This document shows, piece by piece, positions 1 through 56,912 of a stretch of 56,912 bases of DNA. The number at the start of each line of letters is the position of its first letter. Position 1 is the stretch's first letter. Source of the DNA: a virus; the IMG/VR virus record IMGVR_UViG_3300030117_007306, positions 1 through 56,912 of that record; one strand, written 5' to 3'. The notes under the pieces are model-generated. The model saw only the letters and a program-made list of their open reading frames with translations. It was not told where the DNA came from and searched no databases. The position numbers and the translations under genes were made by a program.

Positions 1-680
1 TGGGCAACAACCTTGTACTTTGCCGTGCGGAGTTTTTGCTGCTCGCAGTCGAGCGGAACGCTAACAACATCGCGAGGGTCGATTTCGACAACCATTAAAT
101 GTCCTCCATTGCCGTAGCCTCTCGCATAGTCTAAAGAACCAGCATGAAACCCGTGAGAGCATCCAATGTTTGCGTCATCACAAACCTTGTTACGAATCAT
201 TTCGTTTACATCTCCAACCTTGTTAGAGAACTTGCCAGAGTGCCAATCGGTGTAATCTTCTCTCACGCCTTTGTACGCGAGGAAATTACCATCGGGAGTC
301 AAAGGCATCGCCTTGTGTTCTAGGAACGCATACAGTTCGTTTACTGCTCGGCGTGACGGATTCTCCATCAGCTTATCCAAAAACCTCACCAGAGGCTTAT
401 ATGGTAGTCCCTGACGCATGAAGTCGAGAACTCGACCGACAACGTGATTGTGAATCACCTCGTCCTTATAGCGCACCTCTCCATCAGAAACAGAGATGTT
501 GCCGTCTGCGAATTTTTCGACTGCTTTTGGTATGTCGAACAAGTCAGGCAATTCATCAAACCGTTCTTCTGCGAGCAGTTTGGTTGCCTCGTTGAACGAT
601 GGGTTTGAACTCTCCATCGTAAGTGCCTTGCCATCTACAACGATGGTCAGCGAGTTATCAGTTAATATATATGGTAACAT
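1..680 (-). CDS. rIIB: rIIB-like protein, partial (3' end outside window)
   Basis: The reading frame opens at the ATG whose first base is 680 and stays open for 226 codons to the left edge, so the C-terminus is not seen. The translation resembles T4 rIIB: a basic-acidic N-terminal part, then a block with FLEHKAMPLTPDGNFLAYK and a motif containing CSHGFHAGSLDYARGY, which I recognise from the rIIB-like family. It follows rIIA on the same strand with a gap of about 50 bp that holds its own promoter (701..732). In T4, rIIA and rIIB act together at the membrane and affect lysis and exclusion; the exact role here is unknown. Family call is confident, function is not. Confidence 0.85.
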   Translation of the reverse strand, partial: MLPYILTDNSLTIVVDGKALTMESSNPSFNEATKLLAEERFDELPDLFDIPKAVEKFADGNISVSDGEVRYKDEVIHNHVVGRVLDFMRQGLPYKPLVRFLDKLMENPSRRAVNELYAFLEHKAMPLTPDGNFLAYKGVREDYTDWHSGKFSNKVGDVNEMIRNKVCDDANIGCSHGFHAGSLDYARGYGNGGHLMVVEIDPRDVVSVPLDCEQQKLRTAKYKVVA

Positions 681-700
681 AACGTAGTCCTTTAACTTTA

Positions 701-732
701 CTTATAGTGTTTGTTTTCTGGTTGATTGTCAA
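701..732 (-). promoter_or_regulatory. Promoter of rIIB, CMAGAA class
   Basis: In the leftward sense there is TTGACA at 732..727, then CCAGAA exactly 5 nt later, then either CACTAT (17-nt spacing) or TATAAG (20-nt spacing). The CCAGAA box has the same register as in the promoters of nrdA, the SSB-like gene, the PHP gene, rIIA and the gene starting at 8413. Confidence 0.6.
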
Positions 733-3125
733 GCGTTTGCTTGCAAAAATATATTGTTAGCGTTTATCGCTTTATCCTTTACCTCACCTATCTTTTTTTT
801 AGCACGATAGGTAGCCTCGACCATAGTTATATAGTTCAAGGTAGCCTCCATTGCCTCGCGAGGTTGCCTCCAACCAAAATGAGCATCGTCCATGAATCTA
901 ACCATTGGATACTTCTCTATCAGTTCAAGGTTCACCTTGCATAAATCAGAAGTAGGTTCTATATCATCTAGGATGGAACGTGAGTCGGGACGCTTGATAT
1001 TATCTTCGTTCTCATTTTCATCCCTTAACCATCCTCTATGGTAGTTTTCTTCATCGTACTTGGAAGTACCTATGAGTCGGAATGCTTTTTCTAAATTATC
1101 CAAGTCCTTGTCGGTTTTCCGCATCATCTTGAGATAGTTGTCGAGATAATCCTTCGCGGAAGATTCCGGTAGCTTGTTATGAAAGTCATCGTTCCTTTCA
1201 TTCATTTCCAAATATGCCTCGGTGAACATATCGTTCCTATTACATTTTTTCTCATGGAAACGAGCGAACACTCTATCATATAATCTCTGCTTGAGATTAT
1301 TGTCATTCAAGTGACTGACAAAAGCGGCAGTAGCCCAATCCTTGAAATATACCCACTTGGAATCTTTTGCGTCGATAGCATTCTGGTTCTTTGCGGTAGA
1401 TTTCAAAGCGTAAATCTCAGGAACGTCGATACCGCAATCTTCTAATGCTTTTACGTTATCCACAAGTGACTGAGGATGACTAGAACTATCAACTGTCTTG
1501 CCCCAATAGAACTTATCTACAATTACATAAACGCCGCCATTATCTAAATCTACCTCGTTCGACTGAAAGTAGTCGCTGCGACAGTTGTGGTAGTTTCCAT
1601 AACTAGCAGTTTTATCCAGAGAAAAAACCTTGGTGTTATGTTTTGAGTTTTTAACGGTAGTGCCGCCCGATACGGTTGAATTGCTTGGGTATATGTCACG
1701 CAATATAACCTTGGGATACTCTGACAGTTTCTTTGTGGGAAAGTCAAACTTGGTCTTGTCATAAAACTCCTGCTTGGCTTTGCTGTTACGAAAATTTAGC
1801 AAGTAAACATTTTCATATACCGGAGTGTCCTTGTGGTTTTCATCACGCTTATCATACTGCTCCAACAAAGGTGCGATACGATTCAACCTACCGTGATGCG
1901 AAGGCATATCATCTATAATTACTAAAACATCTTTTTTGACATAAATGTTTTGAGCTTCATCGCCGCGAACACGCTTGCGAGTGCCATACCTAGTACGGTC
2001 AGGATTAAATACCTTTAGTTCAATATCCTCGTCCTTCCATTTTCTTTTGGAGAAATCTCCATTAGTAACCTTGATGCCTTTCCATAATATACCCTTGGTT
2101 TCGACTATCTTACGAATCTTCTGGCCGAAACCTCCATGAGCGAACGCTTGATTATATAAAACCTTTACGTCCCATAAAGTATCACATTCTTCAAACTTCT
2201 CACCTAATACGCTCGGTAATGCTTTAATAATCTCGTCGAGCTTGTTAATAATGACTTTTTTGGTAGTGTCAGTATATTGCAATGCCTCACGGGAAGCGGA
2301 GATTTCTAAATCACCGATAGCAAAATCAATCACAACGCCTGACGAAATCAAATCAGATTTTTCATCCTGCCAACCCAAATTCAAAGCAGAGTAGTTTAGT
2401 GGGTAGGCAATGTTACCCATGACCGCATAAGACTCACCTTTTACAAGATTCCAGTTGTCCTTGCCAACCACAATCTCATCACGTTTCAAATCATCCTTTA
2501 GTTGCTCTTGGTTTGCCCCGCGAACATTAGGTACAACTTTGAAATACTTATATAATTTAGTAGCCTTGTGGTAAAACTCATCATAATCATCAGACTTTAC
2601 TGGAATGACAATCTCAATACCATCATTCTCGTCAGTCTTTTCAGAGTGAATCTTGGAGATTTGCCCAACGTCAGATGGGTCGATGAAAGCGTTGTAGGTT
2701 GTTTTAGTACCTTTAACGAATGAGTTGATTACGAAATTATCACCGTATGCGAACGCTGACTTGGAACCGAGTCCCAACTGACCGATTTGCTCATTGGTTC
2801 CACGCTTGGTAGATTCACCGTACATCGCGTAAATCTCAGATACTTGATTCTCTGTCAGGCCGCGCCCAAAGTCACGCACCTTGAACTCAGGGGTCATTTG
2901 AGTAGGTAGAGTAACCTTGATTGGAGTATCGGCTTTGCCCACTTCTATATGAGCGTCTACCGCATTAGTAGAGTATTCTCGGATAACCGCGAGTACCTTA
3001 TCAGAGTACAACTGATTGCGTAGTACATTAAATATGTGGGAGAGTCCTGACTCCTTGATTCCAAAAGATACTGATTGGAAATCGTCGGACTGTTTGAGCG
3101 TTGTTTGTTTTGACGTAGTAATCAT
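729..3125 (-). CDS. rIIA: rIIA-like protein with GHKL ATPase domain
   Basis: 798 residues from the ATG at 3125. The open frame extends 13 codons upstream to a TTG, but that stretch is the promoter (3136..3164), so the ATG is preferred. The N-terminal part has a GHKL/HATPase fold signature: an N-box with EYSTNAVDAH near residue 50, a G1-type RDFGRG near 85 and GLGSKS near 118. This is the architecture of T4 rIIA. The rest is long and acidic with no motif I can name. In T4 the protein is membrane-associated and works with rIIB; the same pairing and order occur here. Its upstream neighbour region holds three copies of the hairpin element described below. Confidence 0.85.
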   Translation of the reverse strand: MITTSKQTTLKQSDDFQSVSFGIKESGLSHIFNVLRNQLYSDKVLAVIREYSTNAVDAHIEVGKADTPIKVTLPTQMTPEFKVRDFGRGLTENQVSEIYAMYGESTKRGTNEQIGQLGLGSKSAFAYGDNFVINSFVKGTKTTYNAFIDPSDVGQISKIHSEKTDENDGIEIVIPVKSDDYDEFYHKATKLYKYFKVVPNVRGANQEQLKDDLKRDEIVVGKDNWNLVKGESYAVMGNIAYPLNYSALNLGWQDEKSDLISSGVVIDFAIGDLEISASREALQYTDTTKKVIINKLDEIIKALPSVLGEKFEECDTLWDVKVLYNQAFAHGGFGQKIRKIVETKGILWKGIKVTNGDFSKRKWKDEDIELKVFNPDRTRYGTRKRVRGDEAQNIYVKKDVLVIIDDMPSHHGRLNRIAPLLEQYDKRDENHKDTPVYENVYLLNFRNSKAKQEFYDKTKFDFPTKKLSEYPKVILRDIYPSNSTVSGGTTVKNSKHNTKVFSLDKTASYGNYHNCRSDYFQSNEVDLDNGGVYVIVDKFYWGKTVDSSSHPQSLVDNVKALEDCGIDVPEIYALKSTAKNQNAIDAKDSKWVYFKDWATAAFVSHLNDNNLKQRLYDRVFARFHEKKCNRNDMFTEAYLEMNERNDDFHNKLPESSAKDYLDNYLKMMRKTDKDLDNLEKAFRLIGTSKYDEENYHRGWLRDENENEDNIKRPDSRSILDDIEPTSDLCKVNLELIEKYPMVRFMDDAHFGWRQPREAMEATLNYITMVEATYRAKKKIGEVKDKAINANNIFLQANA

Positions 3126-3135
3126 AACTGAACTC

Positions 3136-3164
3136 AGTCTACGATACTTCTTGTAGAAAGTCAA
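3136..3164 (-). promoter_or_regulatory. Promoter of rIIA, CMAGAA class, short leader
   Basis: Leftward TTGACT at 3164..3159, 17-nt spacer containing CAAGAA at promoter positions 12-17, then TAGACT at 3141..3136. Only 10 nt separate the -10 from the ATG. It matches the promoter at 8423..8451 at about 20 of 29 positions including spacer bases. Confidence 0.75.
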
Positions 3165-3210
3165 GCCCTAAATTAAAAAATTTTTTCAGTTAATTTTTAT
3201 GAATATAAAT

Positions 3211-3271
3211 AGGGGTTTATTGATGTTTTGAAATATGCCTAGCATATTAACACGGTGAAATAAATCTCCCT
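3211..3271 (-). repeat. Hairpin element copy 1
   Basis: Leftward sense: outer arm AGGGAGATTTAT, 11-nt strand TTCACCGTGTT, inner hairpin AATATGC-TAG-GCATATT (perfect 7-bp stem, 3-nt loop), 11-nt strand TCAAAACATCA, outer arm ATAAACCCCT. Outer stem pairs AGGG with CCCT and TTTAT with ATAAA around a small bulge. Confidence 0.85.
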
Positions 3272-3284
3272 ATAAATTCATTGT

Positions 3285-3344
3285 GCTAGTTTATTGATTA
3301 GCTGAAATACCTCTAGGATATTAAAAACTTGAAATAAATCTAGC
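3285..3344 (-). repeat. Hairpin element copy 2
   Basis: Leftward sense: outer arm GCTAGATTTAT, strand TTCAAGTTTTT, inner hairpin AATATCC-TAG-AGGTATT (with a G-T pair where others have C-G), strand TCAGCTAATCA, outer arm ATAAACTAGC. The outer stem changed on both sides relative to copy 1 (GCTAG/CTAGC against AGGG/CCCT), which is compensatory. Confidence 0.85.
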
Positions 3345-3353
3345 AGGAAAAGA

Positions 3354-3411
3354 GCGTTCGTTGATGGGATGAAATATCTCTAGGACATTGACACTCTAAA
3401 ACAAATCATTC
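3354..3411 (-). repeat. Hairpin element copy 3
   Basis: Leftward sense: outer arm overlapping the stop codon of the gene ending at 3406, strand TTTAGAGTGTC, inner hairpin AATGTCC-TAG-AGATATT (G-T and T-A pairs replace others), strand TCATCCCATCA, then ACGAACGC. The outer stem is the weakest of the set (about 5 pairs with one mismatch). Confidence 0.75.
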
Positions 3412-3588
3412 TTTTGTAAAATTATTTTTTATGGCATCCATATCATTAAAATTTACAATATCATAAATTTCATTTTTATCAGCACTAAAGTATAAGACTT
3501 TACAATCCTCCCCCTCAAAAAAGTAATTGTTTTGCTCCATGTCTAAAAACTCATTGTTTTCGTCCGAATATGAAAATGTCTTAATCAT
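3406..3588 (-). CDS. Small acidic unknown protein
   Basis: 60 residues, acidic, with many Asn, Asp and Phe; no domain recognised. The ATG lies 1 nt after the stop of a possible 8-residue leader peptide (3590..3616), so translation may be coupled to it. It is the last gene of a run of overlapping small genes that begins at 5405. Its stop codon lies inside the outer arm of hairpin element copy 3. Confidence 0.6.
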   Translation of the reverse strand: MIKTFSYSDENNEFLDMEQNNYFFEGEDCKVLYFSADKNEIYDIVNFNDMDAIKNNFTKE

Positions 3589-3589
3589 G

Positions 3590-3616
3590 TCATTTATTTG
3601 GCCTTTTTTCGTTCAT
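3590..3616 (-). CDS. Possible leader peptide MNEKRPNK
   Basis: Eight codons then TGA, ending 1 nt before the next ATG. It would be ignored for its size, but the same start cassette (ATGAANGAAAAA...GCCAAATAA) opens two other genes nearby (4520 and 5405) and recurs in frame at about 4459. It may be the decayed start of a former gene or a translational coupling device. Confidence 0.3.
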   Translation of the reverse strand: MNEKRPNK

Positions 3617-3618
3617 AA

Positions 3619-4260
3619 TTAACACATAAACATACCCCAATGATTGTAATTTGGAGGGTTGTAATCTTCATCTTCTTTCATAAGTTTTGTGTTATTTCCA
3701 TGCTCTGAATGGATATGAGAGTAGACTTTATATCCATAGTTTTTTAAGTGATTAAAGTCAAAGCCACCTTGGCTTGGGGTTTTAAAAGATGGATTATCTT
3801 CAAAATCTTGCGAGTCCCAAGTGTCGGTGTTGTGATGTATTTCGCAATAAATTGGAATTTTTTTTTCAAAAATAAAATCCATAGTTTTAAGTATCGCAGA
3901 CTCCATTCCTTCAACATCTATCTTAACATAAGTTGGAAGGTCAAGTTGTTGCTCTTGAAAAAATTCATCCATTCTTCTGTATTTTATCTCCTGCTCTACC
4001 GTGTCTCGACAGTCTTTGAACTCAGTAATACAATCATAAGACTTATCAGAAAATGCTATGTCATAACATTTATATTTATCGCCAAACTGTTTTGCATTTT
4101 CGACTAGCTCTCCGAAATTATGCGGGGAAGGCTCAAAAGCATAGACTATTTTGCATCTATCTGCTCTCGGTATGGAAAACTCTCCTACACGCGCTCCAAT
4201 ATCACAAAAAATACTGTCGTCGGTGTGCAGGTCGTGGATTTCTGTTTCACTTAACTTCAT
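3619..4260 (-). CDS. FkbM-family methyltransferase
   Basis: 213 residues. SAM-dependent methyltransferase of the FkbM type: glycine-rich motif I FCDIGARVGEFS near residue 18, acidic FEPSP near 43 that would bind the SAM ribose, and KIDVEGME near 113, the family hallmark. FkbM enzymes O-methylate sugars or related small molecules, so this may act with the carbohydrate island although it lies about 20 kb away. It overlaps the start region of its upstream neighbour by 4 nt and belongs to the small-gene operon. Substrate unknown. Confidence 0.8.
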   Translation of the reverse strand: MKLSETEIHDLHTDDSIFCDIGARVGEFSIPRADRCKIVYAFEPSPHNFGELVENAKQFGDKYKCYDIAFSDKSYDCITEFKDCRDTVEQEIKYRRMDEFFQEQQLDLPTYVKIDVEGMESAILKTMDFIFEKKIPIYCEIHHNTDTWDSQDFEDNPSFKTPSQGGFDFNHLKNYGYKVYSHIHSEHGNNTKLMKEDEDYNPPNYNHWGMFMC

Positions 4261-4520
4261 AAACCTTTTACTATTACACTAGCGATGTCTTGTCTCGCGG
4301 ATTTAGAATCAAAATTTATTTGACTCCTTTCATTTCCTATTTTATCTAAAATTTCTAAAATCTTTACGCGCAAGGAATCTTCGTCGTACTCCCAAGTGAT
4401 ATCCTTATTCTCTACTATATACATACATTTATTTGGCATTTTTTCGTTCACAATTTCCCTTCCTACTACTTCGCTATTTAGCGGCCAAGATAATTCATTA
4501 TTTGGCTTTTTTTCATTCAT
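4257..4520 (-). CDS. Unknown small protein with internal start cassette
   Basis: 87 residues starting MNEKKPNN. An in-frame near-copy of the start, VNEKMPNK, occurs about 20 residues in at a GTG, so there may be two start sites or a duplicated 5' end. The remainder (YIVENKDITWEYDEDSLRVK and a helical C-terminus) shows no domain I know. The first codon overlaps the stop of the upstream gene and its end overlaps the FkbM start, indicating translational coupling. Confidence 0.6.
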   Translation of the reverse strand: MNEKKPNNELSWPLNSEVVGREIVNEKMPNKCMYIVENKDITWEYDEDSLRVKILEILDKIGNERSQINFDSKSARQDIASVIVKGL

Positions 4521-4803
4521 TTTTAGTTAATGATATTATATGTTCCTTTACTACTTTTTGTACTCTAGTATCCTCCGGTAAGTCCTCTAGTCTATGCTCT
4601 CTTTCTAGTTTTCTGCCTTGCTTGTCCACATAAGAAAACTTTTTAGGCGGGTCATCACCTTCAAAGTCTGCCCAATCAAACTCTCTATCAAGAGCTTCCA
4701 TATTGTTCATATTCACCCAAAACAAACCTCGCCCGTCTTTATCATTAGAAAGGGTAAGCATCCCTCTGCGAGCCATCTTAAATAATAATTCTTTATACGT
4801 CAT
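4513..4803 (-). CDS. Small unknown protein
   Basis: 96 residues with a regular soluble composition: an N-terminal stretch resembling a small winged-helix start (YKELLFKMARRGMLTL), then an acidic middle (DREFDWADFEGDD) and a basic linker. I do not recognise a family. Start ATG at 4803 abuts the stop of the gene at 4804, typical of tightly packed phage operons. Confidence 0.6.
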   Translation of the reverse strand: MTYKELLFKMARRGMLTLSNDKDGRGLFWVNMNNMEALDREFDWADFEGDDPPKKFSYVDKQGRKLEREHRLEDLPEDTRVQKVVKEHIISLTKNE

Positions 4804-4998
4804 TTACCACTTATGTATTATATTCGCTACAATGAAAAAACAAGTAATTAAATTTACTATAATAATTAAAGTTCTCAAAAATAAACTTATTTGAGCTTCT
4901 TTGAGTGATAATATAGGTATATTTGGCTCATCCTCATCAGTCTTTCCTATCCGATGGTCTACTGTCCTGCACCAAATTAACCATAACTTTTTAATCAT
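4804..4998 (-). CDS. Small membrane protein
   Basis: 64 residues; N-terminal basic segment, acidic centre (TDEDEPNIP) and one long C-terminal hydrophobic helix (LRTLIIIVNLITCFFIVANII). Probably a single-pass inner-membrane protein. One of four tiny hydrophobic proteins in 4.8-5.95 kb. Function unknown. Confidence 0.6.
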   Translation of the reverse strand: MIKKLWLIWCRTVDHRIGKTDEDEPNIPILSLKEAQISLFLRTLIIIVNLITCFFIVANIIHKW

Positions 4999-5089
4999 TG
5001 CGTTTATTTTTATTAGTCAAGCTCCACGCAAACATACACACTATAAAAATAATTAGCCCTGACACAACTTGTAATGCTAATTCTATCAT
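4991..5089 (-). CDS. Tiny single-pass membrane protein (32 aa)
   Basis: ATG at 5089, stop TAA at 4993..4991. The translation has one hydrophobic helix (LALQVVSGLIIFIVCMFAW) and a basic Asn/Lys-rich tail. Its start overlaps the stop of the preceding tiny gene (ATGA) and its end overlaps the start of the next gene; this chain of overlaps supports it being real despite its size. Confidence 0.55.
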   Translation of the reverse strand: MIELALQVVSGLIIFIVCMFAWSLTNKNKRND

Positions 5090-5175
5090 ACTAAATATTT
5101 AGCTGCTAAAATACAGTTGCCTATAATTAAAAAAAATATAATTATCCACCAAGTTATTATTTGTTTTTTCGACAT
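5086..5175 (-). CDS. Tiny single-pass membrane protein (29 aa)
   Basis: ATG at 5175, stop TGA at 5088..5086. Basic N-terminus followed by a hydrophobic helix (ITWWIIIFFLIIGNCILAA). It overlaps the end of the zinc-motif gene upstream and the start of the next tiny gene. Confidence 0.5.
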   Translation of the reverse strand: MSKKQIITWWIIIFFLIIGNCILAAKYLV

Positions 5176-5405
5176 ATTAGAGCTGGAGTCCTTACAACTG
5201 ACCCTTTCTCGTACAAATCCTCTCCCTCATAAACAACAATCCAATCTTTTTCCAATTCATCTAAATGGTCGAGGTCGTAGTCTGTTATATCTTCGAAAGG
5301 TTTGGCTCCCCAAGTACCTACAATTTTCTTTTTCCCTGCGACTTGTTTGATTTTACCCGTACCTCCACATTTATCGCATACATTATTTGGCTCTTTTTCT
5401 TTCAT
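5157..5405 (-). CDS. Small protein with DnaJ-type CxxCxGxG motif
   Basis: 82 residues beginning MKEKEPNN, the same start cassette as the gene at 4520. Residues about 11-18 give CDKCGGTG, one half of a DnaJ-type zinc finger; a second pair is missing, although a lone Cys occurs near the C-terminus (ALICRKNK). The middle is acidic and hydrophobic (YDLDHLDELEKDWIVVYEGEDLY). It could bind zinc as a dimer or be a truncated relic. The three-hairpin element (copy 4) lies immediately upstream of its ATG. Confidence 0.6.
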   Translation of the reverse strand: MKEKEPNNVCDKCGGTGKIKQVAGKKKIVGTWGAKPFEDITDYDLDHLDELEKDWIVVYEGEDLYEKGSVVRTPALICRKNK

Positions 5406-5410
5406 AATTA

Positions 5411-5517
5411 ATTTAGTGACTTACTGAAATACTGTTTTTAATATTTAGTCATTGAAATATTTCTAGAATATTGAACGCCTGAAATATTTTTACAGTATTG
5501 AAGCTTTGAACTAAACT
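5411..5517 (-). repeat. Hairpin element copy 4, three inner hairpins
   Basis: Leftward sense: outer arm GTTTAG, strand TTCAAAGCTTC, hairpin AATACTG-TAA-AAATATT, 10-nt linker TCAGGCGTTC, hairpin AATATTC-TAG-AAATATT, linker TCAATGACTA, hairpin of the AATATT...AGTATT type, strand TCAGTAAGTCA, outer arm CTAAAT. It keeps the element grammar but with three inner hairpins. It ends 5 nt before the ATG at 5405. Confidence 0.8.
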
Positions 5518-5529
5518 ATTCATGTCAGT

Positions 5530-5730
5530 TTATTTATCAAACAAAGGGTCGTAGTTGTCTAGTGACTTATCCTCCTCGAACAGTTGACTCAAAATTTCTG
5601 ACAAAGCGTCATATTCGTTTGTGACCTTTAAAACAAGACCAGCCATATTTCTTGAATACAAAGAACGTAATGATCTTATTTGGCCGTCATTCAATCGCAA
5701 ATTATACGTTTTAGTTTTTTGCGGGTTCAT
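5530..5730 (-). CDS. Small unknown protein
   Basis: 66 residues, N-terminus basic (PQKTKTYNLRLNDGQIRSLRSLYSRN), C-terminus acidic. The arrangement of the first 25 residues (beta strand then helix with LRLND...IRSLRSL) is reminiscent of a ribbon-helix-helix DNA-binding protein but too short for confidence. Overlaps the upstream gene by 4 nt (ATGA). Confidence 0.5.
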   Translation of the reverse strand: MNPQKTKTYNLRLNDGQIRSLRSLYSRNMAGLVLKVTNEYDALSEILSQLFEEDKSLDNYDPLFDK

Positions 5731-5936
5731 TTTGGCAATTTAATAAACTCTGCCACCTCCTGCATTGCTGACGTTGCTTGATTAAGCTTTTCTTCCTGCG
5801 CGGGAGACAATGTCTTATTTGGCGGTTTTGCACTCAAAATTATGATAAAAACAAGAACTGCAAAATTAACAATCAGATTTGCCCAACAAAGATATTTTAT
5901 TCCTAACAAGTCTTCTTTTGTTGATGGTATAATCAT
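5727..5936 (-). CDS. Small membrane protein
   Basis: 69 residues with a hydrophobic helix (YLCWANLIVNFAVLVFIIIL) in the middle and a soluble helical C-terminus. Likely single-pass with a cytoplasmic or periplasmic coil. First gene of an operon with a good promoter only 8 nt upstream of the ATG, so the mRNA is probably leaderless. Confidence 0.6.
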   Translation of the reverse strand: MIIPSTKEDLLGIKYLCWANLIVNFAVLVFIIILSAKPPNKTLSPAQEEKLNQATSAMQEVAEFIKLPK

Positions 5937-5944
5937 TACTAGTT

Positions 5945-5972
5945 ATTATATCTCTACCTTTAGAAAATTCAA
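5945..5972 (-). promoter_or_regulatory. Promoter of the 5936 operon
   Basis: Leftward TTGAAT (5972..5967), 16-nt spacer, TATAAT (5950..5945), 8 nt to the ATG. Directly follows the terminator at 5975..6001, as expected for a new transcription unit. Confidence 0.65.
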
Positions 5973-5974
5973 AT

Positions 5975-6001
5975 AAAAAACCCCGCTCCGAAGAGCGGGG
6001 T
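5975..6001 (-). terminator. Intrinsic terminator after the 6219 gene
   Basis: Leftward hairpin ACCCCGCTC-TTCG-GAGCGGGGT followed by a T run. Nine-base-pair GC-rich stem with a stable TTCG tetraloop. Confidence 0.9.
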
Positions 6002-6033
6002 CGTTATGAGGACTACTATTTACTGGGGGGAGA

Positions 6034-6219
6034 TTACTTGCGTGTCCGACGCTTGCTGAATTTAAGCGTCTGAGAGTCCTTTGCCACAGTAAATGTAGAC
6101 TTTGGAACAGCAACGTATTCTGAACGATGCTGATTGAACTTACGCAGCTTTTCGACAGAATCAATCTGAAGTTCGCTGCCCGCCTGTGTTACGTTTACTC
6201 TGTATGTAGTATTTCTCAT
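6034..6219 (-). CDS. Small basic protein, monocistronic
   Basis: 61 residues, strongly basic C-terminus (LKFSKRRTRK), N-terminus with beta-strand pattern (TTYRVNVTQAGSELQIDSVEKL). No family recognised; charge suggests nucleic acid or ribosome binding. It has its own consensus promoter (6228..6256, 8 nt before the ATG) and its own strong terminator, so it is expressed alone and probably early and highly. Confidence 0.7.
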   Translation of the reverse strand: MRNTTYRVNVTQAGSELQIDSVEKLRKFNQHRSEYVAVPKSTFTVAKDSQTLKFSKRRTRK

Positions 6220-6227
6220 ACGCCTAT

Positions 6228-6256
6228 ATTATAGCGAGCAACAATCAATTTATCAA
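6228..6256 (-). promoter_or_regulatory. Strong sigma70-like promoter
   Basis: Leftward TTGATA (6256..6251), 17-nt spacer, TATAAT (6233..6228), 8 nt to the ATG at 6219. It lacks the CMAGAA spacer box, so it belongs to the plain host-like class. Confidence 0.8.
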
Positions 6257-6264
6257 ATTTTTCT

Positions 6265-6690
6265 TCAACTTTTTTCAATTAACCAACTACTACTTTGCAC
6301 CTTATCTCCCAAACCGTATACGCTCTCTATGCCTAGCTCCTCGCATAGTTTGTGTTCCGGCGTGTTAGTGCCGTCTGTTCTATCGCCGCCGTTGCAAAAC
6401 ATAATCTTATCAAACTTATTTCGATACATTTCGTTCACAAATTTTAGGCTGGCGCAAACTGTATGATCTTCGTCGATGCTCTTGATGGTAAGATTGACAG
6501 GCTTCAGCGCTTGAACAATCATCATGCGCTCTCTGAGAGGCATGAAAGGCCTGCCTTTCTTATTTGTCAAAAACTGATCCGTATTTACGATTACGAAAAG
6601 TTTGTCTGCTATTGCGGCAGATCTCTCTAAAAGTTCTAAATGCCCTATGTGCAGCGGGTCAAACCCGCCGCTAACTACTGATAACTTCAT
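6265..6690 (-). CDS. Cytidylyltransferase-like nucleotidyltransferase
   Basis: 141 residues. N-terminal GGFDPLHIGHLELLE with the HxGH nucleotide-binding motif at residues 14-17, and a C-terminal SSSWLIEK matching the family's late TSS-type motif. Relatives include glycerol-3-phosphate cytidylyltransferase and the HldE adenylyltransferase domain, which make NDP-activated sugars or polyols. It could feed the carbohydrate island, which has no other recognisable sugar nucleotidyltransferase in this window. Start ATG shares a base with the lipoprotein stop. Confidence 0.8.
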   Translation of the reverse strand: MKLSVVSGGFDPLHIGHLELLERSAAIADKLFVIVNTDQFLTNKKGRPFMPLRERMMIVQALKPVNLTIKSIDEDHTVCASLKFVNEMYRNKFDKIMFCNGGDRTDGTNTPEHKLCEELGIESVYGLGDKVQSSSWLIEKS

Positions 6691-6863
6691 TAAAAAGATA
6701 GTTTTACAATAGTGCCTTTTACTACGCCTGTTTCCTTTTCGTACTTATTTGGAGCAGGCTTATCTTCCGGCAGCCATTCATATTTTGTGCTATGGCATCC
6801 AGTACATAAGATAAAAATTAAAGTTAAAAGAAAACAAATAAATATTCTAGTTTCTAACTTCAT
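6690..6863 (-). CDS. Small lipoprotein (57 aa)
   Basis: ATG at 6863 overlapping the SNase stop (ATGA), TAA at 6692..6690. Translation begins with a basic residue and a hydrophobic stretch, then a lipobox LCTGC with the lipidated Cys at residue 23, followed by a short polar tail. A T4-like phage may use such a peptide in lysis (spanin-like) or exclusion, but it is short and alone, so the role is open. Confidence 0.65.
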   Translation of the reverse strand: MKLETRIFICFLLTLIFILCTGCHSTKYEWLPEDKPAPNKYEKETGVVKGTIVKLSF

Positions 6864-7237
6864 TTACTGCCTCCTAAATATTTCTTCGCATGGCCTTCGG
6901 CTATTAGCTTATCGTTGTAACTTCCTACCGCGGAAAACGGAGAAGCGTCCTCTGGATATTTATACAGAACACCTAGGAGTCTGCCATATTTTCCCTTTTT
7001 GTCAATAGAAGTTTCTATGATGAATTCGTTGTCTCCTTCGGCAATTAACTCCTCAAGTCTAGCTTTCGCCGCTAGACCTCTAGCTTTTTCTTCTTTGTCT
7101 CTTGTGCGGCATTCTGGAGTATCTATACCGTACAAACGGATGCGCTCCTTCTTGAAGGTGCTGAAACCACAGTCGATCATTGCATCAACTGTATCGCCGT
7201 CTACAACTCTTATCAGCTTTGCTTTATATTGATACAT
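6860..7237 (-). CDS. Staphylococcal-nuclease-like (SNase) protein
   Basis: 125 residues, an almost minimal SNase OB-fold domain: VVDGDTVDAMID near residue 10, RLYGIDTPE near 34 with the catalytic Arg and Glu, and KYGRLLG near 85 with the second catalytic Arg region. No signal peptide, so it would act in the cytoplasm, for example in host DNA or RNA degradation. It overlaps the preceding gene by 14 nt and the lipoprotein by 4 nt. Confidence 0.85.
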   Translation of the reverse strand: MYQYKAKLIRVVDGDTVDAMIDCGFSTFKKERIRLYGIDTPECRTRDKEEKARGLAAKARLEELIAEGDNEFIIETSIDKKGKYGRLLGVLYKYPEDASPFSAVGSYNDKLIAEGHAKKYLGGSK

Positions 7238-7391
7238 TAGAGTCCTTGCCTAGTTTGGCTGCGAGTTCTTCAAGCGAAATAACGATATCGTTAATGAGAT
7301 ATTCTGTCTCGTATCTTTCGTCCTCATCAAGATGCCGTAGGTCAATGGCTAGTAGTTCTTCTATCATCTCATATATTTTATCTTTTTCCAT
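7224..7391 (-). CDS. Small acidic helical protein (55 aa)
   Basis: ATG at 7391, TAA at 7226..7224. Translation MEKDKIYEMIEELLAIDLR followed by an acidic helical remainder ending GKDSNVSI. Predicted as two or three helices. First gene after the terminator at 7416..7440 and overlapping the SNase start by 14 nt, which supports a real coupled gene. No family recognised. Confidence 0.6.
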   Translation of the reverse strand: MEKDKIYEMIEELLAIDLRHLDEDERYETEYLINDIVISLEELAAKLGKDSNVSI

Positions 7392-7415
7392 GACTTTTGA
7401 CAAAAGAATTTACAC

Positions 7416-7440
7416 AAAAAAAGAGCGGCCGAAGCCGCTC
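7416..7440 (-). terminator. Intrinsic terminator
   Basis: Leftward hairpin GAGCGGC-TTCG-GCCGCTC then seven T. Lies right after hairpin element copy 5, so that element is inside a 3' untranslated region. Confidence 0.9.
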
Positions 7441-7445
7441 TTGCT

Positions 7446-7497
7446 GTTTGATGATTCCTTAAAATACCTTTAAGGTATTGAAATGTTGAATCAAATC
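7446..7497 (-). repeat. Hairpin element copy 5
   Basis: Leftward sense: outer arm GATTTGA (containing the stop codon of the gene ending at 7491), strand TTCAACATTTC, perfect hairpin AATACCT-TAA-AGGTATT, strand TTAAGGAATCA, outer arm TCAAAC. Outer stem TTTGA/TCAAA. Confidence 0.85.
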
Positions 7498-7667
7498 AAC
7501 AAAAAATCACTTACTTCGGTGACGTACACTCTCTTTTTCTTGCACTTCTCGCACGGGCCTTTGCGCCAAGTACCACATCTTATGGTCGTCCTAGGCTCTC
7601 GCCCTTCTTTTTTAGCGGCGCGAGTTTCCTTGCGTTGAGCCTTGGTTCCACACTCGTAGCAAATCAT
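7491..7667 (-). CDS. Small zinc-finger protein (58 aa)
   Basis: ATG at 7667 overlaps the stop of the upstream gene (ATGA). The translation has two CxxC pairs, CYEC at residues 3-6 and CEKC at 39-42, joined by a very basic segment (KAQRKETRAAKKEGR). This is a typical treble-clef or zinc-ribbon miniprotein of phages, probably nucleic-acid binding. The stop codon lies in the outer arm of hairpin element copy 5. Confidence 0.65.
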   Translation of the reverse strand: MICYECGTKAQRKETRAAKKEGREPRTTIRCGTWRKGPCEKCKKKRVYVTEVSDFLLI

Positions 7668-8413
7668 GTTACAGACTTGGCTTTCTTTTGGATTCTGTCG
7701 ATAATTTCGAAAGCCGTCAAACGAGGAATATCTTTGACGCTATTCCACTTTTTAGCATCATCGTTTTTCTCTGCTATCATTTTAGTCTTTACCTGCTCAA
7801 AAGTGATTCCATTCTCCTTCAGAATGGTAAGTAAGAATGAGTCTGGAGACATGGACACGGATGACTGAGAAGAGAATACTGCGCTAGGAATGGAAACTTT
7901 GCCGCTTGCCGCCTGCTTCCCTTTGCTAGGAGCAATTTCTTCTTTAGCTACGATATTGATCTTCAAGAAATTCCTTACGGCACGACAGAATGCTCTATTT
8001 TCAGCAATAGCGGCTAAATAAATCTGGCCAAAGCCTTCAGTATTGTTTAGCCCTGCATCAGCAGTGCCTTCAAAATATACATCTTCACCATCAGTTTCGT
8101 AATTACCAGCCCAAGTAATACCGCATTTCATACAAACATACTCTGGAGAAGCGGTAACGATATCGTACTTTACAGACTTAATACCTCTCGTTTGAGCCAC
8201 ATCTTTTAAGCCTGCTAGGAGAATAATTAAATCTTTGTCTTTTAACTTGGTGACATCTGTTTCAGAAGTATTGTCTCGGTTAGGAACGATGTGATCATTC
8301 TTTACCATTTTTCTCCAGTCAATTAAACCGTCCTCTTGGTAGCTGTACTTAACACCTTCAAGTAGTCCGTGCTCGTTCCTCTTTACTGTTTTTGGCGGTG
8401 TGTTTTTTGCCAT
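7664..8413 (-). CDS. Candidate ssDNA-annealing protein (Rad52/ERF-like)
   Basis: 249 residues. I see a conserved-looking core: LIDWRKMV near 30, LAGLKDVAQTRGI near 66, ADAGLNNTEGFGQIYLAAIAENRAFCRAVRNFL near 117-150 (helix rich in Ala, Arg, Asn), then a low-complexity Ser/Lys linker and a C-terminal helical domain. The pattern of a beta-rich N-domain followed by a helix of the AENRAFCRAVR kind resembles phage Rad52-fold annealing proteins, but I cannot prove it. A CMCG...W pair could bind metal. It has its own CMAGAA-class promoter 9 nt before the ATG. Confidence 0.4.
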   Translation of the reverse strand: MAKNTPPKTVKRNEHGLLEGVKYSYQEDGLIDWRKMVKNDHIVPNRDNTSETDVTKLKDKDLIILLAGLKDVAQTRGIKSVKYDIVTASPEYVCMKCGITWAGNYETDGEDVYFEGTADAGLNNTEGFGQIYLAAIAENRAFCRAVRNFLKINIVAKEEIAPSKGKQAASGKVSIPSAVFSSQSSVSMSPDSFLLTILKENGITFEQVKTKMIAEKNDDAKKWNSVKDIPRLTAFEIIDRIQKKAKSVT

Positions 8414-8422
8414 ACGTCGATA

Positions 8423-8451
8423 AGCCTACGGTAATTCTTGCCCAAAGTCAA
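8423..8451 (-). promoter_or_regulatory. Promoter of the 8413 gene, CMAGAA class, short leader
   Basis: Leftward TTGACT (8451..8446), spacer with CAAGAA at promoter positions 12-17, TAGGCT (8428..8423), 9 nt to the ATG. Confidence 0.75.
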
Positions 8452-9633
8452 CTACTTTTTTTCAACAAAATAAAAATGATCTTTTTCCTCCCAAAAATCA
8501 TCGTGATCAATAATTTGCATAAAAGGGTGATCGAAAGAAGAAACTGGCTGGTCTACCGCTACTGACATTTTACTGGCGTACGCTTTGCCATTATGTATTA
8601 AAAATTTGTTAGATTTAAAAAATATTTTTTTCTTATTTATATTTTTTATTTCTTCTATATCTTCAAATTTTATGCGAGGTATGATGTTTATAGGCTTGTC
8701 TATATCTAAAAAATTTATTTTATAGCTGTCGACTTTTTCTTTCTCCTGCTTGCTGACTAAACCTATATTTATACCATTTTGGATGCAATAAGATACGAAA
8801 GAAACATCGTGATTATCATCTAGGTAATAAACAAGTTCTACTATTCTGTTTTTGTATTTTAAAATAATATCCTGTGGAATTGGCTTATCTGTAATTACAG
8901 AGCAGGAACAAATCTCAAGCTGTTTGATCAAATTATCTAAATTAAAATTGTAGTCAAGGTGAACGATCAGAGACTCCACCCCCAAAGCTTTTATGTCCTG
9001 TATAGGATTAGATAAAGAAGATTCTATCCTTCTGTTTTGGTAAAGCGGGCCGACTCTCAACGTGCTAAAAGCAAAGGAATGAGGCCTGCCTAAAAAAGAT
9101 AGTATCGACTCACCTATTTTTTCAGGCTTTATGTTATTTATAGTTTTAGGATTTTCATCCGGATTAAAACTTGGCTTTTTGACATTGCCTTTAAAAACTC
9201 CTACTTCGTCTTTATTGCTCCAATAAGGCTTAAACTGATCATAGAAACAGTTAGAAAACAAACTTACTATATTTTTATTATAATGAGAAGCAATTTGTAA
9301 AGATAAATTATTGCAGGTGATGTGAAGCGCAGAGTCTCTTATCACATAGGCCTTTTGGTTGAAATCAGTTTGCCCTAGAGCGATATAGCAGCCCGGTATT
9401 GGCGTATCGTCTTTGTCTCCAAGTAAAACTAGAGTAACCCCCATTTGCTTTAGCATTGGCGAGATAAAGTCGACGACCATAGACCAGTTGTCGTATTTAG
9501 CTGAAGATGAATCCGCTGATATATCAAGAGTAATATATTTCCCTTCGATGGCCATAGGGAAATATTTTTCATATATGAAAGGACGATCTATTTTTAGATT
9601 GTCCTGTAAGGCATAAGATTCTAAAATGTGCAT
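8452..9633 (-). CDS. GT9-like glycosyltransferase C-terminal half plus extra domain
   Basis: 393 residues. The first 180 align by eye with the 182-residue protein at 36903..37451 (both begin MH-LE-YAL, share GK/G-NFNQ/DFNQKA, and SLQIASHYNKNIVSLFSN against PAHLASCFEIPSVIVYSH). This is the second Rossmann half of heptosyltransferase-type GT9 enzymes. The remaining 200 residues are a domain I do not recognise. Its ATG lies 13 nt inside the end of the upstream gene, whose C-terminus is the GT9 N-terminal half, so the two halves of one enzyme are made from overlapping frames. Confidence 0.7.
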   Translation of the reverse strand: MHILESYALQDNLKIDRPFIYEKYFPMAIEGKYITLDISADSSSAKYDNWSMVVDFISPMLKQMGVTLVLLGDKDDTPIPGCYIALGQTDFNQKAYVIRDSALHITCNNLSLQIASHYNKNIVSLFSNCFYDQFKPYWSNKDEVGVFKGNVKKPSFNPDENPKTINNIKPEKIGESILSFLGRPHSFAFSTLRVGPLYQNRRIESSLSNPIQDIKALGVESLIVHLDYNFNLDNLIKQLEICSCSVITDKPIPQDIILKYKNRIVELVYYLDDNHDVSFVSYCIQNGINIGLVSKQEKEKVDSYKINFLDIDKPINIIPRIKFEDIEEIKNINKKKIFFKSNKFLIHNGKAYASKMSVAVDQPVSSFDHPFMQIIDHDDFWEEKDHFYFVEKK

Positions 9634-11534
9634 AAGTAATCCTTGTCTATAACATCGTTCATATTATGAATATAATTAGAAAATTTTTGAGTTGTTAAAT
9701 AAGGGGCAAAAACGATACTGAAATATTCTTTACTCTCTCCCGCTCCTTCTAAACTTAAAACATTGTCAAAAGATTCGGAGTAAGGAATTACTTTATGAAC
9801 GTAATCATTTCCGTTCAACAAAGCAAAATTCTCCGGTTTTGTAGAAACGTATAGATTATGGTCTTTGTATTTATTTTTTATAGACTTAAACAAAGAAGTC
9901 GATAAGAACACATCTTTGGAAGACCCCGGCATAACAAATAATAGTCTTTTACCCTCATCATCTTTGTCGACAATATCTTCTATCTTTACAGGAAAATGTT
10001 TATCATTGTGTTCTTTAGCAACTTTACGAAAATAATCCTCAATACTTTTTCTATCTACTTTATTAGATATTTGCTGCATCCAATATTTGTAACCATCATC
10101 ATGAATGTTATTATCTGTGTTAAGTATTTTTTTATACAATGCTAAAATCCACTCTGAGTCGTCCGCTATGTTTTCTACGTACGCATCAGGGTAGTTTCTT
10201 TTTTGCTCTTCTTTTGTTTCTTCAAAGTTGTAGGTTGCCGCTGGAGCATTATCTATAAAGTCTTCAAATATTTTACCAATAACCTCAACTGAAAACCCAT
10301 CTATGACCCACTGCCTAGCCATTTTGCCCATAGCTTTGAGCTCATCTTTAGGCATATAATAAACCTTGAGTAAGTTATTGTATATAGACTCTGGACAAGT
10401 AGAAGCTTTGATAAACTCCGTTTGATGTTCTATATACTTGCTCCACTCAAGAGATATAGATCCCGAGCCTTCCTCGCACTGCTCTTCGCCACAACTGTAA
10501 TTAGTTACTAATGTTACTAACTCGGTAAGTTTTGCTTCTTGTATAGGTATTTCCTGCCCGCCACTTGTAAACGGATGGCAGTAAACATCCATTAAATTAT
10601 AAATTTCATTTAACTGCACCTCAGAGACACCACCTCCCACGCTGGTAGTGTTCATACTTTTTTCTTTACCACAAATATCGCAGTTCTGTTCTTGCCCTAC
10701 AAATGGTTTAACTTTATATCCATAACAAGAGTTGCAGTAGTAAGTCGTTAGAATATCGTCTTTGTTTACTTTGTGTTCGTCGGCCAGTTTATGAATATTC
10801 CATCCCTCTCCCCAGTGAGTATGTAGTAGCAGCTTTGCTTTAGGAACGTCCTTCTGGAACTTTTTAAAGCCCTCCATCAAATTGGGGACAGACTTTCTTA
10901 GCTGATTGCGAAAAACAAACCCAACGATATAGTCGTCATCAGATATATTGTTATTTGCCCTTAACTGCTTCCTTTTTTCATCATCTAATCTATAAAAATT
11001 ATCAGTTTCGAGGCAGCCATGTACAGTTTTTACATGGTTATGACCTTTCTCATGCAGTGTTTTAGTTGCGAAATTACTCCATATCCAATAATTTTTTATT
11101 TTCGGAGCCTTTTCAACCGCAGAAGGCAAAATGGGCAAAGAGTCTAGGGTTGTCCAAATAACAGAGCTAATCTCGTTGAACCAAGGCTTGTCTATGGCAA
11201 AATCAACCCCCCAAATATCTTGCACTGCAATATAGACATCTGGCTTTTCCTGCTTGACTACATGGTCAATAAGGTAAGACCCATAACTAGCCATTCTAGC
11301 TTGACCGGGGTCTTTGTTTAGTTGAGCTAATTGATTCTGATCGTCCGGCAAGGTGCCGACAGACTTCCAAGGCGTTCTCTGTAAAGCTGGGCTTGAATAA
11401 GCGTTGCCACAACAATAACTAACTATATCATATTTTCCTGTCTTGTATAAATAAGAAAGAAGAGCTTTAGTGTTTCTACCAAAGCCCGTCTTAGCTAAAG
11501 CCGAGTCTGACTGGAATAATACTTTCTTCTTCAC
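9621..11534 (-). CDS. GT4-type glycosyltransferase fused to a GT9 N-terminal half
   Basis: 637 residues. The N-terminal 450 look like a GT4/GT1-type GT-B enzyme (VIWTTLD, RKSVPNLMEGFKKF, and the nucleotide-sugar region HPFTSGGQEIPIQEA). A zinc-ribbon insertion CNSC...CDIC interrupts the GT-B fold near residue 265. The last 110 residues (LLFVMPGSSKDVFLSTSLFKSIK) match the separate 119-residue protein at 37438..37797, the N-half of a GT9 enzyme. The GT9 C-half follows in an overlapping frame. Probably a bifunctional glycan-building enzyme of the cytoplasm. Confidence 0.75.
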   Translation of the reverse strand: MKKKVLFQSDSALAKTGFGRNTKALLSYLYKTGKYDIVSYCCGNAYSSPALQRTPWKSVGTLPDDQNQLAQLNKDPGQARMASYGSYLIDHVVKQEKPDVYIAVQDIWGVDFAIDKPWFNEISSVIWTTLDSLPILPSAVEKAPKIKNYWIWSNFATKTLHEKGHNHVKTVHGCLETDNFYRLDDEKRKQLRANNNISDDDYIVGFVFRNQLRKSVPNLMEGFKKFQKDVPKAKLLLHTHWGEGWNIHKLADEHKVNKDDILTTYYCNSCYGYKVKPFVGQEQNCDICGKEKSMNTTSVGGGVSEVQLNEIYNLMDVYCHPFTSGGQEIPIQEAKLTELVTLVTNYSCGEEQCEEGSGSISLEWSKYIEHQTEFIKASTCPESIYNNLLKVYYMPKDELKAMGKMARQWVIDGFSVEVIGKIFEDFIDNAPAATYNFEETKEEQKRNYPDAYVENIADDSEWILALYKKILNTDNNIHDDGYKYWMQQISNKVDRKSIEDYFRKVAKEHNDKHFPVKIEDIVDKDDEGKRLLFVMPGSSKDVFLSTSLFKSIKNKYKDHNLYVSTKPENFALLNGNDYVHKVIPYSESFDNVLSLEGAGESKEYFSIVFAPYLTTQKFSNYIHNMNDVIDKDYLCTF

Positions 11535-12019
11535 TGATTATTTTTAGCGGCAAGACTTTTGGCTATAGCTTCATTATTCTCTTTTATAGACGAAGATGAG
11601 TATATACTCAAAGCTGTCAGAAGAAACTGTTTTAGAAATTTGGACTCTCCAAAAGTAAATCCAATGGAATAACTTTTCTTTTCTCCATCCTTCGGCATTT
11701 TAGTTAGAGTGAAAGCAAATCCATCCTTCTTATCGTCCTTAATCTTTGGTTTAAAAGAGAAAGAAGTATTCTCCTTTGGAGTCTTGTGAAAACTAGAGAA
11801 TTCTCTACCGCTTTCGATGCAGTCAATAAAAGAACCGATTTCAGCAGGAGTAAACTTACAAGCAGAGCGAGTTTTGGTATCGAACTTGCCCTTCGAGTTC
11901 TCAGCGTCCCAACTTAACTGCTTAAGGAGCTGGATATAAAAAGACTTATCGTTTGTGTTGTAAGAAAAGCTACAACAACAACCAGAATTCCATTGGTTCG
12001 GCTTGTAAAAGTGTATCAT
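11531..12019 (-). CDS. Conserved-looking phage protein, unknown
   Basis: 162 residues beginning MIHFYKPN with a Cys-rich CCCSF, followed by a beta-rich body (SFIDCIESGREFSSFHKTPK, GFAFTLTKMPKDGEKKSYSIGFTFGESKFLKQFLLTAL). The strand-strand-helix repeats recall small ssDNA/RNA-binding folds such as PurA or Whirly, but this is only an impression. A consensus promoter lies 11 nt upstream, and the stop overlaps the ATG of the glycosyltransferase. Confidence 0.55.
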   Translation of the reverse strand: MIHFYKPNQWNSGCCCSFSYNTNDKSFYIQLLKQLSWDAENSKGKFDTKTRSACKFTPAEIGSFIDCIESGREFSSFHKTPKENTSFSFKPKIKDDKKDGFAFTLTKMPKDGEKKSYSIGFTFGESKFLKQFLLTALSIYSSSSIKENNEAIAKSLAAKNNQ

Positions 12020-12030
12020 AACCGCCCTCT

Positions 12031-12059
12031 ATTATAGAGAAAAAGAGCAATTATGACAA
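12031..12059 (-). promoter_or_regulatory. Sigma70-like promoter of the 12019 operon
   Basis: Leftward TTGTCA (12059..12054), 17-nt spacer, TATAAT (12036..12031), 11 nt to the ATG. It overlaps the last codons of the polymerase gene. Confidence 0.75.
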
Positions 12060-14714
12060 ATTTTTCTCATCATTAGTTAGTTGGCCCAGCTTCATATATA
12101 TCTTTGAACCTTGCTCGGTAACATAATTACCAAACACTCCGTCGTCAGCTTTCATACCCTTAACTAAGACTACGTCTTTTTTATCCGGAAGCCTGCCTTT
12201 ATTGTAATCTATGCAGCTTTGTATACTGTTACCTCTTTTACTGTTGAAAAGCAGCACATCGATTATCCCAGTTTCGTCAGATACTTCAAACTTTATGTAC
12301 TCATTACCTTTTTGAGATACCTTAACTCCTGTCGAATCTATTATAGTGCCAGCAAAAGCGACCTTCGTTCTTGGTCTAGAGTTTTTGACTTGAGATATCT
12401 GCACGAGCTCTGGATTCCTATTTACGAAAATATCTCTTATCGACACACCATGAGTATACCCTAATAATTCATTTTCATAATACCAATTAGCAAAATCTTC
12501 ACTCCTACTATTTATATCATATATTTTTTTGTATCCAGCAAACCTTTTTCTCATAGTTTCAATTCTGGTATCTTTAATATATCTCTTACCCTCGTCATCA
12601 ACTTTCACTTTCATTTCGTTAATGACTTTGATTAGATCTTGCTCTCCTTCTTCTGCGAATTTTAAAGCTATCAACCTTTCTCTTGGAGTCAAAATTTTCC
12701 AAAGCTGACATTCAACTACTAGGCGGCTTCTGCTTGAACTATCACCCACGTCCAAAGCCCCAGCTTGAATCAAAGCGGATAAAGCCCCTAAGTTAATGCC
12801 CGCCTCTGTAGAGGCTTGAAAAACCTGAAACTTATTGGATGCACTGTCTCTAAAATGACTAAACTTTTCAAGAGCTGACGTAGATATACCTTTTATAGAG
12901 GAAAGACCAAACCTTATGTTGTCGCCTTCAATAGTAAAATCATCTTCAGATTTTATCACGTCCGGCCTTAAAAGTTCTATATTGAAATGAACTAGCTCCT
13001 TATGGATTTTTGATATCTCAGCGATAGGATCTGGTTCAAATTTGCTCATTTGCAGCAGAGCTAGAAAAAACTCTTTTGGATGATTAAATTTTAAATAAAC
13101 CGTAGCCGCAGCCAAAGCAGCGTAAGCTATCGAGTGAGATTTATTAAAAGAATAGTTGGCTGAATCCTCAAGGATTTGCCAAAGTACATCGCCAACTTCT
13201 TTGTCAAGATTGTTCTGCTTGATTTTATCTTTAATTTTTTTCTTCCACTTTTTAACTTCGTTTACTTTCTTCTTGCCCACAATGCGTCGTAACAACTCCG
13301 CTTCGTCAAGAGTAAAGCCAACTTTGTGAGCCATCTTCATCATCTGCTCTTGGTAGAGACAAACGCCTCCAGTAGCTCCTAAGATATCATCAAAAAATGG
13401 ATGTATTACATCGTAGGTATCATTATTAGTATAACTAGCATATTGCTCGGTAAATTGCATAGCCCCCGGTCTAGCCAAAGCCAAAACGGCGCTAAGCTCC
13501 TCTAAGCTCTTAGGTTTTACCTTTTTGCAGACTTCGTAGTTAGCTCTAGCTTCAACTTGAAATATACCTTGTGGTTGTTTTAAGTCATAAAGATTTTGAT
13601 AAATACTTTCGTGGTCTAAATCTATATCTTCCACATTTATACCAATAAATTTACAAGCTTGATCTACGACAGAAACAGTCCTTAGTCCGAGAACGTCGAG
13701 TTTGACATTGAACATTTGAGACCAATCCATATTGTAGGACGATATGTTCTCTTTGTCAGAATCAAGTTCTATTGGGCAGCTTTTGGTAATATTGTCGTAC
13801 GATAATAGTATCGCTGATGGATGAACACCTTTATTTTTTACTAAACCTTTAATTTTTTGAGCTGTGCCGTATGTTCGGGGATTGTTATCACACCACTCTT
13901 TAAATTCTGATACTTCATCATATGCCTCCGAGATGTCTTTGACTTGCCCGAAAACTTTTGGTATAAGAGAAGAGACTTGGTTCATTTCCGTCTCAGATTT
14001 ATCTTCAACAGTCTTTCCGCACTCTTTCATGACCAACTTGCCACTGAGGGTGTTCAGCGTTCTTATTTTAGAAGTCTTACCTTGGAATTCTTTCTCTAGA
14101 TATTTGAGAACGTCTTTGCGTTTGTAATAACATACGTCCATGTCTATATCACACATTAAAGAACCGTCCAGATAAGTAACTCCATCTACAACTTTCTTCT
14201 TTGCGCGTATTTTGGATACAAACCTCTCAAAAAACAATTCATACTTTACAGAGTCTATTTTGGTAACGCCAAGTAAATACAGAACAAAGCTGCCAGCCGC
14301 AGAGCCACGACCTAGACCAACTGGAATATCTGATACTTTACAAAAATGAATTACTTTCCAAACTAAAAGAATATAATCAACAAACCCAAGTTCTTTGAGG
14401 ATATCTAGCTCATAATATATTCTATCTACATATTTTTTATGTTCGGCCGAACCTTTTTTTATGTTGAGCTTCTTAAAGCCTTTCTGACAAAGCGCTATGA
14501 GAAAATCGTAAGTATTTTTTACTTTCTCAGGATTATCTATGAGGTCTAGATATTCAGGCTGAATGTCAAACTTTGGTAAACGTACGCCGTTGATATTCAA
14601 CTTTAAAGCGTTAAAGCTATCGTTGAAATCAGTCTTTCTTTTTTCTAGGCCTTCCTCGCTTTTTCTTGGCGGGCTTTGGCGGCTCTGACTTTTGTTCTCC
14701 TTTACTGTCACCAT
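12051..14714 (-). CDS. dnaE: DNA polymerase III alpha subunit (DnaE-type), catalytic core without PHP domain
   Basis: 887 residues. C-family polymerase: GRGSAAGS at 135-142, CDIDMD with the two metal aspartates at 189 and 191, the third aspartate in VKLDVLGLRT near 340, helix-hairpin-helix region near 600 and a C-terminal OB fold near 790 (FAGTIIDSTGVKVSQKGNEYIKF broken here for length). The N-terminal PHP domain is absent and is encoded separately at 16039..16815; 258 plus 887 residues is about the length of E. coli DnaE. The ATG used overlaps the AT-hook gene by 86 nt in another frame; a later TTG near 14598 is an alternative start that keeps all conserved residues. Confidence 0.9.
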   Translation of the reverse strand: MVTVKENKSQSRQSPPRKSEEGLEKRKTDFNDSFNALKLNINGVRLPKFDIQPEYLDLIDNPEKVKNTYDFLIALCQKGFKKLNIKKGSAEHKKYVDRIYYELDILKELGFVDYILLVWKVIHFCKVSDIPVGLGRGSAAGSFVLYLLGVTKIDSVKYELFFERFVSKIRAKKKVVDGVTYLDGSLMCDIDMDVCYYKRKDVLKYLEKEFQGKTSKIRTLNTLSGKLVMKECGKTVEDKSETEMNQVSSLIPKVFGQVKDISEAYDEVSEFKEWCDNNPRTYGTAQKIKGLVKNKGVHPSAILLSYDNITKSCPIELDSDKENISSYNMDWSQMFNVKLDVLGLRTVSVVDQACKFIGINVEDIDLDHESIYQNLYDLKQPQGIFQVEARANYEVCKKVKPKSLEELSAVLALARPGAMQFTEQYASYTNNDTYDVIHPFFDDILGATGGVCLYQEQMMKMAHKVGFTLDEAELLRRIVGKKKVNEVKKWKKKIKDKIKQNNLDKEVGDVLWQILEDSANYSFNKSHSIAYAALAAATVYLKFNHPKEFFLALLQMSKFEPDPIAEISKIHKELVHFNIELLRPDVIKSEDDFTIEGDNIRFGLSSIKGISTSALEKFSHFRDSASNKFQVFQASTEAGINLGALSALIQAGALDVGDSSSRSRLVVECQLWKILTPRERLIALKFAEEGEQDLIKVINEMKVKVDDEGKRYIKDTRIETMRKRFAGYKKIYDINSRSEDFANWYYENELLGYTHGVSIRDIFVNRNPELVQISQVKNSRPRTKVAFAGTIIDSTGVKVSQKGNEYIKFEVSDETGIIDVLLFNSKRGNSIQSCIDYNKGRLPDKKDVVLVKGMKADDGVFGNYVTEQGSKIYMKLGQLTNDEKNLS

Positions 14715-14904
14715 CTTCTTTTAATATGTCCTCTAGTCTATCTTTTAAAACTTTTAAAGTGTCTTTACTCTCTTTTTCAAATCTATAAAAGAAATCTAAC
14801 TTGTCCTGCTTATCTCCTTTTCTGAGAATAACTATAGCGTAATCAACATCAGACTCCTCTGAGAGCTTGTCTATTATATCATATGCAAAATCCATGCTGG
14901 GCAT
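14629..14904 (-). CDS. Small protein with C-terminal AT-hook
   Basis: 91 residues: an acidic helical N-terminal 60 residues and a Pro/Lys tail ending in KKRGRPRKKKD, a classic AT-hook (GRP core flanked by basic residues) that binds the minor groove of AT-rich DNA. Sitting between the exonuclease and the polymerase core and overlapping the latter, it may tether or regulate the replisome. A consensus promoter ends 7 nt before the ATG. Confidence 0.65.
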   Translation of the reverse strand: MPSMDFAYDIIDKLSEESDVDYAIVILRKGDKQDKLDFFYRFEKESKDTLKVLKDRLEDILKEDGDSKGEQKSEPPKPAKKKRGRPRKKKD

Positions 14905-14911
14905 ATGAATT

Positions 14912-14940
14912 ATTATACGACTAAACTCTGCTCATCTCAA
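14912..14940 (-). promoter_or_regulatory. Promoter of AT-hook gene and polymerase core, leaderless
   Basis: Leftward TTGAGA (14940..14935), 17-nt spacer, TATAAT (14917..14912), 7 nt to the ATG, so transcription should start at or next to the A of the ATG. The -35 lies inside the end of the exonuclease gene. Confidence 0.75.
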
Positions 14941-15565
14941 TTTTAAGTTTGTTCCAAACTTTTAAATTTAACTCTAAATCATTTATTGCGTCGTGGAGCG
15001 TTTCGTAATTATGTTCGATGTTGTAATATTTGCCTAGCTCCGTTAAAGACGTTCTCACTCCTCTAACTCTATTGGTCAACATTCTGTATTGATAGTCGAA
15101 AAAGTTCTCTTCTTGCTGTTTGTAATAGTTCTCCGTTCTGATTCCTCGACCTACTGACAATGTATCTACGCACTTTTCAAACAGATGATCGTAAGGCTTA
15201 GAGTTCATTTTGCACCAGTCTCTAATTAAGTACATGTCGAATCCTAAAATATTATGTCCAACAATATAATCACATGAATCTAACCACTGATAAACAGTAG
15301 GGAATATCTCTGGTTCTGGTTTGGCAAGTTTGTTAAATTTTCTCTTATCAAATCTAGTAATCCTTGCCGCCTCGTCAGAAATACTTAAACCACAGTCCCA
15401 CTTGACCATCTCGTCAAATCTATTCTCTATTCTCCCTTTTACGACCCGAATCATGCCCACCTGCCAAGGTCGATTGTTGTAAAAGTTTAAATTTACATTA
15501 AAGGTCTCCAAATCCATGAAAACCAGTTCTTTACTGGAAATAGTTTTAAAAAAGTCGTTATCCAT
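14921..15565 (-). CDS. DnaQ-like 3'-5' exonuclease (DEDDh)
   Basis: 214 residues. ExoI FMDLETFN near 15, ExoII VGHNILGFDMYLIRDW near 101, ExoIII HDAINDLELNLKVW near 186: the DEDDh proofreading pattern. Placed between the PHP fragment and the core of the polymerase, it is the obvious proofreading subunit, and the PHP fragment seems to lack its own nuclease metal ligands. It overlaps the upstream nuclease gene by 8 nt. No clamp-binding motif was identified. Confidence 0.85.
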   Translation of the reverse strand: MDNDFFKTISSKELVFMDLETFNVNLNFYNNRPWQVGMIRVVKGRIENRFDEMVKWDCGLSISDEAARITRFDKRKFNKLAKPEPEIFPTVYQWLDSCDYIVGHNILGFDMYLIRDWCKMNSKPYDHLFEKCVDTLSVGRGIRTENYYKQQEENFFDYQYRMLTNRVRGVRTSLTELGKYYNIEHNYETLHDAINDLELNLKVWNKLKIEMSRV

Positions 15566-16052
15566 TTAATTCTCTAGCTGGTACGTTATAGCAATCTGCT
15601 CTGAAATAAAAACTCCTATTGCGAGGAGACTCTGGGTCGTAATCGCCCTTTTTATAAAAGTTAGCCTTTTGGTAAAACTCGGACTTATCTATTTTGCCAA
15701 GATACCAAGCATAACTCAAATCCTTCATTACGCTAACGAAGGCATACTCATCGCAGTCTTGATTAGGGTTGAAATCTGCTACTGTGCAGTTGTAGTTTAA
15801 CTGAGGAGCTACAGTTCTTTCCTTAGTTTTTACATCGACAGTGAAATGACCAGAACAGGGATTATGATATACTAAATCGTAATCGTAGGTATCTTTTATT
15901 TCGCCGTCCAAGACGTGTTTGACAACCTCTTCGCCGATGTAGGCCACTAAGGCCCCCTCTCCTTTTCTGATAGAATTATTGAGTAAGGGTAGCTTGTCAG
16001 CCCTTTCCTGCGCTCTGTTAATTAATTGCTCTGATAATTTAAATCTTTTCAT
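15558..16052 (-). CDS. PD-(D/E)XK-like nuclease candidate
   Basis: 164 residues from the ATG at 16052, preferred over an upstream in-frame ATG at 16094 because it overlaps the stop of the PHP gene by only 14 nt and starts MKRFKLSEQLINRA. The sequence has a plausible PD-(D/E)XK core: GEE near 40, then YDYDLV and FTVDVKTKER (D-x9-like acidic plus VK). A restriction-like or Holliday-junction-type nuclease acting in replication or recombination is suggested by fold pattern and neighbours only. Confidence 0.5.
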   Translation of the reverse strand: MKRFKLSEQLINRAQERADKLPLLNNSIRKGEGALVAYIGEEVVKHVLDGEIKDTYDYDLVYHNPCSGHFTVDVKTKERTVAPQLNYNCTVADFNPNQDCDEYAFVSVMKDLSYAWYLGKIDKSEFYQKANFYKKGDYDPESPRNRSFYFRADCYNVPARELNG

Positions 16053-16815
16053 ACCAGCTTTCAAAACTAAATTCATTTGAACACATATGGTCAAAGTTAG
16101 GTTTAGCTAAAGTCCTCTTCGCTCTGCCGGGCGCAGAGTCAGAAATGCATCTAAATGTAAGGTAAGCAGGAAAATCCTTTTTGTTTTTATAGTAAACACT
16201 ATGAACTTCTTGGGTTTCATATTGATCCTTACAATAATTTAAAACATGCTTTCTTAAAGATTGGTCAAAAGGTAAATCGTTCGATTCTAAGAAAAACAAA
16301 GGAGAAAAATTATGGAAATCTGGAATAATATTACCCATCGCCAATTTGTTTTTATGTATAAATGAATCATAAAAAGGAACAACGAAAGTTAAATCATTAT
16401 CGTCCCAATACTCCCATAAAGAATCATAGTCTATCCTCGGGGCATAGTAAAAACCATCTGTAGACGCTTTCGACGAAATTTTTAATAACCTCTCATAACC
16501 CTTTTTATTTTTGCAAAATATGACACATTTAGATTCGTGCGAAGAATAATCTTTCTGTTTGTACGTCATATCTTCACAAACAGTTAATCTAAGACCGAAC
16601 CTCAAATCTATACCAGCCTCCAAAGCATTACTGTACGCCTCCAAGAAACCAGTCATACTATCCTCCACTAAATAGAGATGATCTAACTTAGCCTCAGAGC
16701 AAATATCTATTATTGAATCCGGACCAACACCATCAGAAGAACCCAATGCTTCTAAAGTAAGTATTGATTTACCTATGCTGTAATGTGACTTAAATAAAGG
16801 TAAAGCCCCGTTCAT
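16039..16815 (-). CDS. Separate PHP domain of DNA polymerase III alpha
   Basis: 258 residues. It resembles the N-terminal PHP domain of DnaE from its first strand (LPLFKSHYSIGKSILTLEAL) to its last conserved block (AKPNFDHMCSNEFSFESW, which in DnaE leads into the polymerase core). The usual first metal motif HxH is lost (position held by FKSH), so it is probably a structural, not catalytic, PHP domain. Two genes and the AT-hook gene separate it from the core, so the replicative polymerase must assemble from two chains. A CMAGAA-class promoter lies 6 nt before the ATG, making this mRNA leaderless. Confidence 0.8.
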   Translation of the reverse strand: MNGALPLFKSHYSIGKSILTLEALGSSDGVGPDSIIDICSEAKLDHLYLVEDSMTGFLEAYSNALEAGIDLRFGLRLTVCEDMTYKQKDYSSHESKCVIFCKNKKGYERLLKISSKASTDGFYYAPRIDYDSLWEYWDDNDLTFVVPFYDSFIHKNKLAMGNIIPDFHNFSPLFFLESNDLPFDQSLRKHVLNYCKDQYETQEVHSVYYKNKKDFPAYLTFRCISDSAPGRAKRTLAKPNFDHMCSNEFSFESWYEKI

Positions 16816-16821
16816 CTCCGC

Positions 16822-16850
16822 ATTATACTGAACTTCTTGTGCCTTGTCAA
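16822..16850 (-). promoter_or_regulatory. Leaderless promoter of the polymerase PHP operon, CMAGAA class
   Basis: Leftward TTGACA (16850..16845), spacer with CAAGAA at promoter positions 12-17, TATAAT (16827..16822), 6 nt to the ATG. Best overall match to both the sigma70 and the CMAGAA consensus in this window. Confidence 0.85.
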
Positions 16851-17827
16851 GAAAAAATATCTATGTACTCGCCGCTCCCTGCGTGTCTAGGGCAGCCATC
16901 ATACTTTTGCTTTTCTATCTTCTGGCCTTTTATTTTAATTTTTTCCAACTCAACTTTTTTGAAGCTAGAAGATACCTCTTTGCCATCCTTGTCTATTAAA
17001 GAGAAATAGTCATAGCCATCAATATAAGGGCAACGCCACTTTCCCACTTTGCATAACCAAGAATTTTTCTTATTGTCGGCAGCGTAATTTGAACAAGCGT
17101 CTTCTTCTGTGAAATTGTTTATCTTAAAAAAAGCATAAGATAAGTAATATTCAAATCCTTTTAACTGTTCTTCGGTAAATTCCAACTGTTGAACTGGGCT
17201 TCTAGGAAATCTTAAAAATAAAAATTCTGCCGTAGGCTTAAAACCCGGCCAATGTTTTTTAGCGGCCAAGGTATAGGTCATGGCTTGAACATTTGAGTGC
17301 AGTTCTTCGCCTCTAAATTTATATTTACTACTTTTATAATCTACAATTTTTATTTTTTTACCACGTTTATAAGCTATAGGTTTATCGATGAATCCTCTTA
17401 TTTTATACTCAGGATTTTTTGATTCTAGTAAAAACTCAAACTCTGGATTATCTACTTTGCCTCCCCGCCCAAAGAAATCATATTTTAATCCGACCATAAT
17501 CATATCCCACACTAACTCTGTATTTTCTTCGTTAGTCATAGGCAGATCGGAGGACTTCTCCATCTGTCGCAAATGCTTCATAACTAGTCTAACGATAGCG
17601 GGGCTTCCGTCTATCGTGTTTGCTTTTATGATTTTATCGTAGTGCTTCTTATGCTTCTTCTTGACGAGCATCTCAAATACTAAATGACACACAGTGCCTC
17701 GCTGTGCGCCCTCATTTTGCTTCTGCGGCAGTTTTAGTATATAGTTGCACCAATACGACCAAGAACACGTTTCGAGCGTTTTTAGCCTTGATGCTGATAA
17801 AATTTTTTCTTTTAATTTTTCTGCCAT
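16847..17827 (-). CDS. RecB/Cas4-like PD-(D/E)XK nuclease
   Basis: 326 residues. PDDEXK_1-type pattern: SASRLKTLETCSWSYWC at the start, His in GTVCHLVFE near 48, Asp in GFIDKP near 148, IVDYKSSK near 162 with the catalytic D and K, and QAMTYTLAA near 181. Cysteines at 21, 259, 266 and 312 could form an iron-sulphur cluster as in Cas4 and AddB, though spacing is unusual. Likely a 5'-end or recombination exonuclease of the replication module. It overlaps the primase end by 16 nt. Confidence 0.75.
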   Translation of the reverse strand: MAEKLKEKILSASRLKTLETCSWSYWCNYILKLPQKQNEGAQRGTVCHLVFEMLVKKKHKKHYDKIIKANTIDGSPAIVRLVMKHLRQMEKSSDLPMTNEENTELVWDMIMVGLKYDFFGRGGKVDNPEFEFLLESKNPEYKIRGFIDKPIAYKRGKKIKIVDYKSSKYKFRGEELHSNVQAMTYTLAAKKHWPGFKPTAEFLFLRFPRSPVQQLEFTEEQLKGFEYYLSYAFFKINNFTEEDACSNYAADNKKNSWLCKVGKWRCPYIDGYDYFSLIDKDGKEVSSSFKKVELEKIKIKGQKIEKQKYDGCPRHAGSGEYIDIFS

Positions 17828-18699
17828 TCTAAAATTTCTTTTTTATCCATGCATCCGAAGTCATTTTTACAAGGTAGTTTAATTCTAACAACGCCTTCAT
17901 CGAAATGCTTATTCAGAGTTTGACTTAACTTAACGGCAGCGTCATTGCCCGCTCCTTTATAGCCGTCATTATTTAAAGCTATAATAATTTCGTCAGGGTC
18001 TAAACTTACGATAGTAGATAAAAGCTGACGACTTGCGTGAAGTCCAAACATAACGATAGTGTTTTTTATTCCAGCTTCCCACAAAGCTAACATGTCGCCT
18101 ATGCTCTCAATTAAAATTATCTGTCTAGTATCTTTTACTATATTATAGTTTATTTGAAGCGGATATCTCCAAACTGATTTAGGCCCTAAGTGCTTCCACT
18201 TTAGAGGGCTCTTCCCTGTGACATCTCTGCCGGTAACGCCTATTAAAGTTTTAGATGAGTTGAAAATGGGAAAAATGTACCTGTCTTTAAAAGGGCCCTC
18301 TGTGCGAACACCACCTTCAAAAACAGATAAAGTATTTGAACTTATCCCTCTGTTGTTCCAGTAAGTAAAATCTGTGACTAAATGCAAAAGCATTTCTTTT
18401 GGCAAAGCTTTGACATGTTCTATCTTGGAGGTTTTTCTAGGAGATCTTTCAAATTTATATTTATTAACAATAACTGCTCTAGCTTCCTCAATATTAGACA
18501 AGCCTAGAGTCAACCGAACAAGCTCCTCAAAAGGGCCAGCTTTGTTTTCTTTAAAATCAGTCCACCACCCAGTATCTTTATATACCCTCAAAACAGAACT
18601 GTTATTTGAGTCTCTGTAAAGAGGAGTCATTCTAAACTCTCTCCCGTGGTCTTGAATTTTATAACCCAAGTCTAAAAGTACGTCTCTTACGTCTGCCAT
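17812..18699 (-). CDS. DNA primase (TOPRIM, DnaG-like)
   Basis: 295 residues. The C-terminal half has the TOPRIM fold: LIESIGDMLALWEAG with Glu198, and IIALNNDGYKGAGNDAA with Asp245. The N-terminal 60 residues (MTPLYRDSN...GWWTDFKENKAGPFEELV) align with the DnaG-type zinc-binding domain but carry no Cys, so zinc has been lost, as in some phage and PLP-like primases. It follows DnaB helicase by 3 nt, so the two are a co-translated primosome. Confidence 0.8.
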   Translation of the reverse strand: MADVRDVLLDLGYKIQDHGREFRMTPLYRDSNNSSVLRVYKDTGWWTDFKENKAGPFEELVRLTLGLSNIEEARAVIVNKYKFERSPRKTSKIEHVKALPKEMLLHLVTDFTYWNNRGISSNTLSVFEGGVRTEGPFKDRYIFPIFNSSKTLIGVTGRDVTGKSPLKWKHLGPKSVWRYPLQINYNIVKDTRQIILIESIGDMLALWEAGIKNTIVMFGLHASRQLLSTIVSLDPDEIIIALNNDGYKGAGNDAAVKLSQTLNKHFDEGVVRIKLPCKNDFGCMDKKEILEWQKN

Positions 18700-18702
18700 G
18701 AA

Positions 18703-20223
18703 CTATATTTCAACATCGCTGTCGCCAGCAATTCTTTGTTCTCCTACTCCAAATCTTTGAACAATATCATCAACTACGTTCTGCAAAGAGCCTCGACTTT
18801 GAACTGAGAAATTATCGACTTCAAAATTAAGATAGTTTTGAACCCACTCTTCTCTATGTACTTCAGTTTGATTGTGCTCTTCTATAACTGGTCTACGTAT
18901 AAGGTCTTGATGCCCTGCCGCATCGCGGCCTTGATATCTAGTTTTTATAGGTAAAAGTTTATGAGTACCAAATTGTGGGCCATCCATAGCTATTTCGTCA
19001 GCAGTTTTTCTTCTGAATATAGCAACAAAACTTGCAAACCATTGCAATCTGTCAGACAAAGATATAGCAGAGCTGTCATCAACTAAAGTTCTACTATTTC
19101 TATTATGACTTTCTCCAGACCTATTCATCTGCATAGCTGTTATAATTGGCGCAGAAAGTTCTTCAGCGATTCTTTTAAGTTTATCTATTTTATCTCCAAT
19201 GGCTTGATGCTCGGCCCAATTTCTATCGACCTTTTCTCCGGTTAACTTAACGTAATCATAAGCGATAACACATTTATTTCCCCTGCCTACATATTTCATA
19301 TGCCAACGCCGAATAATAGAACAAACTTCATCGATTGTTTTATTTCGTACATGGTAATGAAAATACTCTTTGTTGTCAAATCTACCTTTGTTTTCTTTTT
19401 GGTACTCTCTGACTTTTTCGTACATGGATTTGTTTTTTCTCCAGTTGCCGCTTTCTAAATACCAAAGAGGCACACCGGTTTGAGCCGCAGCCATACGATT
19501 TCTTATTTCTTTAGTAGACATCTCAGTGTCTAAAACTAAAGCGGGAACACCATTTAGTACAGAAGTGTTAAGGCATACATCATTTATAAAAGTCGTTTTA
19601 CCTTGAGCTGGCCTAGAAACTATAGCATAAATATTACCTTCTCTCAAACCTCCAAAAAGTCTATTGAATTCTGGATAAGGAGTGCGAAGACCATTTTCGT
19701 CAATTGGGTTTTCTCCTGCTTTTTCTATATCGTCAAAGAAATCTTCGAAAATATTAACTGGCTCATCATCTAATTCATAACTGGAAACTTTATCAGAATA
19801 TAAAGAGTCTGATTTAGAAATTATTTCATTAATAGTATCATTGCCACACTCGCTCACGTATTGCTGAATTTCTTCAGTAGTGTCTCGTATATCTCTCCTT
19901 ATTCTATACTTAATTAAAGAGGTGGCGTACTTTACTATTGCATTTTTTTTAGGAGCGTTGAGAGTTATAGCATCAAGATATTCATGTATACTTATTTCAT
20001 CTTTTGCAGTTATACCTATATTTATAATTCTTTCAGAGACAATAACTTTATCTACATGTTCTCCTGCGATATAAAGGTTTCTTATAACAGAATATATTGA
20101 TTGATGGACTTCGTTAAAGAAATCCCCGACGCTAAGAAAAGCGTCTAATTCTGCTACTACATCTGGATTTTTGAGAAGTCCGCCCAAAACGTACTTCTCC
20201 ATCTTAATGCTGTATAGTGACAT
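18703..20223 (-). CDS. dnaB: DnaB-like replicative helicase
   Basis: 506 residues, normal for DnaB. N-terminal helical domain (EKYVLGGLLKNPDVV, residues 9-110), linker helix, then the RecA-like motor with Walker A SRPAQGKTTF at 203-212, LVLDTEMS as the H1a-type motif near 231 and a late ITAMQMNRSG near 367. Sits between the tubulin-like GTPase and primase with gaps of 3 nt on each side, so it is part of one operon (21778 to 16847). Confidence 0.9.
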   Translation of the reverse strand: MSLYSIKMEKYVLGGLLKNPDVVAELDAFLSVGDFFNEVHQSIYSVIRNLYIAGEHVDKVIVSERIINIGITAKDEISIHEYLDAITLNAPKKNAIVKYATSLIKYRIRRDIRDTTEEIQQYVSECGNDTINEIISKSDSLYSDKVSSYELDDEPVNIFEDFFDDIEKAGENPIDENGLRTPYPEFNRLFGGLREGNIYAIVSRPAQGKTTFINDVCLNTSVLNGVPALVLDTEMSTKEIRNRMAAAQTGVPLWYLESGNWRKNKSMYEKVREYQKENKGRFDNKEYFHYHVRNKTIDEVCSIIRRWHMKYVGRGNKCVIAYDYVKLTGEKVDRNWAEHQAIGDKIDKLKRIAEELSAPIITAMQMNRSGESHNRNSRTLVDDSSAISLSDRLQWFASFVAIFRRKTADEIAMDGPQFGTHKLLPIKTRYQGRDAAGHQDLIRRPVIEEHNQTEVHREEWVQNYLNFEVDNFSVQSRGSLQNVVDDIVQRFGVGEQRIAGDSDVEI

Positions 20224-20226
20224 CTA

Positions 20227-21498
20227 CTATTTATATTTCCTGTCTACTTCAAAGAAGTAATCGAACAGGTTTTCGGGAGCCTGTAATCCTCCGATAGCTG
20301 TGTAAACAGCTAACCCCTGCTTTGCTCCTGTATAAATGCCGCGATGGACAGTAGAGCCTCCTCCCATCATACGGCTAAGCTGTTCAAAGCCGTGTTCTAA
20401 ACTAGACTGAGGGATATTGTCAAGAGAATTTTTATCTCCGATAATGACGCAAGCTGCGACATCACCAGTAGAAGCATCAACTCCCGCTAAGATATTTTTC
20501 CTAAGATTATCTCTGACGGCATAAGAGATTCCCGTCTCTGTAGTGTCTTTGATCGGCGTAGCGCCAAACATAATTATTCCAGAGGAAAAGATTGTATCTA
20601 AGTCCGCTTTATCGAAAGTTGTATAGGCTGATTCCTTTGCGGATATCTTATTGAACAAGTGGAAGATAGAACAGATACTATTATTAGCCGTACTCCAAAA
20701 CTGATTGACACTTAGTTTAGGATAAAGTTGTTTTATTTTTTCGTTATCCAAGATAATCAGAGGAGATAGCACTCCTGCTTTTTGAGCATCAATTACTTTG
20801 CTGATAGTCTTTTTCGAATTGTCTTGGACTTTAATTCCCTCCGCTCTTGTCGGTAACGCTAAAACACATCCAACTTTTGCATCAGTATCTTTAGTCTCCT
20901 TTCCTAGAGACTGATTTAGATCGTGACATATATCAATAACTCGAGCTGCTCCTCCAGCACCAGTCCCCCCGCCAGCGCCAGCGCAAACTAAAACTCTTTC
21001 GTAGCTTGTCCCAAAAGTCCTTTTTAGAAAGTCAAGGATGTCTTCATATCTAGTACGAAATACCTCGTCTGCCGCATCTGGATTCTTTCCAGCGCCTCCG
21101 TCACCAATTAAAAGTTTGTTCTCTTCTGGTATGTTTATTAAAGAGAGGTCTTGTTTTGCTGTGTTGATAACACCAACTCTACGATACCCCAAATTCCAAA
21201 AAGACTCAGCTAGTCTCGAACCACCTTGGCCTACTCCTACAATAGCGAAGTTAAAAGCGGCGTCTTCAAAAATGTCTTTAACGCTATCCTCAATAGGCTC
21301 ATCATCTGGCAAGGGTATATCTGGTAAATCAATACCTAAATCATCCACGCCTAAAGCTTCTACTGGAGCAGGGACTTCCGGCTCTAATGGCGCAGAGTCT
21401 GGAGCTTCTCCCGCCGTCAAAGAAGCAGGCGGTTCCAACCCCGGTAAAGGAGTTTCTTTTTCTTTTGGATAATAATCTGAAATATTTGTATCACTCAT
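20227..21498 (-). CDS. Tubulin/FtsZ-superfamily GTPase
   Basis: 423 residues. After a 78-residue Pro/acid-rich, probably disordered N-terminus come GVGQGGSRLAESFW (88-101), the GTP signature AGAGGGTGAGG (173-183), and a T7-loop-like FDKADLDTIF whose acids would trigger GTP hydrolysis in the next subunit. This is closer to FtsZ/CetZ in motif spelling than to PhuZ. Phage tubulins position replicating DNA or phage nuclei; this one is encoded directly upstream of helicase and primase, which fits a role in moving or organising replication. The function is inference. Confidence 0.85.
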   Translation of the reverse strand: MSDTNISDYYPKEKETPLPGLEPPASLTAGEAPDSAPLEPEVPAPVEALGVDDLGIDLPDIPLPDDEPIEDSVKDIFEDAAFNFAIVGVGQGGSRLAESFWNLGYRRVGVINTAKQDLSLINIPEENKLLIGDGGAGKNPDAADEVFRTRYEDILDFLKRTFGTSYERVLVCAGAGGGTGAGGAARVIDICHDLNQSLGKETKDTDAKVGCVLALPTRAEGIKVQDNSKKTISKVIDAQKAGVLSPLIILDNEKIKQLYPKLSVNQFWSTANNSICSIFHLFNKISAKESAYTTFDKADLDTIFSSGIIMFGATPIKDTTETGISYAVRDNLRKNILAGVDASTGDVAACVIIGDKNSLDNIPQSSLEHGFEQLSRMMGGGSTVHRGIYTGAKQGLAVYTAIGGLQAPENLFDYFFEVDRKYK

Positions 21499-21778
21499 CT
21501 TGGTATTCTCCGTAACCTTCTTCGTCTTCTCTATTGCCTTCTATTCTGGAAGTGATATTGTCTAAAAAACTTTCTTTAGAAATTTCCTCCATAGCTTCAG
21601 ACCAGTTTTTAATAAAGTATTGAAGAGACATGGCATTTAAATCATCAGATATCTGTGCATGTACCTGTGGTTTTGCCTTTTCGTCAAAACTGAATAATAC
21701 GTATCCCCCGTAGGACATCTCGCTAATGTTATCCAGTACCTTTTGAGGCATACTGCCATACTGTACTTCTTTGCTCAT
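21491..21778 (-). CDS. Unknown protein, first gene of the tubulin-helicase operon
   Basis: 95 residues from the second of two adjacent ATGs. An open frame reaches 21814, but that extension is the promoter itself. Translation MSKEVQYGSMPQKVLDNISEM, then a strand-rich middle and acidic Glu/Asp/Gly tail. No family seen. It overlaps the tubulin-like ATG by 8 nt, so the two proteins may be made in proportion and may interact, for example as an adaptor. Confidence 0.6.
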   Translation of the reverse strand: MSKEVQYGSMPQKVLDNISEMSYGGYVLFSFDEKAKPQVHAQISDDLNAMSLQYFIKNWSEAMEEISKESFLDNITSRIEGNREDEEGYGEYQDE

Positions 21779-21782
21779 CATA

Positions 21783-21811
21783 ATATTATTACACTTTCTA
21801 TTAAATGTCAA
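21783..21811 (-). promoter_or_regulatory. Promoter of the tubulin-helicase-primase operon, leaderless
   Basis: Leftward TTGACA (21811..21806), 17-nt spacer containing AGAA shifted by one base from the CMAGAA register, TAATAT (21788..21783). The ATGs begin 1 and 4 nt further on, so the transcript must be leaderless or start inside the gene. Confidence 0.6.
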
Positions 21812-22217
21812 CACCGAAAGTATCGAAAATATAAGCTCTGCTCAAATTTTCAATGTCTTTTGTCTCTATCTCCAGAACTTTGAACTCGTTCATTTCCAGC
21901 CAGTTTATTTTTTTCATATCTCTTTTTATGGAAGCCAAATATTTATCCCTTGACCCTCCATGGAAAAATTTATTGTATTCATTATGCTGCTCTCCTTGTA
22001 CTTCTACCGCTATCTTACGAGTGAAGTTTATCATGTCGACTTTCATCCTAGTTCCGAATACGGGGAACTCCTCGTAGCAAATATGATTCTGCCAATACTC
22101 TCTGAAGAAGTCTTTGACTTTGAACTGTATCTTTGATCTGCATGGCTTCTCCCAGTCTATTTTATATTTAGTGACATTCTTGCTGATAAGCCTGCCGTTG
22201 ATATTAAAAAGTCTCAT
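21801..22217 (-). CDS. PD-(D/E)XK endonuclease-like protein
   Basis: 138 residues. The centre gives EEFPVFGTRMKVDMINFTRK then IAVEVQGEQH, matching the D-x-n-E-x-Q/K core of Vsr/DUF559-like nucleases, followed by RDKYLASIKRDMKKINWLEMNEFKVLEIE, the helix-strand pattern of that family (given in pieces). It follows recA and could process recombination intermediates. Hairpin element copy 6 fills the whole gap between recA and this gene and ends 2 nt before its ATG. Confidence 0.65.
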   Translation of the reverse strand: MRLFNINGRLISKNVTKYKIDWEKPCRSKIQFKVKDFFREYWQNHICYEEFPVFGTRMKVDMINFTRKIAVEVQGEQHNEYNKFFHGGSRDKYLASIKRDMKKINWLEMNEFKVLEIETKDIENLSRAYIFDTFGVDI

Positions 22218-22219
22218 CA

Positions 22220-22270
22220 GTTTAGTGATAGGGTGAAATACTTTTGAAGTATTGATAATTTGAACTAAAC
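22220..22270 (-). repeat. Hairpin element copy 6
   Basis: Leftward sense: outer arm GTTTAG (its TAG is the recA stop codon), strand TTCAAATTATC, perfect hairpin AATACTT-CAA-AAGTATT, strand TCACCCTATCA, outer arm CTAAAC. Ends 2 nt before the next ATG. Confidence 0.9.
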
Positions 22271-23356
22271 TAAAGTTAGAGTATCTTTTAACTTGGCAAA
22301 AAGGTATTTAGTAAGTTCCGGATTCTCTTCGAGGCAAGCGGTGAACGCGTCCTCGCCTTGAATCTTTTCGGGAATCTCAAGATTATTTTCCTTTAGCTCA
22401 TCGATCAGCTTTTTATTGATCTTGACCCAAGACCCCGCTTTTTCAACAAAGCCCCACTTTACTAAAGAATCGAATATCTCATACTCAATCCATACGCTTT
22501 TACCACCAGTTCTACCGTACCTAATCGGATATCTTATTTCGGCGCCGGTAGTTTCATTAGGAGTTTTCTTAAAAATAATTTTGCACCAATGACCGTCAGG
22601 ATTTCCATCCTTAGAGTTCTTGGATGTTATTTGGTCGTTCTTGTGACGCTTTTGGAACTCAAAAATCCAATCAGAAAAGTGCAGAAGCGCATTACCACCT
22701 GTCGCGTTTGTAAGTTTTGGGTCGCCTTTGTCGTAAGGATTAACACTTACCGTGCTTCTGACTTGAGAGATCATAAAACAAATATGACCCCTTGTGCTGA
22801 TCGGTAAAGCCATACGCTTTAAAAAATTAGAACTTAAAACCGCCCCTCCTGCTACCTTAGTAGCCTCTGCATAGGAACGGTCGATGTCTCCAGAAGGAAT
22901 CAAAGAGTCCATCGAATCTATGATAAAAAAGTATTTTCTCTCAGTAGGATTATCTTTAATTAAATCTGTAATAAATCCAATAACGGTTTCAAAGATATTA
23001 GATTTAAACACAAACCATTTATCCTCAGAAGTGTCTACTCCAGACCTATCTATCATGTCTTGAGAAAGTCTGCCTTCTGACTTGACGTAAATAACCATAG
23101 AGTTATCTACTGATTTCTGAAAGTTTTTTGCGAAAGCTAAAGAGCAAGATGTCTTGCCTCCTTCAGAAATACCGCTGGCACGAATGATTGACGGCCTCAA
23201 GCCTCCCGCCATAGCAATATCCAACAACAAGCTCCCGCTAGAAACAGTATAGTTAGCTTCTGTCTCGAAATTGTAGTGTTCGTGTTTGTGGTCTTGTAGG
23301 AACTGCTTTATTTGTCCTACTGGGTCTAGTCTATCAGTTTTCTTCTTCGCTGCCAT
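22265..23356 (-). CDS. recA: RecA/UvsX-like recombinase
   Basis: 363 residues. Walker A GISEGGKTS at 62-70, SEGRLSQDMIDR as the ATP-cap-like region, Walker B YFFIIDSMDSL near 142, and loop-2-like region (PKLTNATGGNALLHFSD near 215). Length and motif order fit a bacterial-type RecA in a phage version closer to UvsX in divergence. It provides strand exchange for repair and recombination-dependent replication. The gene overlaps the end of the upstream basic protein by 23 nt, and its stop codon lies in hairpin element copy 6. Confidence 0.85.
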   Translation of the reverse strand: MAAKKKTDRLDPVGQIKQFLQDHKHEHYNFETEANYTVSSGSLLLDIAMAGGLRPSIIRASGISEGGKTSCSLAFAKNFQKSVDNSMVIYVKSEGRLSQDMIDRSGVDTSEDKWFVFKSNIFETVIGFITDLIKDNPTERKYFFIIDSMDSLIPSGDIDRSYAEATKVAGGAVLSSNFLKRMALPISTRGHICFMISQVRSTVSVNPYDKGDPKLTNATGGNALLHFSDWIFEFQKRHKNDQITSKNSKDGNPDGHWCKIIFKKTPNETTGAEIRYPIRYGRTGGKSVWIEYEIFDSLVKWGFVEKAGSWVKINKKLIDELKENNLEIPEKIQGEDAFTACLEENPELTKYLFAKLKDTLTLV

Positions 23357-23720
23357 TTTCGTTCTCTCTTAAAAAATCAAATAGTTTTTTGGCTTTCGGT
23401 TTAACCTTTTTAGCCCGACCGTATTTCCGGTCGTCGATATTATGCCTGACTTTTGGTTTAATGTCAAGCTTGTAAGTGTTCCAAGCTTTAATTAAATATT
23501 CTTTGCCGACAGGAGTCAAAAACCAGAGCAAAGACTCCATTTTGTCGTACGGAATTGGCGCTCTAACCCAAAATTTCTTGTCTGGGAACTTAGCTAAAAG
23601 TTTTTTTGCTGTAGAAATTTCTCTTTTTGTAGCTTCTCTATCAGACCAAATTGGCTTAGAATTTTTTATGTATTTCTCAATTATGTATTGATGAATTGTT
23701 AGCTTCTTTTTCTTTGCCAT
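23334..23720 (-). CDS. Small basic unknown protein
   Basis: 128 residues, rich in Lys at both ends (MAKKKKLTIHQYIIEKYIKN and KYGRAKKVKPKAKK), with a middle that looks like a winged-helix (TKREISTAKKLLAKFPDKKFW). I do not recognise a family; DNA binding is plausible from charge. It overlaps gmd upstream (22 nt) and recA downstream (23 nt), which ties the carbohydrate island to the recombination operon. Confidence 0.55.
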   Translation of the reverse strand: MAKKKKLTIHQYIIEKYIKNSKPIWSDREATKREISTAKKLLAKFPDKKFWVRAPIPYDKMESLLWFLTPVGKEYLIKAWNTYKLDIKPKVRHNIDDRKYGRAKKVKPKAKKLFDFLRENENGSEEEN

Positions 23721-24742
23721 AAAAGTATATCATTTTCTACCATACTTTCTACCATTCTGTCAAATGAAATTTTAGGTTGCCAGCCAAGTTCTTGCCTAGC
23801 TGGAGTGGAATCACCTAGAAGTAGATCTACTTCTGCTGGTCTGTAATATTTTTCATTTACTTCAGCCAGTATCGTATTTTCTTGATAAACTCTAAACTTT
23901 GCTTCTAAACCCTCTCCACTCCAAAGCCCCGGAATACCAGCGGAAGAAAAAGCTGACTGCACAAAATCTCTTACCGAGTGAGTTTCGTTGCTCGATAAAA
24001 TATATTCTTTTGGCTCGTCTTGGTTCATCATTAACCAAACGCCTTCCACGAAATCTCTACTGTCACTCCAGTCTCTTCTTGACTCGATATTTCCTAATTG
24101 TAATGGTTGAAAAAGTATTTTTTTATCTAAGGCGGTTTTTATCTCGCCAACTTTATCAGTAATTTTTCTAGTAACAAATTCTCTTCCTCTTTTAACCCCT
24201 TCGTGATTAAAAAGTATAGAATGGATAGCGTAAATATCGTAAGACTCTCTGTAGACTTTTACCATGTGCCTAGCAGAAGCTTTAGAGGCTCCATAAGGAC
24301 TTCTTGGCTTGATTGGATGCTTTAAGTCCTGTGGGCTATAGTCTACATCACCAAATTCTTCAGAAGAGCCTGCGCTGTAAAATCTACAGTCAGGCTTAAA
24401 TTTTCTAATAGCTTCTAAGAAGCGGATTACTCCGCCAGTATTTACATCTAGAACACTCAGAGGCATATCCCAACTAACTCCGACAAAAGAATTGGCTCCA
24501 AAGTTAATAATGTAATCCGGCAAAAGCTCTTTTACCAATCTGTCTATACTTGAGGAATCTGTAAGATCTCCGTCTACGAGTTCAAAATTATCATTGTTTT
24601 CAAAATCGCAAATATTCTCATGGTTAGGAGAGCCTGACCTACGAATCATTCCATAAATTTTAAATTTACCCAAGCCAAGCAAATAATCAGCCATGTTTGC
24701 GCCGTCTTGGCCTAAGATACCTGTAATTAATACTTTTTTCAT
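23699..24742 (-). CDS. gmd: GDP-mannose 4,6-dehydratase
   Basis: 347 residues, normal for Gmd. SDR Rossmann start ITGILGQDGANMADYLL, catalytic SSEEFG and YGASKASAR (Tyr-x3-Lys), then FNHEGVKRGREFVTRKIT and GNIESRRDWSDSRDFVEG, which are diagnostic of Gmd. It converts GDP-mannose to GDP-4-dehydro-6-deoxymannose, precursor of fucose, rhamnose or perosamine. With the DegT aminotransferase (25664..26776) and the GDP-fucose-synthase-like SDR (31163..31960), two possible next steps are present. Confidence 0.9.
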   Translation of the reverse strand: MKKVLITGILGQDGANMADYLLGLGKFKIYGMIRRSGSPNHENICDFENNDNFELVDGDLTDSSSIDRLVKELLPDYIINFGANSFVGVSWDMPLSVLDVNTGGVIRFLEAIRKFKPDCRFYSAGSSEEFGDVDYSPQDLKHPIKPRSPYGASKASARHMVKVYRESYDIYAIHSILFNHEGVKRGREFVTRKITDKVGEIKTALDKKILFQPLQLGNIESRRDWSDSRDFVEGVWLMMNQDEPKEYILSSNETHSVRDFVQSAFSSAGIPGLWSGEGLEAKFRVYQENTILAEVNEKYYRPAEVDLLLGDSTPARQELGWQPKISFDRMVESMVENDILLWQRKRS

Positions 24743-24753
24743 ATTTTTATTTT

Positions 24754-25671
24754 TTATTCTTTTGCAAAATACTTTTCATATTTTTTAAAATTATCAATTA
24801 AGTATTTCGGGTGAGTTTCTGATGTAAAGTTATTATTAATTTTTAAGTTATAATCTCTGTAGACAGTTTTTACAGCCTCCTCCTTATCTTTCATTTCAAA
24901 GTAAGGGTCTCTCCCTGCCGCCACATCTCTAGAGTGAGCCCAGCTCTTGTATTTCTTCAAAGCCTTTTCTCCGTCCGTGTCATCCAAAAAAGTAAAATGC
25001 CATCCGCCATTAGCCAAAGCTTCGTGGCTGCATATAGCAAAAACTCTAAACTCTGAGATTTTATGAATACTTAAATTCTCTAAAGTAGTAACTAGTCCGC
25101 AAATATCTTTTTTGCTAAAAAGATTAAACTTAAAAGCATAGAGGTCTAACTCAAAATGAATTACTGCATCCATGTAGACGGGACTTTTATAGTGATGAAA
25201 AACTTTAGAATATAAGCTATACTTTTCTTTTTTGTCAAAGATGGCTCTGGCTTTAGCAAAAGCCTCTTCTCTAAAAAGCTCGTCTAAGCCACCAAAGAAA
25301 ATTAAAGATTCCGGTTCGGGATTATTGTCTCTTAATACTTTTACTGCATATTCGTGTTGGAAATTTTCTCGACCCCAATCCTCACCGTTACAGTTAGGTT
25401 GGTTCTTGTGAATGTTGGTAAAATCTTCAGAAGCTAAGTTGGGATACTTACTCATTTCCTCAGAGAACGAGTCGAATTTAGCATAAATTATTTTGTCTCC
25501 GTATTTTTTAAACCTTTCATGGTCAAAATTATAAGACTTTTTTAACCCAGTGTGAGTTTCTCCGGCTTCAACAATAATAAATTGGTCAACAAAATTTTGC
25601 TCTTGATTTATTTTTAATTCCAATAAATCGTTCTCGTTGAAGAACATTATGCAGCTGTATACTTTACTCAT
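24754..25671 (-). CDS. Glycosyltransferase family 17-like
   Basis: 305 residues. The N-terminus (CIMFFNENDLLELKINQ, then VDQFIIVEAGETHTGLKKS) matches the pattern of GT17 beta-1,4-mannosyl GlcNAc transferases and their bacterial relatives, followed by FFGGLDELF as a possible DxD-like metal site and a WHFTFL motif. Cytoplasmic, no membrane segment. Acceptor unknown; probably one sugar of the glycan made by this island. Overlaps the aminotransferase end by 8 nt. Confidence 0.7.
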   Translation of the reverse strand: MSKVYSCIMFFNENDLLELKINQEQNFVDQFIIVEAGETHTGLKKSYNFDHERFKKYGDKIIYAKFDSFSEEMSKYPNLASEDFTNIHKNQPNCNGEDWGRENFQHEYAVKVLRDNNPEPESLIFFGGLDELFREEAFAKARAIFDKKEKYSLYSKVFHHYKSPVYMDAVIHFELDLYAFKFNLFSKKDICGLVTTLENLSIHKISEFRVFAICSHEALANGGWHFTFLDDTDGEKALKKYKSWAHSRDVAAGRDPYFEMKDKEEAVKTVYRDYNLKINNNFTSETHPKYLIDNFKKYEKYFAKE

Positions 25672-26776
25672 AATTATTAATCGCTTCTATAACATAGTTC
25701 AAATCCGTTTCAGGCATAAAAGGATGAATCGGCAAACTGACCAACTTTCCACAATATTCCAGAGTCTTAGGATTCTCAAACTTATATTGTTCAAAAAATG
25801 GCATCTTCTCTATAGCAATAGGATAATGAATACCATTTTGTATTCCCATATTGTCAAGATAAGAAACAAACCTCTCTCTATCTTCAACTAAAACAGGATA
25901 TATATGATATGTATTATAGCTACAATAGGAGGAGTTGTTAAAAGTTTTTATTAGGGGGTTGGTAATCCGTTCGGTATAATTCTGGCCAACCTTGACTCTT
26001 TTAGAGTTGTACTCATCAATAACTTTTATTTTTTCGCACAAGAAAGCGGCTTGAACTGGGTCGAGCCTATGATTAAAACCAAACTTATCGTGATGATACT
26101 TCTTTTTACTTCCGTAATTTCTTATCATCTTCAAGTTTTCATAGATTTTTTCTGAGTCAGTATTAGCGACTCCTGCGTCACCTATTGACCCTAAGTTTTT
26201 TCCCGGATACAAAGAGAAAGCCGAACAGTCTCCGACAGTCCCCGATAAAGTGCCGTCTTCAAATTTTGAACCATGAGCCTGAGAGCAATCTTCTACGATA
26301 GAGAAATCATACTTATCTTTTAATTCTGTTAGTCTTTGTTTATCAAAAGTATGACCATACATGCTAACAGGCACAACTATACAATCTTCATAACTATTTC
26401 TTTCTTCAGAAAGGAGCTCGTCTAGTAGACACATATCCATTTGATAGCTTTCGTCTACATCGACAAGACGTAAAGCTAAGTCTGGTTGCGCGTCTAATAT
26501 AGCTATAACGGTGGCAACAAAAGTATTAGCCTGAGTAACAACTAAAGTATTTTTATTTGGCTCAAAGCTTTTAATGCAAAGTTTGATGGCGTCTGTGCCG
26601 TTGCTAGCGCCTACGGAATATTTTCTATTAGAATAAGAAGAAAATAAGTCTTCAAATTCAGAAACATTTTTATCTAGTATATAGCTAGAGTTTTTAAAAA
26701 TACCCTCCAGCCTAGATAGAAACTTATCGTATAACGGTAAGTTTTGAGCGGCTAAATCATTAAAAAGAATTTTCAT
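25664..26776 (-). CDS. DegT/DnrJ/EryC1 sugar aminotransferase
   Basis: 370 residues. PLP enzyme: VGASNGTDAIKLCI near 57, VEDCSQAHGSKF near 160, and the PLP lysine in FSLYPGKNLGSIGDAG near 187, then YNHRLDPVQAAFL-type block. Family members transaminate keto-sugars made by 4,6- or 3-dehydratases, giving amino sugars. Followed by a LbH acyltransferase two genes on, which could N-acylate the product. Overlaps the Gfo/Idh/MocA gene by 17 nt. Confidence 0.88.
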   Translation of the reverse strand: MKILFNDLAAQNLPLYDKFLSRLEGIFKNSSYILDKNVSEFEDLFSSYSNRKYSVGASNGTDAIKLCIKSFEPNKNTLVVTQANTFVATVIAILDAQPDLALRLVDVDESYQMDMCLLDELLSEERNSYEDCIVVPVSMYGHTFDKQRLTELKDKYDFSIVEDCSQAHGSKFEDGTLSGTVGDCSAFSLYPGKNLGSIGDAGVANTDSEKIYENLKMIRNYGSKKKYHHDKFGFNHRLDPVQAAFLCEKIKVIDEYNSKRVKVGQNYTERITNPLIKTFNNSSYCSYNTYHIYPVLVEDRERFVSYLDNMGIQNGIHYPIAIEKMPFFEQYKFENPKTLEYCGKLVSLPIHPFMPETDLNYVIEAINNYE

Positions 26777-27635
26777 GTTCCAGTACCTGCAATGTATTTA
26801 GTGTTAGATCCATATTGCCTTCAGTATTCCCGCTTAAGAAAGCCTGTATAGAATTTTTCAAAGGAGAAGGGCCTTCTTCAAATAAATTTTTACCATTAAA
26901 TTCAAGTATGTTTTCTTTGTCGTCCCAAGTCAGAAAACCTTTTTCGAATTCAAAAATACATAGCCTATCTTTTTTACCATAATGCCAACTAGCGTTTATT
27001 TGAACTATAGTATCACCTCTAGCTTCATTATTGAAATAAAGTAGACCATGGCAACTGTCGTTAGTTTTAGAATTATGATATCTTTTATAGCCTATCCAAT
27101 TTGCCTTTTTAGGCATTTCTCCGAGCATGTATAAAATTATACTAACGTCATGAGAAGCTAAATCGTACTTCGCTGAAACGTCATGTCTTACAGGCCCGAG
27201 GTTTAACCTGTTCATACTAACGCTCTTTAAAGAACCGTGAAAGTTAATTGAGCCATCTTCTAATGAAAGTTCTGACCCTACTAATTTTTTAATAATGTTA
27301 ACTTGATTGTTGTAGGTAAAAATCCAATCTACAAATAACTGACATTCATTTTCTTCTGCTAAGCCGTATAAATCTATAGCCTCCATGTATGACATAACCA
27401 GAGGCTTTTCGCAAAACACGTCTATACCTTTAGATAGAAAATATCTACAATTCTCACTGTGCGAAGCAACAGGAGTAACGATAAAGACTTTGTCGCAAGA
27501 ATCTAAATCTGATCTTTTATTCGTGTCTGCTTTAACGTCATAAAGATCGTAAGTTATAATATCAAAGCCCTCTTCTTTTAAATTACTTAAAAGAATTTGG
27601 CCCCAATAGCCTGTTCCTACTAATCCTAGCTTCAT
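26760..27635 (-). CDS. Gfo/Idh/MocA-family oxidoreductase
   Basis: 291 residues. Rossmann start GLVGTGYWGQILLSNL and the EKPLVMSYMEA motif near 90 whose Lys is catalytic in this NAD(P)-dependent sugar dehydrogenase family. In 2,3-diamino or 3-amino sugar pathways such enzymes oxidise C3 before a DegT aminotransferase; here the two genes overlap in just that order. Slightly short for the family (usually about 330). Confidence 0.8.
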   Translation of the reverse strand: MKLGLVGTGYWGQILLSNLKEEGFDIITYDLYDVKADTNKRSDLDSCDKVFIVTPVASHSENCRYFLSKGIDVFCEKPLVMSYMEAIDLYGLAEENECQLFVDWIFTYNNQVNIIKKLVGSELSLEDGSINFHGSLKSVSMNRLNLGPVRHDVSAKYDLASHDVSIILYMLGEMPKKANWIGYKRYHNSKTNDSCHGLLYFNNEARGDTIVQINASWHYGKKDRLCIFEFEKGFLTWDDKENILEFNGKNLFEEGPSPLKNSIQAFLSGNTEGNMDLTLNTLQVLEHENSF

Positions 27636-28921
27636 TTTTTCGGCCCTTTAATTGTTTCAAATACAAAACATTTAGGATTAATTATTTCTTCTTTTTTTAT
27701 ATCTTTAGGGAAAGTTTTTCCTATGTTATTACCGTAGTAAATGTGAGTTTGCCTTAAGAATTTATATAAGGATTTGTAGTTAGCTTTAAATCTGCCATTG
27801 ATCATTAAGGTTCCTCTTCCCCAAGAGTTTCTCATTAAATAATCAAAAGACTCACTTCCCATTTCTATATCTGGTTGATCGCTTGTCTCTGTCAATTTTT
27901 CTTTAGTAAAATCAAAAACAAAAGAAGTGCCAAGATCGTTTAATCTAACGGAGCATTCTTCTAAATAACCAGAATTTTTTAATTCTAATATAGAACTCCA
28001 GTCATTTTTTTCTTTTAGTTTACTTTTCATAAACTTAAAAGATTCCTGTAAAGCTTCATGGCTGACGCTATTAGTAAAGTGAATTGGACGTCTGTGTTTT
28101 GGATCTACCTCCATCCATTTCAGAATAGCTTCAGAGCAGTCAGCCTCTTCTCCCACTTTCCATTCGTCCCCTAAATACATGGTAATAACTTTTCTATCAC
28201 TGTACCTGTTGGAAAATTCCTCTACGGTTATAGCGTCATCATTACAAAAAGAATTTTCTTCGTGAGAAAACCAAGCAAAACTGGCAAAAGGAATAATAAA
28301 CTTAGGGTCAAGTATTTTTATTTGAGCATCGTTTTTAACGTGAACCATATTTCTTGAAATTTCAATAGCTCTATTGTCTCCTTTGTTCCCAACCCAATTT
28401 GCCCAGCTGAATTGTGTCATTAAAACATCGATGTCTCCTAATAGTTTTTTTACAGGCAGCAAATCATCTTCTGTCTCCAGCCTGCAGTCATTAATGTTCA
28501 AGAGAGTTTTATTTTTGTAGGATACAGAGAGCCATGAGTCAAAACCTCCTTCTGTTCCGCATCCTATCTGAACTTTGTCGTTAAGGTAGTAAAACTCTAA
28601 GGGGTCCAGCTCTAATATTTCAAATCCTAATTTTTGGCAAAAATATTTAACTTTTTGGTCTGCCGTTTTTTGAAATAAGATAGTAATCTCTTTTTTCTTT
28701 TTTTCATTAATTTTCTTCAGGTCTTGTATGCTAAAGTGGTCAGGGTGTTCATGCGAATACCAGAGATAGTTAAAATCTAATGAATTTATATCTATATCTG
28801 ATTCAACCAACAAACTCCACCCATTATTAAACGGCGATCCACAATACCAAGGGTCCGTAAGTATTTTAACATCTCCGCAATCAATTATGGCGCTAGCGTG
28901 ATTAACAAACTTTATTTTCAT
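27632..28921 (-). CDS. MBL-fold protein, UlaG/CMP-NeuAc-hydroxylase-like
   Basis: 429 residues. Metallo-beta-lactamase fold: HASAIIDCGDVKILTDPWY near 8, then YSHEHPDHFS near 55, a HxHxDH metal site in the form HEHPDH, later NINDCR near 143. The long C-terminal extension is like that of CMAH-type MBL proteins found in polysaccharide loci, but no N-terminal Rieske domain is present. It probably modifies a nucleotide sugar or glycolipid; substrate unknown. Confidence 0.7.
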   Translation of the reverse strand: MKIKFVNHASAIIDCGDVKILTDPWYCGSPFNNGWSLLVESDIDINSLDFNYLWYSHEHPDHFSIQDLKKINEKKKKEITILFQKTADQKVKYFCQKLGFEILELDPLEFYYLNDKVQIGCGTEGGFDSWLSVSYKNKTLLNINDCRLETEDDLLPVKKLLGDIDVLMTQFSWANWVGNKGDNRAIEISRNMVHVKNDAQIKILDPKFIIPFASFAWFSHEENSFCNDDAITVEEFSNRYSDRKVITMYLGDEWKVGEEADCSEAILKWMEVDPKHRRPIHFTNSVSHEALQESFKFMKSKLKEKNDWSSILELKNSGYLEECSVRLNDLGTSFVFDFTKEKLTETSDQPDIEMGSESFDYLMRNSWGRGTLMINGRFKANYKSLYKFLRQTHIYYGNNIGKTFPKDIKKEEIINPKCFVFETIKGPKK

Positions 28922-28922
28922 T

Positions 28923-29363
28923 TTATATTTTTATTTTTGCAGGGTTTCCGTAAACCGTTGAATTATCTGGAATATTTTTTGTTACAACTGCCCCCGCTCC
29001 AATTATAACGTTATCTCCAATCACCACAGGTAAGATAGTCGCGTTAGAGCCTATCCGAACATTTTCACCCACTCTGGTTTTTTTTAATTTCCATTCTTTT
29101 ACCGAAGAAGAGTCTGAGAAAACATCATTTATAAACATTACGCCATGACCGATGAAGCAGTCCCGACCTACACTGACCCCCTCACAAATAAAAGAGTGCG
29201 ATTGAACTCTTGTTCGGTCTCCTATATTAACATTTTTTTGCACTTCGACAAAAGGTCCAATAAACACGTTATCACCCAATTCGCATCCGTATATGTTACT
29301 GGGTTCAATAATTTTAACATTATTCCCTATATTGACGCCTCTATTTTTAATTTTTGACTCCAT
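28923..29363 (-). CDS. Left-handed beta-helix acyltransferase (hexapeptide)
   Basis: 146 residues of hexapeptide repeats: GVNIGNNVKI, YGCELGDNVFIGPFVEV, DRTRVQSHSFICEGVSVGRDCFIGHG (in pieces), RIGSNATILPVVIGDNVIIGAGAVVTKN, then YGNPAKIKI. WlbB/WbbJ-type N- or O-acetyltransferases of sugar nucleotides have this architecture and length. It is the probable acylation step after the DegT aminotransferase. Confidence 0.85.
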   Translation of the reverse strand: MESKIKNRGVNIGNNVKIIEPSNIYGCELGDNVFIGPFVEVQKNVNIGDRTRVQSHSFICEGVSVGRDCFIGHGVMFINDVFSDSSSVKEWKLKKTRVGENVRIGSNATILPVVIGDNVIIGAGAVVTKNIPDNSTVYGNPAKIKI

Positions 29364-29380
29364 AATTTATAAAGTTATTT

Positions 29381-30058
29381 TCACTTCACAACTTTCGTCA
29401 AGAGGTCTCTAAGTTTATTTTCTTTATCTGACTGTCCGGGCAAGTGTACTACAAAATGGCCATCGTTCTCCTCGTATTTGTGGCATGGCATAACACCGGG
29501 GTCACAATCATGAATATAAGAATTAAACTCTTTGTTAGAAACGACGCTATAGCCATTCCTATATTCTTTTTTCAATCCATGTAAATCTATTTGGCCCTGT
29601 TCTGTTTCTGTCCACCAGTTTCCAACTACCGGCCCAGTTTCCCATATGTCTTTTAAAAACCTTAAAGATTTTTCGCAATTTCTGATAAAGAATGTACCTA
29701 CGTTTATTCCATTACAGTCTCTACCAACAATAAAAAAAGATTCGTCATCAACGAGGTCTTCTAACTTAACATTAAAATCCATGAATAATGCGTCTGTGTC
29801 TATCCAAAAAATCCAATCGATCGTAGGGTTGTCTCTAAGAATATTTTCCAGAAGCTTTATTTTAGACCAGCCTACAGCAATATTAGCAGGAGGCAGCCCG
29901 GTGCAAGGGATATCGCCTTTAGAAAGATCTAAATATTTATGAGAATTAATCTCTATATACTTATAGCCATGCTTGGCACAATAATCTTTTTTGTTCTGTG
30001 TGGTTACCTCAGCTTGCGCTCTGTGGTTTTCCGTGAAAACATGTAAAACTCCAAACAT
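29381..30058 (-). CDS. GT34-like (GMA12/MNN10) galactosyltransferase
   Basis: 225 residues. NKKDYCAKHGYKYIEI near 22 and IFWIDTDALFMD near 83 (DxD-type metal site DTD), then VGTFFIRNCEKSLRFL near 120 and HFVVHLPG near the end: the GMA12/MNN10 pattern. A paralogue lies at 35449..36174, in which the DxD is altered. No membrane segment, so cytoplasmic. Acceptor unknown. Confidence 0.8.
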   Translation of the reverse strand: MFGVLHVFTENHRAQAEVTTQNKKDYCAKHGYKYIEINSHKYLDLSKGDIPCTGLPPANIAVGWSKIKLLENILRDNPTIDWIFWIDTDALFMDFNVKLEDLVDDESFFIVGRDCNGINVGTFFIRNCEKSLRFLKDIWETGPVVGNWWTETEQGQIDLHGLKKEYRNGYSVVSNKEFNSYIHDCDPGVMPCHKYEENDGHFVVHLPGQSDKENKLRDLLTKVVK

Positions 30059-30059
30059 A

Positions 30060-31160
30060 TTATATTGTAAAATAACTTGCGTACTCCTTAACTTTTTTAT
30101 GAGCCCCAGATCCGTATGGTATATTATACTCTAATGAATAAGGAATTTCTACTTTTTCTAAATTTAAATCAGAAAATACATGAGGCAGTTCGTGCTCATT
30201 TTCTGAATTGACTAAATCATTCAACATAATTATTTTAGAATCTTTCTCAAAGGTCTGAATAAAGTCTTTTCTGTATTTAGAAAAATTACAATTTGGGACA
30301 TCTGGAGATATCTCCAGAATAACTGGTTTTTTAAGCCCCTCCGCTATAGCTAGAGGAGAGCTTTGATTACATAAATGCATTTTGCCTAGCTCAATAGCGA
30401 TAGCTACGTCATATAGGTCTTGGGTTTGGATTGTATCAACCTCACATACCTGCTCGCAAAAAGATTCATGCTCATCAGGCAGCCCTAAAAAACAAAAGTT
30501 TTCAGCGCCAAGCCTGTCTATAACCTTCTTCATAATGCTGGAAGTAGCGTTGTGCCTATTTGATCGGCTAACTGTATACTTTTTATCGTGTAAAGCTGGG
30601 ATAGATTCCGGCAAGTCTAACCAACGATCTGTCAAAGTCGACTTTGGTAGGTCAAACCTCTCTACGATTGACTCGAGCAACGTTGAAAAGTGCGAATCGT
30701 ATTCAGAAGGAAGCCAGTATAGGTTAGGCATGTAGTTTACATAGCTTTCTGTATCTGGCTTATCGAAAGTTAGTTCTTTTATGACAGGTTGGCCTAGCAG
30801 CTCTGAATAGTGGTCTATTAAAGACACGTTTAAATTAACAGAATCTTCTTTCGACGACTCTTTAGAAACTTTCTTGAAAAAGAATTTGCTGACTTCAAAA
30901 AACTCTTTTTTGTCTAAGTTTCTGATAAGGTCAGAATCATGAAAAAAAGCTCTATACATATTTCTTGAGATATGACCAAAAGACTTTATGTATGACTGTT
31001 GAAATAAAAGTCTTGCTAAAAGGTCTGGCTTTTTCTCTGTAGGAGTCTGGTGGTTTGGATCTGCATTTACAGGAAATATAAAGCCAGCGCTTCTGAATTT
31101 CTTTAGGAGAGGCAAAGCATAAATCGAATCCCCGCAATCGGCATTAATTAAAACATTCAT
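30060..31160 (-). CDS. GT9-fold glycosyltransferase-like protein
   Basis: 366 residues. N-terminus NVLINADCGDSIYALPLLKKF, C-half with FCFLGLPDEHESFC and IAIELGKMHLCNQSSPLAIAEGLKKPVILE, the spelling of the nucleotide-sugar site of heptosyltransferase-like GT-B folds. The 242-residue protein at 36171..36899 is a shorter relative. Specific activity not predictable. Separated from the GT34 gene by 1 nt. Confidence 0.6.
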   Translation of the reverse strand: MNVLINADCGDSIYALPLLKKFRSAGFIFPVNADPNHQTPTEKKPDLLARLLFQQSYIKSFGHISRNMYRAFFHDSDLIRNLDKKEFFEVSKFFFKKVSKESSKEDSVNLNVSLIDHYSELLGQPVIKELTFDKPDTESYVNYMPNLYWLPSEYDSHFSTLLESIVERFDLPKSTLTDRWLDLPESIPALHDKKYTVSRSNRHNATSSIMKKVIDRLGAENFCFLGLPDEHESFCEQVCEVDTIQTQDLYDVAIAIELGKMHLCNQSSPLAIAEGLKKPVILEISPDVPNCNFSKYRKDFIQTFEKDSKIIMLNDLVNSENEHELPHVFSDLNLEKVEIPYSLEYNIPYGSGAHKKVKEYASYFTI

Positions 31161-31162
31161 AA

Positions 31163-31960
31163 CTAGCTCCAGTACCCTATATCAGCAATTAACTCTTTGT
31201 GAGTTTGTTTTATCCTGTCGGACAAGCTTTGACACTTTATAGGTAAGTCTCTATATCTCGAAGTATATTCCGCATCTTCGCCCGCTTCTAGTATTTTTAT
31301 TTTTTTAGAATATGATTGGTCTAATTTCGATATTTCTTTACATATATCAAAAAGATTAATTTTATCTTTATAACAACAGTCTACAACTTTAGGAAGGTTT
31401 TCGGAGAAAATATAAAAATTTATCAATTTTAAAATATCATCCATGTGAAAAAAATCCATATATTTATTTTTATGGACCACCATGTCTTCGTTGTATATCA
31501 GCTTCAATAAGTTTGATTTTATAAACCTAGTATTTAACTCGCCATAGTTAAATAAGCCATATATTCTTAAATTATAAAAATAATCATTCTTCTTGATAGA
31601 TTCGTAAATAATTTTTTTACTAAAACCGTAAGCAGTGTTCGTTTTGTATAACTCTGCGCCTGAGCCAAAAGATATAAATTTATGATATGATTTTCTATTG
31701 TCTAGCAGGTTGTAGTACATTCTAAGATTGTCATTCAAAACTGTACTTTCATCTTCTTTTAACCTGCTCCCTCCTTTGGCTGCACAATGAATGACGCAAT
31801 CAAAATTGTCTGTCCTTGAAAAGAATTCATTTACTTGACTAGAATTTGTTAAATCAAGTACGCCTCTGTGAAGCTCTACGACGTTAAGTTGAAATTTTCT
31901 AAGATGCTGGCACAAATAACTGCCTAAAAATCCTTTCGAGCCTGTAACTAGAATATTCAC
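31163..31960 (-). CDS. SDR epimerase/reductase (GDP-fucose-synthase or RmlD-like)
   Basis: 265 residues. Rossmann start NILVTGSKGFLGSYLCQHL, HCAAKGG near 60, SFGSGAEL and YGFSKKI (Tyr-x3-Lys) near 103-118. The spelling HCAA...GSGAE...YG-SK is that of the extended SDRs which epimerise and reduce 4-keto-6-deoxy sugars. It could act on the Gmd product. Short C-terminus compared with GDP-fucose synthase (about 310). Confidence 0.75.
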   Translation of the reverse strand: MNILVTGSKGFLGSYLCQHLRKFQLNVVELHRGVLDLTNSSQVNEFFSRTDNFDCVIHCAAKGGSRLKEDESTVLNDNLRMYYNLLDNRKSYHKFISFGSGAELYKTNTAYGFSKKIIYESIKKNDYFYNLRIYGLFNYGELNTRFIKSNLLKLIYNEDMVVHKNKYMDFFHMDDILKLINFYIFSENLPKVVDCCYKDKINLFDICKEISKLDQSYSKKIKILEAGEDAEYTSRYRDLPIKCQSLSDRIKQTHKELIADIGYWS

Positions 31961-32436
31961 TTTTCAAGATTTATATAAGTGGGTCGACGAGGAAAATCTA
32001 AAATTATTTTTTTAATAGATTCTGCGTCCAAGTTTTCTTTTTTATATTTTTTTATGTTATCAAATGTAGATAATATATCTAAGTCATCGTGAGCCCAATG
32101 AGAATACCCTAGCTTGCCATAGTCTTTGTCTCTGCCTCCGCCTACTAGAGTAATCGGTATTTTATCTTTGTCTAAAAAATTTCTTATCAACTCAAAAGGC
32201 CTGTATAATAAAAATGGAGTAATGGAATAAACTACAGGTATTTTATTAGATAAAGCCATACCGCAAGCCATGCCTATAGCCAACTGCTCGCAAGAGCCGG
32301 TATTGATAAATCTGTCAGGGTAATCAATTTTAATTTTGTCCCACAAACCATAACCAAGGTCAGCAGTGAGTAAACAAATAGGTTGATTTTTACCCATCAA
32401 ATCATGTAATATTTCAGCGAATTCTTTTCTTTTCAT
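31957..32436 (-). CDS. Transketolase pyrimidine-binding subunit
   Basis: 159 residues, only the PYR domain: LLTADLGYGLWDKI, then NTGSCEQLAIGMACGMAL with the conserved Glu that activates thiamine diphosphate, and GGRDKDYGKLGYSHWAHDDL. The partner PP-domain protein is encoded 4 nt upstream at 32441..33124. The C-terminal domain of true transketolases is missing, so this two-gene enzyme is a minimal ThDP ketolase-like unit, perhaps making a branched or C2-extended sugar. Confidence 0.8.
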   Translation of the reverse strand: MKRKEFAEILHDLMGKNQPICLLTADLGYGLWDKIKIDYPDRFINTGSCEQLAIGMACGMALSNKIPVVYSITPFLLYRPFELIRNFLDKDKIPITLVGGGRDKDYGKLGYSHWAHDDLDILSTFDNIKKYKKENLDAESIKKIILDFPRRPTYINLEK

Positions 32437-32440
32437 TTAG

Positions 32441-33124
32441 TCAAAAAACCTCTGTGCTATAATAATCTTCGCAATATTGCTCGTATGCGTCCGCGTGAGC
32501 GAGAGCTTTATTATAGTCTTCTTCAGACATTATGTGATAATGAGCATTAAGTCCTTTTAGGCAAGGCGTATCAAGAAAATCTGTTTCGTAAAAATATAAC
32601 TGCCTATCTGGCACAAAAGCTGCAAGTTTTTTTCTAAGATCCACCAAGTCAACAGAATCATAAGCGCAATAACCGTTCGCGTTCACATATATATTTATGT
32701 TTTTAATATTATTTTTAGATATAAAATTTAGAGATTCCCAAACAGAGCCTTCTGCGCACTCTCCGTCAGATATGATACAATGGACTTTTCTATCAGGATT
32801 AGATACAGCGTAACCAACCGCAACAGTTATACCCAATCCCAAGCTGCCTGTTGAGCAGTCTATACCTGACCTTGGATCTAAGTTGGGGTGACACCCATGC
32901 TTTTCTAAAAGAGCCTCTGCGTTTTCATCTTCGAACGCCTCAAGACAACAGTATAGAGCTACTGACGAATGCCCGCAGGAAAGCACGACTTTATCTGCGG
33001 GATGCTTGTCGCTAAATATTCTATGAAGAATAGGCAGGCAGCTTATGTAGCTGCCTATATGACTCAACTTGTTTTTGTAGCATATACCAAGAATTTGTTT
33101 TTGTATTTTATGAATAGAGGTCAT
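32441..33124 (-). CDS. Transketolase diphosphate-binding subunit
   Basis: 227 residues. PP domain of a transketolase: HIGSYISCLPIL near 22, HSSVALYCCLEAF, STGSLGLGITVAVGYA near 92, and the ThDP-Mg motif SDGECAEGSVWESLNFI...NANGYC near 117-155. Pairs with the PYR subunit downstream. Neighbouring RmlB-like and RfbH-like genes make keto-deoxy sugars that could be its acceptor. Confidence 0.82.
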   Translation of the reverse strand: MTSIHKIQKQILGICYKNKLSHIGSYISCLPILHRIFSDKHPADKVVLSCGHSSVALYCCLEAFEDENAEALLEKHGCHPNLDPRSGIDCSTGSLGLGITVAVGYAVSNPDRKVHCIISDGECAEGSVWESLNFISKNNIKNINIYVNANGYCAYDSVDLVDLRKKLAAFVPDRQLYFYETDFLDTPCLKGLNAHYHIMSEEDYNKALAHADAYEQYCEDYYSTEVF

Positions 33125-33125
33125 T

Positions 33126-34121
33126 CTACCAAGTGAATTTATTTTTATGATTATCCACTATATCGGAAATTTCGTGTTTAAAAATTTTATTAGGCTTCCA
33201 CCCTAGACTTCTAAGTTTTGAATCATCTAAAGCGTACCTAACATCTTGACCAGCTCTGCTGTAAGAGTAGTCTATATAATCATCATGACGTATAGAAGAC
33301 AACGCACCTAACATCTCGTCATCATTGTCTTCGGTTCCTTTTTTGAAAAAACATTCAATGACTTGTTTTACAGCTTCTATATTTTTCTGCTCAAACCCGC
33401 CACATATATTATATATTTCATTAACTACATTTTTTTCTATAATCTTCATAACAGCAGAGGCTGTATCGTCTGCATGTAGCCAATTTCTAACAGGATCACC
33501 ATTATTATGCAGAGGAATTTTCCTACCTAAGCTAAGATACTTAATAGCTTTAGGTAAAAGTTTTTCTACATACTGGCCTAACCCATAATTATTTGTAGGC
33601 CTAAGAATTACATAGTTAAGGTTATACGTTCTGGACCAAGCTAGAATTAACATATCGGCCGCAGCTTTAGTGGCAGAATACGGGTTGCTAGGTTTTAGCA
33701 AATCTTTTTCAGAGTGCACTCCCTCAGAAATATCCCCATAAACTTCATCCGTGCTAAAATGAATTAAAGTAGGTTTGTGGCTGTGCTCTCCCCTATGCCT
33801 CCGCAATAGCTCTAAAATATTATGAACTCCATTTACGTTAGAGTTGACGAAATCTTTGCTGCATACGATAGAATTTCCAACATGGGTTTCTGCTGCAATA
33901 TTTATAAAGTAATCACAATCATACAGAAATTCAATATCATTAATATTTTTATTTTCAAAAACAAAGTTATCGCTTTTATTAAATTCTGCCAAGTACTCTT
34001 TATTCGCAGCATAGGAAATGCAGTCTACTCCTCTCACGTAAAAACCGGCGTCCAAACACTTTCTAGTTACATAAGAGCCTATAAATCCTAGACAGCCGGT
34101 GATGTATACAATTTTAGACAC
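33126..34121 (-). CDS. NDP-glucose 4,6-dehydratase (RmlB-like)
   Basis: 331 residues. YITGCLGFIGSYVTRKCL at the start, AAETHVGNSI near 76, HFSTDEVYGD near 120 with the catalytic Thr-Asp-Glu triad, YSATKAAAD near 148 (Tyr-x3-Lys), and RPTNNYGLGQYVEKLLPK near 175. This spelling is closest to dTDP-glucose 4,6-dehydratase. Because it is 8 nt from an RfbH-like gene, which classically works on CDP sugars, the nucleotide used here is uncertain. Confidence 0.85.
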   Translation of the reverse strand: MSKIVYITGCLGFIGSYVTRKCLDAGFYVRGVDCISYAANKEYLAEFNKSDNFVFENKNINDIEFLYDCDYFINIAAETHVGNSIVCSKDFVNSNVNGVHNILELLRRHRGEHSHKPTLIHFSTDEVYGDISEGVHSEKDLLKPSNPYSATKAAADMLILAWSRTYNLNYVILRPTNNYGLGQYVEKLLPKAIKYLSLGRKIPLHNNGDPVRNWLHADDTASAVMKIIEKNVVNEIYNICGGFEQKNIEAVKQVIECFFKKGTEDNDDEMLGALSSIRHDDYIDYSYSRAGQDVRYALDDSKLRSLGWKPNKIFKHEISDIVDNHKNKFTW

Positions 34122-34129
34122 TCTTTATT

Positions 34130-35452
34130 CTATAAATTTTTTATGAAATAATCCAATTTTTCTTCCACGTAATCTATCTGCTCTTTTGTAATAACTGGAC
34201 TTGTACCTAAAAAGAAAGTGTCTGTCGTTACCTTTCTAGCGTTTGGATAATCTCTAGCTATTGTCTTGTAGTCCATGTATCCCTTGTAGGCAGGCTGAAG
34301 CATAATGTTGCCAGCAAAATAAGGTCTCGTTTGAATTTTGTTATCCTCTAGGTAGCTGACAATTTGATTTCTAGTAAATGGAGCGCCATCTTTTATAGTT
34401 ACCGCAAAAGCAAACCAATTTGGATCGCTACCTTCTTGAGCTTTTGGGAGGATGAAGTGCTCTTCATGTTTTGAAAAAGCTTTACATAGATCGGCATGAT
34501 TTTCTTTTCTTCTTTGTGTTATAGAAGGGAGTTTTTTAAGCTGCTCTAAACCCATTGCCGCTTGAACTTCTATAGGTTTTAGATTGTAACCAATTTCGTC
34601 ATAAACATATTTGTGGTCAAATATTTGATCTGGAATTGATTCTAACCAATTATCAAATCGTCTACCGCAAGAACCTTTTTTAGATAAACCAGCTTTTTTA
34701 CCAACGCAATAACAACCTCTGCCCCACTCACGCAAACTTCTAGCTACTGTTTCTTTTAAGTGGGTATCAGTTGCAACAAACCCTCCCTCACCCATGGTTA
34801 TATGATGGGCCGGATAAAACGAGCATGAAGAAAACTCTCCAAAGCTGCCTAACCTCTTGCCTTTGTAAGTGGAGTCTAAGGCATCACAACAATCCTCTAA
34901 TAAAAGTAAATTATTGTCTTTTACAATTTCCATTAACTTATCCATATTAGGAGGATTTCCTAATACATGAGCAAAAGTAATTACTTTAGCGCCCAACTTA
35001 ACCTTCTCCTCTACCTGTTCTAGATTAAGGTTTAAAGTATCTAAGTCAATATCTACGAAAGTTGGTAAAAAGTCAGATTGAAAAATAGGGTTAACAGTAG
35101 TAGGGAAACCTGCTATTGGAGTTATTACTCTAGTGCCGTCCGGCAAGCCATAAGTCCTACGAGACTTCAAGGCCTGCATCATAATTAAATTAGAACTACT
35201 GCCACTATTGGTCAATACCCCAAAGTCGCACCCAAGAATTTTAGAAAACTTTTTCTCAAAGTCCAAACCTTTATGACCGAGAACTAACCAACCCTCTAAA
35301 ATAGTTTTAACGGCAGCCACTGCCTCATGCTCATCAAAAACAGGGCCAGCATATTGCACAAAATCTTTTCCTTTCTCCCATTTTTTATCAGAGAGTTTTT
35401 CTTGCTCGTACTCTTTGACTTTGTCTAAAATATCTTTTAATTTATCGCTCAT
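34130..35452 (-). CDS. rfbH: RfbH-like keto-deoxyhexose 3-dehydratase (E1)
   Basis: 440 residues. DegT-type PLP/PMP fold (VLTNSGSSSNLIMMQAL near 93, LEDCCDALDSTYKG near 185) in which the usual PLP lysine is replaced by His in SFYPAHHITMGEGG near 208, the hallmark of E1/RfbH and ColD. A Cys cluster GRGCYCVGKKAGLSKKGSCGRRF (in the region 240-262) fits the 2Fe-2S site of E1. It makes 3-deoxy sugars such as those of O-antigen dideoxyhexoses and needs a reductase partner, which I did not see in this window. Confidence 0.88.
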   Translation of the reverse strand: MSDKLKDILDKVKEYEQEKLSDKKWEKGKDFVQYAGPVFDEHEAVAAVKTILEGWLVLGHKGLDFEKKFSKILGCDFGVLTNSGSSSNLIMMQALKSRRTYGLPDGTRVITPIAGFPTTVNPIFQSDFLPTFVDIDLDTLNLNLEQVEEKVKLGAKVITFAHVLGNPPNMDKLMEIVKDNNLLLLEDCCDALDSTYKGKRLGSFGEFSSCSFYPAHHITMGEGGFVATDTHLKETVARSLREWGRGCYCVGKKAGLSKKGSCGRRFDNWLESIPDQIFDHKYVYDEIGYNLKPIEVQAAMGLEQLKKLPSITQRRKENHADLCKAFSKHEEHFILPKAQEGSDPNWFAFAVTIKDGAPFTRNQIVSYLEDNKIQTRPYFAGNIMLQPAYKGYMDYKTIARDYPNARKVTTDTFFLGTSPVITKEQIDYVEEKLDYFIKNL

Positions 35453-36174
35453 ATTAAATCGCTTATTTGTTTCAAAACCTGCATTCTAAACTCATTTGGT
35501 AATCCCGGCATATGAAGCATAAAATCGCCTTTAGCCCAACTGCCATCTCTACCTTTGTAATCTAAACCTTTCTGATGATAAGGACTTGGATAGACATGAT
35601 ATAGATAAGAGTTCATTGATTTTTGAGGTAATTCTTTTACAAAATTTTTGTATTCTGATTTAACCTCAGGAATAAACATTTTTTCTTTGCACTCCAAAAT
35701 AACTGCTCCCTGCTCTGCCCAAGCTGCGCCTCCTCCATCTTTTAAAACGTATCCTAAATGTCTAGGTTTACCATCCTCATCGATATAGTCATCATACTGA
35801 GATATAATTTTTTCTAAGAATTTTATACATTTTTCTGAGTTCCTAACAAAGAAACAATCTAAATTCCAATCCCAAATATCGCAAGTAACAATTAAATGAT
35901 AATTCTCATCAATAAGAGACTCTAATTTTATTTGCGGATTAGTTATTAATGTGTCAGCGCCGCACCAAAAAACCCAATCATAGTTATTTGATTTTAATAT
36001 ATCTAATAAGAAATGAATTTTGGCAAAACCAATATCCTTGCAGGGAAAATCTTTGGTTTTAGTTTTTAAAGTGTAGCCGTGTCTGTCGCAATAACTTCTT
36101 TTATTTTGATTAACTGTTATTTCAGCCATTTCAATAATGGCTTCATTATATATACTAGCTACTGCTATGTTCAT
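35449..36174 (-). CDS. GT34-like glycosyltransferase paralogue
   Basis: 241 residues. NQNKRSYCDRHGYTLKTK near 23 and WVFWCGADTLITNP near 68, followed by CFFVRNSEKCIKFLEK and FMLHMPGLP, the same block order as the GT34-like protein at 29381..30058. The DxD is changed to GAD, so metal binding or activity may differ. Overlaps RfbH-like gene by 4 nt. Confidence 0.7.
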   Translation of the reverse strand: MNIAVASIYNEAIIEMAEITVNQNKRSYCDRHGYTLKTKTKDFPCKDIGFAKIHFLLDILKSNNYDWVFWCGADTLITNPQIKLESLIDENYHLIVTCDIWDWNLDCFFVRNSEKCIKFLEKIISQYDDYIDEDGKPRHLGYVLKDGGGAAWAEQGAVILECKEKMFIPEVKSEYKNFVKELPQKSMNSYLYHVYPSPYHQKGLDYKGRDGSWAKGDFMLHMPGLPNEFRMQVLKQISDLI

Positions 36175-36899
36175 TTAAAATAGATTATCTTTTCGTTATA
36201 GGGAAAAATGTAATTTGCTGCGTATACGCCTATCTCCACATAACAATTTAAACCTAACCCTTTCGCTATAGCACAAGGTAATGACTCGTTGCCAACGAAA
36301 ACATCGTGCTCGTTTATTTTTTCAACCAAGTCTTGCCCAGATTTTGCAGTATAATAATTTAAATCTTTTCCTATTAAGTTTTTAAAGTCCTCGTACTCTT
36401 CGTCTATCCCTACAAAAGTTATATCTTCATCATTAAAGCACTGTAGGATATTTTTTATAAATATAGGAGACTTAGGCGTGCCTCTGTATCTCAAGCTTCT
36501 TGATATGCATAACTTTTTTCTTTTTAAAAGAAAGTTTTCCTGAGACTGTTTTACTTTGCAATCAAGCCATGGTTCATTCAAAAAGCTGGCAGTTATTGGT
36601 ATTTCAAATTTAGAAGCATGATAGTCAACTAAATTGGTGCCTACTGCGACTTCAAAATTTTGTGGATGCTTGCCGTAATCTATGTCAAAGTCAGGAAGAG
36701 GGTCTTCTTTACTGTGGATAGAAACTTGTTTTATAAAATCTTGAGACTCAAAAACATCTTTTATAAACTCTGCATTCTCCAAGTTGAACTTGTTAGGCCC
36801 CGAGTCGGAAAGTATAACCTTTTCATATTTTAAATGCCTCAAGATCTGTATTGAGTAAACACAGTCTCCCATGTCCATTGCTATTAAAGCAGTCTTCAT
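36171..36899 (-). CDS. GT9-fold glycosyltransferase-like, short
   Basis: 242 residues. Begins KTALIAMDMGDCVYSIQILRHL like the protein at 30060..31160, and ends with NEHDVFVGNESLPCAIAKGLGL, the sugar-nucleotide site of the heptosyltransferase-like fold. Much shorter than a complete GT9 enzyme (about 340), so it may be a minimal or degenerate member. Overlaps the GT34-like gene by 4 nt. Confidence 0.55.
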   Translation of the reverse strand: MKTALIAMDMGDCVYSIQILRHLKYEKVILSDSGPNKFNLENAEFIKDVFESQDFIKQVSIHSKEDPLPDFDIDYGKHPQNFEVAVGTNLVDYHASKFEIPITASFLNEPWLDCKVKQSQENFLLKRKKLCISRSLRYRGTPKSPIFIKNILQCFNDEDITFVGIDEEYEDFKNLIGKDLNYYTAKSGQDLVEKINEHDVFVGNESLPCAIAKGLGLNCYVEIGVYAANYIFPYNEKIIYFK

Positions 36900-36902
36900 T
36901 TA

Positions 36903-37451
36903 TTAGTCTAAAAGATGTTGTATTGATTCAAAAATTTCCAAAGGCCTGACATTATTTATGCAAGGATTTGCCTCTCTCGAATTGTAAGAAGGTCTAGCTG
37001 TATTCAAAGGTGCTTGAATTAACCTTAGCTTACTCATTTTAGTAAAAAAGGGATAGCACTGCTCTTTATAAGTGTGAGAGTAGACTATAACGCTAGGAAT
37101 TTCAAAACAAGAAGCTAGATGAGCTGGAAAACTATCTATACCAAAATGTAATTTAGCTCTTTTAATTAAAAATGCAGACTGATTGAAGTTATTTTTGCCT
37201 ACATAATCAATGACATTTTCGTAAACAGGATTTTCTTTTGAGCTTCCTATTTGAACAATATTCAGATTTGGGTAAGTAGCCTTTGTGACATCTATGACTT
37301 CTTGCCAATAATTATAAGATTTAGATTGAAAATCTTTAGCTCCGTGAAAAGTCACATATTCTCCGTCAGGAATTTCACACTCCTCTTCTTCTATAAACGG
37401 TTTATCAATTCTTAAGCCACAATTAAGGGCATAGCATTCAAGAAAGTGCAT
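36903..37451 (-). CDS. GT9 glycosyltransferase, C-terminal half
   Basis: 182 residues, second Rossmann domain: GEYVTFHGAKDFQSKSY, then KNNFNQSAFLIKRAKLHFGIDSFPAHLASCF. Its ATG lies 14 nt inside the end of the N-terminal half gene. A homologous pair with the same overlap occurs at 9621..11534 and 8452..9633, so the split is old or maintained, not a sequencing error. Confidence 0.75.
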   Translation of the reverse strand: MHFLECYALNCGLRIDKPFIEEEECEIPDGEYVTFHGAKDFQSKSYNYWQEVIDVTKATYPNLNIVQIGSSKENPVYENVIDYVGKNNFNQSAFLIKRAKLHFGIDSFPAHLASCFEIPSVIVYSHTYKEQCYPFFTKMSKLRLIQAPLNTARPSYNSREANPCINNVRPLEIFESIQHLLD

Positions 37452-37797
37452 ATTCGTGAGAGTCTTTAAATGTTGTAATAGAGTAGGCTATTTTCGAGTG
37501 AGTATTATGTTGATAAGTCATTATAGCTTGGGAGTTTAAAAACGGTACATAAGCTATTTCATATTCTCCCTTATGCTCTGCTATACCCTCCAACTGAAAT
37601 ATGTTTCTCATATAGTCTTGATACTCTATAACTTCGTCTATATAAGGGTTATTTTTAAGTAAATCAAAAAATATTCTTTCTGTAGCAAAATGCAAAACGC
37701 ACTCTGGGTACAGCTCTTTTATAGAACGCAAAAGAGACGTACTGCAAAGTACATCTCCTGCTGATCTCGGCATTACGAATAAAATTTTACCCTTCAT
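37438..37797 (-). CDS. GT9 glycosyltransferase, N-terminal half
   Basis: 119 residues, first Rossmann domain of a heptosyltransferase-like enzyme: KILFVMPRSAGDVLCSTSLLRSIKELYPE then NNPYIDEVIEY. No sugar-nucleotide site of its own; it should pair with the C-terminal half encoded in the overlapping next frame. Confidence 0.75.
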   Translation of the reverse strand: MKGKILFVMPRSAGDVLCSTSLLRSIKELYPECVLHFATERIFFDLLKNNPYIDEVIEYQDYMRNIFQLEGIAEHKGEYEIAYVPFLNSQAIMTYQHNTHSKIAYSITTFKDSHEYALS

Positions 37798-38122
37798 CTA
37801 TATGTTTTTTGCCACCTCTTTTTTCCGAGTTTTCTTTAAAAAAGTTTTGTTTGACAGGGTCGGCTCCGTTATTTTGTTCGGCTCTTCTGGCAGACATTTC
37901 GGCAGAATGGTCCCAAAGCTCTCCATAAGTCTTAGCTTTAGTTTTGGTCACAAAATCAGCTTCAGAATTAGCGTCAATCCTGCTGTCTATAGACGCATGA
38001 GGTATAGTGTAGACTCTGTCATAAGCAACACCATTAACTTCATATTCGTGGGCTTCATGGACACTTTGCCAAACAGTTATTTGCTCTTTAGTGTCTGGAT
38101 TTTCGTAAATATACTCAGGCAT
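37787..38122 (-). CDS. FmdB-like small protein without cysteines
   Basis: 111 residues. Start MPEYIYENPDTKEQITVWQS resembles FmdB-type regulators (MPxYxYxC...), but the zinc-ribbon Cys are absent. The C-terminus is charged and probably disordered (EKRGGKKHIDEG). Overlaps genes on both sides. Related phage proteins are common; function not known. Confidence 0.5.
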   Translation of the reverse strand: MPEYIYENPDTKEQITVWQSVHEAHEYEVNGVAYDRVYTIPHASIDSRIDANSEADFVTKTKAKTYGELWDHSAEMSARRAEQNNGADPVKQNFFKENSEKRGGKKHIDEG

Positions 38123-39213
38123 CAGACTTGCTCCATCGCGCTTATGATTTTATCCACTGTATTTTTGTAAGTGAATTTTTTCTGAAGAAGAAGACCATTT
38201 TCATTGATTGGAGAAGACTTGTATCTTTCAACCGCAGTCTCGCAGGCAGTAATAAATTCATCTTCATCAAAAGTATATATGCTGCCTTGATTCATAGTTT
38301 GACCTTCATGGAAAAATATCCCATCATAGACAGGAACTTTTTCTTTAGTTTCAAACAAAACAGAATTTTCGTTATTCGCCCAATCTTTGTAGCCGGTTGC
38401 ATTTAGAATAACTGAGTGTTTGCCCATCGCGACGGACTGGAATTCTGGTAAGCCCCATCCCTCTCCTCCGGAAGCTCCAATGATTATATTAGCTGAATTT
38501 AAATAGTCGTTATACAGACTATTTTTTTGCATAGAGCCAATAAAGTTTACGTTAAAATAATTTTTTCCTCCTAATATGTCGTTAACAAGTCTAGAGAAGT
38601 CCTCTTGTTTTAGAAAAGGATTAGATATCGCACATTGAAGAACGTAATCTTTGTTGTTTCCATATTTTTTTATCCAAGCTTGGATTGCTTTTTTATGGTT
38701 TTTACGCTTTTCAAGTTTACCTGTCAGGTTAAAAACTATCTTATCTTTAAGATAGGTTTGCTCTTTAACATAAAAATTATCTTTATCAAAACCTAGCGGA
38801 ATTTGCTGAACGTTTTCAACTCCATTTGATTCAAAAACCTCTTTCGAGTAAGTGGAGGAGAAAATTAAAGTATTGTTTCGGGCTATATTTTTTTCTGTAT
38901 CAGTTACCCTATCTAGCTCATGAAAAGAAAACAAAACTTGTTTCTCACTAAAAGACTCCAAGCTGCCATTCAGATGCCATAATTTAAACACAGGGTTCAG
39001 CCTACTGTGCTGAGAATGGCTTTTATTTGCGCAGGAAGTTAACCATTTTTGGAAATCTTCACTTACGTTTTCCTGCGCAGAAAGATCATTTTGATTTGAA
39101 ATAAGGAATAGAGAAGGTTCGAGCCCCCTTGCGTGGAATTCACGCAAGAGAGCCACGCTCACCTGACCAAAACTTACAGAATTGATAGGTAAGTGTAAAG
39201 AGAAGTCCCGCAT
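38122..39213 (-). CDS. GT4-type glycosyltransferase
   Basis: 363 residues. GT-B fold: N-terminal LPINSVSFGQVSVALLREF, IPLGFDKDNFY near 140, FNLTGKLEKRKNHKKAIQAW near 161, and the donor site GASGGEGWGLPEFQSVAMGK near 255 with the EX7E-type acidic residues. Retaining transferase acting in the cytoplasm. First sugar gene of the island after the SSB-like gene, which it abuts. Confidence 0.85.
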   Translation of the reverse strand: MRDFSLHLPINSVSFGQVSVALLREFHARGLEPSLFLISNQNDLSAQENVSEDFQKWLTSCANKSHSQHSRLNPVFKLWHLNGSLESFSEKQVLFSFHELDRVTDTEKNIARNNTLIFSSTYSKEVFESNGVENVQQIPLGFDKDNFYVKEQTYLKDKIVFNLTGKLEKRKNHKKAIQAWIKKYGNNKDYVLQCAISNPFLKQEDFSRLVNDILGGKNYFNVNFIGSMQKNSLYNDYLNSANIIIGASGGEGWGLPEFQSVAMGKHSVILNATGYKDWANNENSVLFETKEKVPVYDGIFFHEGQTMNQGSIYTFDEDEFITACETAVERYKSSPINENGLLLQKKFTYKNTVDKIISAMEQV

Positions 39214-39539
39214 TAAAACAGTACTTCTTCCTCTGTCTCAGGAACAGAGGATTTAGTAGCCTCTTCACTAGGCTTGGTATTGGCTTGTTGAGAAGAATTG
39301 GAAGTCTCTGACAAGTAGACTCGAAAGTCAGGAGCTTTTTCATTCTTTACTTTGCCGTTTTCGTCCTTCTTGCCAGAGTTTTCAAAGATAACTACCTTTG
39401 TGTTTTCTGATGAAGGATTGATAGAAACGTGCCCGGTCATGTACTTCTGACCTTTTGCACTTTTCTGGACCCAAAGAGCGCCAACTTCACGCTCTTTCCA
39501 CTCATTACGTTTTTCGTCTTTATTGTATGTATTACTCAT
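39213..39539 (-). CDS. SSB-like (DUF736-like) protein with acidic tail
   Basis: 108 residues. N-terminal beta-rich domain (GALWVQKSAKGQKYMTGHVSI, KVVIFENSGKKDENGKVK) like DUF736 proteins, then a disordered Ser/Thr/Glu linker and an acidic hydrophobic end ETEEEVLF reminiscent of the SSB tail that recruits replication partners. Together with its own strong promoter this suggests an abundant nucleic-acid-binding protein; a true OB-fold SSB was not seen elsewhere in the window. Confidence 0.5.
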   Translation of the reverse strand: MSNTYNKDEKRNEWKEREVGALWVQKSAKGQKYMTGHVSINPSSENTKVVIFENSGKKDENGKVKNEKAPDFRVYLSETSNSSQQANTKPSEEATKSSVPETEEEVLF

Positions 39540-39548
39540 ACGGAAGCT

Positions 39549-39577
39549 ATTATTACCACATTCTGGTCTGATGTCAA
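39549..39577 (-). promoter_or_regulatory. Promoter of SSB-like gene and carbohydrate island, CMAGAA class
   Basis: Leftward TTGACA (39577..39572), spacer with CCAGAA at promoter positions 12-17, AATAAT (39554..39549), 9 nt to the ATG. No other strong promoter was noticed from here to gmd, so the whole island may depend on it. Confidence 0.75.
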
Positions 39578-39585
39578 ACTTTTTT

Positions 39586-40209
39586 TTAAATAAATTTTTC
39601 GATCTTTTTTCTTAGGAAATTTATACCTTTATTGTGCAGGTTGATAATTGTCTGAGAGCTTAAATTAAAATCTTTGGATATTGTTTTCCACGTTGCCACT
39701 TTTTGAGATTCCGGCGAATACCTCTTTTCAAAAACTTTTTTAATCCTTTTATCTGGGTGATTTTTTAAAACAGAAATAACCTCTTTGAATGTAGAGGAGT
39801 TCACGCGCTCTATTTCAGAACTTTCAAATGACGCTTTGGCACTAGCCTCATCAAGCTCTTTTTCAGTGTCTTTAAATTCCATAAGACCAAATATTCTATC
39901 TTTTTTTATTGATTTGTTTAAAAAATAAAATTTTGATTTATTACCTAACCAAGTAATATATTTTATATTTTTTTCAAAATCATAAGTTTTAGCAGAATCA
40001 TAAATAACAAAAACTGAATCATTAATCATATCTGTTTTAGATATGTTATTTGACTTAAAAAACCCCGTATTAGAAAACTTATGTACTTGTTTAAAGTACA
40101 TATTTTGGTATCTTTTATGAAGCTCTAAGAGGCTTTCTTCGTCATTGTGAAACTGAATGTTCTTTATTAAAGATACATCGTCTAGTTTTTCAATATTTGT
40201 TTTTTCCAT
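39586..40209 (-). CDS. Divergent sigma70-family RNA polymerase sigma factor
   Basis: 207 residues. Region 2-like helices near 20-90 (LLELHKRYQNMYFKQVHKFS, FEKNIKYITWLGNKSKFYF) and a C-terminal region-4-like helix-turn-helix (WKTISKDFNLSSQTIINLHNKGINFLRKKI, given in one span of the domain 170-205). Size and layout recall ECF or T4 gp55-type late sigma factors. It could direct host polymerase to a subset of phage promoters. It overlaps the upstream gene by 28 nt. Confidence 0.65.
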   Translation of the reverse strand: MEKTNIEKLDDVSLIKNIQFHNDEESLLELHKRYQNMYFKQVHKFSNTGFFKSNNISKTDMINDSVFVIYDSAKTYDFEKNIKYITWLGNKSKFYFLNKSIKKDRIFGLMEFKDTEKELDEASAKASFESSEIERVNSSTFKEVISVLKNHPDKRIKKVFEKRYSPESQKVATWKTISKDFNLSSQTIINLHNKGINFLRKKIEKFI

Positions 40210-40619
40210 GATGTTAAAACTTTCTCAAAATCATCAAAAGAGTATTTCTCTTCTCCAGAAAAACTCAGAACGTACTTGTGATGTTTCGTAAAATAAGTTG
40301 ATATTGGGTATATGATATCTATTACGTCCTCTAAAGTATCGTAAAAATCGCCGTTTTGTATTACATCTACTCTTAATCCTAGATGGTCATAAGTGTACAA
40401 ATGAAGCGCTAGAAAATATATGTCTTTATCTTTATAGCTTTCGTTGAAGTAAGGGATGCGGCTGAATAACTTTATGAAATAATAAAATTCAGTATCCGCA
40501 CTACTAGTGAAGTGGTGCAGATACGTTGTATTTTTGAAATTTAAATGAGCGTCTACCCCTAAGGTCGCAAAGATTGGATAGCAGTCGCTTTTATATTTTT
40601 TTAAAATATCACCCGTCAA
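40182..40619 (-). CDS. Unknown protein
   Basis: 145 residues, aromatic-rich (YLHHFTSSADTEFYYFIKLF, IYFLALHLYTYDHLGLRVD) and mostly helical by appearance; no transmembrane segment. No family recognised. It lies between the kinase-like gene and the sigma factor and overlaps both (11 and 28 nt), so expression is coupled to them. Confidence 0.5.
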   Translation of the reverse strand: MTGDILKKYKSDCYPIFATLGVDAHLNFKNTTYLHHFTSSADTEFYYFIKLFSRIPYFNESYKDKDIYFLALHLYTYDHLGLRVDVIQNGDFYDTLEDVIDIIYPISTYFTKHHKYVLSFSGEEKYSFDDFEKVLTSWKKQILKN

Positions 40620-41208
40620 TGTAGTTTTTTACAAGCCATTTAAAAAATTTATCTGAATATTTTTTTTGTTTTGAAACATCTGTAGGCCAACAAAAGGAGT
40701 AGTTCGCTTTATTTTTTAAAATTTTATCATTTCGTTTTTCGTGCTCATTGTTCGGTAATATGTAAATTCTTTCCCCATTTTCTTCAAAAAATCTAGTAAT
40801 ATGAACCACGATCCCATTATTTGACTGTATCCAGTTTAACTCGTCGCATTCGTATTCGCAGTAACGAACGTCTGTTATTATATTGACTTTGTCGCAAAAA
40901 ATTAAATTTTTTATTCCATCAATCCAATATTGCCCTTGGGTTTTGTCTCTCATTATGGCTCCATGAGCTATTAAAAGCGGCCTTATTAGGTTTTTTTCTT
41001 CTCTGGAGCAGTTTGTTGGATCTATATCATAAAGTTTTTTGGATACAGCGGCGACCTCCTGTTTGAGTTTTGTCGCAAAAGATAAAAAATTAACTTTTCG
41101 GCCGCTGGTCTCGAAGTGTTTTCCTATTATTTCAGCAAACGTATCCTTTCCACTTCCAGCTACGCCTGCGATTCCAATCGTATTTATCTTTATTTCGTTT
41201 ATATTCAA
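40609..41208 (-). CDS. Deoxynucleoside-monophosphate-kinase-like P-loop protein
   Basis: 199 residues from a TTG start at 41208, chosen because the P-loop GIAGVAGSGKDTFAEII begins at residue 12 and no ATG precedes it. The middle has IITDVRYCEYECDEL, like the NMP-binding core of T4 gp1-type dNMP kinases. It would phosphorylate dNMPs as part of dNTP supply. First gene leftward from the strand switch. Confidence 0.65.
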   Translation of the reverse strand: MNINEIKINTIGIAGVAGSGKDTFAEIIGKHFETSGRKVNFLSFATKLKQEVAAVSKKLYDIDPTNCSREEKNLIRPLLIAHGAIMRDKTQGQYWIDGIKNLIFCDKVNIITDVRYCEYECDELNWIQSNNGIVVHITRFFEENGERIYILPNNEHEKRNDKILKNKANYSFCWPTDVSKQKKYSDKFFKWLVKNYIDG

Positions 41209-41235
41209 AACGTTAAAATTTATGTTATCGTATCG

Positions 41236-41279
41236 TTTATTATTATCGTTAACATAACGTTAAAATATATAATAATAAA
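41236..41279. repeat. AT-rich inverted repeat at the strand switch
   Basis: Perfect 11-bp arms TTTATTATTAT (41236..41246) and ATAATAATAAA (41269..41279) around a centre with CGTTAAC and ATAACG. A direct repeat AACGTTAAAAT occurs at about 41209 and 41257. It sits where leftward and rightward transcription diverge; candidate origin, operator or divergent promoter region. A TATAAT at 41268..41273 may drive the RNA to the right, although no good -35 is seen. Confidence 0.5.
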
Positions 41280-41634
41280 CTTCCCTTAAAAAGTCGACAT
41301 GTCGAAAGACATGGAGACTTTTCCCGCTTAGCGCCTGTTCAAAAAAAATGAACTCGTTCTAAGCGACCGGATCTCTTTACTTCCCTTTTAAAACTCCCAC
41401 AGAACTAACTTTTTTGGGTGAGCAGGAGGCCTAGCGCCCGTATGTTGTTCTGTCTGCCTCTCCGTTATCCGTTGTAATCAGGTTCTTCGGGTTTTAATCC
41501 TTCTCCCTCTATCCGCGATAACTTTCCACGGTTGTAAAGTCTCCTACAAACAGAGCCGTGCTTTTTGAGATCGGGGGTGAGCGGCAATAGAGCTCACCTA
41601 TCTGCCCCGAAGCCTACGAGGCTTCTTTTATTTT
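41280..41634 (+). ncRNA. Structured noncoding RNA of about 350 nt, family unknown
   Basis: No reading frame fits this stretch, it is more GC-rich than its surroundings, and it folds into a series of good stems on the + strand: AAAGTC...GACTTT enclosing ATGTC-GAAA-GACAT with a GNRA loop (about 41290-41320); CGCTTAG...CTAAGCG with inner GTTCA/TGAAC (41329-41369); ACAGAAC...GTTCTGT (41399-41453); CACGG-TTGTA...TACAA...CCGTG (41528-41560); TCGGGG-GTGAGC...GCTCAC...CCCCGA (41571-41610); then a terminator hairpin. It does not show the tmRNA, RNase P, 6S or tRNA signatures I know. Confidence 0.65.
41609..41634 (+). terminator. Intrinsic terminator of the noncoding RNA
   Basis: GAAGCC-TACGA-GGCTTC followed by TTTTATTTT. 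Lies 31 nt before the dUTPase promoter. Confidence 0.85.
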
Positions 41635-41664
41635 GTCAAGTATTTTTTTTTATGCAAAAAAAAA

Positions 41665-41694
41665 TTGACATTTGATACAAAAAGCTGCGACAAT
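41665..41694 (+). promoter_or_regulatory. Promoter of dUTPase, short leader
   Basis: TTGACA (41665..41670), 18-nt spacer, GACAAT (41689..41694), 7 nt to the ATG at 41702. The spacer has ACAAAAAG but no proper CMAGAA box. Confidence 0.5.
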
Positions 41695-41701
41695 TTTTGC
41701 G

Positions 41702-42169
41702 ATGGAGATCAAATATCAAAAAGTATCTGACTTTGCAACTTGCCCCAGCAGAAACACATCTACAGACGCGGGATATGACTTGTATTCAACGGAATGTCAC
41801 CGAATAGAGCCAATGCAAAGGGTTCTTGTTTCTACCGGAATTTGTATTGAGATACCGGAAGGGTACTATGGAAGGGTTGCACCTAGAAGCGGGTTAGCAG
41901 TCAAGAAAGGTCTGGATGTTATGGCTGGTGTAATAGATTCTGGCTACAGAGGAGAGATAAAAGTCCTTTTGGTTAACTTGAATCCACCGGCTACAAACAG
42001 AAACGCTTATGAAAGTTTTTTTGGAAGTTCTGGTAAAATTGACATAAAAGAAGGAGATAGGGTAGCTCAAATCATTATTGAAAAATGTTATTCTGCAGAA
42101 TGGAAAGAAATAGAAGAACTTTCAAGCTCTGAAAGAGATGAAGGAGGTTTTGGAAGTAGCGGTATTTGA
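41702..42169 (+). CDS. dut: dUTPase (trimeric Dut family)
   Basis: 155 residues from the ATG at 41702; an in-frame TTG further upstream lies in the promoter. All five dUTPase motifs are present in order: DAGYDLYS (I), PRSGLA (II), GVIDSGYRGEI with the catalytic Asp and Tyr (III), GDRVAQIII (IV), RDEGGFGSSG (V, the C-terminal arm). It hydrolyses dUTP to dUMP, preventing uracil incorporation and feeding dTMP synthesis. Confidence 0.95.
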   Translation: MEIKYQKVSDFATCPSRNTSTDAGYDLYSTECHRIEPMQRVLVSTGICIEIPEGYYGRVAPRSGLAVKKGLDVMAGVIDSGYRGEIKVLLVNLNPPATNRNAYESFFGSSGKIDIKEGDRVAQIIIEKCYSAEWKEIEELSSSERDEGGFGSSGI

Positions 42170-42515
42170 CTTGGCGGCTCCGATCTGCCTTGTCTCATCA
42201 TTTATTTTTGTATGGTTTAAAACTGATTTTTTAGTATCATATTTAAATCTACTTAGCTTTAAATTTGAAGAATACGAAAAATTATCTCTAGAGGACCCAG
42301 ATTATCTATTTACTGAGTATTTAGCTTGTAAAAATAAGGAGAATAAATTCATATTTTTTATTTTTAAGCTTTTATCTTGCCCTTTTTGTCTGGCCGCTTG
42401 GCTATGTTTGGGTGTAAGTTTATTTTGCAACCTTAGTTTAATTGGTATTTATTATGTATTTTCTTTGCTTTTGTTTAAAACTTTAGAAAAATGTTTTTTT
42501 GGTGATGAACATTAA
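42138..42515 (+). CDS. Membrane protein with CPFC motif (DUF1360-like)
   Basis: 125 residues; hydrophobic segments near 10-40, 72-100 and 103-115 and a CPFCLAAW motif near 79, which recalls DUF1360 membrane proteins. It begins 32 nt inside the dUTPase frame. Probably two or three membrane passes in the inner membrane. Function unknown. Confidence 0.55.
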   Translation: MKEVLEVAVFDLAAPICLVSSFIFVWFKTDFLVSYLNLLSFKFEEYEKLSLEDPDYLFTEYLACKNKENKFIFFIFKLLSCPFCLAAWLCLGVSLFCNLSLIGIYYVFSLLLFKTLEKCFFGDEH

Positions 42516-42783
42516 AAACTCATTTGAATACAAAAACTTTCTTGACTCTTTGGACGGCTTACATAATCCAGATAACTTTATGGTAAACTTTCTTCATGCG
42601 TTCAATAGAATAGGAGTAGGTTGTAGATGTAGGTTAAAAAGCAGACTTAACATTGCAGAAAGCAAAAGGATAGAATCCATAAACAACTTAACCGAAAATT
42701 TTAAAAAAATAGCTTTTGAAAAGCACGGTAAAATTAATTTTTATAACAACGATCAACTTATAAATTCTATAAATTATGAATGA
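42505..42783 (+). CDS. Small unknown protein
   Basis: 92 residues from the ATG at 42505 (two extra codons from TTG/GTG are possible). Mixed helical, with CRCRLKSRLNIAESKRIESINNL in the centre. No family recognised. Overlaps genes on both sides (11 and 8 nt). Confidence 0.55.
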   Translation: MNIKNSFEYKNFLDSLDGLHNPDNFMVNFLHAFNRIGVGCRCRLKSRLNIAESKRIESINNLTENFKKIAFEKHGKINFYNNDQLINSINYE

Positions 42784-42982
42784 TAAAAAATTAGAATATA
42801 ACAAAAAAATGATTGGGCAAAAAGTAAAAGTTGTAGATCAGTATGGGCTCAATTGGATAGGGGAAGTCAAAGAGGCTATTGACGACCATTCATTTTTAAT
42901 AAAAGACGAATCAAATAGAGACAATATCGTGAGTATTTACGACATTAGGTCTGTCGATATGGCACATCTGTCTCAAGCATAA
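42776..42982 (+). CDS. Small KOW/SH3-like protein
   Basis: 68 residues. The centre MIGQKVKVVDQYGLNWIGEVKEAIDDHSFLIKDES (shown by its positions 12-46) has the strand pattern of a KOW or SH3 barrel, as in NusG or translation-related domains. Interpretation by pattern only. Confidence 0.5.
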   Translation: MNDKKLEYNKKMIGQKVKVVDQYGLNWIGEVKEAIDDHSFLIKDESNRDNIVSIYDIRSVDMAHLSQA

Positions 42983-43041
42983 AAGTGTCCTTTCTTAAAT
43001 AACCCTTTAAATAGGGACTTTTCTACACACTGAACAACTTG

Positions 43042-43068
43042 GCACGGCTCTAGCTAAAAGAGTCGTGC
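43042..43068 (+). promoter_or_regulatory. Hairpin covering the Shine-Dalgarno of hsp20, possible RNA thermometer
   Basis: GCACGGCTCT (43042..43051) pairs with AGAGTCGTGC (43059..43068) through ten pairs, one of them G-U, around a 7-nt loop. The SD-like AAAAGAG at 43057..43062 lies 7 nt before the ATG at 43070 and is buried in the stem, the arrangement found in thermometers of small heat shock genes. Confidence 0.5.
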
Positions 43069-43069
43069 T

Positions 43070-43411
43070 ATGTTATTGCATAATAGTCCATATAAATTAT
43101 TTGAAGATTTGTTTTTCGCAGATCAACCTACAACCCTTTACCCATTTTCGCAAAAAGATGAATCTTTCGAAGCCGTACTGGAAGTACCCGGCTTTGGCAA
43201 AGACGACCTTAAGGTAGAGATTGAGGAAGACTACATTAAACTAAACGGAGAAGCTGAAGTCGGCGGCAAAAAACGAACTATCAGCAGATGCTACGAATTG
43301 CCGCAAAAAGCCGATAGCAAAAAACTATCAGCTAAATTAACTAATGGTATATTGGAACTTTCTGTTCCTAGAAAAGACAATTCTAAAAAAATACCGATAT
43401 CTATAAAATAA
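43070..43411 (+). CDS. Hsp20/alpha-crystallin small heat shock protein
   Basis: 113 residues. Alpha-crystallin domain: FEAVLEVPGFGKDDLKVEIEED (positions 34-55), KRTISRCYELPQKAD, the hallmark AKLTNGILELSVPR near 86-99, and a C-terminal IPI motif (KKIPISIK) that binds a neighbouring dimer. N-terminal arm is short. ATP-independent holdase of the cytoplasm; phage copies are known in cyanophages and may protect assembly or polymerase. Translation may be controlled by the hairpin just upstream. Confidence 0.93.
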   Translation: MLLHNSPYKLFEDLFFADQPTTLYPFSQKDESFEAVLEVPGFGKDDLKVEIEEDYIKLNGEAEVGGKKRTISRCYELPQKADSKKLSAKLTNGILELSVPRKDNSKKIPISIK

Positions 43412-43444
43412 ACTTGACATAAGAATCATAGTAAATGTCAAATT

Positions 43445-43472
43445 GGCCGTTGCTTATGCAGCGGCCTTTTTT
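43445..43472 (+). terminator. Intrinsic terminator after hsp20
   Basis: GGCCGTTGC-TTAT-GCAGCGGCC then six T; nine-pair stem with one G-U pair. Confidence 0.9.
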
Positions 43473-43490
43473 GTGTAAATACATATAGAT

Positions 43491-43655
43491 ATGTCTAATA
43501 AAGCCTTAGAAAAAATTCCTGAAGTTATTAAAATTTTAGAATATCTTCTAGAGTTGTCTAAAATAAGAGATAACATGGAAAATCCAAGTAAAGCAGGAGA
43601 AGACATCTGGTGCAGCCAGCTAAGAACTTGTTTAAATATTTTAAAAGATGAGTAA
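43491..43655 (+). CDS. Small helical protein (54 aa)
   Basis: ATG at 43491, TAA at 43653..43655. Translation MSNKALEKIPEVIKILEYLL and a second helix ending LKDE, with two Cys. It overlaps the start of the coiled-coil gene by 8 nt, which supports a coupled pair. No family seen. Confidence 0.6.
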   Translation: MSNKALEKIPEVIKILEYLLELSKIRDNMENPSKAGEDIWCSQLRTCLNILKDE

Positions 43656-43938
43656 TTCAAACAAAGAAAAGTTCGAAGAGATCGACCGACTGTCTTCTAA
43701 AATAGATGTAATTTTAGAATCTATAGCTTTCTGGGAGGAAAGAATGGATAAGTGTTTCTCTAAATGCGACGAAATAGAAAACAACCAGTGGCTTCCTGAT
43801 TTAGATAAAAAAATCTCAAATGTTAGAAAAGAAATGCAATTTATCTTAAATAAAGTTCATGCGGAAGAAAGAGAGCTGGACGTTTTGGATGTTGAAATAG
43901 CTAAAATTTACAAAGAAATTATTTCTAGTGAAACGTAA
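43648..43938 (+). CDS. Small coiled-coil protein
   Basis: 96 residues, almost entirely heptad-like (EIDRLSSKIDVILESI, ERELDVLDVEIAKIYKEI). Probably an oligomeric coiled coil; function unknown. Confidence 0.6.
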   Translation: MSNSNKEKFEEIDRLSSKIDVILESIAFWEERMDKCFSKCDEIENNQWLPDLDKKISNVRKEMQFILNKVHAEERELDVLDVEIAKIYKEIISSET

Positions 43939-44089
43939 AAAAAAATATTATCTCATAGTTTCTAAAAGAAATAACTGGAGATACGGAGCTTTTGATTACT
44001 CTGAAGAGGGCAAAATGAAAGCGGAAAATTACCTAAAAACGTTGAAAGTAAAAACCGGAGACAAAACACTTGAGATAGTCGAAAAATAG
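43928..44089 (+). CDS. Small basic protein (53 aa), GTG start
   Basis: GTG at 43928 overlapping the previous stop, TAG at 44087..44089. The translation (KRKKKYYLIVSKRNNWRYG followed by a helix and a short strand) has a single beta-alpha-beta look typical of small phage regulators. It ends 2 nt before the nrdA promoter. Confidence 0.55.
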   Translation: MKRKKKYYLIVSKRNNWRYGAFDYSEEGKMKAENYLKTLKVKTGDKTLEIVEK

Positions 44090-44091
44090 AC

Positions 44092-44120
44092 TTGACTTGT
44101 AGCCAGAAATTGATTAAGGT
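44092..44120 (+). promoter_or_regulatory. Promoter of nrdAB, CMAGAA class
   Basis: TTGACT (44092..44097), spacer with CCAGAA at promoter positions 12-17, TAAGGT (44115..44120), then a 42-nt leader with the small hairpin ACCTG...CAGGT before the ATG. The only member of this class with a normal leader. Confidence 0.7.
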
Positions 44121-44162
44121 GACAAACCTGCTCTCGTCAGGTGTAAATTAACTAGCTAAATA

Positions 44163-46589
44163 ATGGATATTAAGGTTAAGAAAAGAAGCGGCAAATTAGA
44201 AAGTTTTGATGTTGAAAAAATCAACAAGTGCGCATATAGAGCGTGTTTAGGCATAGGGGGAAATAATGTTTCGGCTAGTGAAATTATCCTAGACGCGCAA
44301 CTTCAGCTCTACGATAAGATAACAACAAAAGAAATCGACGACGCTCTAATTTTATCGGCTAGGGCCAAGATAGAAAAAGAGCCAAACTACAGCAAGGTCG
44401 CCGCAGCCTTAGCTGCAAACGCTCTCTACAAAGAAGTATTTCGCGAAAGCGTAGACTCTGATACTTTTGAGCTTCAGTACCGCAAATCTTTTGTCCAAGG
44501 TGTCAAGAAGCTGGTAAAAAATGAGATAGCCAACCCAGAGCTGTTAAATTTTGATTTAAAAAAACTGTCAGAAGCTATTGATCCTGAAAGAGACAAGAAA
44601 TTTAAATACCTTGGCTTACAAATTTTAATTGATAGATACTTTATTCGTGTAAATAATAAAATAGTCGAATCGCCGCAAGCTTTCTGGATGCGCGTGGCGA
44701 TGGGCTTAGCTTTAAATGAAGACAACAAAGAAGACAGAGCTATTGAGTTCTATAACTTATTTAGCAATTTCCTTTACACTCCTTCCACCCCTACTCTCTT
44801 TAATAGTGGGACTACTCACTCACAACTAAGCTCATGCTACTTAAACACATTTGATGATAGTATTGACGGAATCTTCGAAGGGGTCTGGCAAGAAGCACGT
44901 AAGAGTAAATACGCTGGAGGCTTGGGCTTTGATGTTACTAATTTTAGGTCTTCTGGCGCTTTCATCAAAGGCACAAACGGGATTTCAGGAGGCCTTGTAC
45001 CGTGGCTTAAAATCTTCAACGACACACTCGTCGCGGTAAATCAAGGCGGTAAAAGGCCCGGCGCAGGATGCGCTTATTTGGAGCCTTGGCATCTCGACTT
45101 TGAGGACTTTCTAAACCTTCGCCGCAATACTGGCGACGAAAGACTTCGCTGCCATGACATGAATACCGCTGCGTGGATTCCAGATTTATTCATGCAAAAG
45201 GTTCAAAATGATGAGGACTGGTATATGTTTTGCCCGTCCGAGTCTAGAGATTTGCATGAAGCCTTTGGCGATTGCTTCACGGCCGTCTACGAGCAGATGA
45301 TAGACAAGGCGGAAGCTGGAGAGCTTAAAAACTTTCGTAAGATAAAAGCTAAAGAACTTTGGAAGAAGATGTTGAAAGTTTTATTTGAGACATCTCATCC
45401 TTGGATTACTTTCAAAGACCCTTCTAATATTCGTTATAGCAATCAGCACGAAGGTACTGTTCATTCCAGCAATCTTTGTACAGAAATTCTGTTACATACA
45501 AAACCATCCGTTTATCAACACGGAGAAAAAACTATAGTTGGCGAAACTGCTGTTTGCAATCTCGGTAGCGTAAACTTAAAGAATCATCTTACTGAAAACG
45601 ATGGTAAATTTACGCTGAATCGTGATCTACTCGCCAGTACAATTAAAACTGCTGTTCGTCTATTAGATAATGTTGTTGATTTAAATTTCTACCCAACTAA
45701 AGAAGCTGCTAATTCAAATTTACAGCATCGCCCAGTTGGACTAGGAATGATGGCGACTCACGACGTGCTTCAATTAGTTGATATCCAGTACGACTCTGAC
45801 GAAGCTGTTAAATACATTGACGAACTCACAGAGTTCTTCTCTTATAACGCTATACTATCATCTAGCGAACTAGCTCAAGAGAGAGGTAGCTATAAAACTT
45901 TCTCAGGCTCACTTTGGGATAAAGGCCAATTACCAATAGACACATATAATAAATTACTAGATTTTAGAAAAAAATCTGGAAGCAAGCCCGTGGGGGGTAA
46001 ATTGGATTGGTCAGAAGTAAGAGAAAGTATTTCAAAATATGGAATCCGAAATAGCAACATTATGGCAATTGCTCCTACTGCTACTATTGGGTATATCAAT
46101 GGTGTTGAGCAGAGCATTGAGCCGAACTTCTCAGTCCTCTTCGTCTACGAAAACAAAAGTGGAAACTTCTACATCACAAACGAGCAGTTCGTCGAAGACA
46201 TGAAGAAGGAGGGCTTGTGGAGCCCGAGATTCGCAGAAGCTGTTAAAGAAGCGGATGGAGACGTTACTCTTTTAGATATACCAGAGAAATATAAAGAGAA
46301 GTATAAGACTGCCTTTGATCGTGATATGTTCAAGCTGATTCAATGCAATGCCGCTCGTCAAAAATGGATAGATCAAGGTATTTCTTTTAATCTATATAAT
46401 AAGAACACAAGCCTTAAATATCTAAATGATATCTATATGGCTGCGTGGGAAGCTGGACTGAAGACGACTTACTATTTAAGAAACCGTGGCGCTTCTAAAG
46501 TTGAGAAATCAACCAAGAAAGAGTATACGGAAGAAGAACAGATAGCTTGCTCTATCGCTAACCCCGAAGCTTGCGAAGCCTGTCAATAA
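44163..46589 (+). CDS. nrdA: Ribonucleoside-diphosphate reductase alpha subunit (class I)
   Basis: 808 residues. N-terminal ATP cone (VKKRSGKLESFDVEKINKC), Cys225 in QLSSCYLN, active-site SNLCTEI with Cys439 and Glu441, Cys465 in ETAVCNLGS, Tyr pair in TTYYLRNRG, and the C-terminal redox pair CEACQ. These fall at or within a few residues of E. coli NrdA numbering. It reduces ribonucleotides to deoxyribonucleotides with the radical provided by NrdB, encoded 9 nt downstream. A single ATP cone implies dATP feedback control. Confidence 0.97.
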   Translation: MDIKVKKRSGKLESFDVEKINKCAYRACLGIGGNNVSASEIILDAQLQLYDKITTKEIDDALILSARAKIEKEPNYSKVAAALAANALYKEVFRESVDSDTFELQYRKSFVQGVKKLVKNEIANPELLNFDLKKLSEAIDPERDKKFKYLGLQILIDRYFIRVNNKIVESPQAFWMRVAMGLALNEDNKEDRAIEFYNLFSNFLYTPSTPTLFNSGTTHSQLSSCYLNTFDDSIDGIFEGVWQEARKSKYAGGLGFDVTNFRSSGAFIKGTNGISGGLVPWLKIFNDTLVAVNQGGKRPGAGCAYLEPWHLDFEDFLNLRRNTGDERLRCHDMNTAAWIPDLFMQKVQNDEDWYMFCPSESRDLHEAFGDCFTAVYEQMIDKAEAGELKNFRKIKAKELWKKMLKVLFETSHPWITFKDPSNIRYSNQHEGTVHSSNLCTEILLHTKPSVYQHGEKTIVGETAVCNLGSVNLKNHLTENDGKFTLNRDLLASTIKTAVRLLDNVVDLNFYPTKEAANSNLQHRPVGLGMMATHDVLQLVDIQYDSDEAVKYIDELTEFFSYNAILSSSELAQERGSYKTFSGSLWDKGQLPIDTYNKLLDFRKKSGSKPVGGKLDWSEVRESISKYGIRNSNIMAIAPTATIGYINGVEQSIEPNFSVLFVYENKSGNFYITNEQFVEDMKKEGLWSPRFAEAVKEADGDVTLLDIPEKYKEKYKTAFDRDMFKLIQCNAARQKWIDQGISFNLYNKNTSLKYLNDIYMAAWEAGLKTTYYLRNRGASKVEKSTKKEYTEEEQIACSIANPEACEACQ

Positions 46590-46598
46590 TTTAAGAAA

Positions 46599-47615
46599 AT
46601 GAACGACTCAAAAACTGGAAATATATTAGGAAAAGACGTTGCGGGTGTAAATTGTATTTTGCCGCACAAGCATAAGACTGCATGGGATTTATTCCTCAAA
46701 GGTTGTGCTAATAATTGGATGCCAACGGAAATATCCATGGCAGACGATATTAAGCAATGGAAAAATGGAGACATAACAGATGATGAAAAACTTTTGGTCA
46801 AACGTTCACTCGGCTTCTTTGCCGGTAGTGAATCTCTTGTTGGTAATAATCTACTATTGTCTGGTTTTAGGTACATCACTGACGCTGAGTGTCGCCAGTA
46901 TATTCTTCGGCAAGCGTTCGAAGAAAGCCTTCACAACTTAACTATCGTTTACGTTTGTGATTCTTTAGACCTTAAAATAGACGAGGTATATCAAGCATAT
47001 TTAAATATCCCATCTATCAAGGCTAAAGATGATTTCTTAATGAGTATTACTACCGATTTGAGCAGGCCAGATTTCAATCCACATACTCAAGAAGGTAAAA
47101 AAGAGATTTTAAGAAACTTCATTACTTACTGGATTGTTTGCGAAGGTATATTTTTCTTTAGTGGATTTGCTATGCTGCTGGCTCTCGGTCGGCAGAATAA
47201 AATGCAAGGTGTCGCTGATCAAATCAAATATACTCTGCGCGATGAAAGTTCGCATATTCAATTTGGAACTTATGTAATCAATCAGATTATTGAACAGAAT
47301 CCAAAAATTTGGACTAAAGCTTTTCAGCAGGAGATAACTGAACATATACAGAAAGCCGTACAGCTAGAAATAGCTTACGCGAGAGATGTGCTGCCTAGAG
47401 GTATTCTTGGCCTTAATGCGGAAATGTTTGTGGATTATATGCATTATATTGGCAACCGCAGACTTGAGGGAATTGGCCTTGAATACAGGTTTGAGTCAGA
47501 CAAAAACCCCTTCCCATGGCTCGGTGAGGTAGTTGACGTCCAAGCTATGGGTAACTTTTTTGAACGTCGAGTAAGAGAATATCAACAATCGGGTTCCCTT
47601 GAGGATGACTTTTGA
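46599..47615 (+). CDS. nrdB: Ribonucleotide reductase beta subunit, class Ic-like (no radical Tyr)
   Basis: 338 residues. Metal ligands Glu78, Glu109, His112, Glu182, Glu216 and His219 are each exactly 11 less than the ligands I recall for Chlamydia trachomatis NrdB (89, 120, 123, 193, 227, 230). The first ligand is Glu and the site of the radical Tyr is Ile116 (Phe127 in Chlamydia), with Tyr118, Trp40 and Tyr211 also kept at the same offset. This points to a tyrosyl-radical-free, Mn/Fe-type cofactor. C-terminus with Tyr328 carries the radical path to NrdA. Confidence 0.95.
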   Translation: MNDSKTGNILGKDVAGVNCILPHKHKTAWDLFLKGCANNWMPTEISMADDIKQWKNGDITDDEKLLVKRSLGFFAGSESLVGNNLLLSGFRYITDAECRQYILRQAFEESLHNLTIVYVCDSLDLKIDEVYQAYLNIPSIKAKDDFLMSITTDLSRPDFNPHTQEGKKEILRNFITYWIVCEGIFFFSGFAMLLALGRQNKMQGVADQIKYTLRDESSHIQFGTYVINQIIEQNPKIWTKAFQQEITEHIQKAVQLEIAYARDVLPRGILGLNAEMFVDYMHYIGNRRLEGIGLEYRFESDKNPFPWLGEVVDVQAMGNFFERRVREYQQSGSLEDDF

Positions 47616-47636
47616 TGTAACATTCTGTATACAACA

Positions 47637-47831
47637 ATGTCACGATTCAAATTCGCTTCCGAGTCTTTTATGTTGGGCCAAATTTCATGCGAAATGATAG
47701 CCCTTTCTCAACACCTAAACAAAAATAACGGACAAAAGCTCAATGGCGAATTAGTAGAACTTGACAAAATAATCAACAGAGTCAACAGAGTAAAAGAGCT
47801 CATGCTAAGAAAGGACGAGAAAAATGCCTAG
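47637..47831 (+). CDS. Small unknown protein
   Basis: 64 residues, helical (FMLGQISCEMIALSQHLNKN, VELDKIINRVNRVKELMLRK). Follows nrdB and overlaps the next gene by 8 nt. No family recognised. Confidence 0.55.
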   Translation: MSRFKFASESFMLGQISCEMIALSQHLNKNNGQKLNGELVELDKIINRVNRVKELMLRKDEKNA

Positions 47832-48021
47832 TATATCTGAATTTGAACGCATTAAACCTAGGGAAACCCATAAAGCTTTTGAGGACGCCCGAAAAAAGTA
47901 TGAAGCTATTCTGCGCGAAACCACCGTTATGGATGATGTAGACGCTACTAGAGTCGAAATGACATCTATTTTTCTAAAAGACCTAAAAGAAATTTATAAA
48001 AAATTTATTTCTGGGCTATAA
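47824..48021 (+). CDS. Small helical protein
   Basis: 65 residues, charged and helical (KAFEDARKKYEAILRET, SIFLKDLKEIYKKF). No family recognised. Its stop lies in a TATAAT that may be the -10 for the next gene. Confidence 0.55.
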   Translation: MPSISEFERIKPRETHKAFEDARKKYEAILRETTVMDDVDATRVEMTSIFLKDLKEIYKKFISGL

Positions 48022-48029
48022 TACCCTAT

Positions 48030-48245
48030 ATGAACAATCATATCAAAATGATGTTGGATTCCCACCGAAGATGCGCTGCTGCCATCCAAGACGCTGCAAA
48101 TGATGCTAGAAAGGCGGCTGACGCTTCTGCTCAAGAAGCCAAAGAGTTTGATTCAATGGCTCAAGAAGCGGCAAATAAGGCTGTAGAAGCGAACGAAAGA
48201 GTAAAAGTTTTAGAAGCGAAGCTGGCGGCAGCTACGGTAGAATAA
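48030..48245 (+). CDS. Alanine-rich coiled-coil protein
   Basis: 71 residues with regular Ala/Glu/Lys heptads (AANDARKAADASAQEAKEFD, AANKAVEANERVKVLEAKLA). Resembles short LEA-like or lipoprotein-type helices but has no signal peptide. TATAAT 7 nt before the ATG suggests leaderless expression. Confidence 0.6.
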   Translation: MNNHIKMMLDSHRRCAAAIQDAANDARKAADASAQEAKEFDSMAQEAANKAVEANERVKVLEAKLAAATVE

Positions 48246-48558
48246 TCCTATCTTGTATTTTTTTTATCAATTCTACTTGATTTTCGAATCTTATAAATTT
48301 AGTGATTACTGTTGCTCTTTGAGCGCGAACCTTAGTATCAAGACCTAACCCTTTCTCCTGTAATGGGCTAACTATGTCCGAAATGAAATCAAACATGCCC
48401 CTTTTTCGCATAAATTCCCAATACATATCCTTCATATCTGTTTCGCACTCAAGAAGCACGCTCATCTTACAGTCTAACTTAGCGCAAGAAAGAACGTACC
48501 TAAACGGGAGAGATTCCGTAGGAGGCTCACACAAAGGAGCATGAACTAACAAGTTCAT
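48232..48558 (-). CDS. Unknown protein, lone leftward gene
   Basis: 108 residues, ordinary globular composition: HAPLCEPPTESLPFRYVLSC, CETDMKDMYWEFMRKRGMFD, RAQRATVITKFIRFENQVEL. It is the only convincing leftward gene right of 41.2 kb, overlaps the end of the Ala-rich gene by 14 nt and is divergent from the pyrophosphatase with 15 nt between start codons. TATAAT ends 2 nt from its ATG. Function unknown. Confidence 0.55.
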   Translation of the reverse strand: MNLLVHAPLCEPPTESLPFRYVLSCAKLDCKMSVLLECETDMKDMYWEFMRKRGMFDFISDIVSPLQEKGLGLDTKVRAQRATVITKFIRFENQVELIKKIQDRIILP

Positions 48559-48573
48559 ACATTATATTACACT

Positions 48574-56912: not shown

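Follow-up and report, generated by a model that had tools for sequence, protein, structure and literature searches.

The window analyzed here is a 56,912-nt stretch of viral DNA (IMG/VR record IMGVR_UViG_3300030117_007306, positions 1 to 56,912). Like all records used in this study, it is uncultivated sequence and may be incomplete. The minus strand carries a gene cluster with the following features:

11531-12019, minus strand: conserved cluster gene, 162 aa, following the core in most relatives that reach this far
12051-14714, minus strand: core, DnaE without PHP (palm, thumb/fingers, helix-hairpin-helix, C-terminal OB), 887 aa
13695-13697, minus strand: third catalytic Asp (core D340, KLDVLGLRT block), invariant in 25 relatives
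14142-14150, minus strand: palm catalytic DxD (core D189 and D191), invariant in 25 relatives
14629-14904, minus strand: AT-hook gene, small acidic/basic protein with a C-terminal AT-hook (KKKRGRPRKKK), 91 aa
14921-15565, minus strand: exo, DEDDh 3'-5' exonuclease (RNase_T), predicted proofreader (DnaQ-like), 214 aa
15558-16094, minus strand: small PD-(D/E)XK-like nuclease gene, a variable neighbor of PHP, 178 aa, motif recognized by eye
16039-16815, minus strand: PHP, the PHP domain of a DnaE-type Pol III alpha as a stand-alone chain (PF02811), 258 aa
16847-17827, minus strand: Cas4/RecB-like PD-(D/E)XK nuclease of the same operon (PF12705, E 3e-20)
17812-18699, minus strand: DnaG/Toprim-type primase-like protein (PF13155, TIGR01391, phrog_47)
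18703-20223, minus strand: DnaB-type replicative helicase (PF03796, PF00772; phrog_19, E 3e-58)

An earlier note on this DNA had described a polymerase split into a PHP-like protein and a core, with a nuclease, a DEDDh exonuclease and an AT-hook protein encoded in between. The open reading frames of the window bear out the coordinates, the split and all three interposed genes. The Cas4/RecB-like nuclease gene stands ahead of PHP in relatives as well. The 162-aa downstream gene had no match in Pfam or PHROG.

The core matches PF07733 (E 2e-54), PF17657 and PF14579, with a weak PF01336 match at residues 787-853, and its profile aligns to residues 381-952 of Taq DnaE (E 1e-102). Structure models were built for single chains. 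The core model matches residues 270-910 of E. coli alpha and 284-1122 of the Taq enzyme, and begins at residue 297 of Mtb alpha; the Foldseek TM-scores were modest because parts of the palm were predicted with low confidence. Residues 769-870 of the model match OB folds. Fingers, helix-hairpin-helix and OB lie C-terminal to the polymerase part, giving the same palm-thumb/fingers-helix-hairpin-helix-OB order as in DnaE Pol III alpha (E. coli 2HNH, T. aquaticus 2HPI, M. tuberculosis 7PU7). The three catalytic Asp are common to both enzymes: D189 and D191, aligned with the Taq MPDIDTDF block, are equivalent to E. coli D401 and D403, and D340 to D555 in a block likewise aligned with Taq. The C-terminal tau-binding region was not matched; the core covers the PRK05673 model only up to position 1025 of 1146 and ends 20 aa past the OB fold. 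With its annotated start at ATG 14714, the core shares 86 nt with the AT-hook gene, which makes its first ~25 residues uncertain. A PolC origin of the core was considered and rejected, since the OB is C-terminal, there are three ORFs, and TIGR01405 was not matched. PolC, the Gram-positive replicase, has its exonuclease closely linked with PHP, as here, and its exonuclease (2p1j) is the nearest solved structure to exo. However, PolC is a single chain with an N-terminal OB and with the exonuclease inserted into its PHP, whereas here there are three genes and a C-terminal OB.

The PHP ORF matches PF02811 with an E of 3e-13. Polymerase profiles are divided between the two chains: phrog_405 (DNA polymerase) is matched by PHP at 62-229 and by the core at 324-1082, and TIGR00594 at 36-124 and 273-1022, respectively. 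The PHP model (pLDDT 89) matched residues 3-247 of E. coli alpha (Z 22.6), 5-258 of Taq DnaE (Z 23.8, 233 residues aligned) and 7-272 of Mtb alpha, compared with a Z of about 12 for non-polymerase PHP proteins. Sequence and structure thus align this gene to the PHP of DnaE and not to another family, and the model identifies 16039-16815 as the whole PHP domain of a DnaE-type Pol III alpha, equal to the fused domain in size and fold. Because the PHP matches end at E. coli 247 and Taq 258 and the core matches start at 270 and 284, the cut lies at the PHP/palm boundary, the DnaE junction where it had been placed before; relative to DnaE, the two chains leave a gap of about 23-26 residues there.

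All nine ligands of the published PHP metal motif HHDHEH[C/H]DH (PMC12926913) are replaced in the PHP chain, in comparison with fused gut-phage DnaEs in which the site is intact, and this holds across the 30-member PHP family. The earlier observation of a lost HxH site was therefore true but understated. With its metal site lost, the chain is not expected to be a catalytically active PHP nuclease. Despite the loss of the ligands, 31 columns are invariant among the 30 sequences and dN is 0.14-0.21 (no dN/dS ratio is given for most pairs because dS was saturated), which points to purifying selection and strong conservation. E. coli DnaE also combines a degenerate PHP site with a separate epsilon, and loss of the metal site has been reported to accompany a separate exonuclease (PMC3666897, PMC12926913). 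External proofreading and a lost metal site, which had been considered unusual, are thus ordinary for DnaE: E. coli has both, including a separate DEDDh proofreader as in the split cluster, although it lost only some of the ligands. What is unusual is that PHP, always in cis in bacterial replicases, is encoded as its own conserved chain. In DnaE Pol III alpha it is the N-terminal part of the same polypeptide, whereas it is a separate ORF both in the window and at the 138 loci described below. The literature searched, of which coverage was incomplete, does not describe a C-family polymerase whose PHP is a stand-alone chain, and an earlier mention is possible.

The exonuclease matches PF00929 (E 6e-14) and phrog_192, and its active-site residues D18, E20, D110, H191 and D196 are invariant in 25 relatives. 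From its position in the operon, it is predicted to be the proofreader of the split core. The PD-(D/E)XK-like gene carries a D...DVKTKE motif and matched no Pfam family and no PHROG; it is likely to start at the internal ATG 16052, because its homologues begin there. It recurs in 27 PHP-exo gaps, and in other relatives this gap holds different PD-(D/E)XK-like ORFs of several deeply diverged families. The AT-hook gene had no Pfam or PHROG family match either, and a related ORF is found in the exo-core gap of many relatives (an 82-member cluster of exo-core ORFs).

At least 500 relatives of the PHP chain were matched. The three genes occur together at 138 distinct viral loci. Every one of them shows the order PHP-exo-core on one strand with PHP and core as separate ORFs, and exo lies between the two in 138 of 138, whatever else fills the gaps. 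The split is thus shared by relatives, where the earlier note had suggested looking for it. Metagenome contigs can be wrong, and the split could in principle be an assembly error or the frameshift remnant of a fused gene, but 138 independent loci have the identical layout, in which whole genes separate the parts. This refutes an artefact and reduces the probability of this explanation to practically nothing; chance is excluded because so many distinct loci have the same arrangement. In the tree, a fully supported branch separates the 50 non-redundant split rows, as one group, from the 12 fused DnaEs. No fused DnaE was found among the relatives within the split clade; fused forms occurred only in distant phages and bacteria. 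In four gut phages, the PHP match lies within the same ORF as the core. The idea that the Streptomyces (Likavirus) and gut-phage hits lack PHP proved wrong, their DnaEs being 1158 aa in Lika and 1145-1176 aa in the gut phages. Large relatives do not encode another, full-length DnaE or an additional PHP: in each of ten records of 56-178 kb, palm and PHP were matched exactly once. Judging from these sequences, the split polymerase appears to be a feature of a large uncultivated aquatic phage lineage that forms one group in the tree.

The absence of intein motifs noted earlier also holds. The PHP chain stops a median of 2 aa after the domain, the core keeps ~21 residues ahead of the GVRLP block, and no intein halves were found at the break. 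An Rfam search revealed no intron in the window, nor at 12-17 kb even up to an E of 1, while the same search detected a group I intron beside an exon of the fragmented DnaE of Alicyclobacillus phage KKP_3916 (L075). Rejoining of PHP and core before use, through an intron or a split intein, would yield an ordinary fused DnaE, and both that intron in another phage and the mini-inteins that exist within the core in this clade (L046 and L053) could be cited for it. However, PHP has its own stop codon and no intein half, and the supposed intron, of which the Rfam search gave no trace, would range in length from about 0.6 to 3.5 kb and contain the exonuclease gene in every case. We consider rejoining very improbable. 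The mini-inteins of the clade include split and contiguous forms, all inside the core; the split one in L046 lies near the same FNKSHS block as in the cyanobacterial split-intein DnaE. The cyanobacterial enzyme is likewise encoded by two genes, but its break carries an intein and lies at another place.

Other divided phage polymerases differ from this arrangement. Jumbo phages of group 2.2 have a minimal split Pol III alpha (Iyer et al. 2021, PMC7824862) that also consists of separate proteins, but it is cut inside the polymerase, between the NTP-binding and template-binding parts, whereas the core here is intact. There, PHP is absent, the genes are widely separated, and the phages also encode a B-family polymerase; the split clade has PHP, and no B-family polymerase (PF00136) was found in 8 records of 117-203 kb. 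The DnaEs of Alicyclobacillus phage KKP_3916 and Rossellomorea phage phiT1 are fragmented into several ORFs with cuts inside the polymerase, and at least KKP_3916 has a group I intron. In Siphoviridae sp. ctLqe90 (BFVD), a 'PHP domain-containing protein' (A0A8S5Q1A1, 175 aa) lies beside a Pol III alpha (A0A8S5Q1A2, 536 aa), adjacent by accession. Judging by these database entries, it may be an independent stand-alone PHP.

The core gene shares an operon with the DnaB helicase and the primase-like protein, and the split enzyme is probably the replicase of the phage. Alternatively, the core could be an accessory repair polymerase, with genome replication left to the host enzyme. In favor of this alternative, neither a clamp nor a clamp loader was recognized, and the group 2.2 jumbo phages carry their minimal split Pol III alpha together with a B-family polymerase (PMC7824862). 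Against this stand the shared operon, the lack of a B-family polymerase in the 8 large records and the invariance of all catalytic Asp, and we regard an accessory role as quite unlikely. The sliding clamp PF00712 was absent in 5 records, and the replisome is therefore only partly described. PF09116 and PF07068 had no match in 8 records, an absence that is uninformative because neither matched any control genome. An AAA protein of ~320 aa, found in 7 of 8 records, was considered as a T4-type clamp loader, but it looks RuvB-like by eye, with a winged-helix C-terminus, and hence no clamp loader is claimed.

Another explanation is that PHP has left the polymerase and uses the same fold for another job, as a nuclease partner or carrier or as a DNA-binding or regulatory protein. 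Four relatives (L017, L037, L031 and L049) have a nuclease-like domain fused to the C-terminus of PHP, which could mean a second PHP role, and the diversity of PD-(D/E)XK-like genes in the PHP-exo gap would also fit. However, every three-gene locus keeps the PHP-exo-core arrangement, PHP ends at the domain boundary in most relatives, and the core has gained no replacement domain. This explanation therefore seems unlikely. We instead favor, with a probability of about 0.75, an ancestral gene fission that produced a three-chain replicase of PHP, exo and core, with PHP docking on the core in trans. One fission at the PHP/palm boundary would have split a DnaE-type Pol III alpha in an aquatic tailed-phage lineage, leaving one operon that encodes PHP, catalytically dead, and the polymerase core as two chains and in which the proofreader gene always lies between the two. 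On the core, the PHP chain most likely takes the position that the fused domain has in DnaE; there it would stabilize the palm and may help to hold the exonuclease, and the three chains would work with the phage DnaB and primase. Action of PHP in trans on the core is our best inference.

According to published work, bacterial replicative polymerases strictly conserve PHP, even those with a dead nuclease site, and what it does apart from catalysis is under debate; the metal-less PHP of E. coli serves as a structural element, and the stability and activity of Pol III depend on its integrity (PMC3666897). In the phage lineage, PHP is detached and every metal ligand is gone, yet it is strongly selected and always accompanies the proofreader and polymerase genes. 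Because PHP is a separate chain, its long-debated role could be tested by adding or omitting it in trans, which would tell palm stabilization from exonuclease recruitment; in bacteria, the same question can be approached only through mutations within a single large, cooperative protein. PHP-exo-core also provides a two-gene marker for this large uncultivated lineage of phages, in which annotation pipelines may take the polymerase to be incomplete. More tentatively, PHP might be a dissociable non-enzymatic subunit of the three-chain replicase, a scaffold that joins the polymerase to the proofreader and, via fusion in some relatives, also to a nuclease. If so, PHP, thought to be obligatory in cis, would be an exchangeable module of the phage replisome.

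All ORFs proposed in the earlier note were present at their coordinates in the 56,912-base record of an uncultivated virus, and the interval between the PHP and core ORFs indeed contains a nuclease-like gene, a DEDDh exonuclease (exo) and an AT-hook protein. In order of transcription, the genes are as follows:

20227-21498, minus strand: tubulin/FtsZ-family protein (PF00091, TIGR00065), directly before DnaB
minus strand, after the tubulin/FtsZ-like gene: DnaB helicase
minus strand, after DnaB: DnaG/Toprim-type primase
minus strand, between the primase and PHP: Cas4/RecB-like nuclease
16039-16815, minus strand: PHP (PF02811, E 3e-13; phrog_405)
15558-16094, minus strand: small nuclease-like gene
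14921-15565, minus strand: DEDDh exonuclease
14629-14904, minus strand: small AT-hook protein
12051-14714, minus strand: polymerase core (DNA_pol3_alpha, finger domain, HHH_6; phrog_405)
11531-12019, minus strand: conserved 162-aa gene without family match

The position of the 162-aa gene suggests a replication factor, e.g., an ssDNA-binding protein. The tubulin/FtsZ-family protein shows 83-91% identity in relatives, near-identical ones set aside. Genes for surface glycans (GDP-mannose dehydratase, DegT aminotransferases, glycosyltransferases, transketolase halves) fill a long stretch of the window, 24000-39500, and one compared locus encodes a phage tmRNA upstream of its replication genes (L036:1666-2070; Rfam RF00023, 131 bits).

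The identity of both polymerase parts and the boundary between them were established by profile and structure comparisons. Within the phage DNA polymerase family phrog_405, the PHP ORF covers the PHP part (62-229) and the core begins at position 324; on TIGR00594 (DnaE), they cover 36-124 and 273-1022, respectively. A profile from 30 PHP relatives matched Taq DnaE residues 52-252 (E 1e-10), and one from 25 cores matched Taq 381-952 and E. coli 287-896 (E 1e-88 to 1e-102). The core is of the DnaE type and PolC was ruled out, because the OB domain lies at the C-terminal end and there was no match to the PolC model. Modelled with AlphaFold (mean pLDDT 89, pTM 0.87), the PHP chain aligned over its full length with Taq 5-258 (Z 23.8, rmsd 2.6, 233 residues aligned), as well as with E. 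coli 3-247 (Z 22.6) and Mtb 7-272, and non-polymerase PHP proteins were next best at Z ~12. For the core, the model (pLDDT 77, lower in the palm) begins to align at E. coli 270, Taq 284 and Mtb 297. Because the PHP model ends and the core model starts there, the break lies at the PHP/palm boundary, where the earlier note had placed it, with ~23-26 residues unaccounted for.

Scanning IMG/VR with the window proteins and profiles yielded >200 loci, and bacterial and archaeal genome contigs added 14, mostly phage-like contigs in metagenome bins. After removal of loci with identical PHP DNA, 138 with PHP, exo and core were left. The arrangement sought in these relatives is conserved: in 138/138, PHP and core are separate ORFs with exo between them, in the order PHP-exo-core on one strand. 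The PHP-to-core distance ranges from ~0.6 to 3.5 kb, with almost no space, or an overlap, between the three genes in the most compact loci. In a core tree of 62 sequences, a fully supported branch separates 50 split sequences from 12 fused DnaEs (from phages, Enterobacterales, Acinetobacter and metagenome bins). A single fission event explains this separation, with the caveat that the split sequences were found by similarity to the query, the tree was quickly built and several fused sequences are long-branched.

Rejoining of PHP and core before use would demand an intein or intron. Inteins do occur inside the core in the same clade, at the site ANYSFNR/SHS, near the position of the cyanobacterial DnaE split intein: locus L053 (7950-10889) has a contiguous mini-intein and L046 (7968-11024) a split one over two ORFs, both reading ...SFNR/CLS...SN/SHS. 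The core is also in two pieces in L087 and L231. At the PHP/core break, however, the PHP stop falls a median of 2 residues past the domain end and no intein half is present there, consistent with the absence of intein motifs reported before. Rfam found no intron in the window, including 12-17 kb; the same library recovered a group I intron immediately preceding an exon ORF of DnaE in Alicyclobacillus phage KKP_3916, so the test was able to detect one. The break lacks splicing elements, and rejoining is unlikely. In KKP_3916 (L075), DnaE extends over four ORFs annotated as hypothetical proteins, and the intron (10185-10518) immediately precedes one of the exons. In Rossellomorea phage phiT1 (L074), DnaE is encoded by two ORFs on either side of a 49-aa ORF, and the cut falls within the polymerase, right behind the third catalytic Asp block.

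The PHP-exo gap is a hotspot of small nuclease-like genes from several deeply diverged families. The window type accounts for 27 gap ORFs; others include PF11645 (L008:1931-2320) and phrog_18407 (L064:8732-9223, L179:3634-4131 and L106). These PD-(D/E)XK-like genes, mutually diverged, lie at the former domain junction, and in four loci (L017, L037, L031, L049) a nuclease-like domain is fused to the C-terminus of the PHP chain. Mobile nuclease genes may have inserted at the domain boundary and disrupted the polymerase gene, a history that both the hotspot and the fusions fit. In the exo-core gap, the window AT-hook protein is related to an 82-member cluster of ORFs, some lacking the AT-hook tail; the cluster is possibly a small polymerase subunit.

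Split phage polymerases are known: jumbo phages have a minimal Pol III alpha cut in the catalytic region, together with a B-family polymerase (PMC7824862), whereas the cut in the window lineage lies at the PHP/palm boundary. Ten records of 56-178 kb each have a single palm match and a single PHP match, and a B-family polymerase was absent from eight records of 117-203 kb. In a partial literature coverage that did not extend to the 2011 viral replicase survey, we found no description of a C-family polymerase whose conserved PHP domain forms a chain of its own. Of the layout described as unusual, the stand-alone PHP chain is the unusual part; neither a separate DnaQ nor a dead PHP is out of the ordinary. 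Siphoviridae sp. ctLqe90, where a 'PHP domain-containing protein' adjoins the Pol III alpha entry in the structure library, may represent a second, independent case.

The loss of the HxH metal site noted from the sequence extends further: aligned with fused gut-phage DnaEs having an intact site (HLHVH, LDG, TDH, GCE, H, SAC, NDxH), each ligand is substituted in the phage PHP, and a conserved FKSHYSxGRSILTL stretch occupies the HxH position. The core retains its catalytic Asp residues, and exonuclease D18, E20, D110, H191 and D196 are kept in 25/25 relatives. The PHP chain has 31 invariant columns in 30 relatives with identity down to 40%, and dN is 0.14-0.21 among close relatives at saturated synonymous sites (ratio computable once, 0.07). 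This conservation indicates that the PHP chain has a function.

In E. coli Pol III, PHP is a major structural element despite partial loss of its metal site; the enzyme unfolds cooperatively, mutations in PHP make it less stable and less active, and ligand loss accompanies a separate proofreading exonuclease (PMC3666897; PMC12926913, PMC3919608). In the simplest reading, the phage PHP chain would do in trans what the E. coli domain does in cis, docking onto the core's palm, stabilising it and perhaps recruiting and holding the exonuclease.

Follow-up and report, generated by a model that had tools for sequence, protein, structure and literature searches.

The gene-free strand switch of the phage genome analysed here very probably encodes a structured RNA of about 325 nt on its minus strand (class I; Table 1). 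By sequence comparison, class I is a conserved structured RNA outside the known families, and it comprises 11 distinct sequences, one in the window (the whole 56,912-nt stretch of IMG/VR record IMGVR_UViG_3300030117_007306) and ten in IMG/VR relatives. It is placed on the minus strand because of a conserved promoter, the gene order in one relative (L175) and the G-U changes seen in its helices.

Locus, relatives and database searches

The first-pass annotation had described positions 41280-41634 as a gene-free stretch at a strand switch that holds an orphan structured RNA, and had suggested an Rfam scan and a search for covarying homologues. The segment indeed lacks any open reading frame (ORF) of 60 aa or more and sits at the strand switch, flanked by a minus-strand dNMP kinase gene and a plus-strand dUTPase gene. 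In cmscan it yielded no Rfam family at the gathering threshold and no credible weak match at permissive thresholds; covarying homologues were found, so that the orphan RNA now has comparative support. Neither tRNA nor tmRNA was detected in the window by ARAGORN or Rfam, and Rfam models of RNase P, 6S, SRP and group I/II intron RNAs as well as of the known riboswitch aptamer classes were unmatched. The covariance models of GOLLD, ROOL and OLE also gave no match, either at the gathering threshold in the window or in permissive scans of the window, L007, L008, L219 and L209. DNA similarity searches of cultured phages returned nothing beyond AT-rich chance matches for class I and no match for the class II and III RNAs introduced below; among these phages, the kinase has distant homologues only, in Klebsiella jumbo phages. 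DNA pattern searches of bacterial and archaeal genomes gave no match. Class I has no Rfam 15 family and is undescribed in the open-access literature searched, which is an incomplete set.

Relatives were retrieved from IMG/VR with NrdA and dUTPase as baits, whereas L171 and L172 were found by a DNA pattern and L175 by a kinase profile. The order kinase, RNA, dUTPase is common to L002/L003, L004, L005, L007, L008, L010, L014 and L083. L002 and the window are 88% identical across the RNA, with diverged flanks. In all 11 class I loci the kinase gene lies 39-66 nt downstream of the RNA on the same strand, and no clear terminator was found between the two. An AT-rich inverted repeat that the earlier annotation had noted beside the RNA is present in the window but is not kept in L002.

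Some observations concern the surrounding genes. An additional ORF, deoxycytidylate deaminase-like by eye, lies between the RNA and the dUTPase gene in L004, L007, L010 and L014, where it adjoins the RNA promoter; it is missing from the other relatives. NrdA and NrdB of the window (44163-47615) are 98-99% identical to those of L002, compared with 55-83% for neighbouring genes, which suggests that the nrd genes were recently exchanged. A minus-strand gene at 20227-21498 encodes a Tubulin/FtsZ-like GTPase (Pfam PF00091, E=1e-12) and recalls phage tubulins.

Table 1. Features of the strand switch and of the three RNA classes (window coordinates unless a contig is named)
Feature	Position	Strand	Remarks
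dNMP kinase gene	40609..41208	-	PHROG 139, E=1e-14; directly downstream of class I RNA
AT-rich inverted repeat AACGTTA...TAACGTT	41209-41268		between class I RNA and kinase start
Structured RNA (class I), ~325 nt	41279..41604	-	L002/window conservation against diverged flanks; profile and covariance model matches
Purine motif copy 2, AAGGGAAGU	41279..41287	-	3' limit of class I conservation
P1 hairpin GAAAAGUC...GACUUUUU	41288..41323	-	GNRA hairpin of the first-pass annotation, opposite strand
P2 hairpin CGCUUAG/CUAAGCG	41325..41365	-	
P3 3' strand GAGAUCCGG	41367..41375	-	helix comparison, covariance model match
Purine motif copy 1, AAGGGAAGU	41379..41387	-	in core
P4 helix ACAGAAC/GUUCUGU	41399..41453	-	ACGGAUC/GAUCCGU in L002, two compensatory changes
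P5 and proposed pseudoknot PK2	41416..41460	-	PK2: GAGGC 41456-41460 with GCCUC 41426-41430
P6 hairpin/domain GUUAUC...GAUAAC	41464..41522	-	variable; short covarying hairpin in relatives
P7 hairpin CACGG...CCGUG	41527..41560	-	conserved GAGACUU loop
P3 5' strand CCGAUCUC	41567..41574	-	pairs with 41367-41375, one bulged base
5' terminal hairpin GGUGAGC/GCUCACC	41576..41598	-	H-type pseudoknot instead in eight relatives
-10 box TAGGCT	41611..41616	-	17 nt from -35 box; probable transcription start near 41604
-35 box TTGACA of RNA promoter	41634..41639	-	TTGAC[AT] in 11/11 loci
Divergent promoter-like site of dUTPase, TTGACA-N18-GACAAT	41665..41694	+	
dUTPase gene	41703-42169	+	
Class II RNA, ~350-480 nt	L219:2573-2993, L034:983-1421, L194:2564-3000 and 25 others		start UAAGCUCGCUGAGAG in most
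Class III RNA, ~460 nt	L209:2548-3015, L221, L247, L028, L027, L019, L039, L207		starts AGUUCUUUGU

Fold, covariation and strand of the class I RNA

All class I members share a multibranch core with highly conserved loops and possess two copies of a purine motif. Their 5' end forms an H-type pseudoknot in eight of the 11 sequences and a simple hairpin in the window, L002 and L175; the pseudoknot marks a subgroup and does not define the class. Both versions covary: the pseudoknot stems contain 10 doubly changed pairs among the relatives, and the hairpin of the window is replaced by GGCGAGC/GCUCGCC in L002 and by GGAGAGC/GCUCUCC in L175. Both strands of P3 carry changes in L175 and in L005/L083. 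For the proposed pseudoknot PK2, GUAG/CUAC in the eight relatives stands against GAGGC/GCCUC in the window and L002; since each version is invariant within its group, this replacement provides a weak test of the pairing.

The structure was drawn by hand on alignment A4, which holds the eight relatives, and contains 61 pairs. Standard pairs fill 96.5% of the cells, a value biased upward because the structure was drawn from the same eight sequences; 22 of the 61 pairs, corresponding to 47 cells, are doubly changed. None of 500 shuffles reached 22 such pairs, and with the partners displaced by 1-3 columns there were 1-3. We regard these compensatory changes as stronger sequence evidence than the percentage paired. 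A covariance model that represents the P3 domain and was trained on the minus-strand sequence of the eight relatives, with the window left out, matches the window at 41574-41367 (-) with E=1.9e-10, L175 with 7e-12 and L002 with 1e-8, and found nothing else convincing in 1.36 Mb. This match is an independent test of the class I structure; having been trained on minus-strand sequence, however, the model adds no separate evidence on the strand.

Nor can folding alone show the strand, since segment 41280-41634 folds better than 100 of 100 dinucleotide shuffles on both the plus (z -3.35) and the minus strand (z -2.49); the z-scores leave the strand unsettled. The first-pass annotation had placed the RNA on the plus strand, with a GNRA-capped hairpin and an intrinsic terminator, and a standalone plus-strand RNA with its own terminator would agree with the lower plus-strand z-score of the window, with the GNRA loop and tandem G-A pairs of P1 and with the terminator-like hairpin. 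Neither of the two last-named landmarks is conserved. On the plus strand, the GNRA loop of the window reads GAAA; L175 has GAUA instead, and the eight relatives have nothing equivalent. The terminator-like hairpin (41609-41625) exists in the window but is missing from L002 and L175; it is a window-specific palindrome that overlaps the -10 box and spacer of the minus-strand promoter.

This promoter is of the sigma70 type, TTGAC[AT]-N17-TAnnnn, and is present in 11 of 11 loci with an invariable spacing of 17 nt and an unconserved spacer sequence; the -10 box TAGGCT is kept in L002, reads TAGTTT in L175 and conforms to TAnnnn elsewhere. The 5' helix begins 6-8 nt past the -10 box, or 12 nt in the window group, and we infer from this arrangement that +1 is the first base of the 5' terminal helix or lies a few bases earlier. 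In L175, the RNA is flanked by a small gene and the kinase gene, both on the strand equivalent to minus. G-U half-changes favour minus over plus by 19 to 2 in the hand-drawn helices and by 19 to 5 once the outermost P3 pair is added; in the raw alignment the ratio is 16 to 7, which is not significant alone (p=0.09), and two of the seven plus-favouring changes are register shifts in P2. Read on the minus strand, the 5' pseudoknot has one loop of 4 nt and an A-rich one of about 12 nt, lengths that fit the canonical H-type geometry only on this strand, and the unpaired positions are purine-rich. Promoter conservation, the L175 gene order and the G-U changes all point to minus, so that the plus-strand assignment is most likely wrong and an RNA of that polarity is improbable.

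The motif AAGGGAAGU occurs on the minus strand twice within the class I RNA and nowhere else in the 56.9 kb window. Most relatives carry AGGGAAAAG twice, and L171 carries AGGAAAAAG twice. Because the copies change in concert between phages, one shared partner is suggested. Inspection by eye revealed no convincing intramolecular complement of the motif.

Class II and class III RNAs in distant phages

More distant phages harbour two further gene-free RNA classes in or near the kinase neighbourhood, class II with 28 distinct loci and class III with 11. Neither matches Rfam, profile searches link them neither to class I nor to each other, and the class I covariance model finds no member of either, for which reason homology between the classes is not claimed. 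By eye, both end in a near-duplicated purine motif, CUU[C]AAAGAAAA in class II and AAGGAUAAGCAGUC in class III, which carries this sequence or a variant twice. The idea of a CsrA-type GGA motif was abandoned, as GGA is missing from some of the class III repeat variants (L039, L207). L253 and L254, initially candidate RNA loci, were rejected as chance coding matches.

The kinase gene directly follows class II in 7 of 28 loci; in the remaining 21 it is at least 0.7 kb away or the context is another, a count in which some contigs end too early to show the kinase. Such infrequent adjacency argues that class II RNAs stand alone, and that a role as kinase leader does not account for all RNAs of the neighbourhood. 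About two thirds of the class II RNAs are preceded, at a distance of about 30-100 nt, by a gene for a small protein that we call gpX (L255:4519-4917, alignment A8). It is predicted to adopt a winged helix followed by two C-terminal helices (AlphaFold pLDDT 92), has no Pfam or PHROG family match and is, on this model, a possible RNA or DNA partner near class II. As an obligatory partner of class I it was rejected, being absent from the window and present in L175 only among the class I neighbourhoods examined.

Tentatively, the neighbourhood of the kinase and winged-helix genes in a broad group of uncultured phages could be a dedicated slot for at least three large structured RNA families of common design, which would represent a new functional type of phage RNA. 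With the same reserve, we suggest that this design might combine a promoter of its own and an ornate core with a purine motif that is nearly duplicated at the 3' end, both copies changing in concert.

Possible function and comparison with known systems

We propose that, in an uncultured marine phage lineage, a minus-strand RNA of about 325 nt, encoded upstream of the kinase gene, would be transcribed from a sigma70-like promoter of its own. Transcription would start with the 5' terminal helix or pseudoknot or slightly ahead of it; this element would cap the 5' end, and the RNA would fold into the multibranch core. The two copies of the purine motif would share one binding partner, either a protein dimer or another molecule of the RNA itself. 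The RNA would act mainly in its own right, and the transcript would read on into the kinase gene. This proposal as a whole has, in our estimate, an even chance of being correct; the nature of the shared partner and the significance of the motif repeat are conjecture. A standalone binding role, taken by itself, falls somewhat short of an even chance, and what inclines us towards it is the loose association of class II RNAs with the kinase.

Nearly as likely, because class I always precedes the kinase gene without a clear terminator, is a cis-acting 5' leader, either a riboswitch or an autoregulatory protein site, that would control the dNMP kinase operon. We consider this main rival a substantial minority possibility. 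The constant short distance to the kinase in 11 of 11 class I loci and the nucleotide-metabolism surroundings in the window (dUTPase, NrdAB) speak for it. Against it stand the usual separation of class II from the kinase and a promoter-like site that separates the RNA from the kinase in L194, and neither an expression platform nor sequestration of a Shine-Dalgarno site was seen; the two classes, however, may not share a function. Of the regulatory or packaging role suggested initially, the regulatory part is thus possible in the form of a kinase leader, while packaging found no support. A transcript tied to replication, as origin or primer RNA, would suit the minimum that the cumulative GC skew of the window reaches at 40-42 kb and the purine-rich, R-loop-prone motifs beside an AT-rich stretch, but divergent transcription explains the skew switch equally well and the position of class II RNAs varies, which makes this reading very unlikely. 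Even less probable is a ribozyme of a new kind, or an RNA that processes itself: its size, its pseudoknots and the strong conservation of its loops would be in keeping with one, yet no cleavage site is evident and the Rfam ribozyme models were unmatched even at permissive thresholds.

Like riboswitch-type leaders, and irrespective of the preferred standalone role, class I is a conserved structure in leader position on a metabolic operon; it differs from them in having no known aptamer and no expression platform, and in that the RNAs of the distant neighbourhoods are mostly off the kinase. The leader of T4 gene 32 mRNA, which serves nucleic-acid metabolism, contains a 5' pseudoknot followed by repeated unpaired sequence. 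Class I resembles it in its 5' terminal pseudoknot, the repeated unpaired sequence that follows and the nucleotide-metabolism mRNA, whereas its fold is far larger, a kinase lies downstream and no autoregulator was found. GOLLD and ROOL are large ornate phage and prophage RNAs for which no function or protein partner is known (PMC12286853). Class I shares with them a phage origin, large size, pseudoknots and a conserved structure, but at 325 nt is shorter than their about 600-800 nt, does not match their models and lies upstream of a dNMP kinase in a window without tRNA, whereas GOLLD and ROOL occur near tRNA islands (PMC12286853). Class I is therefore akin to them in kind, not in membership.

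Large conserved phage RNAs such as GOLLD and ROOL are few and unexplained. Three further families from one neighbourhood, each built around a repeat that resembles a binding site, would offer a comparative handle on what such RNAs do, and the modest size of the class I fold makes it accessible to direct probing and cryo-EM.
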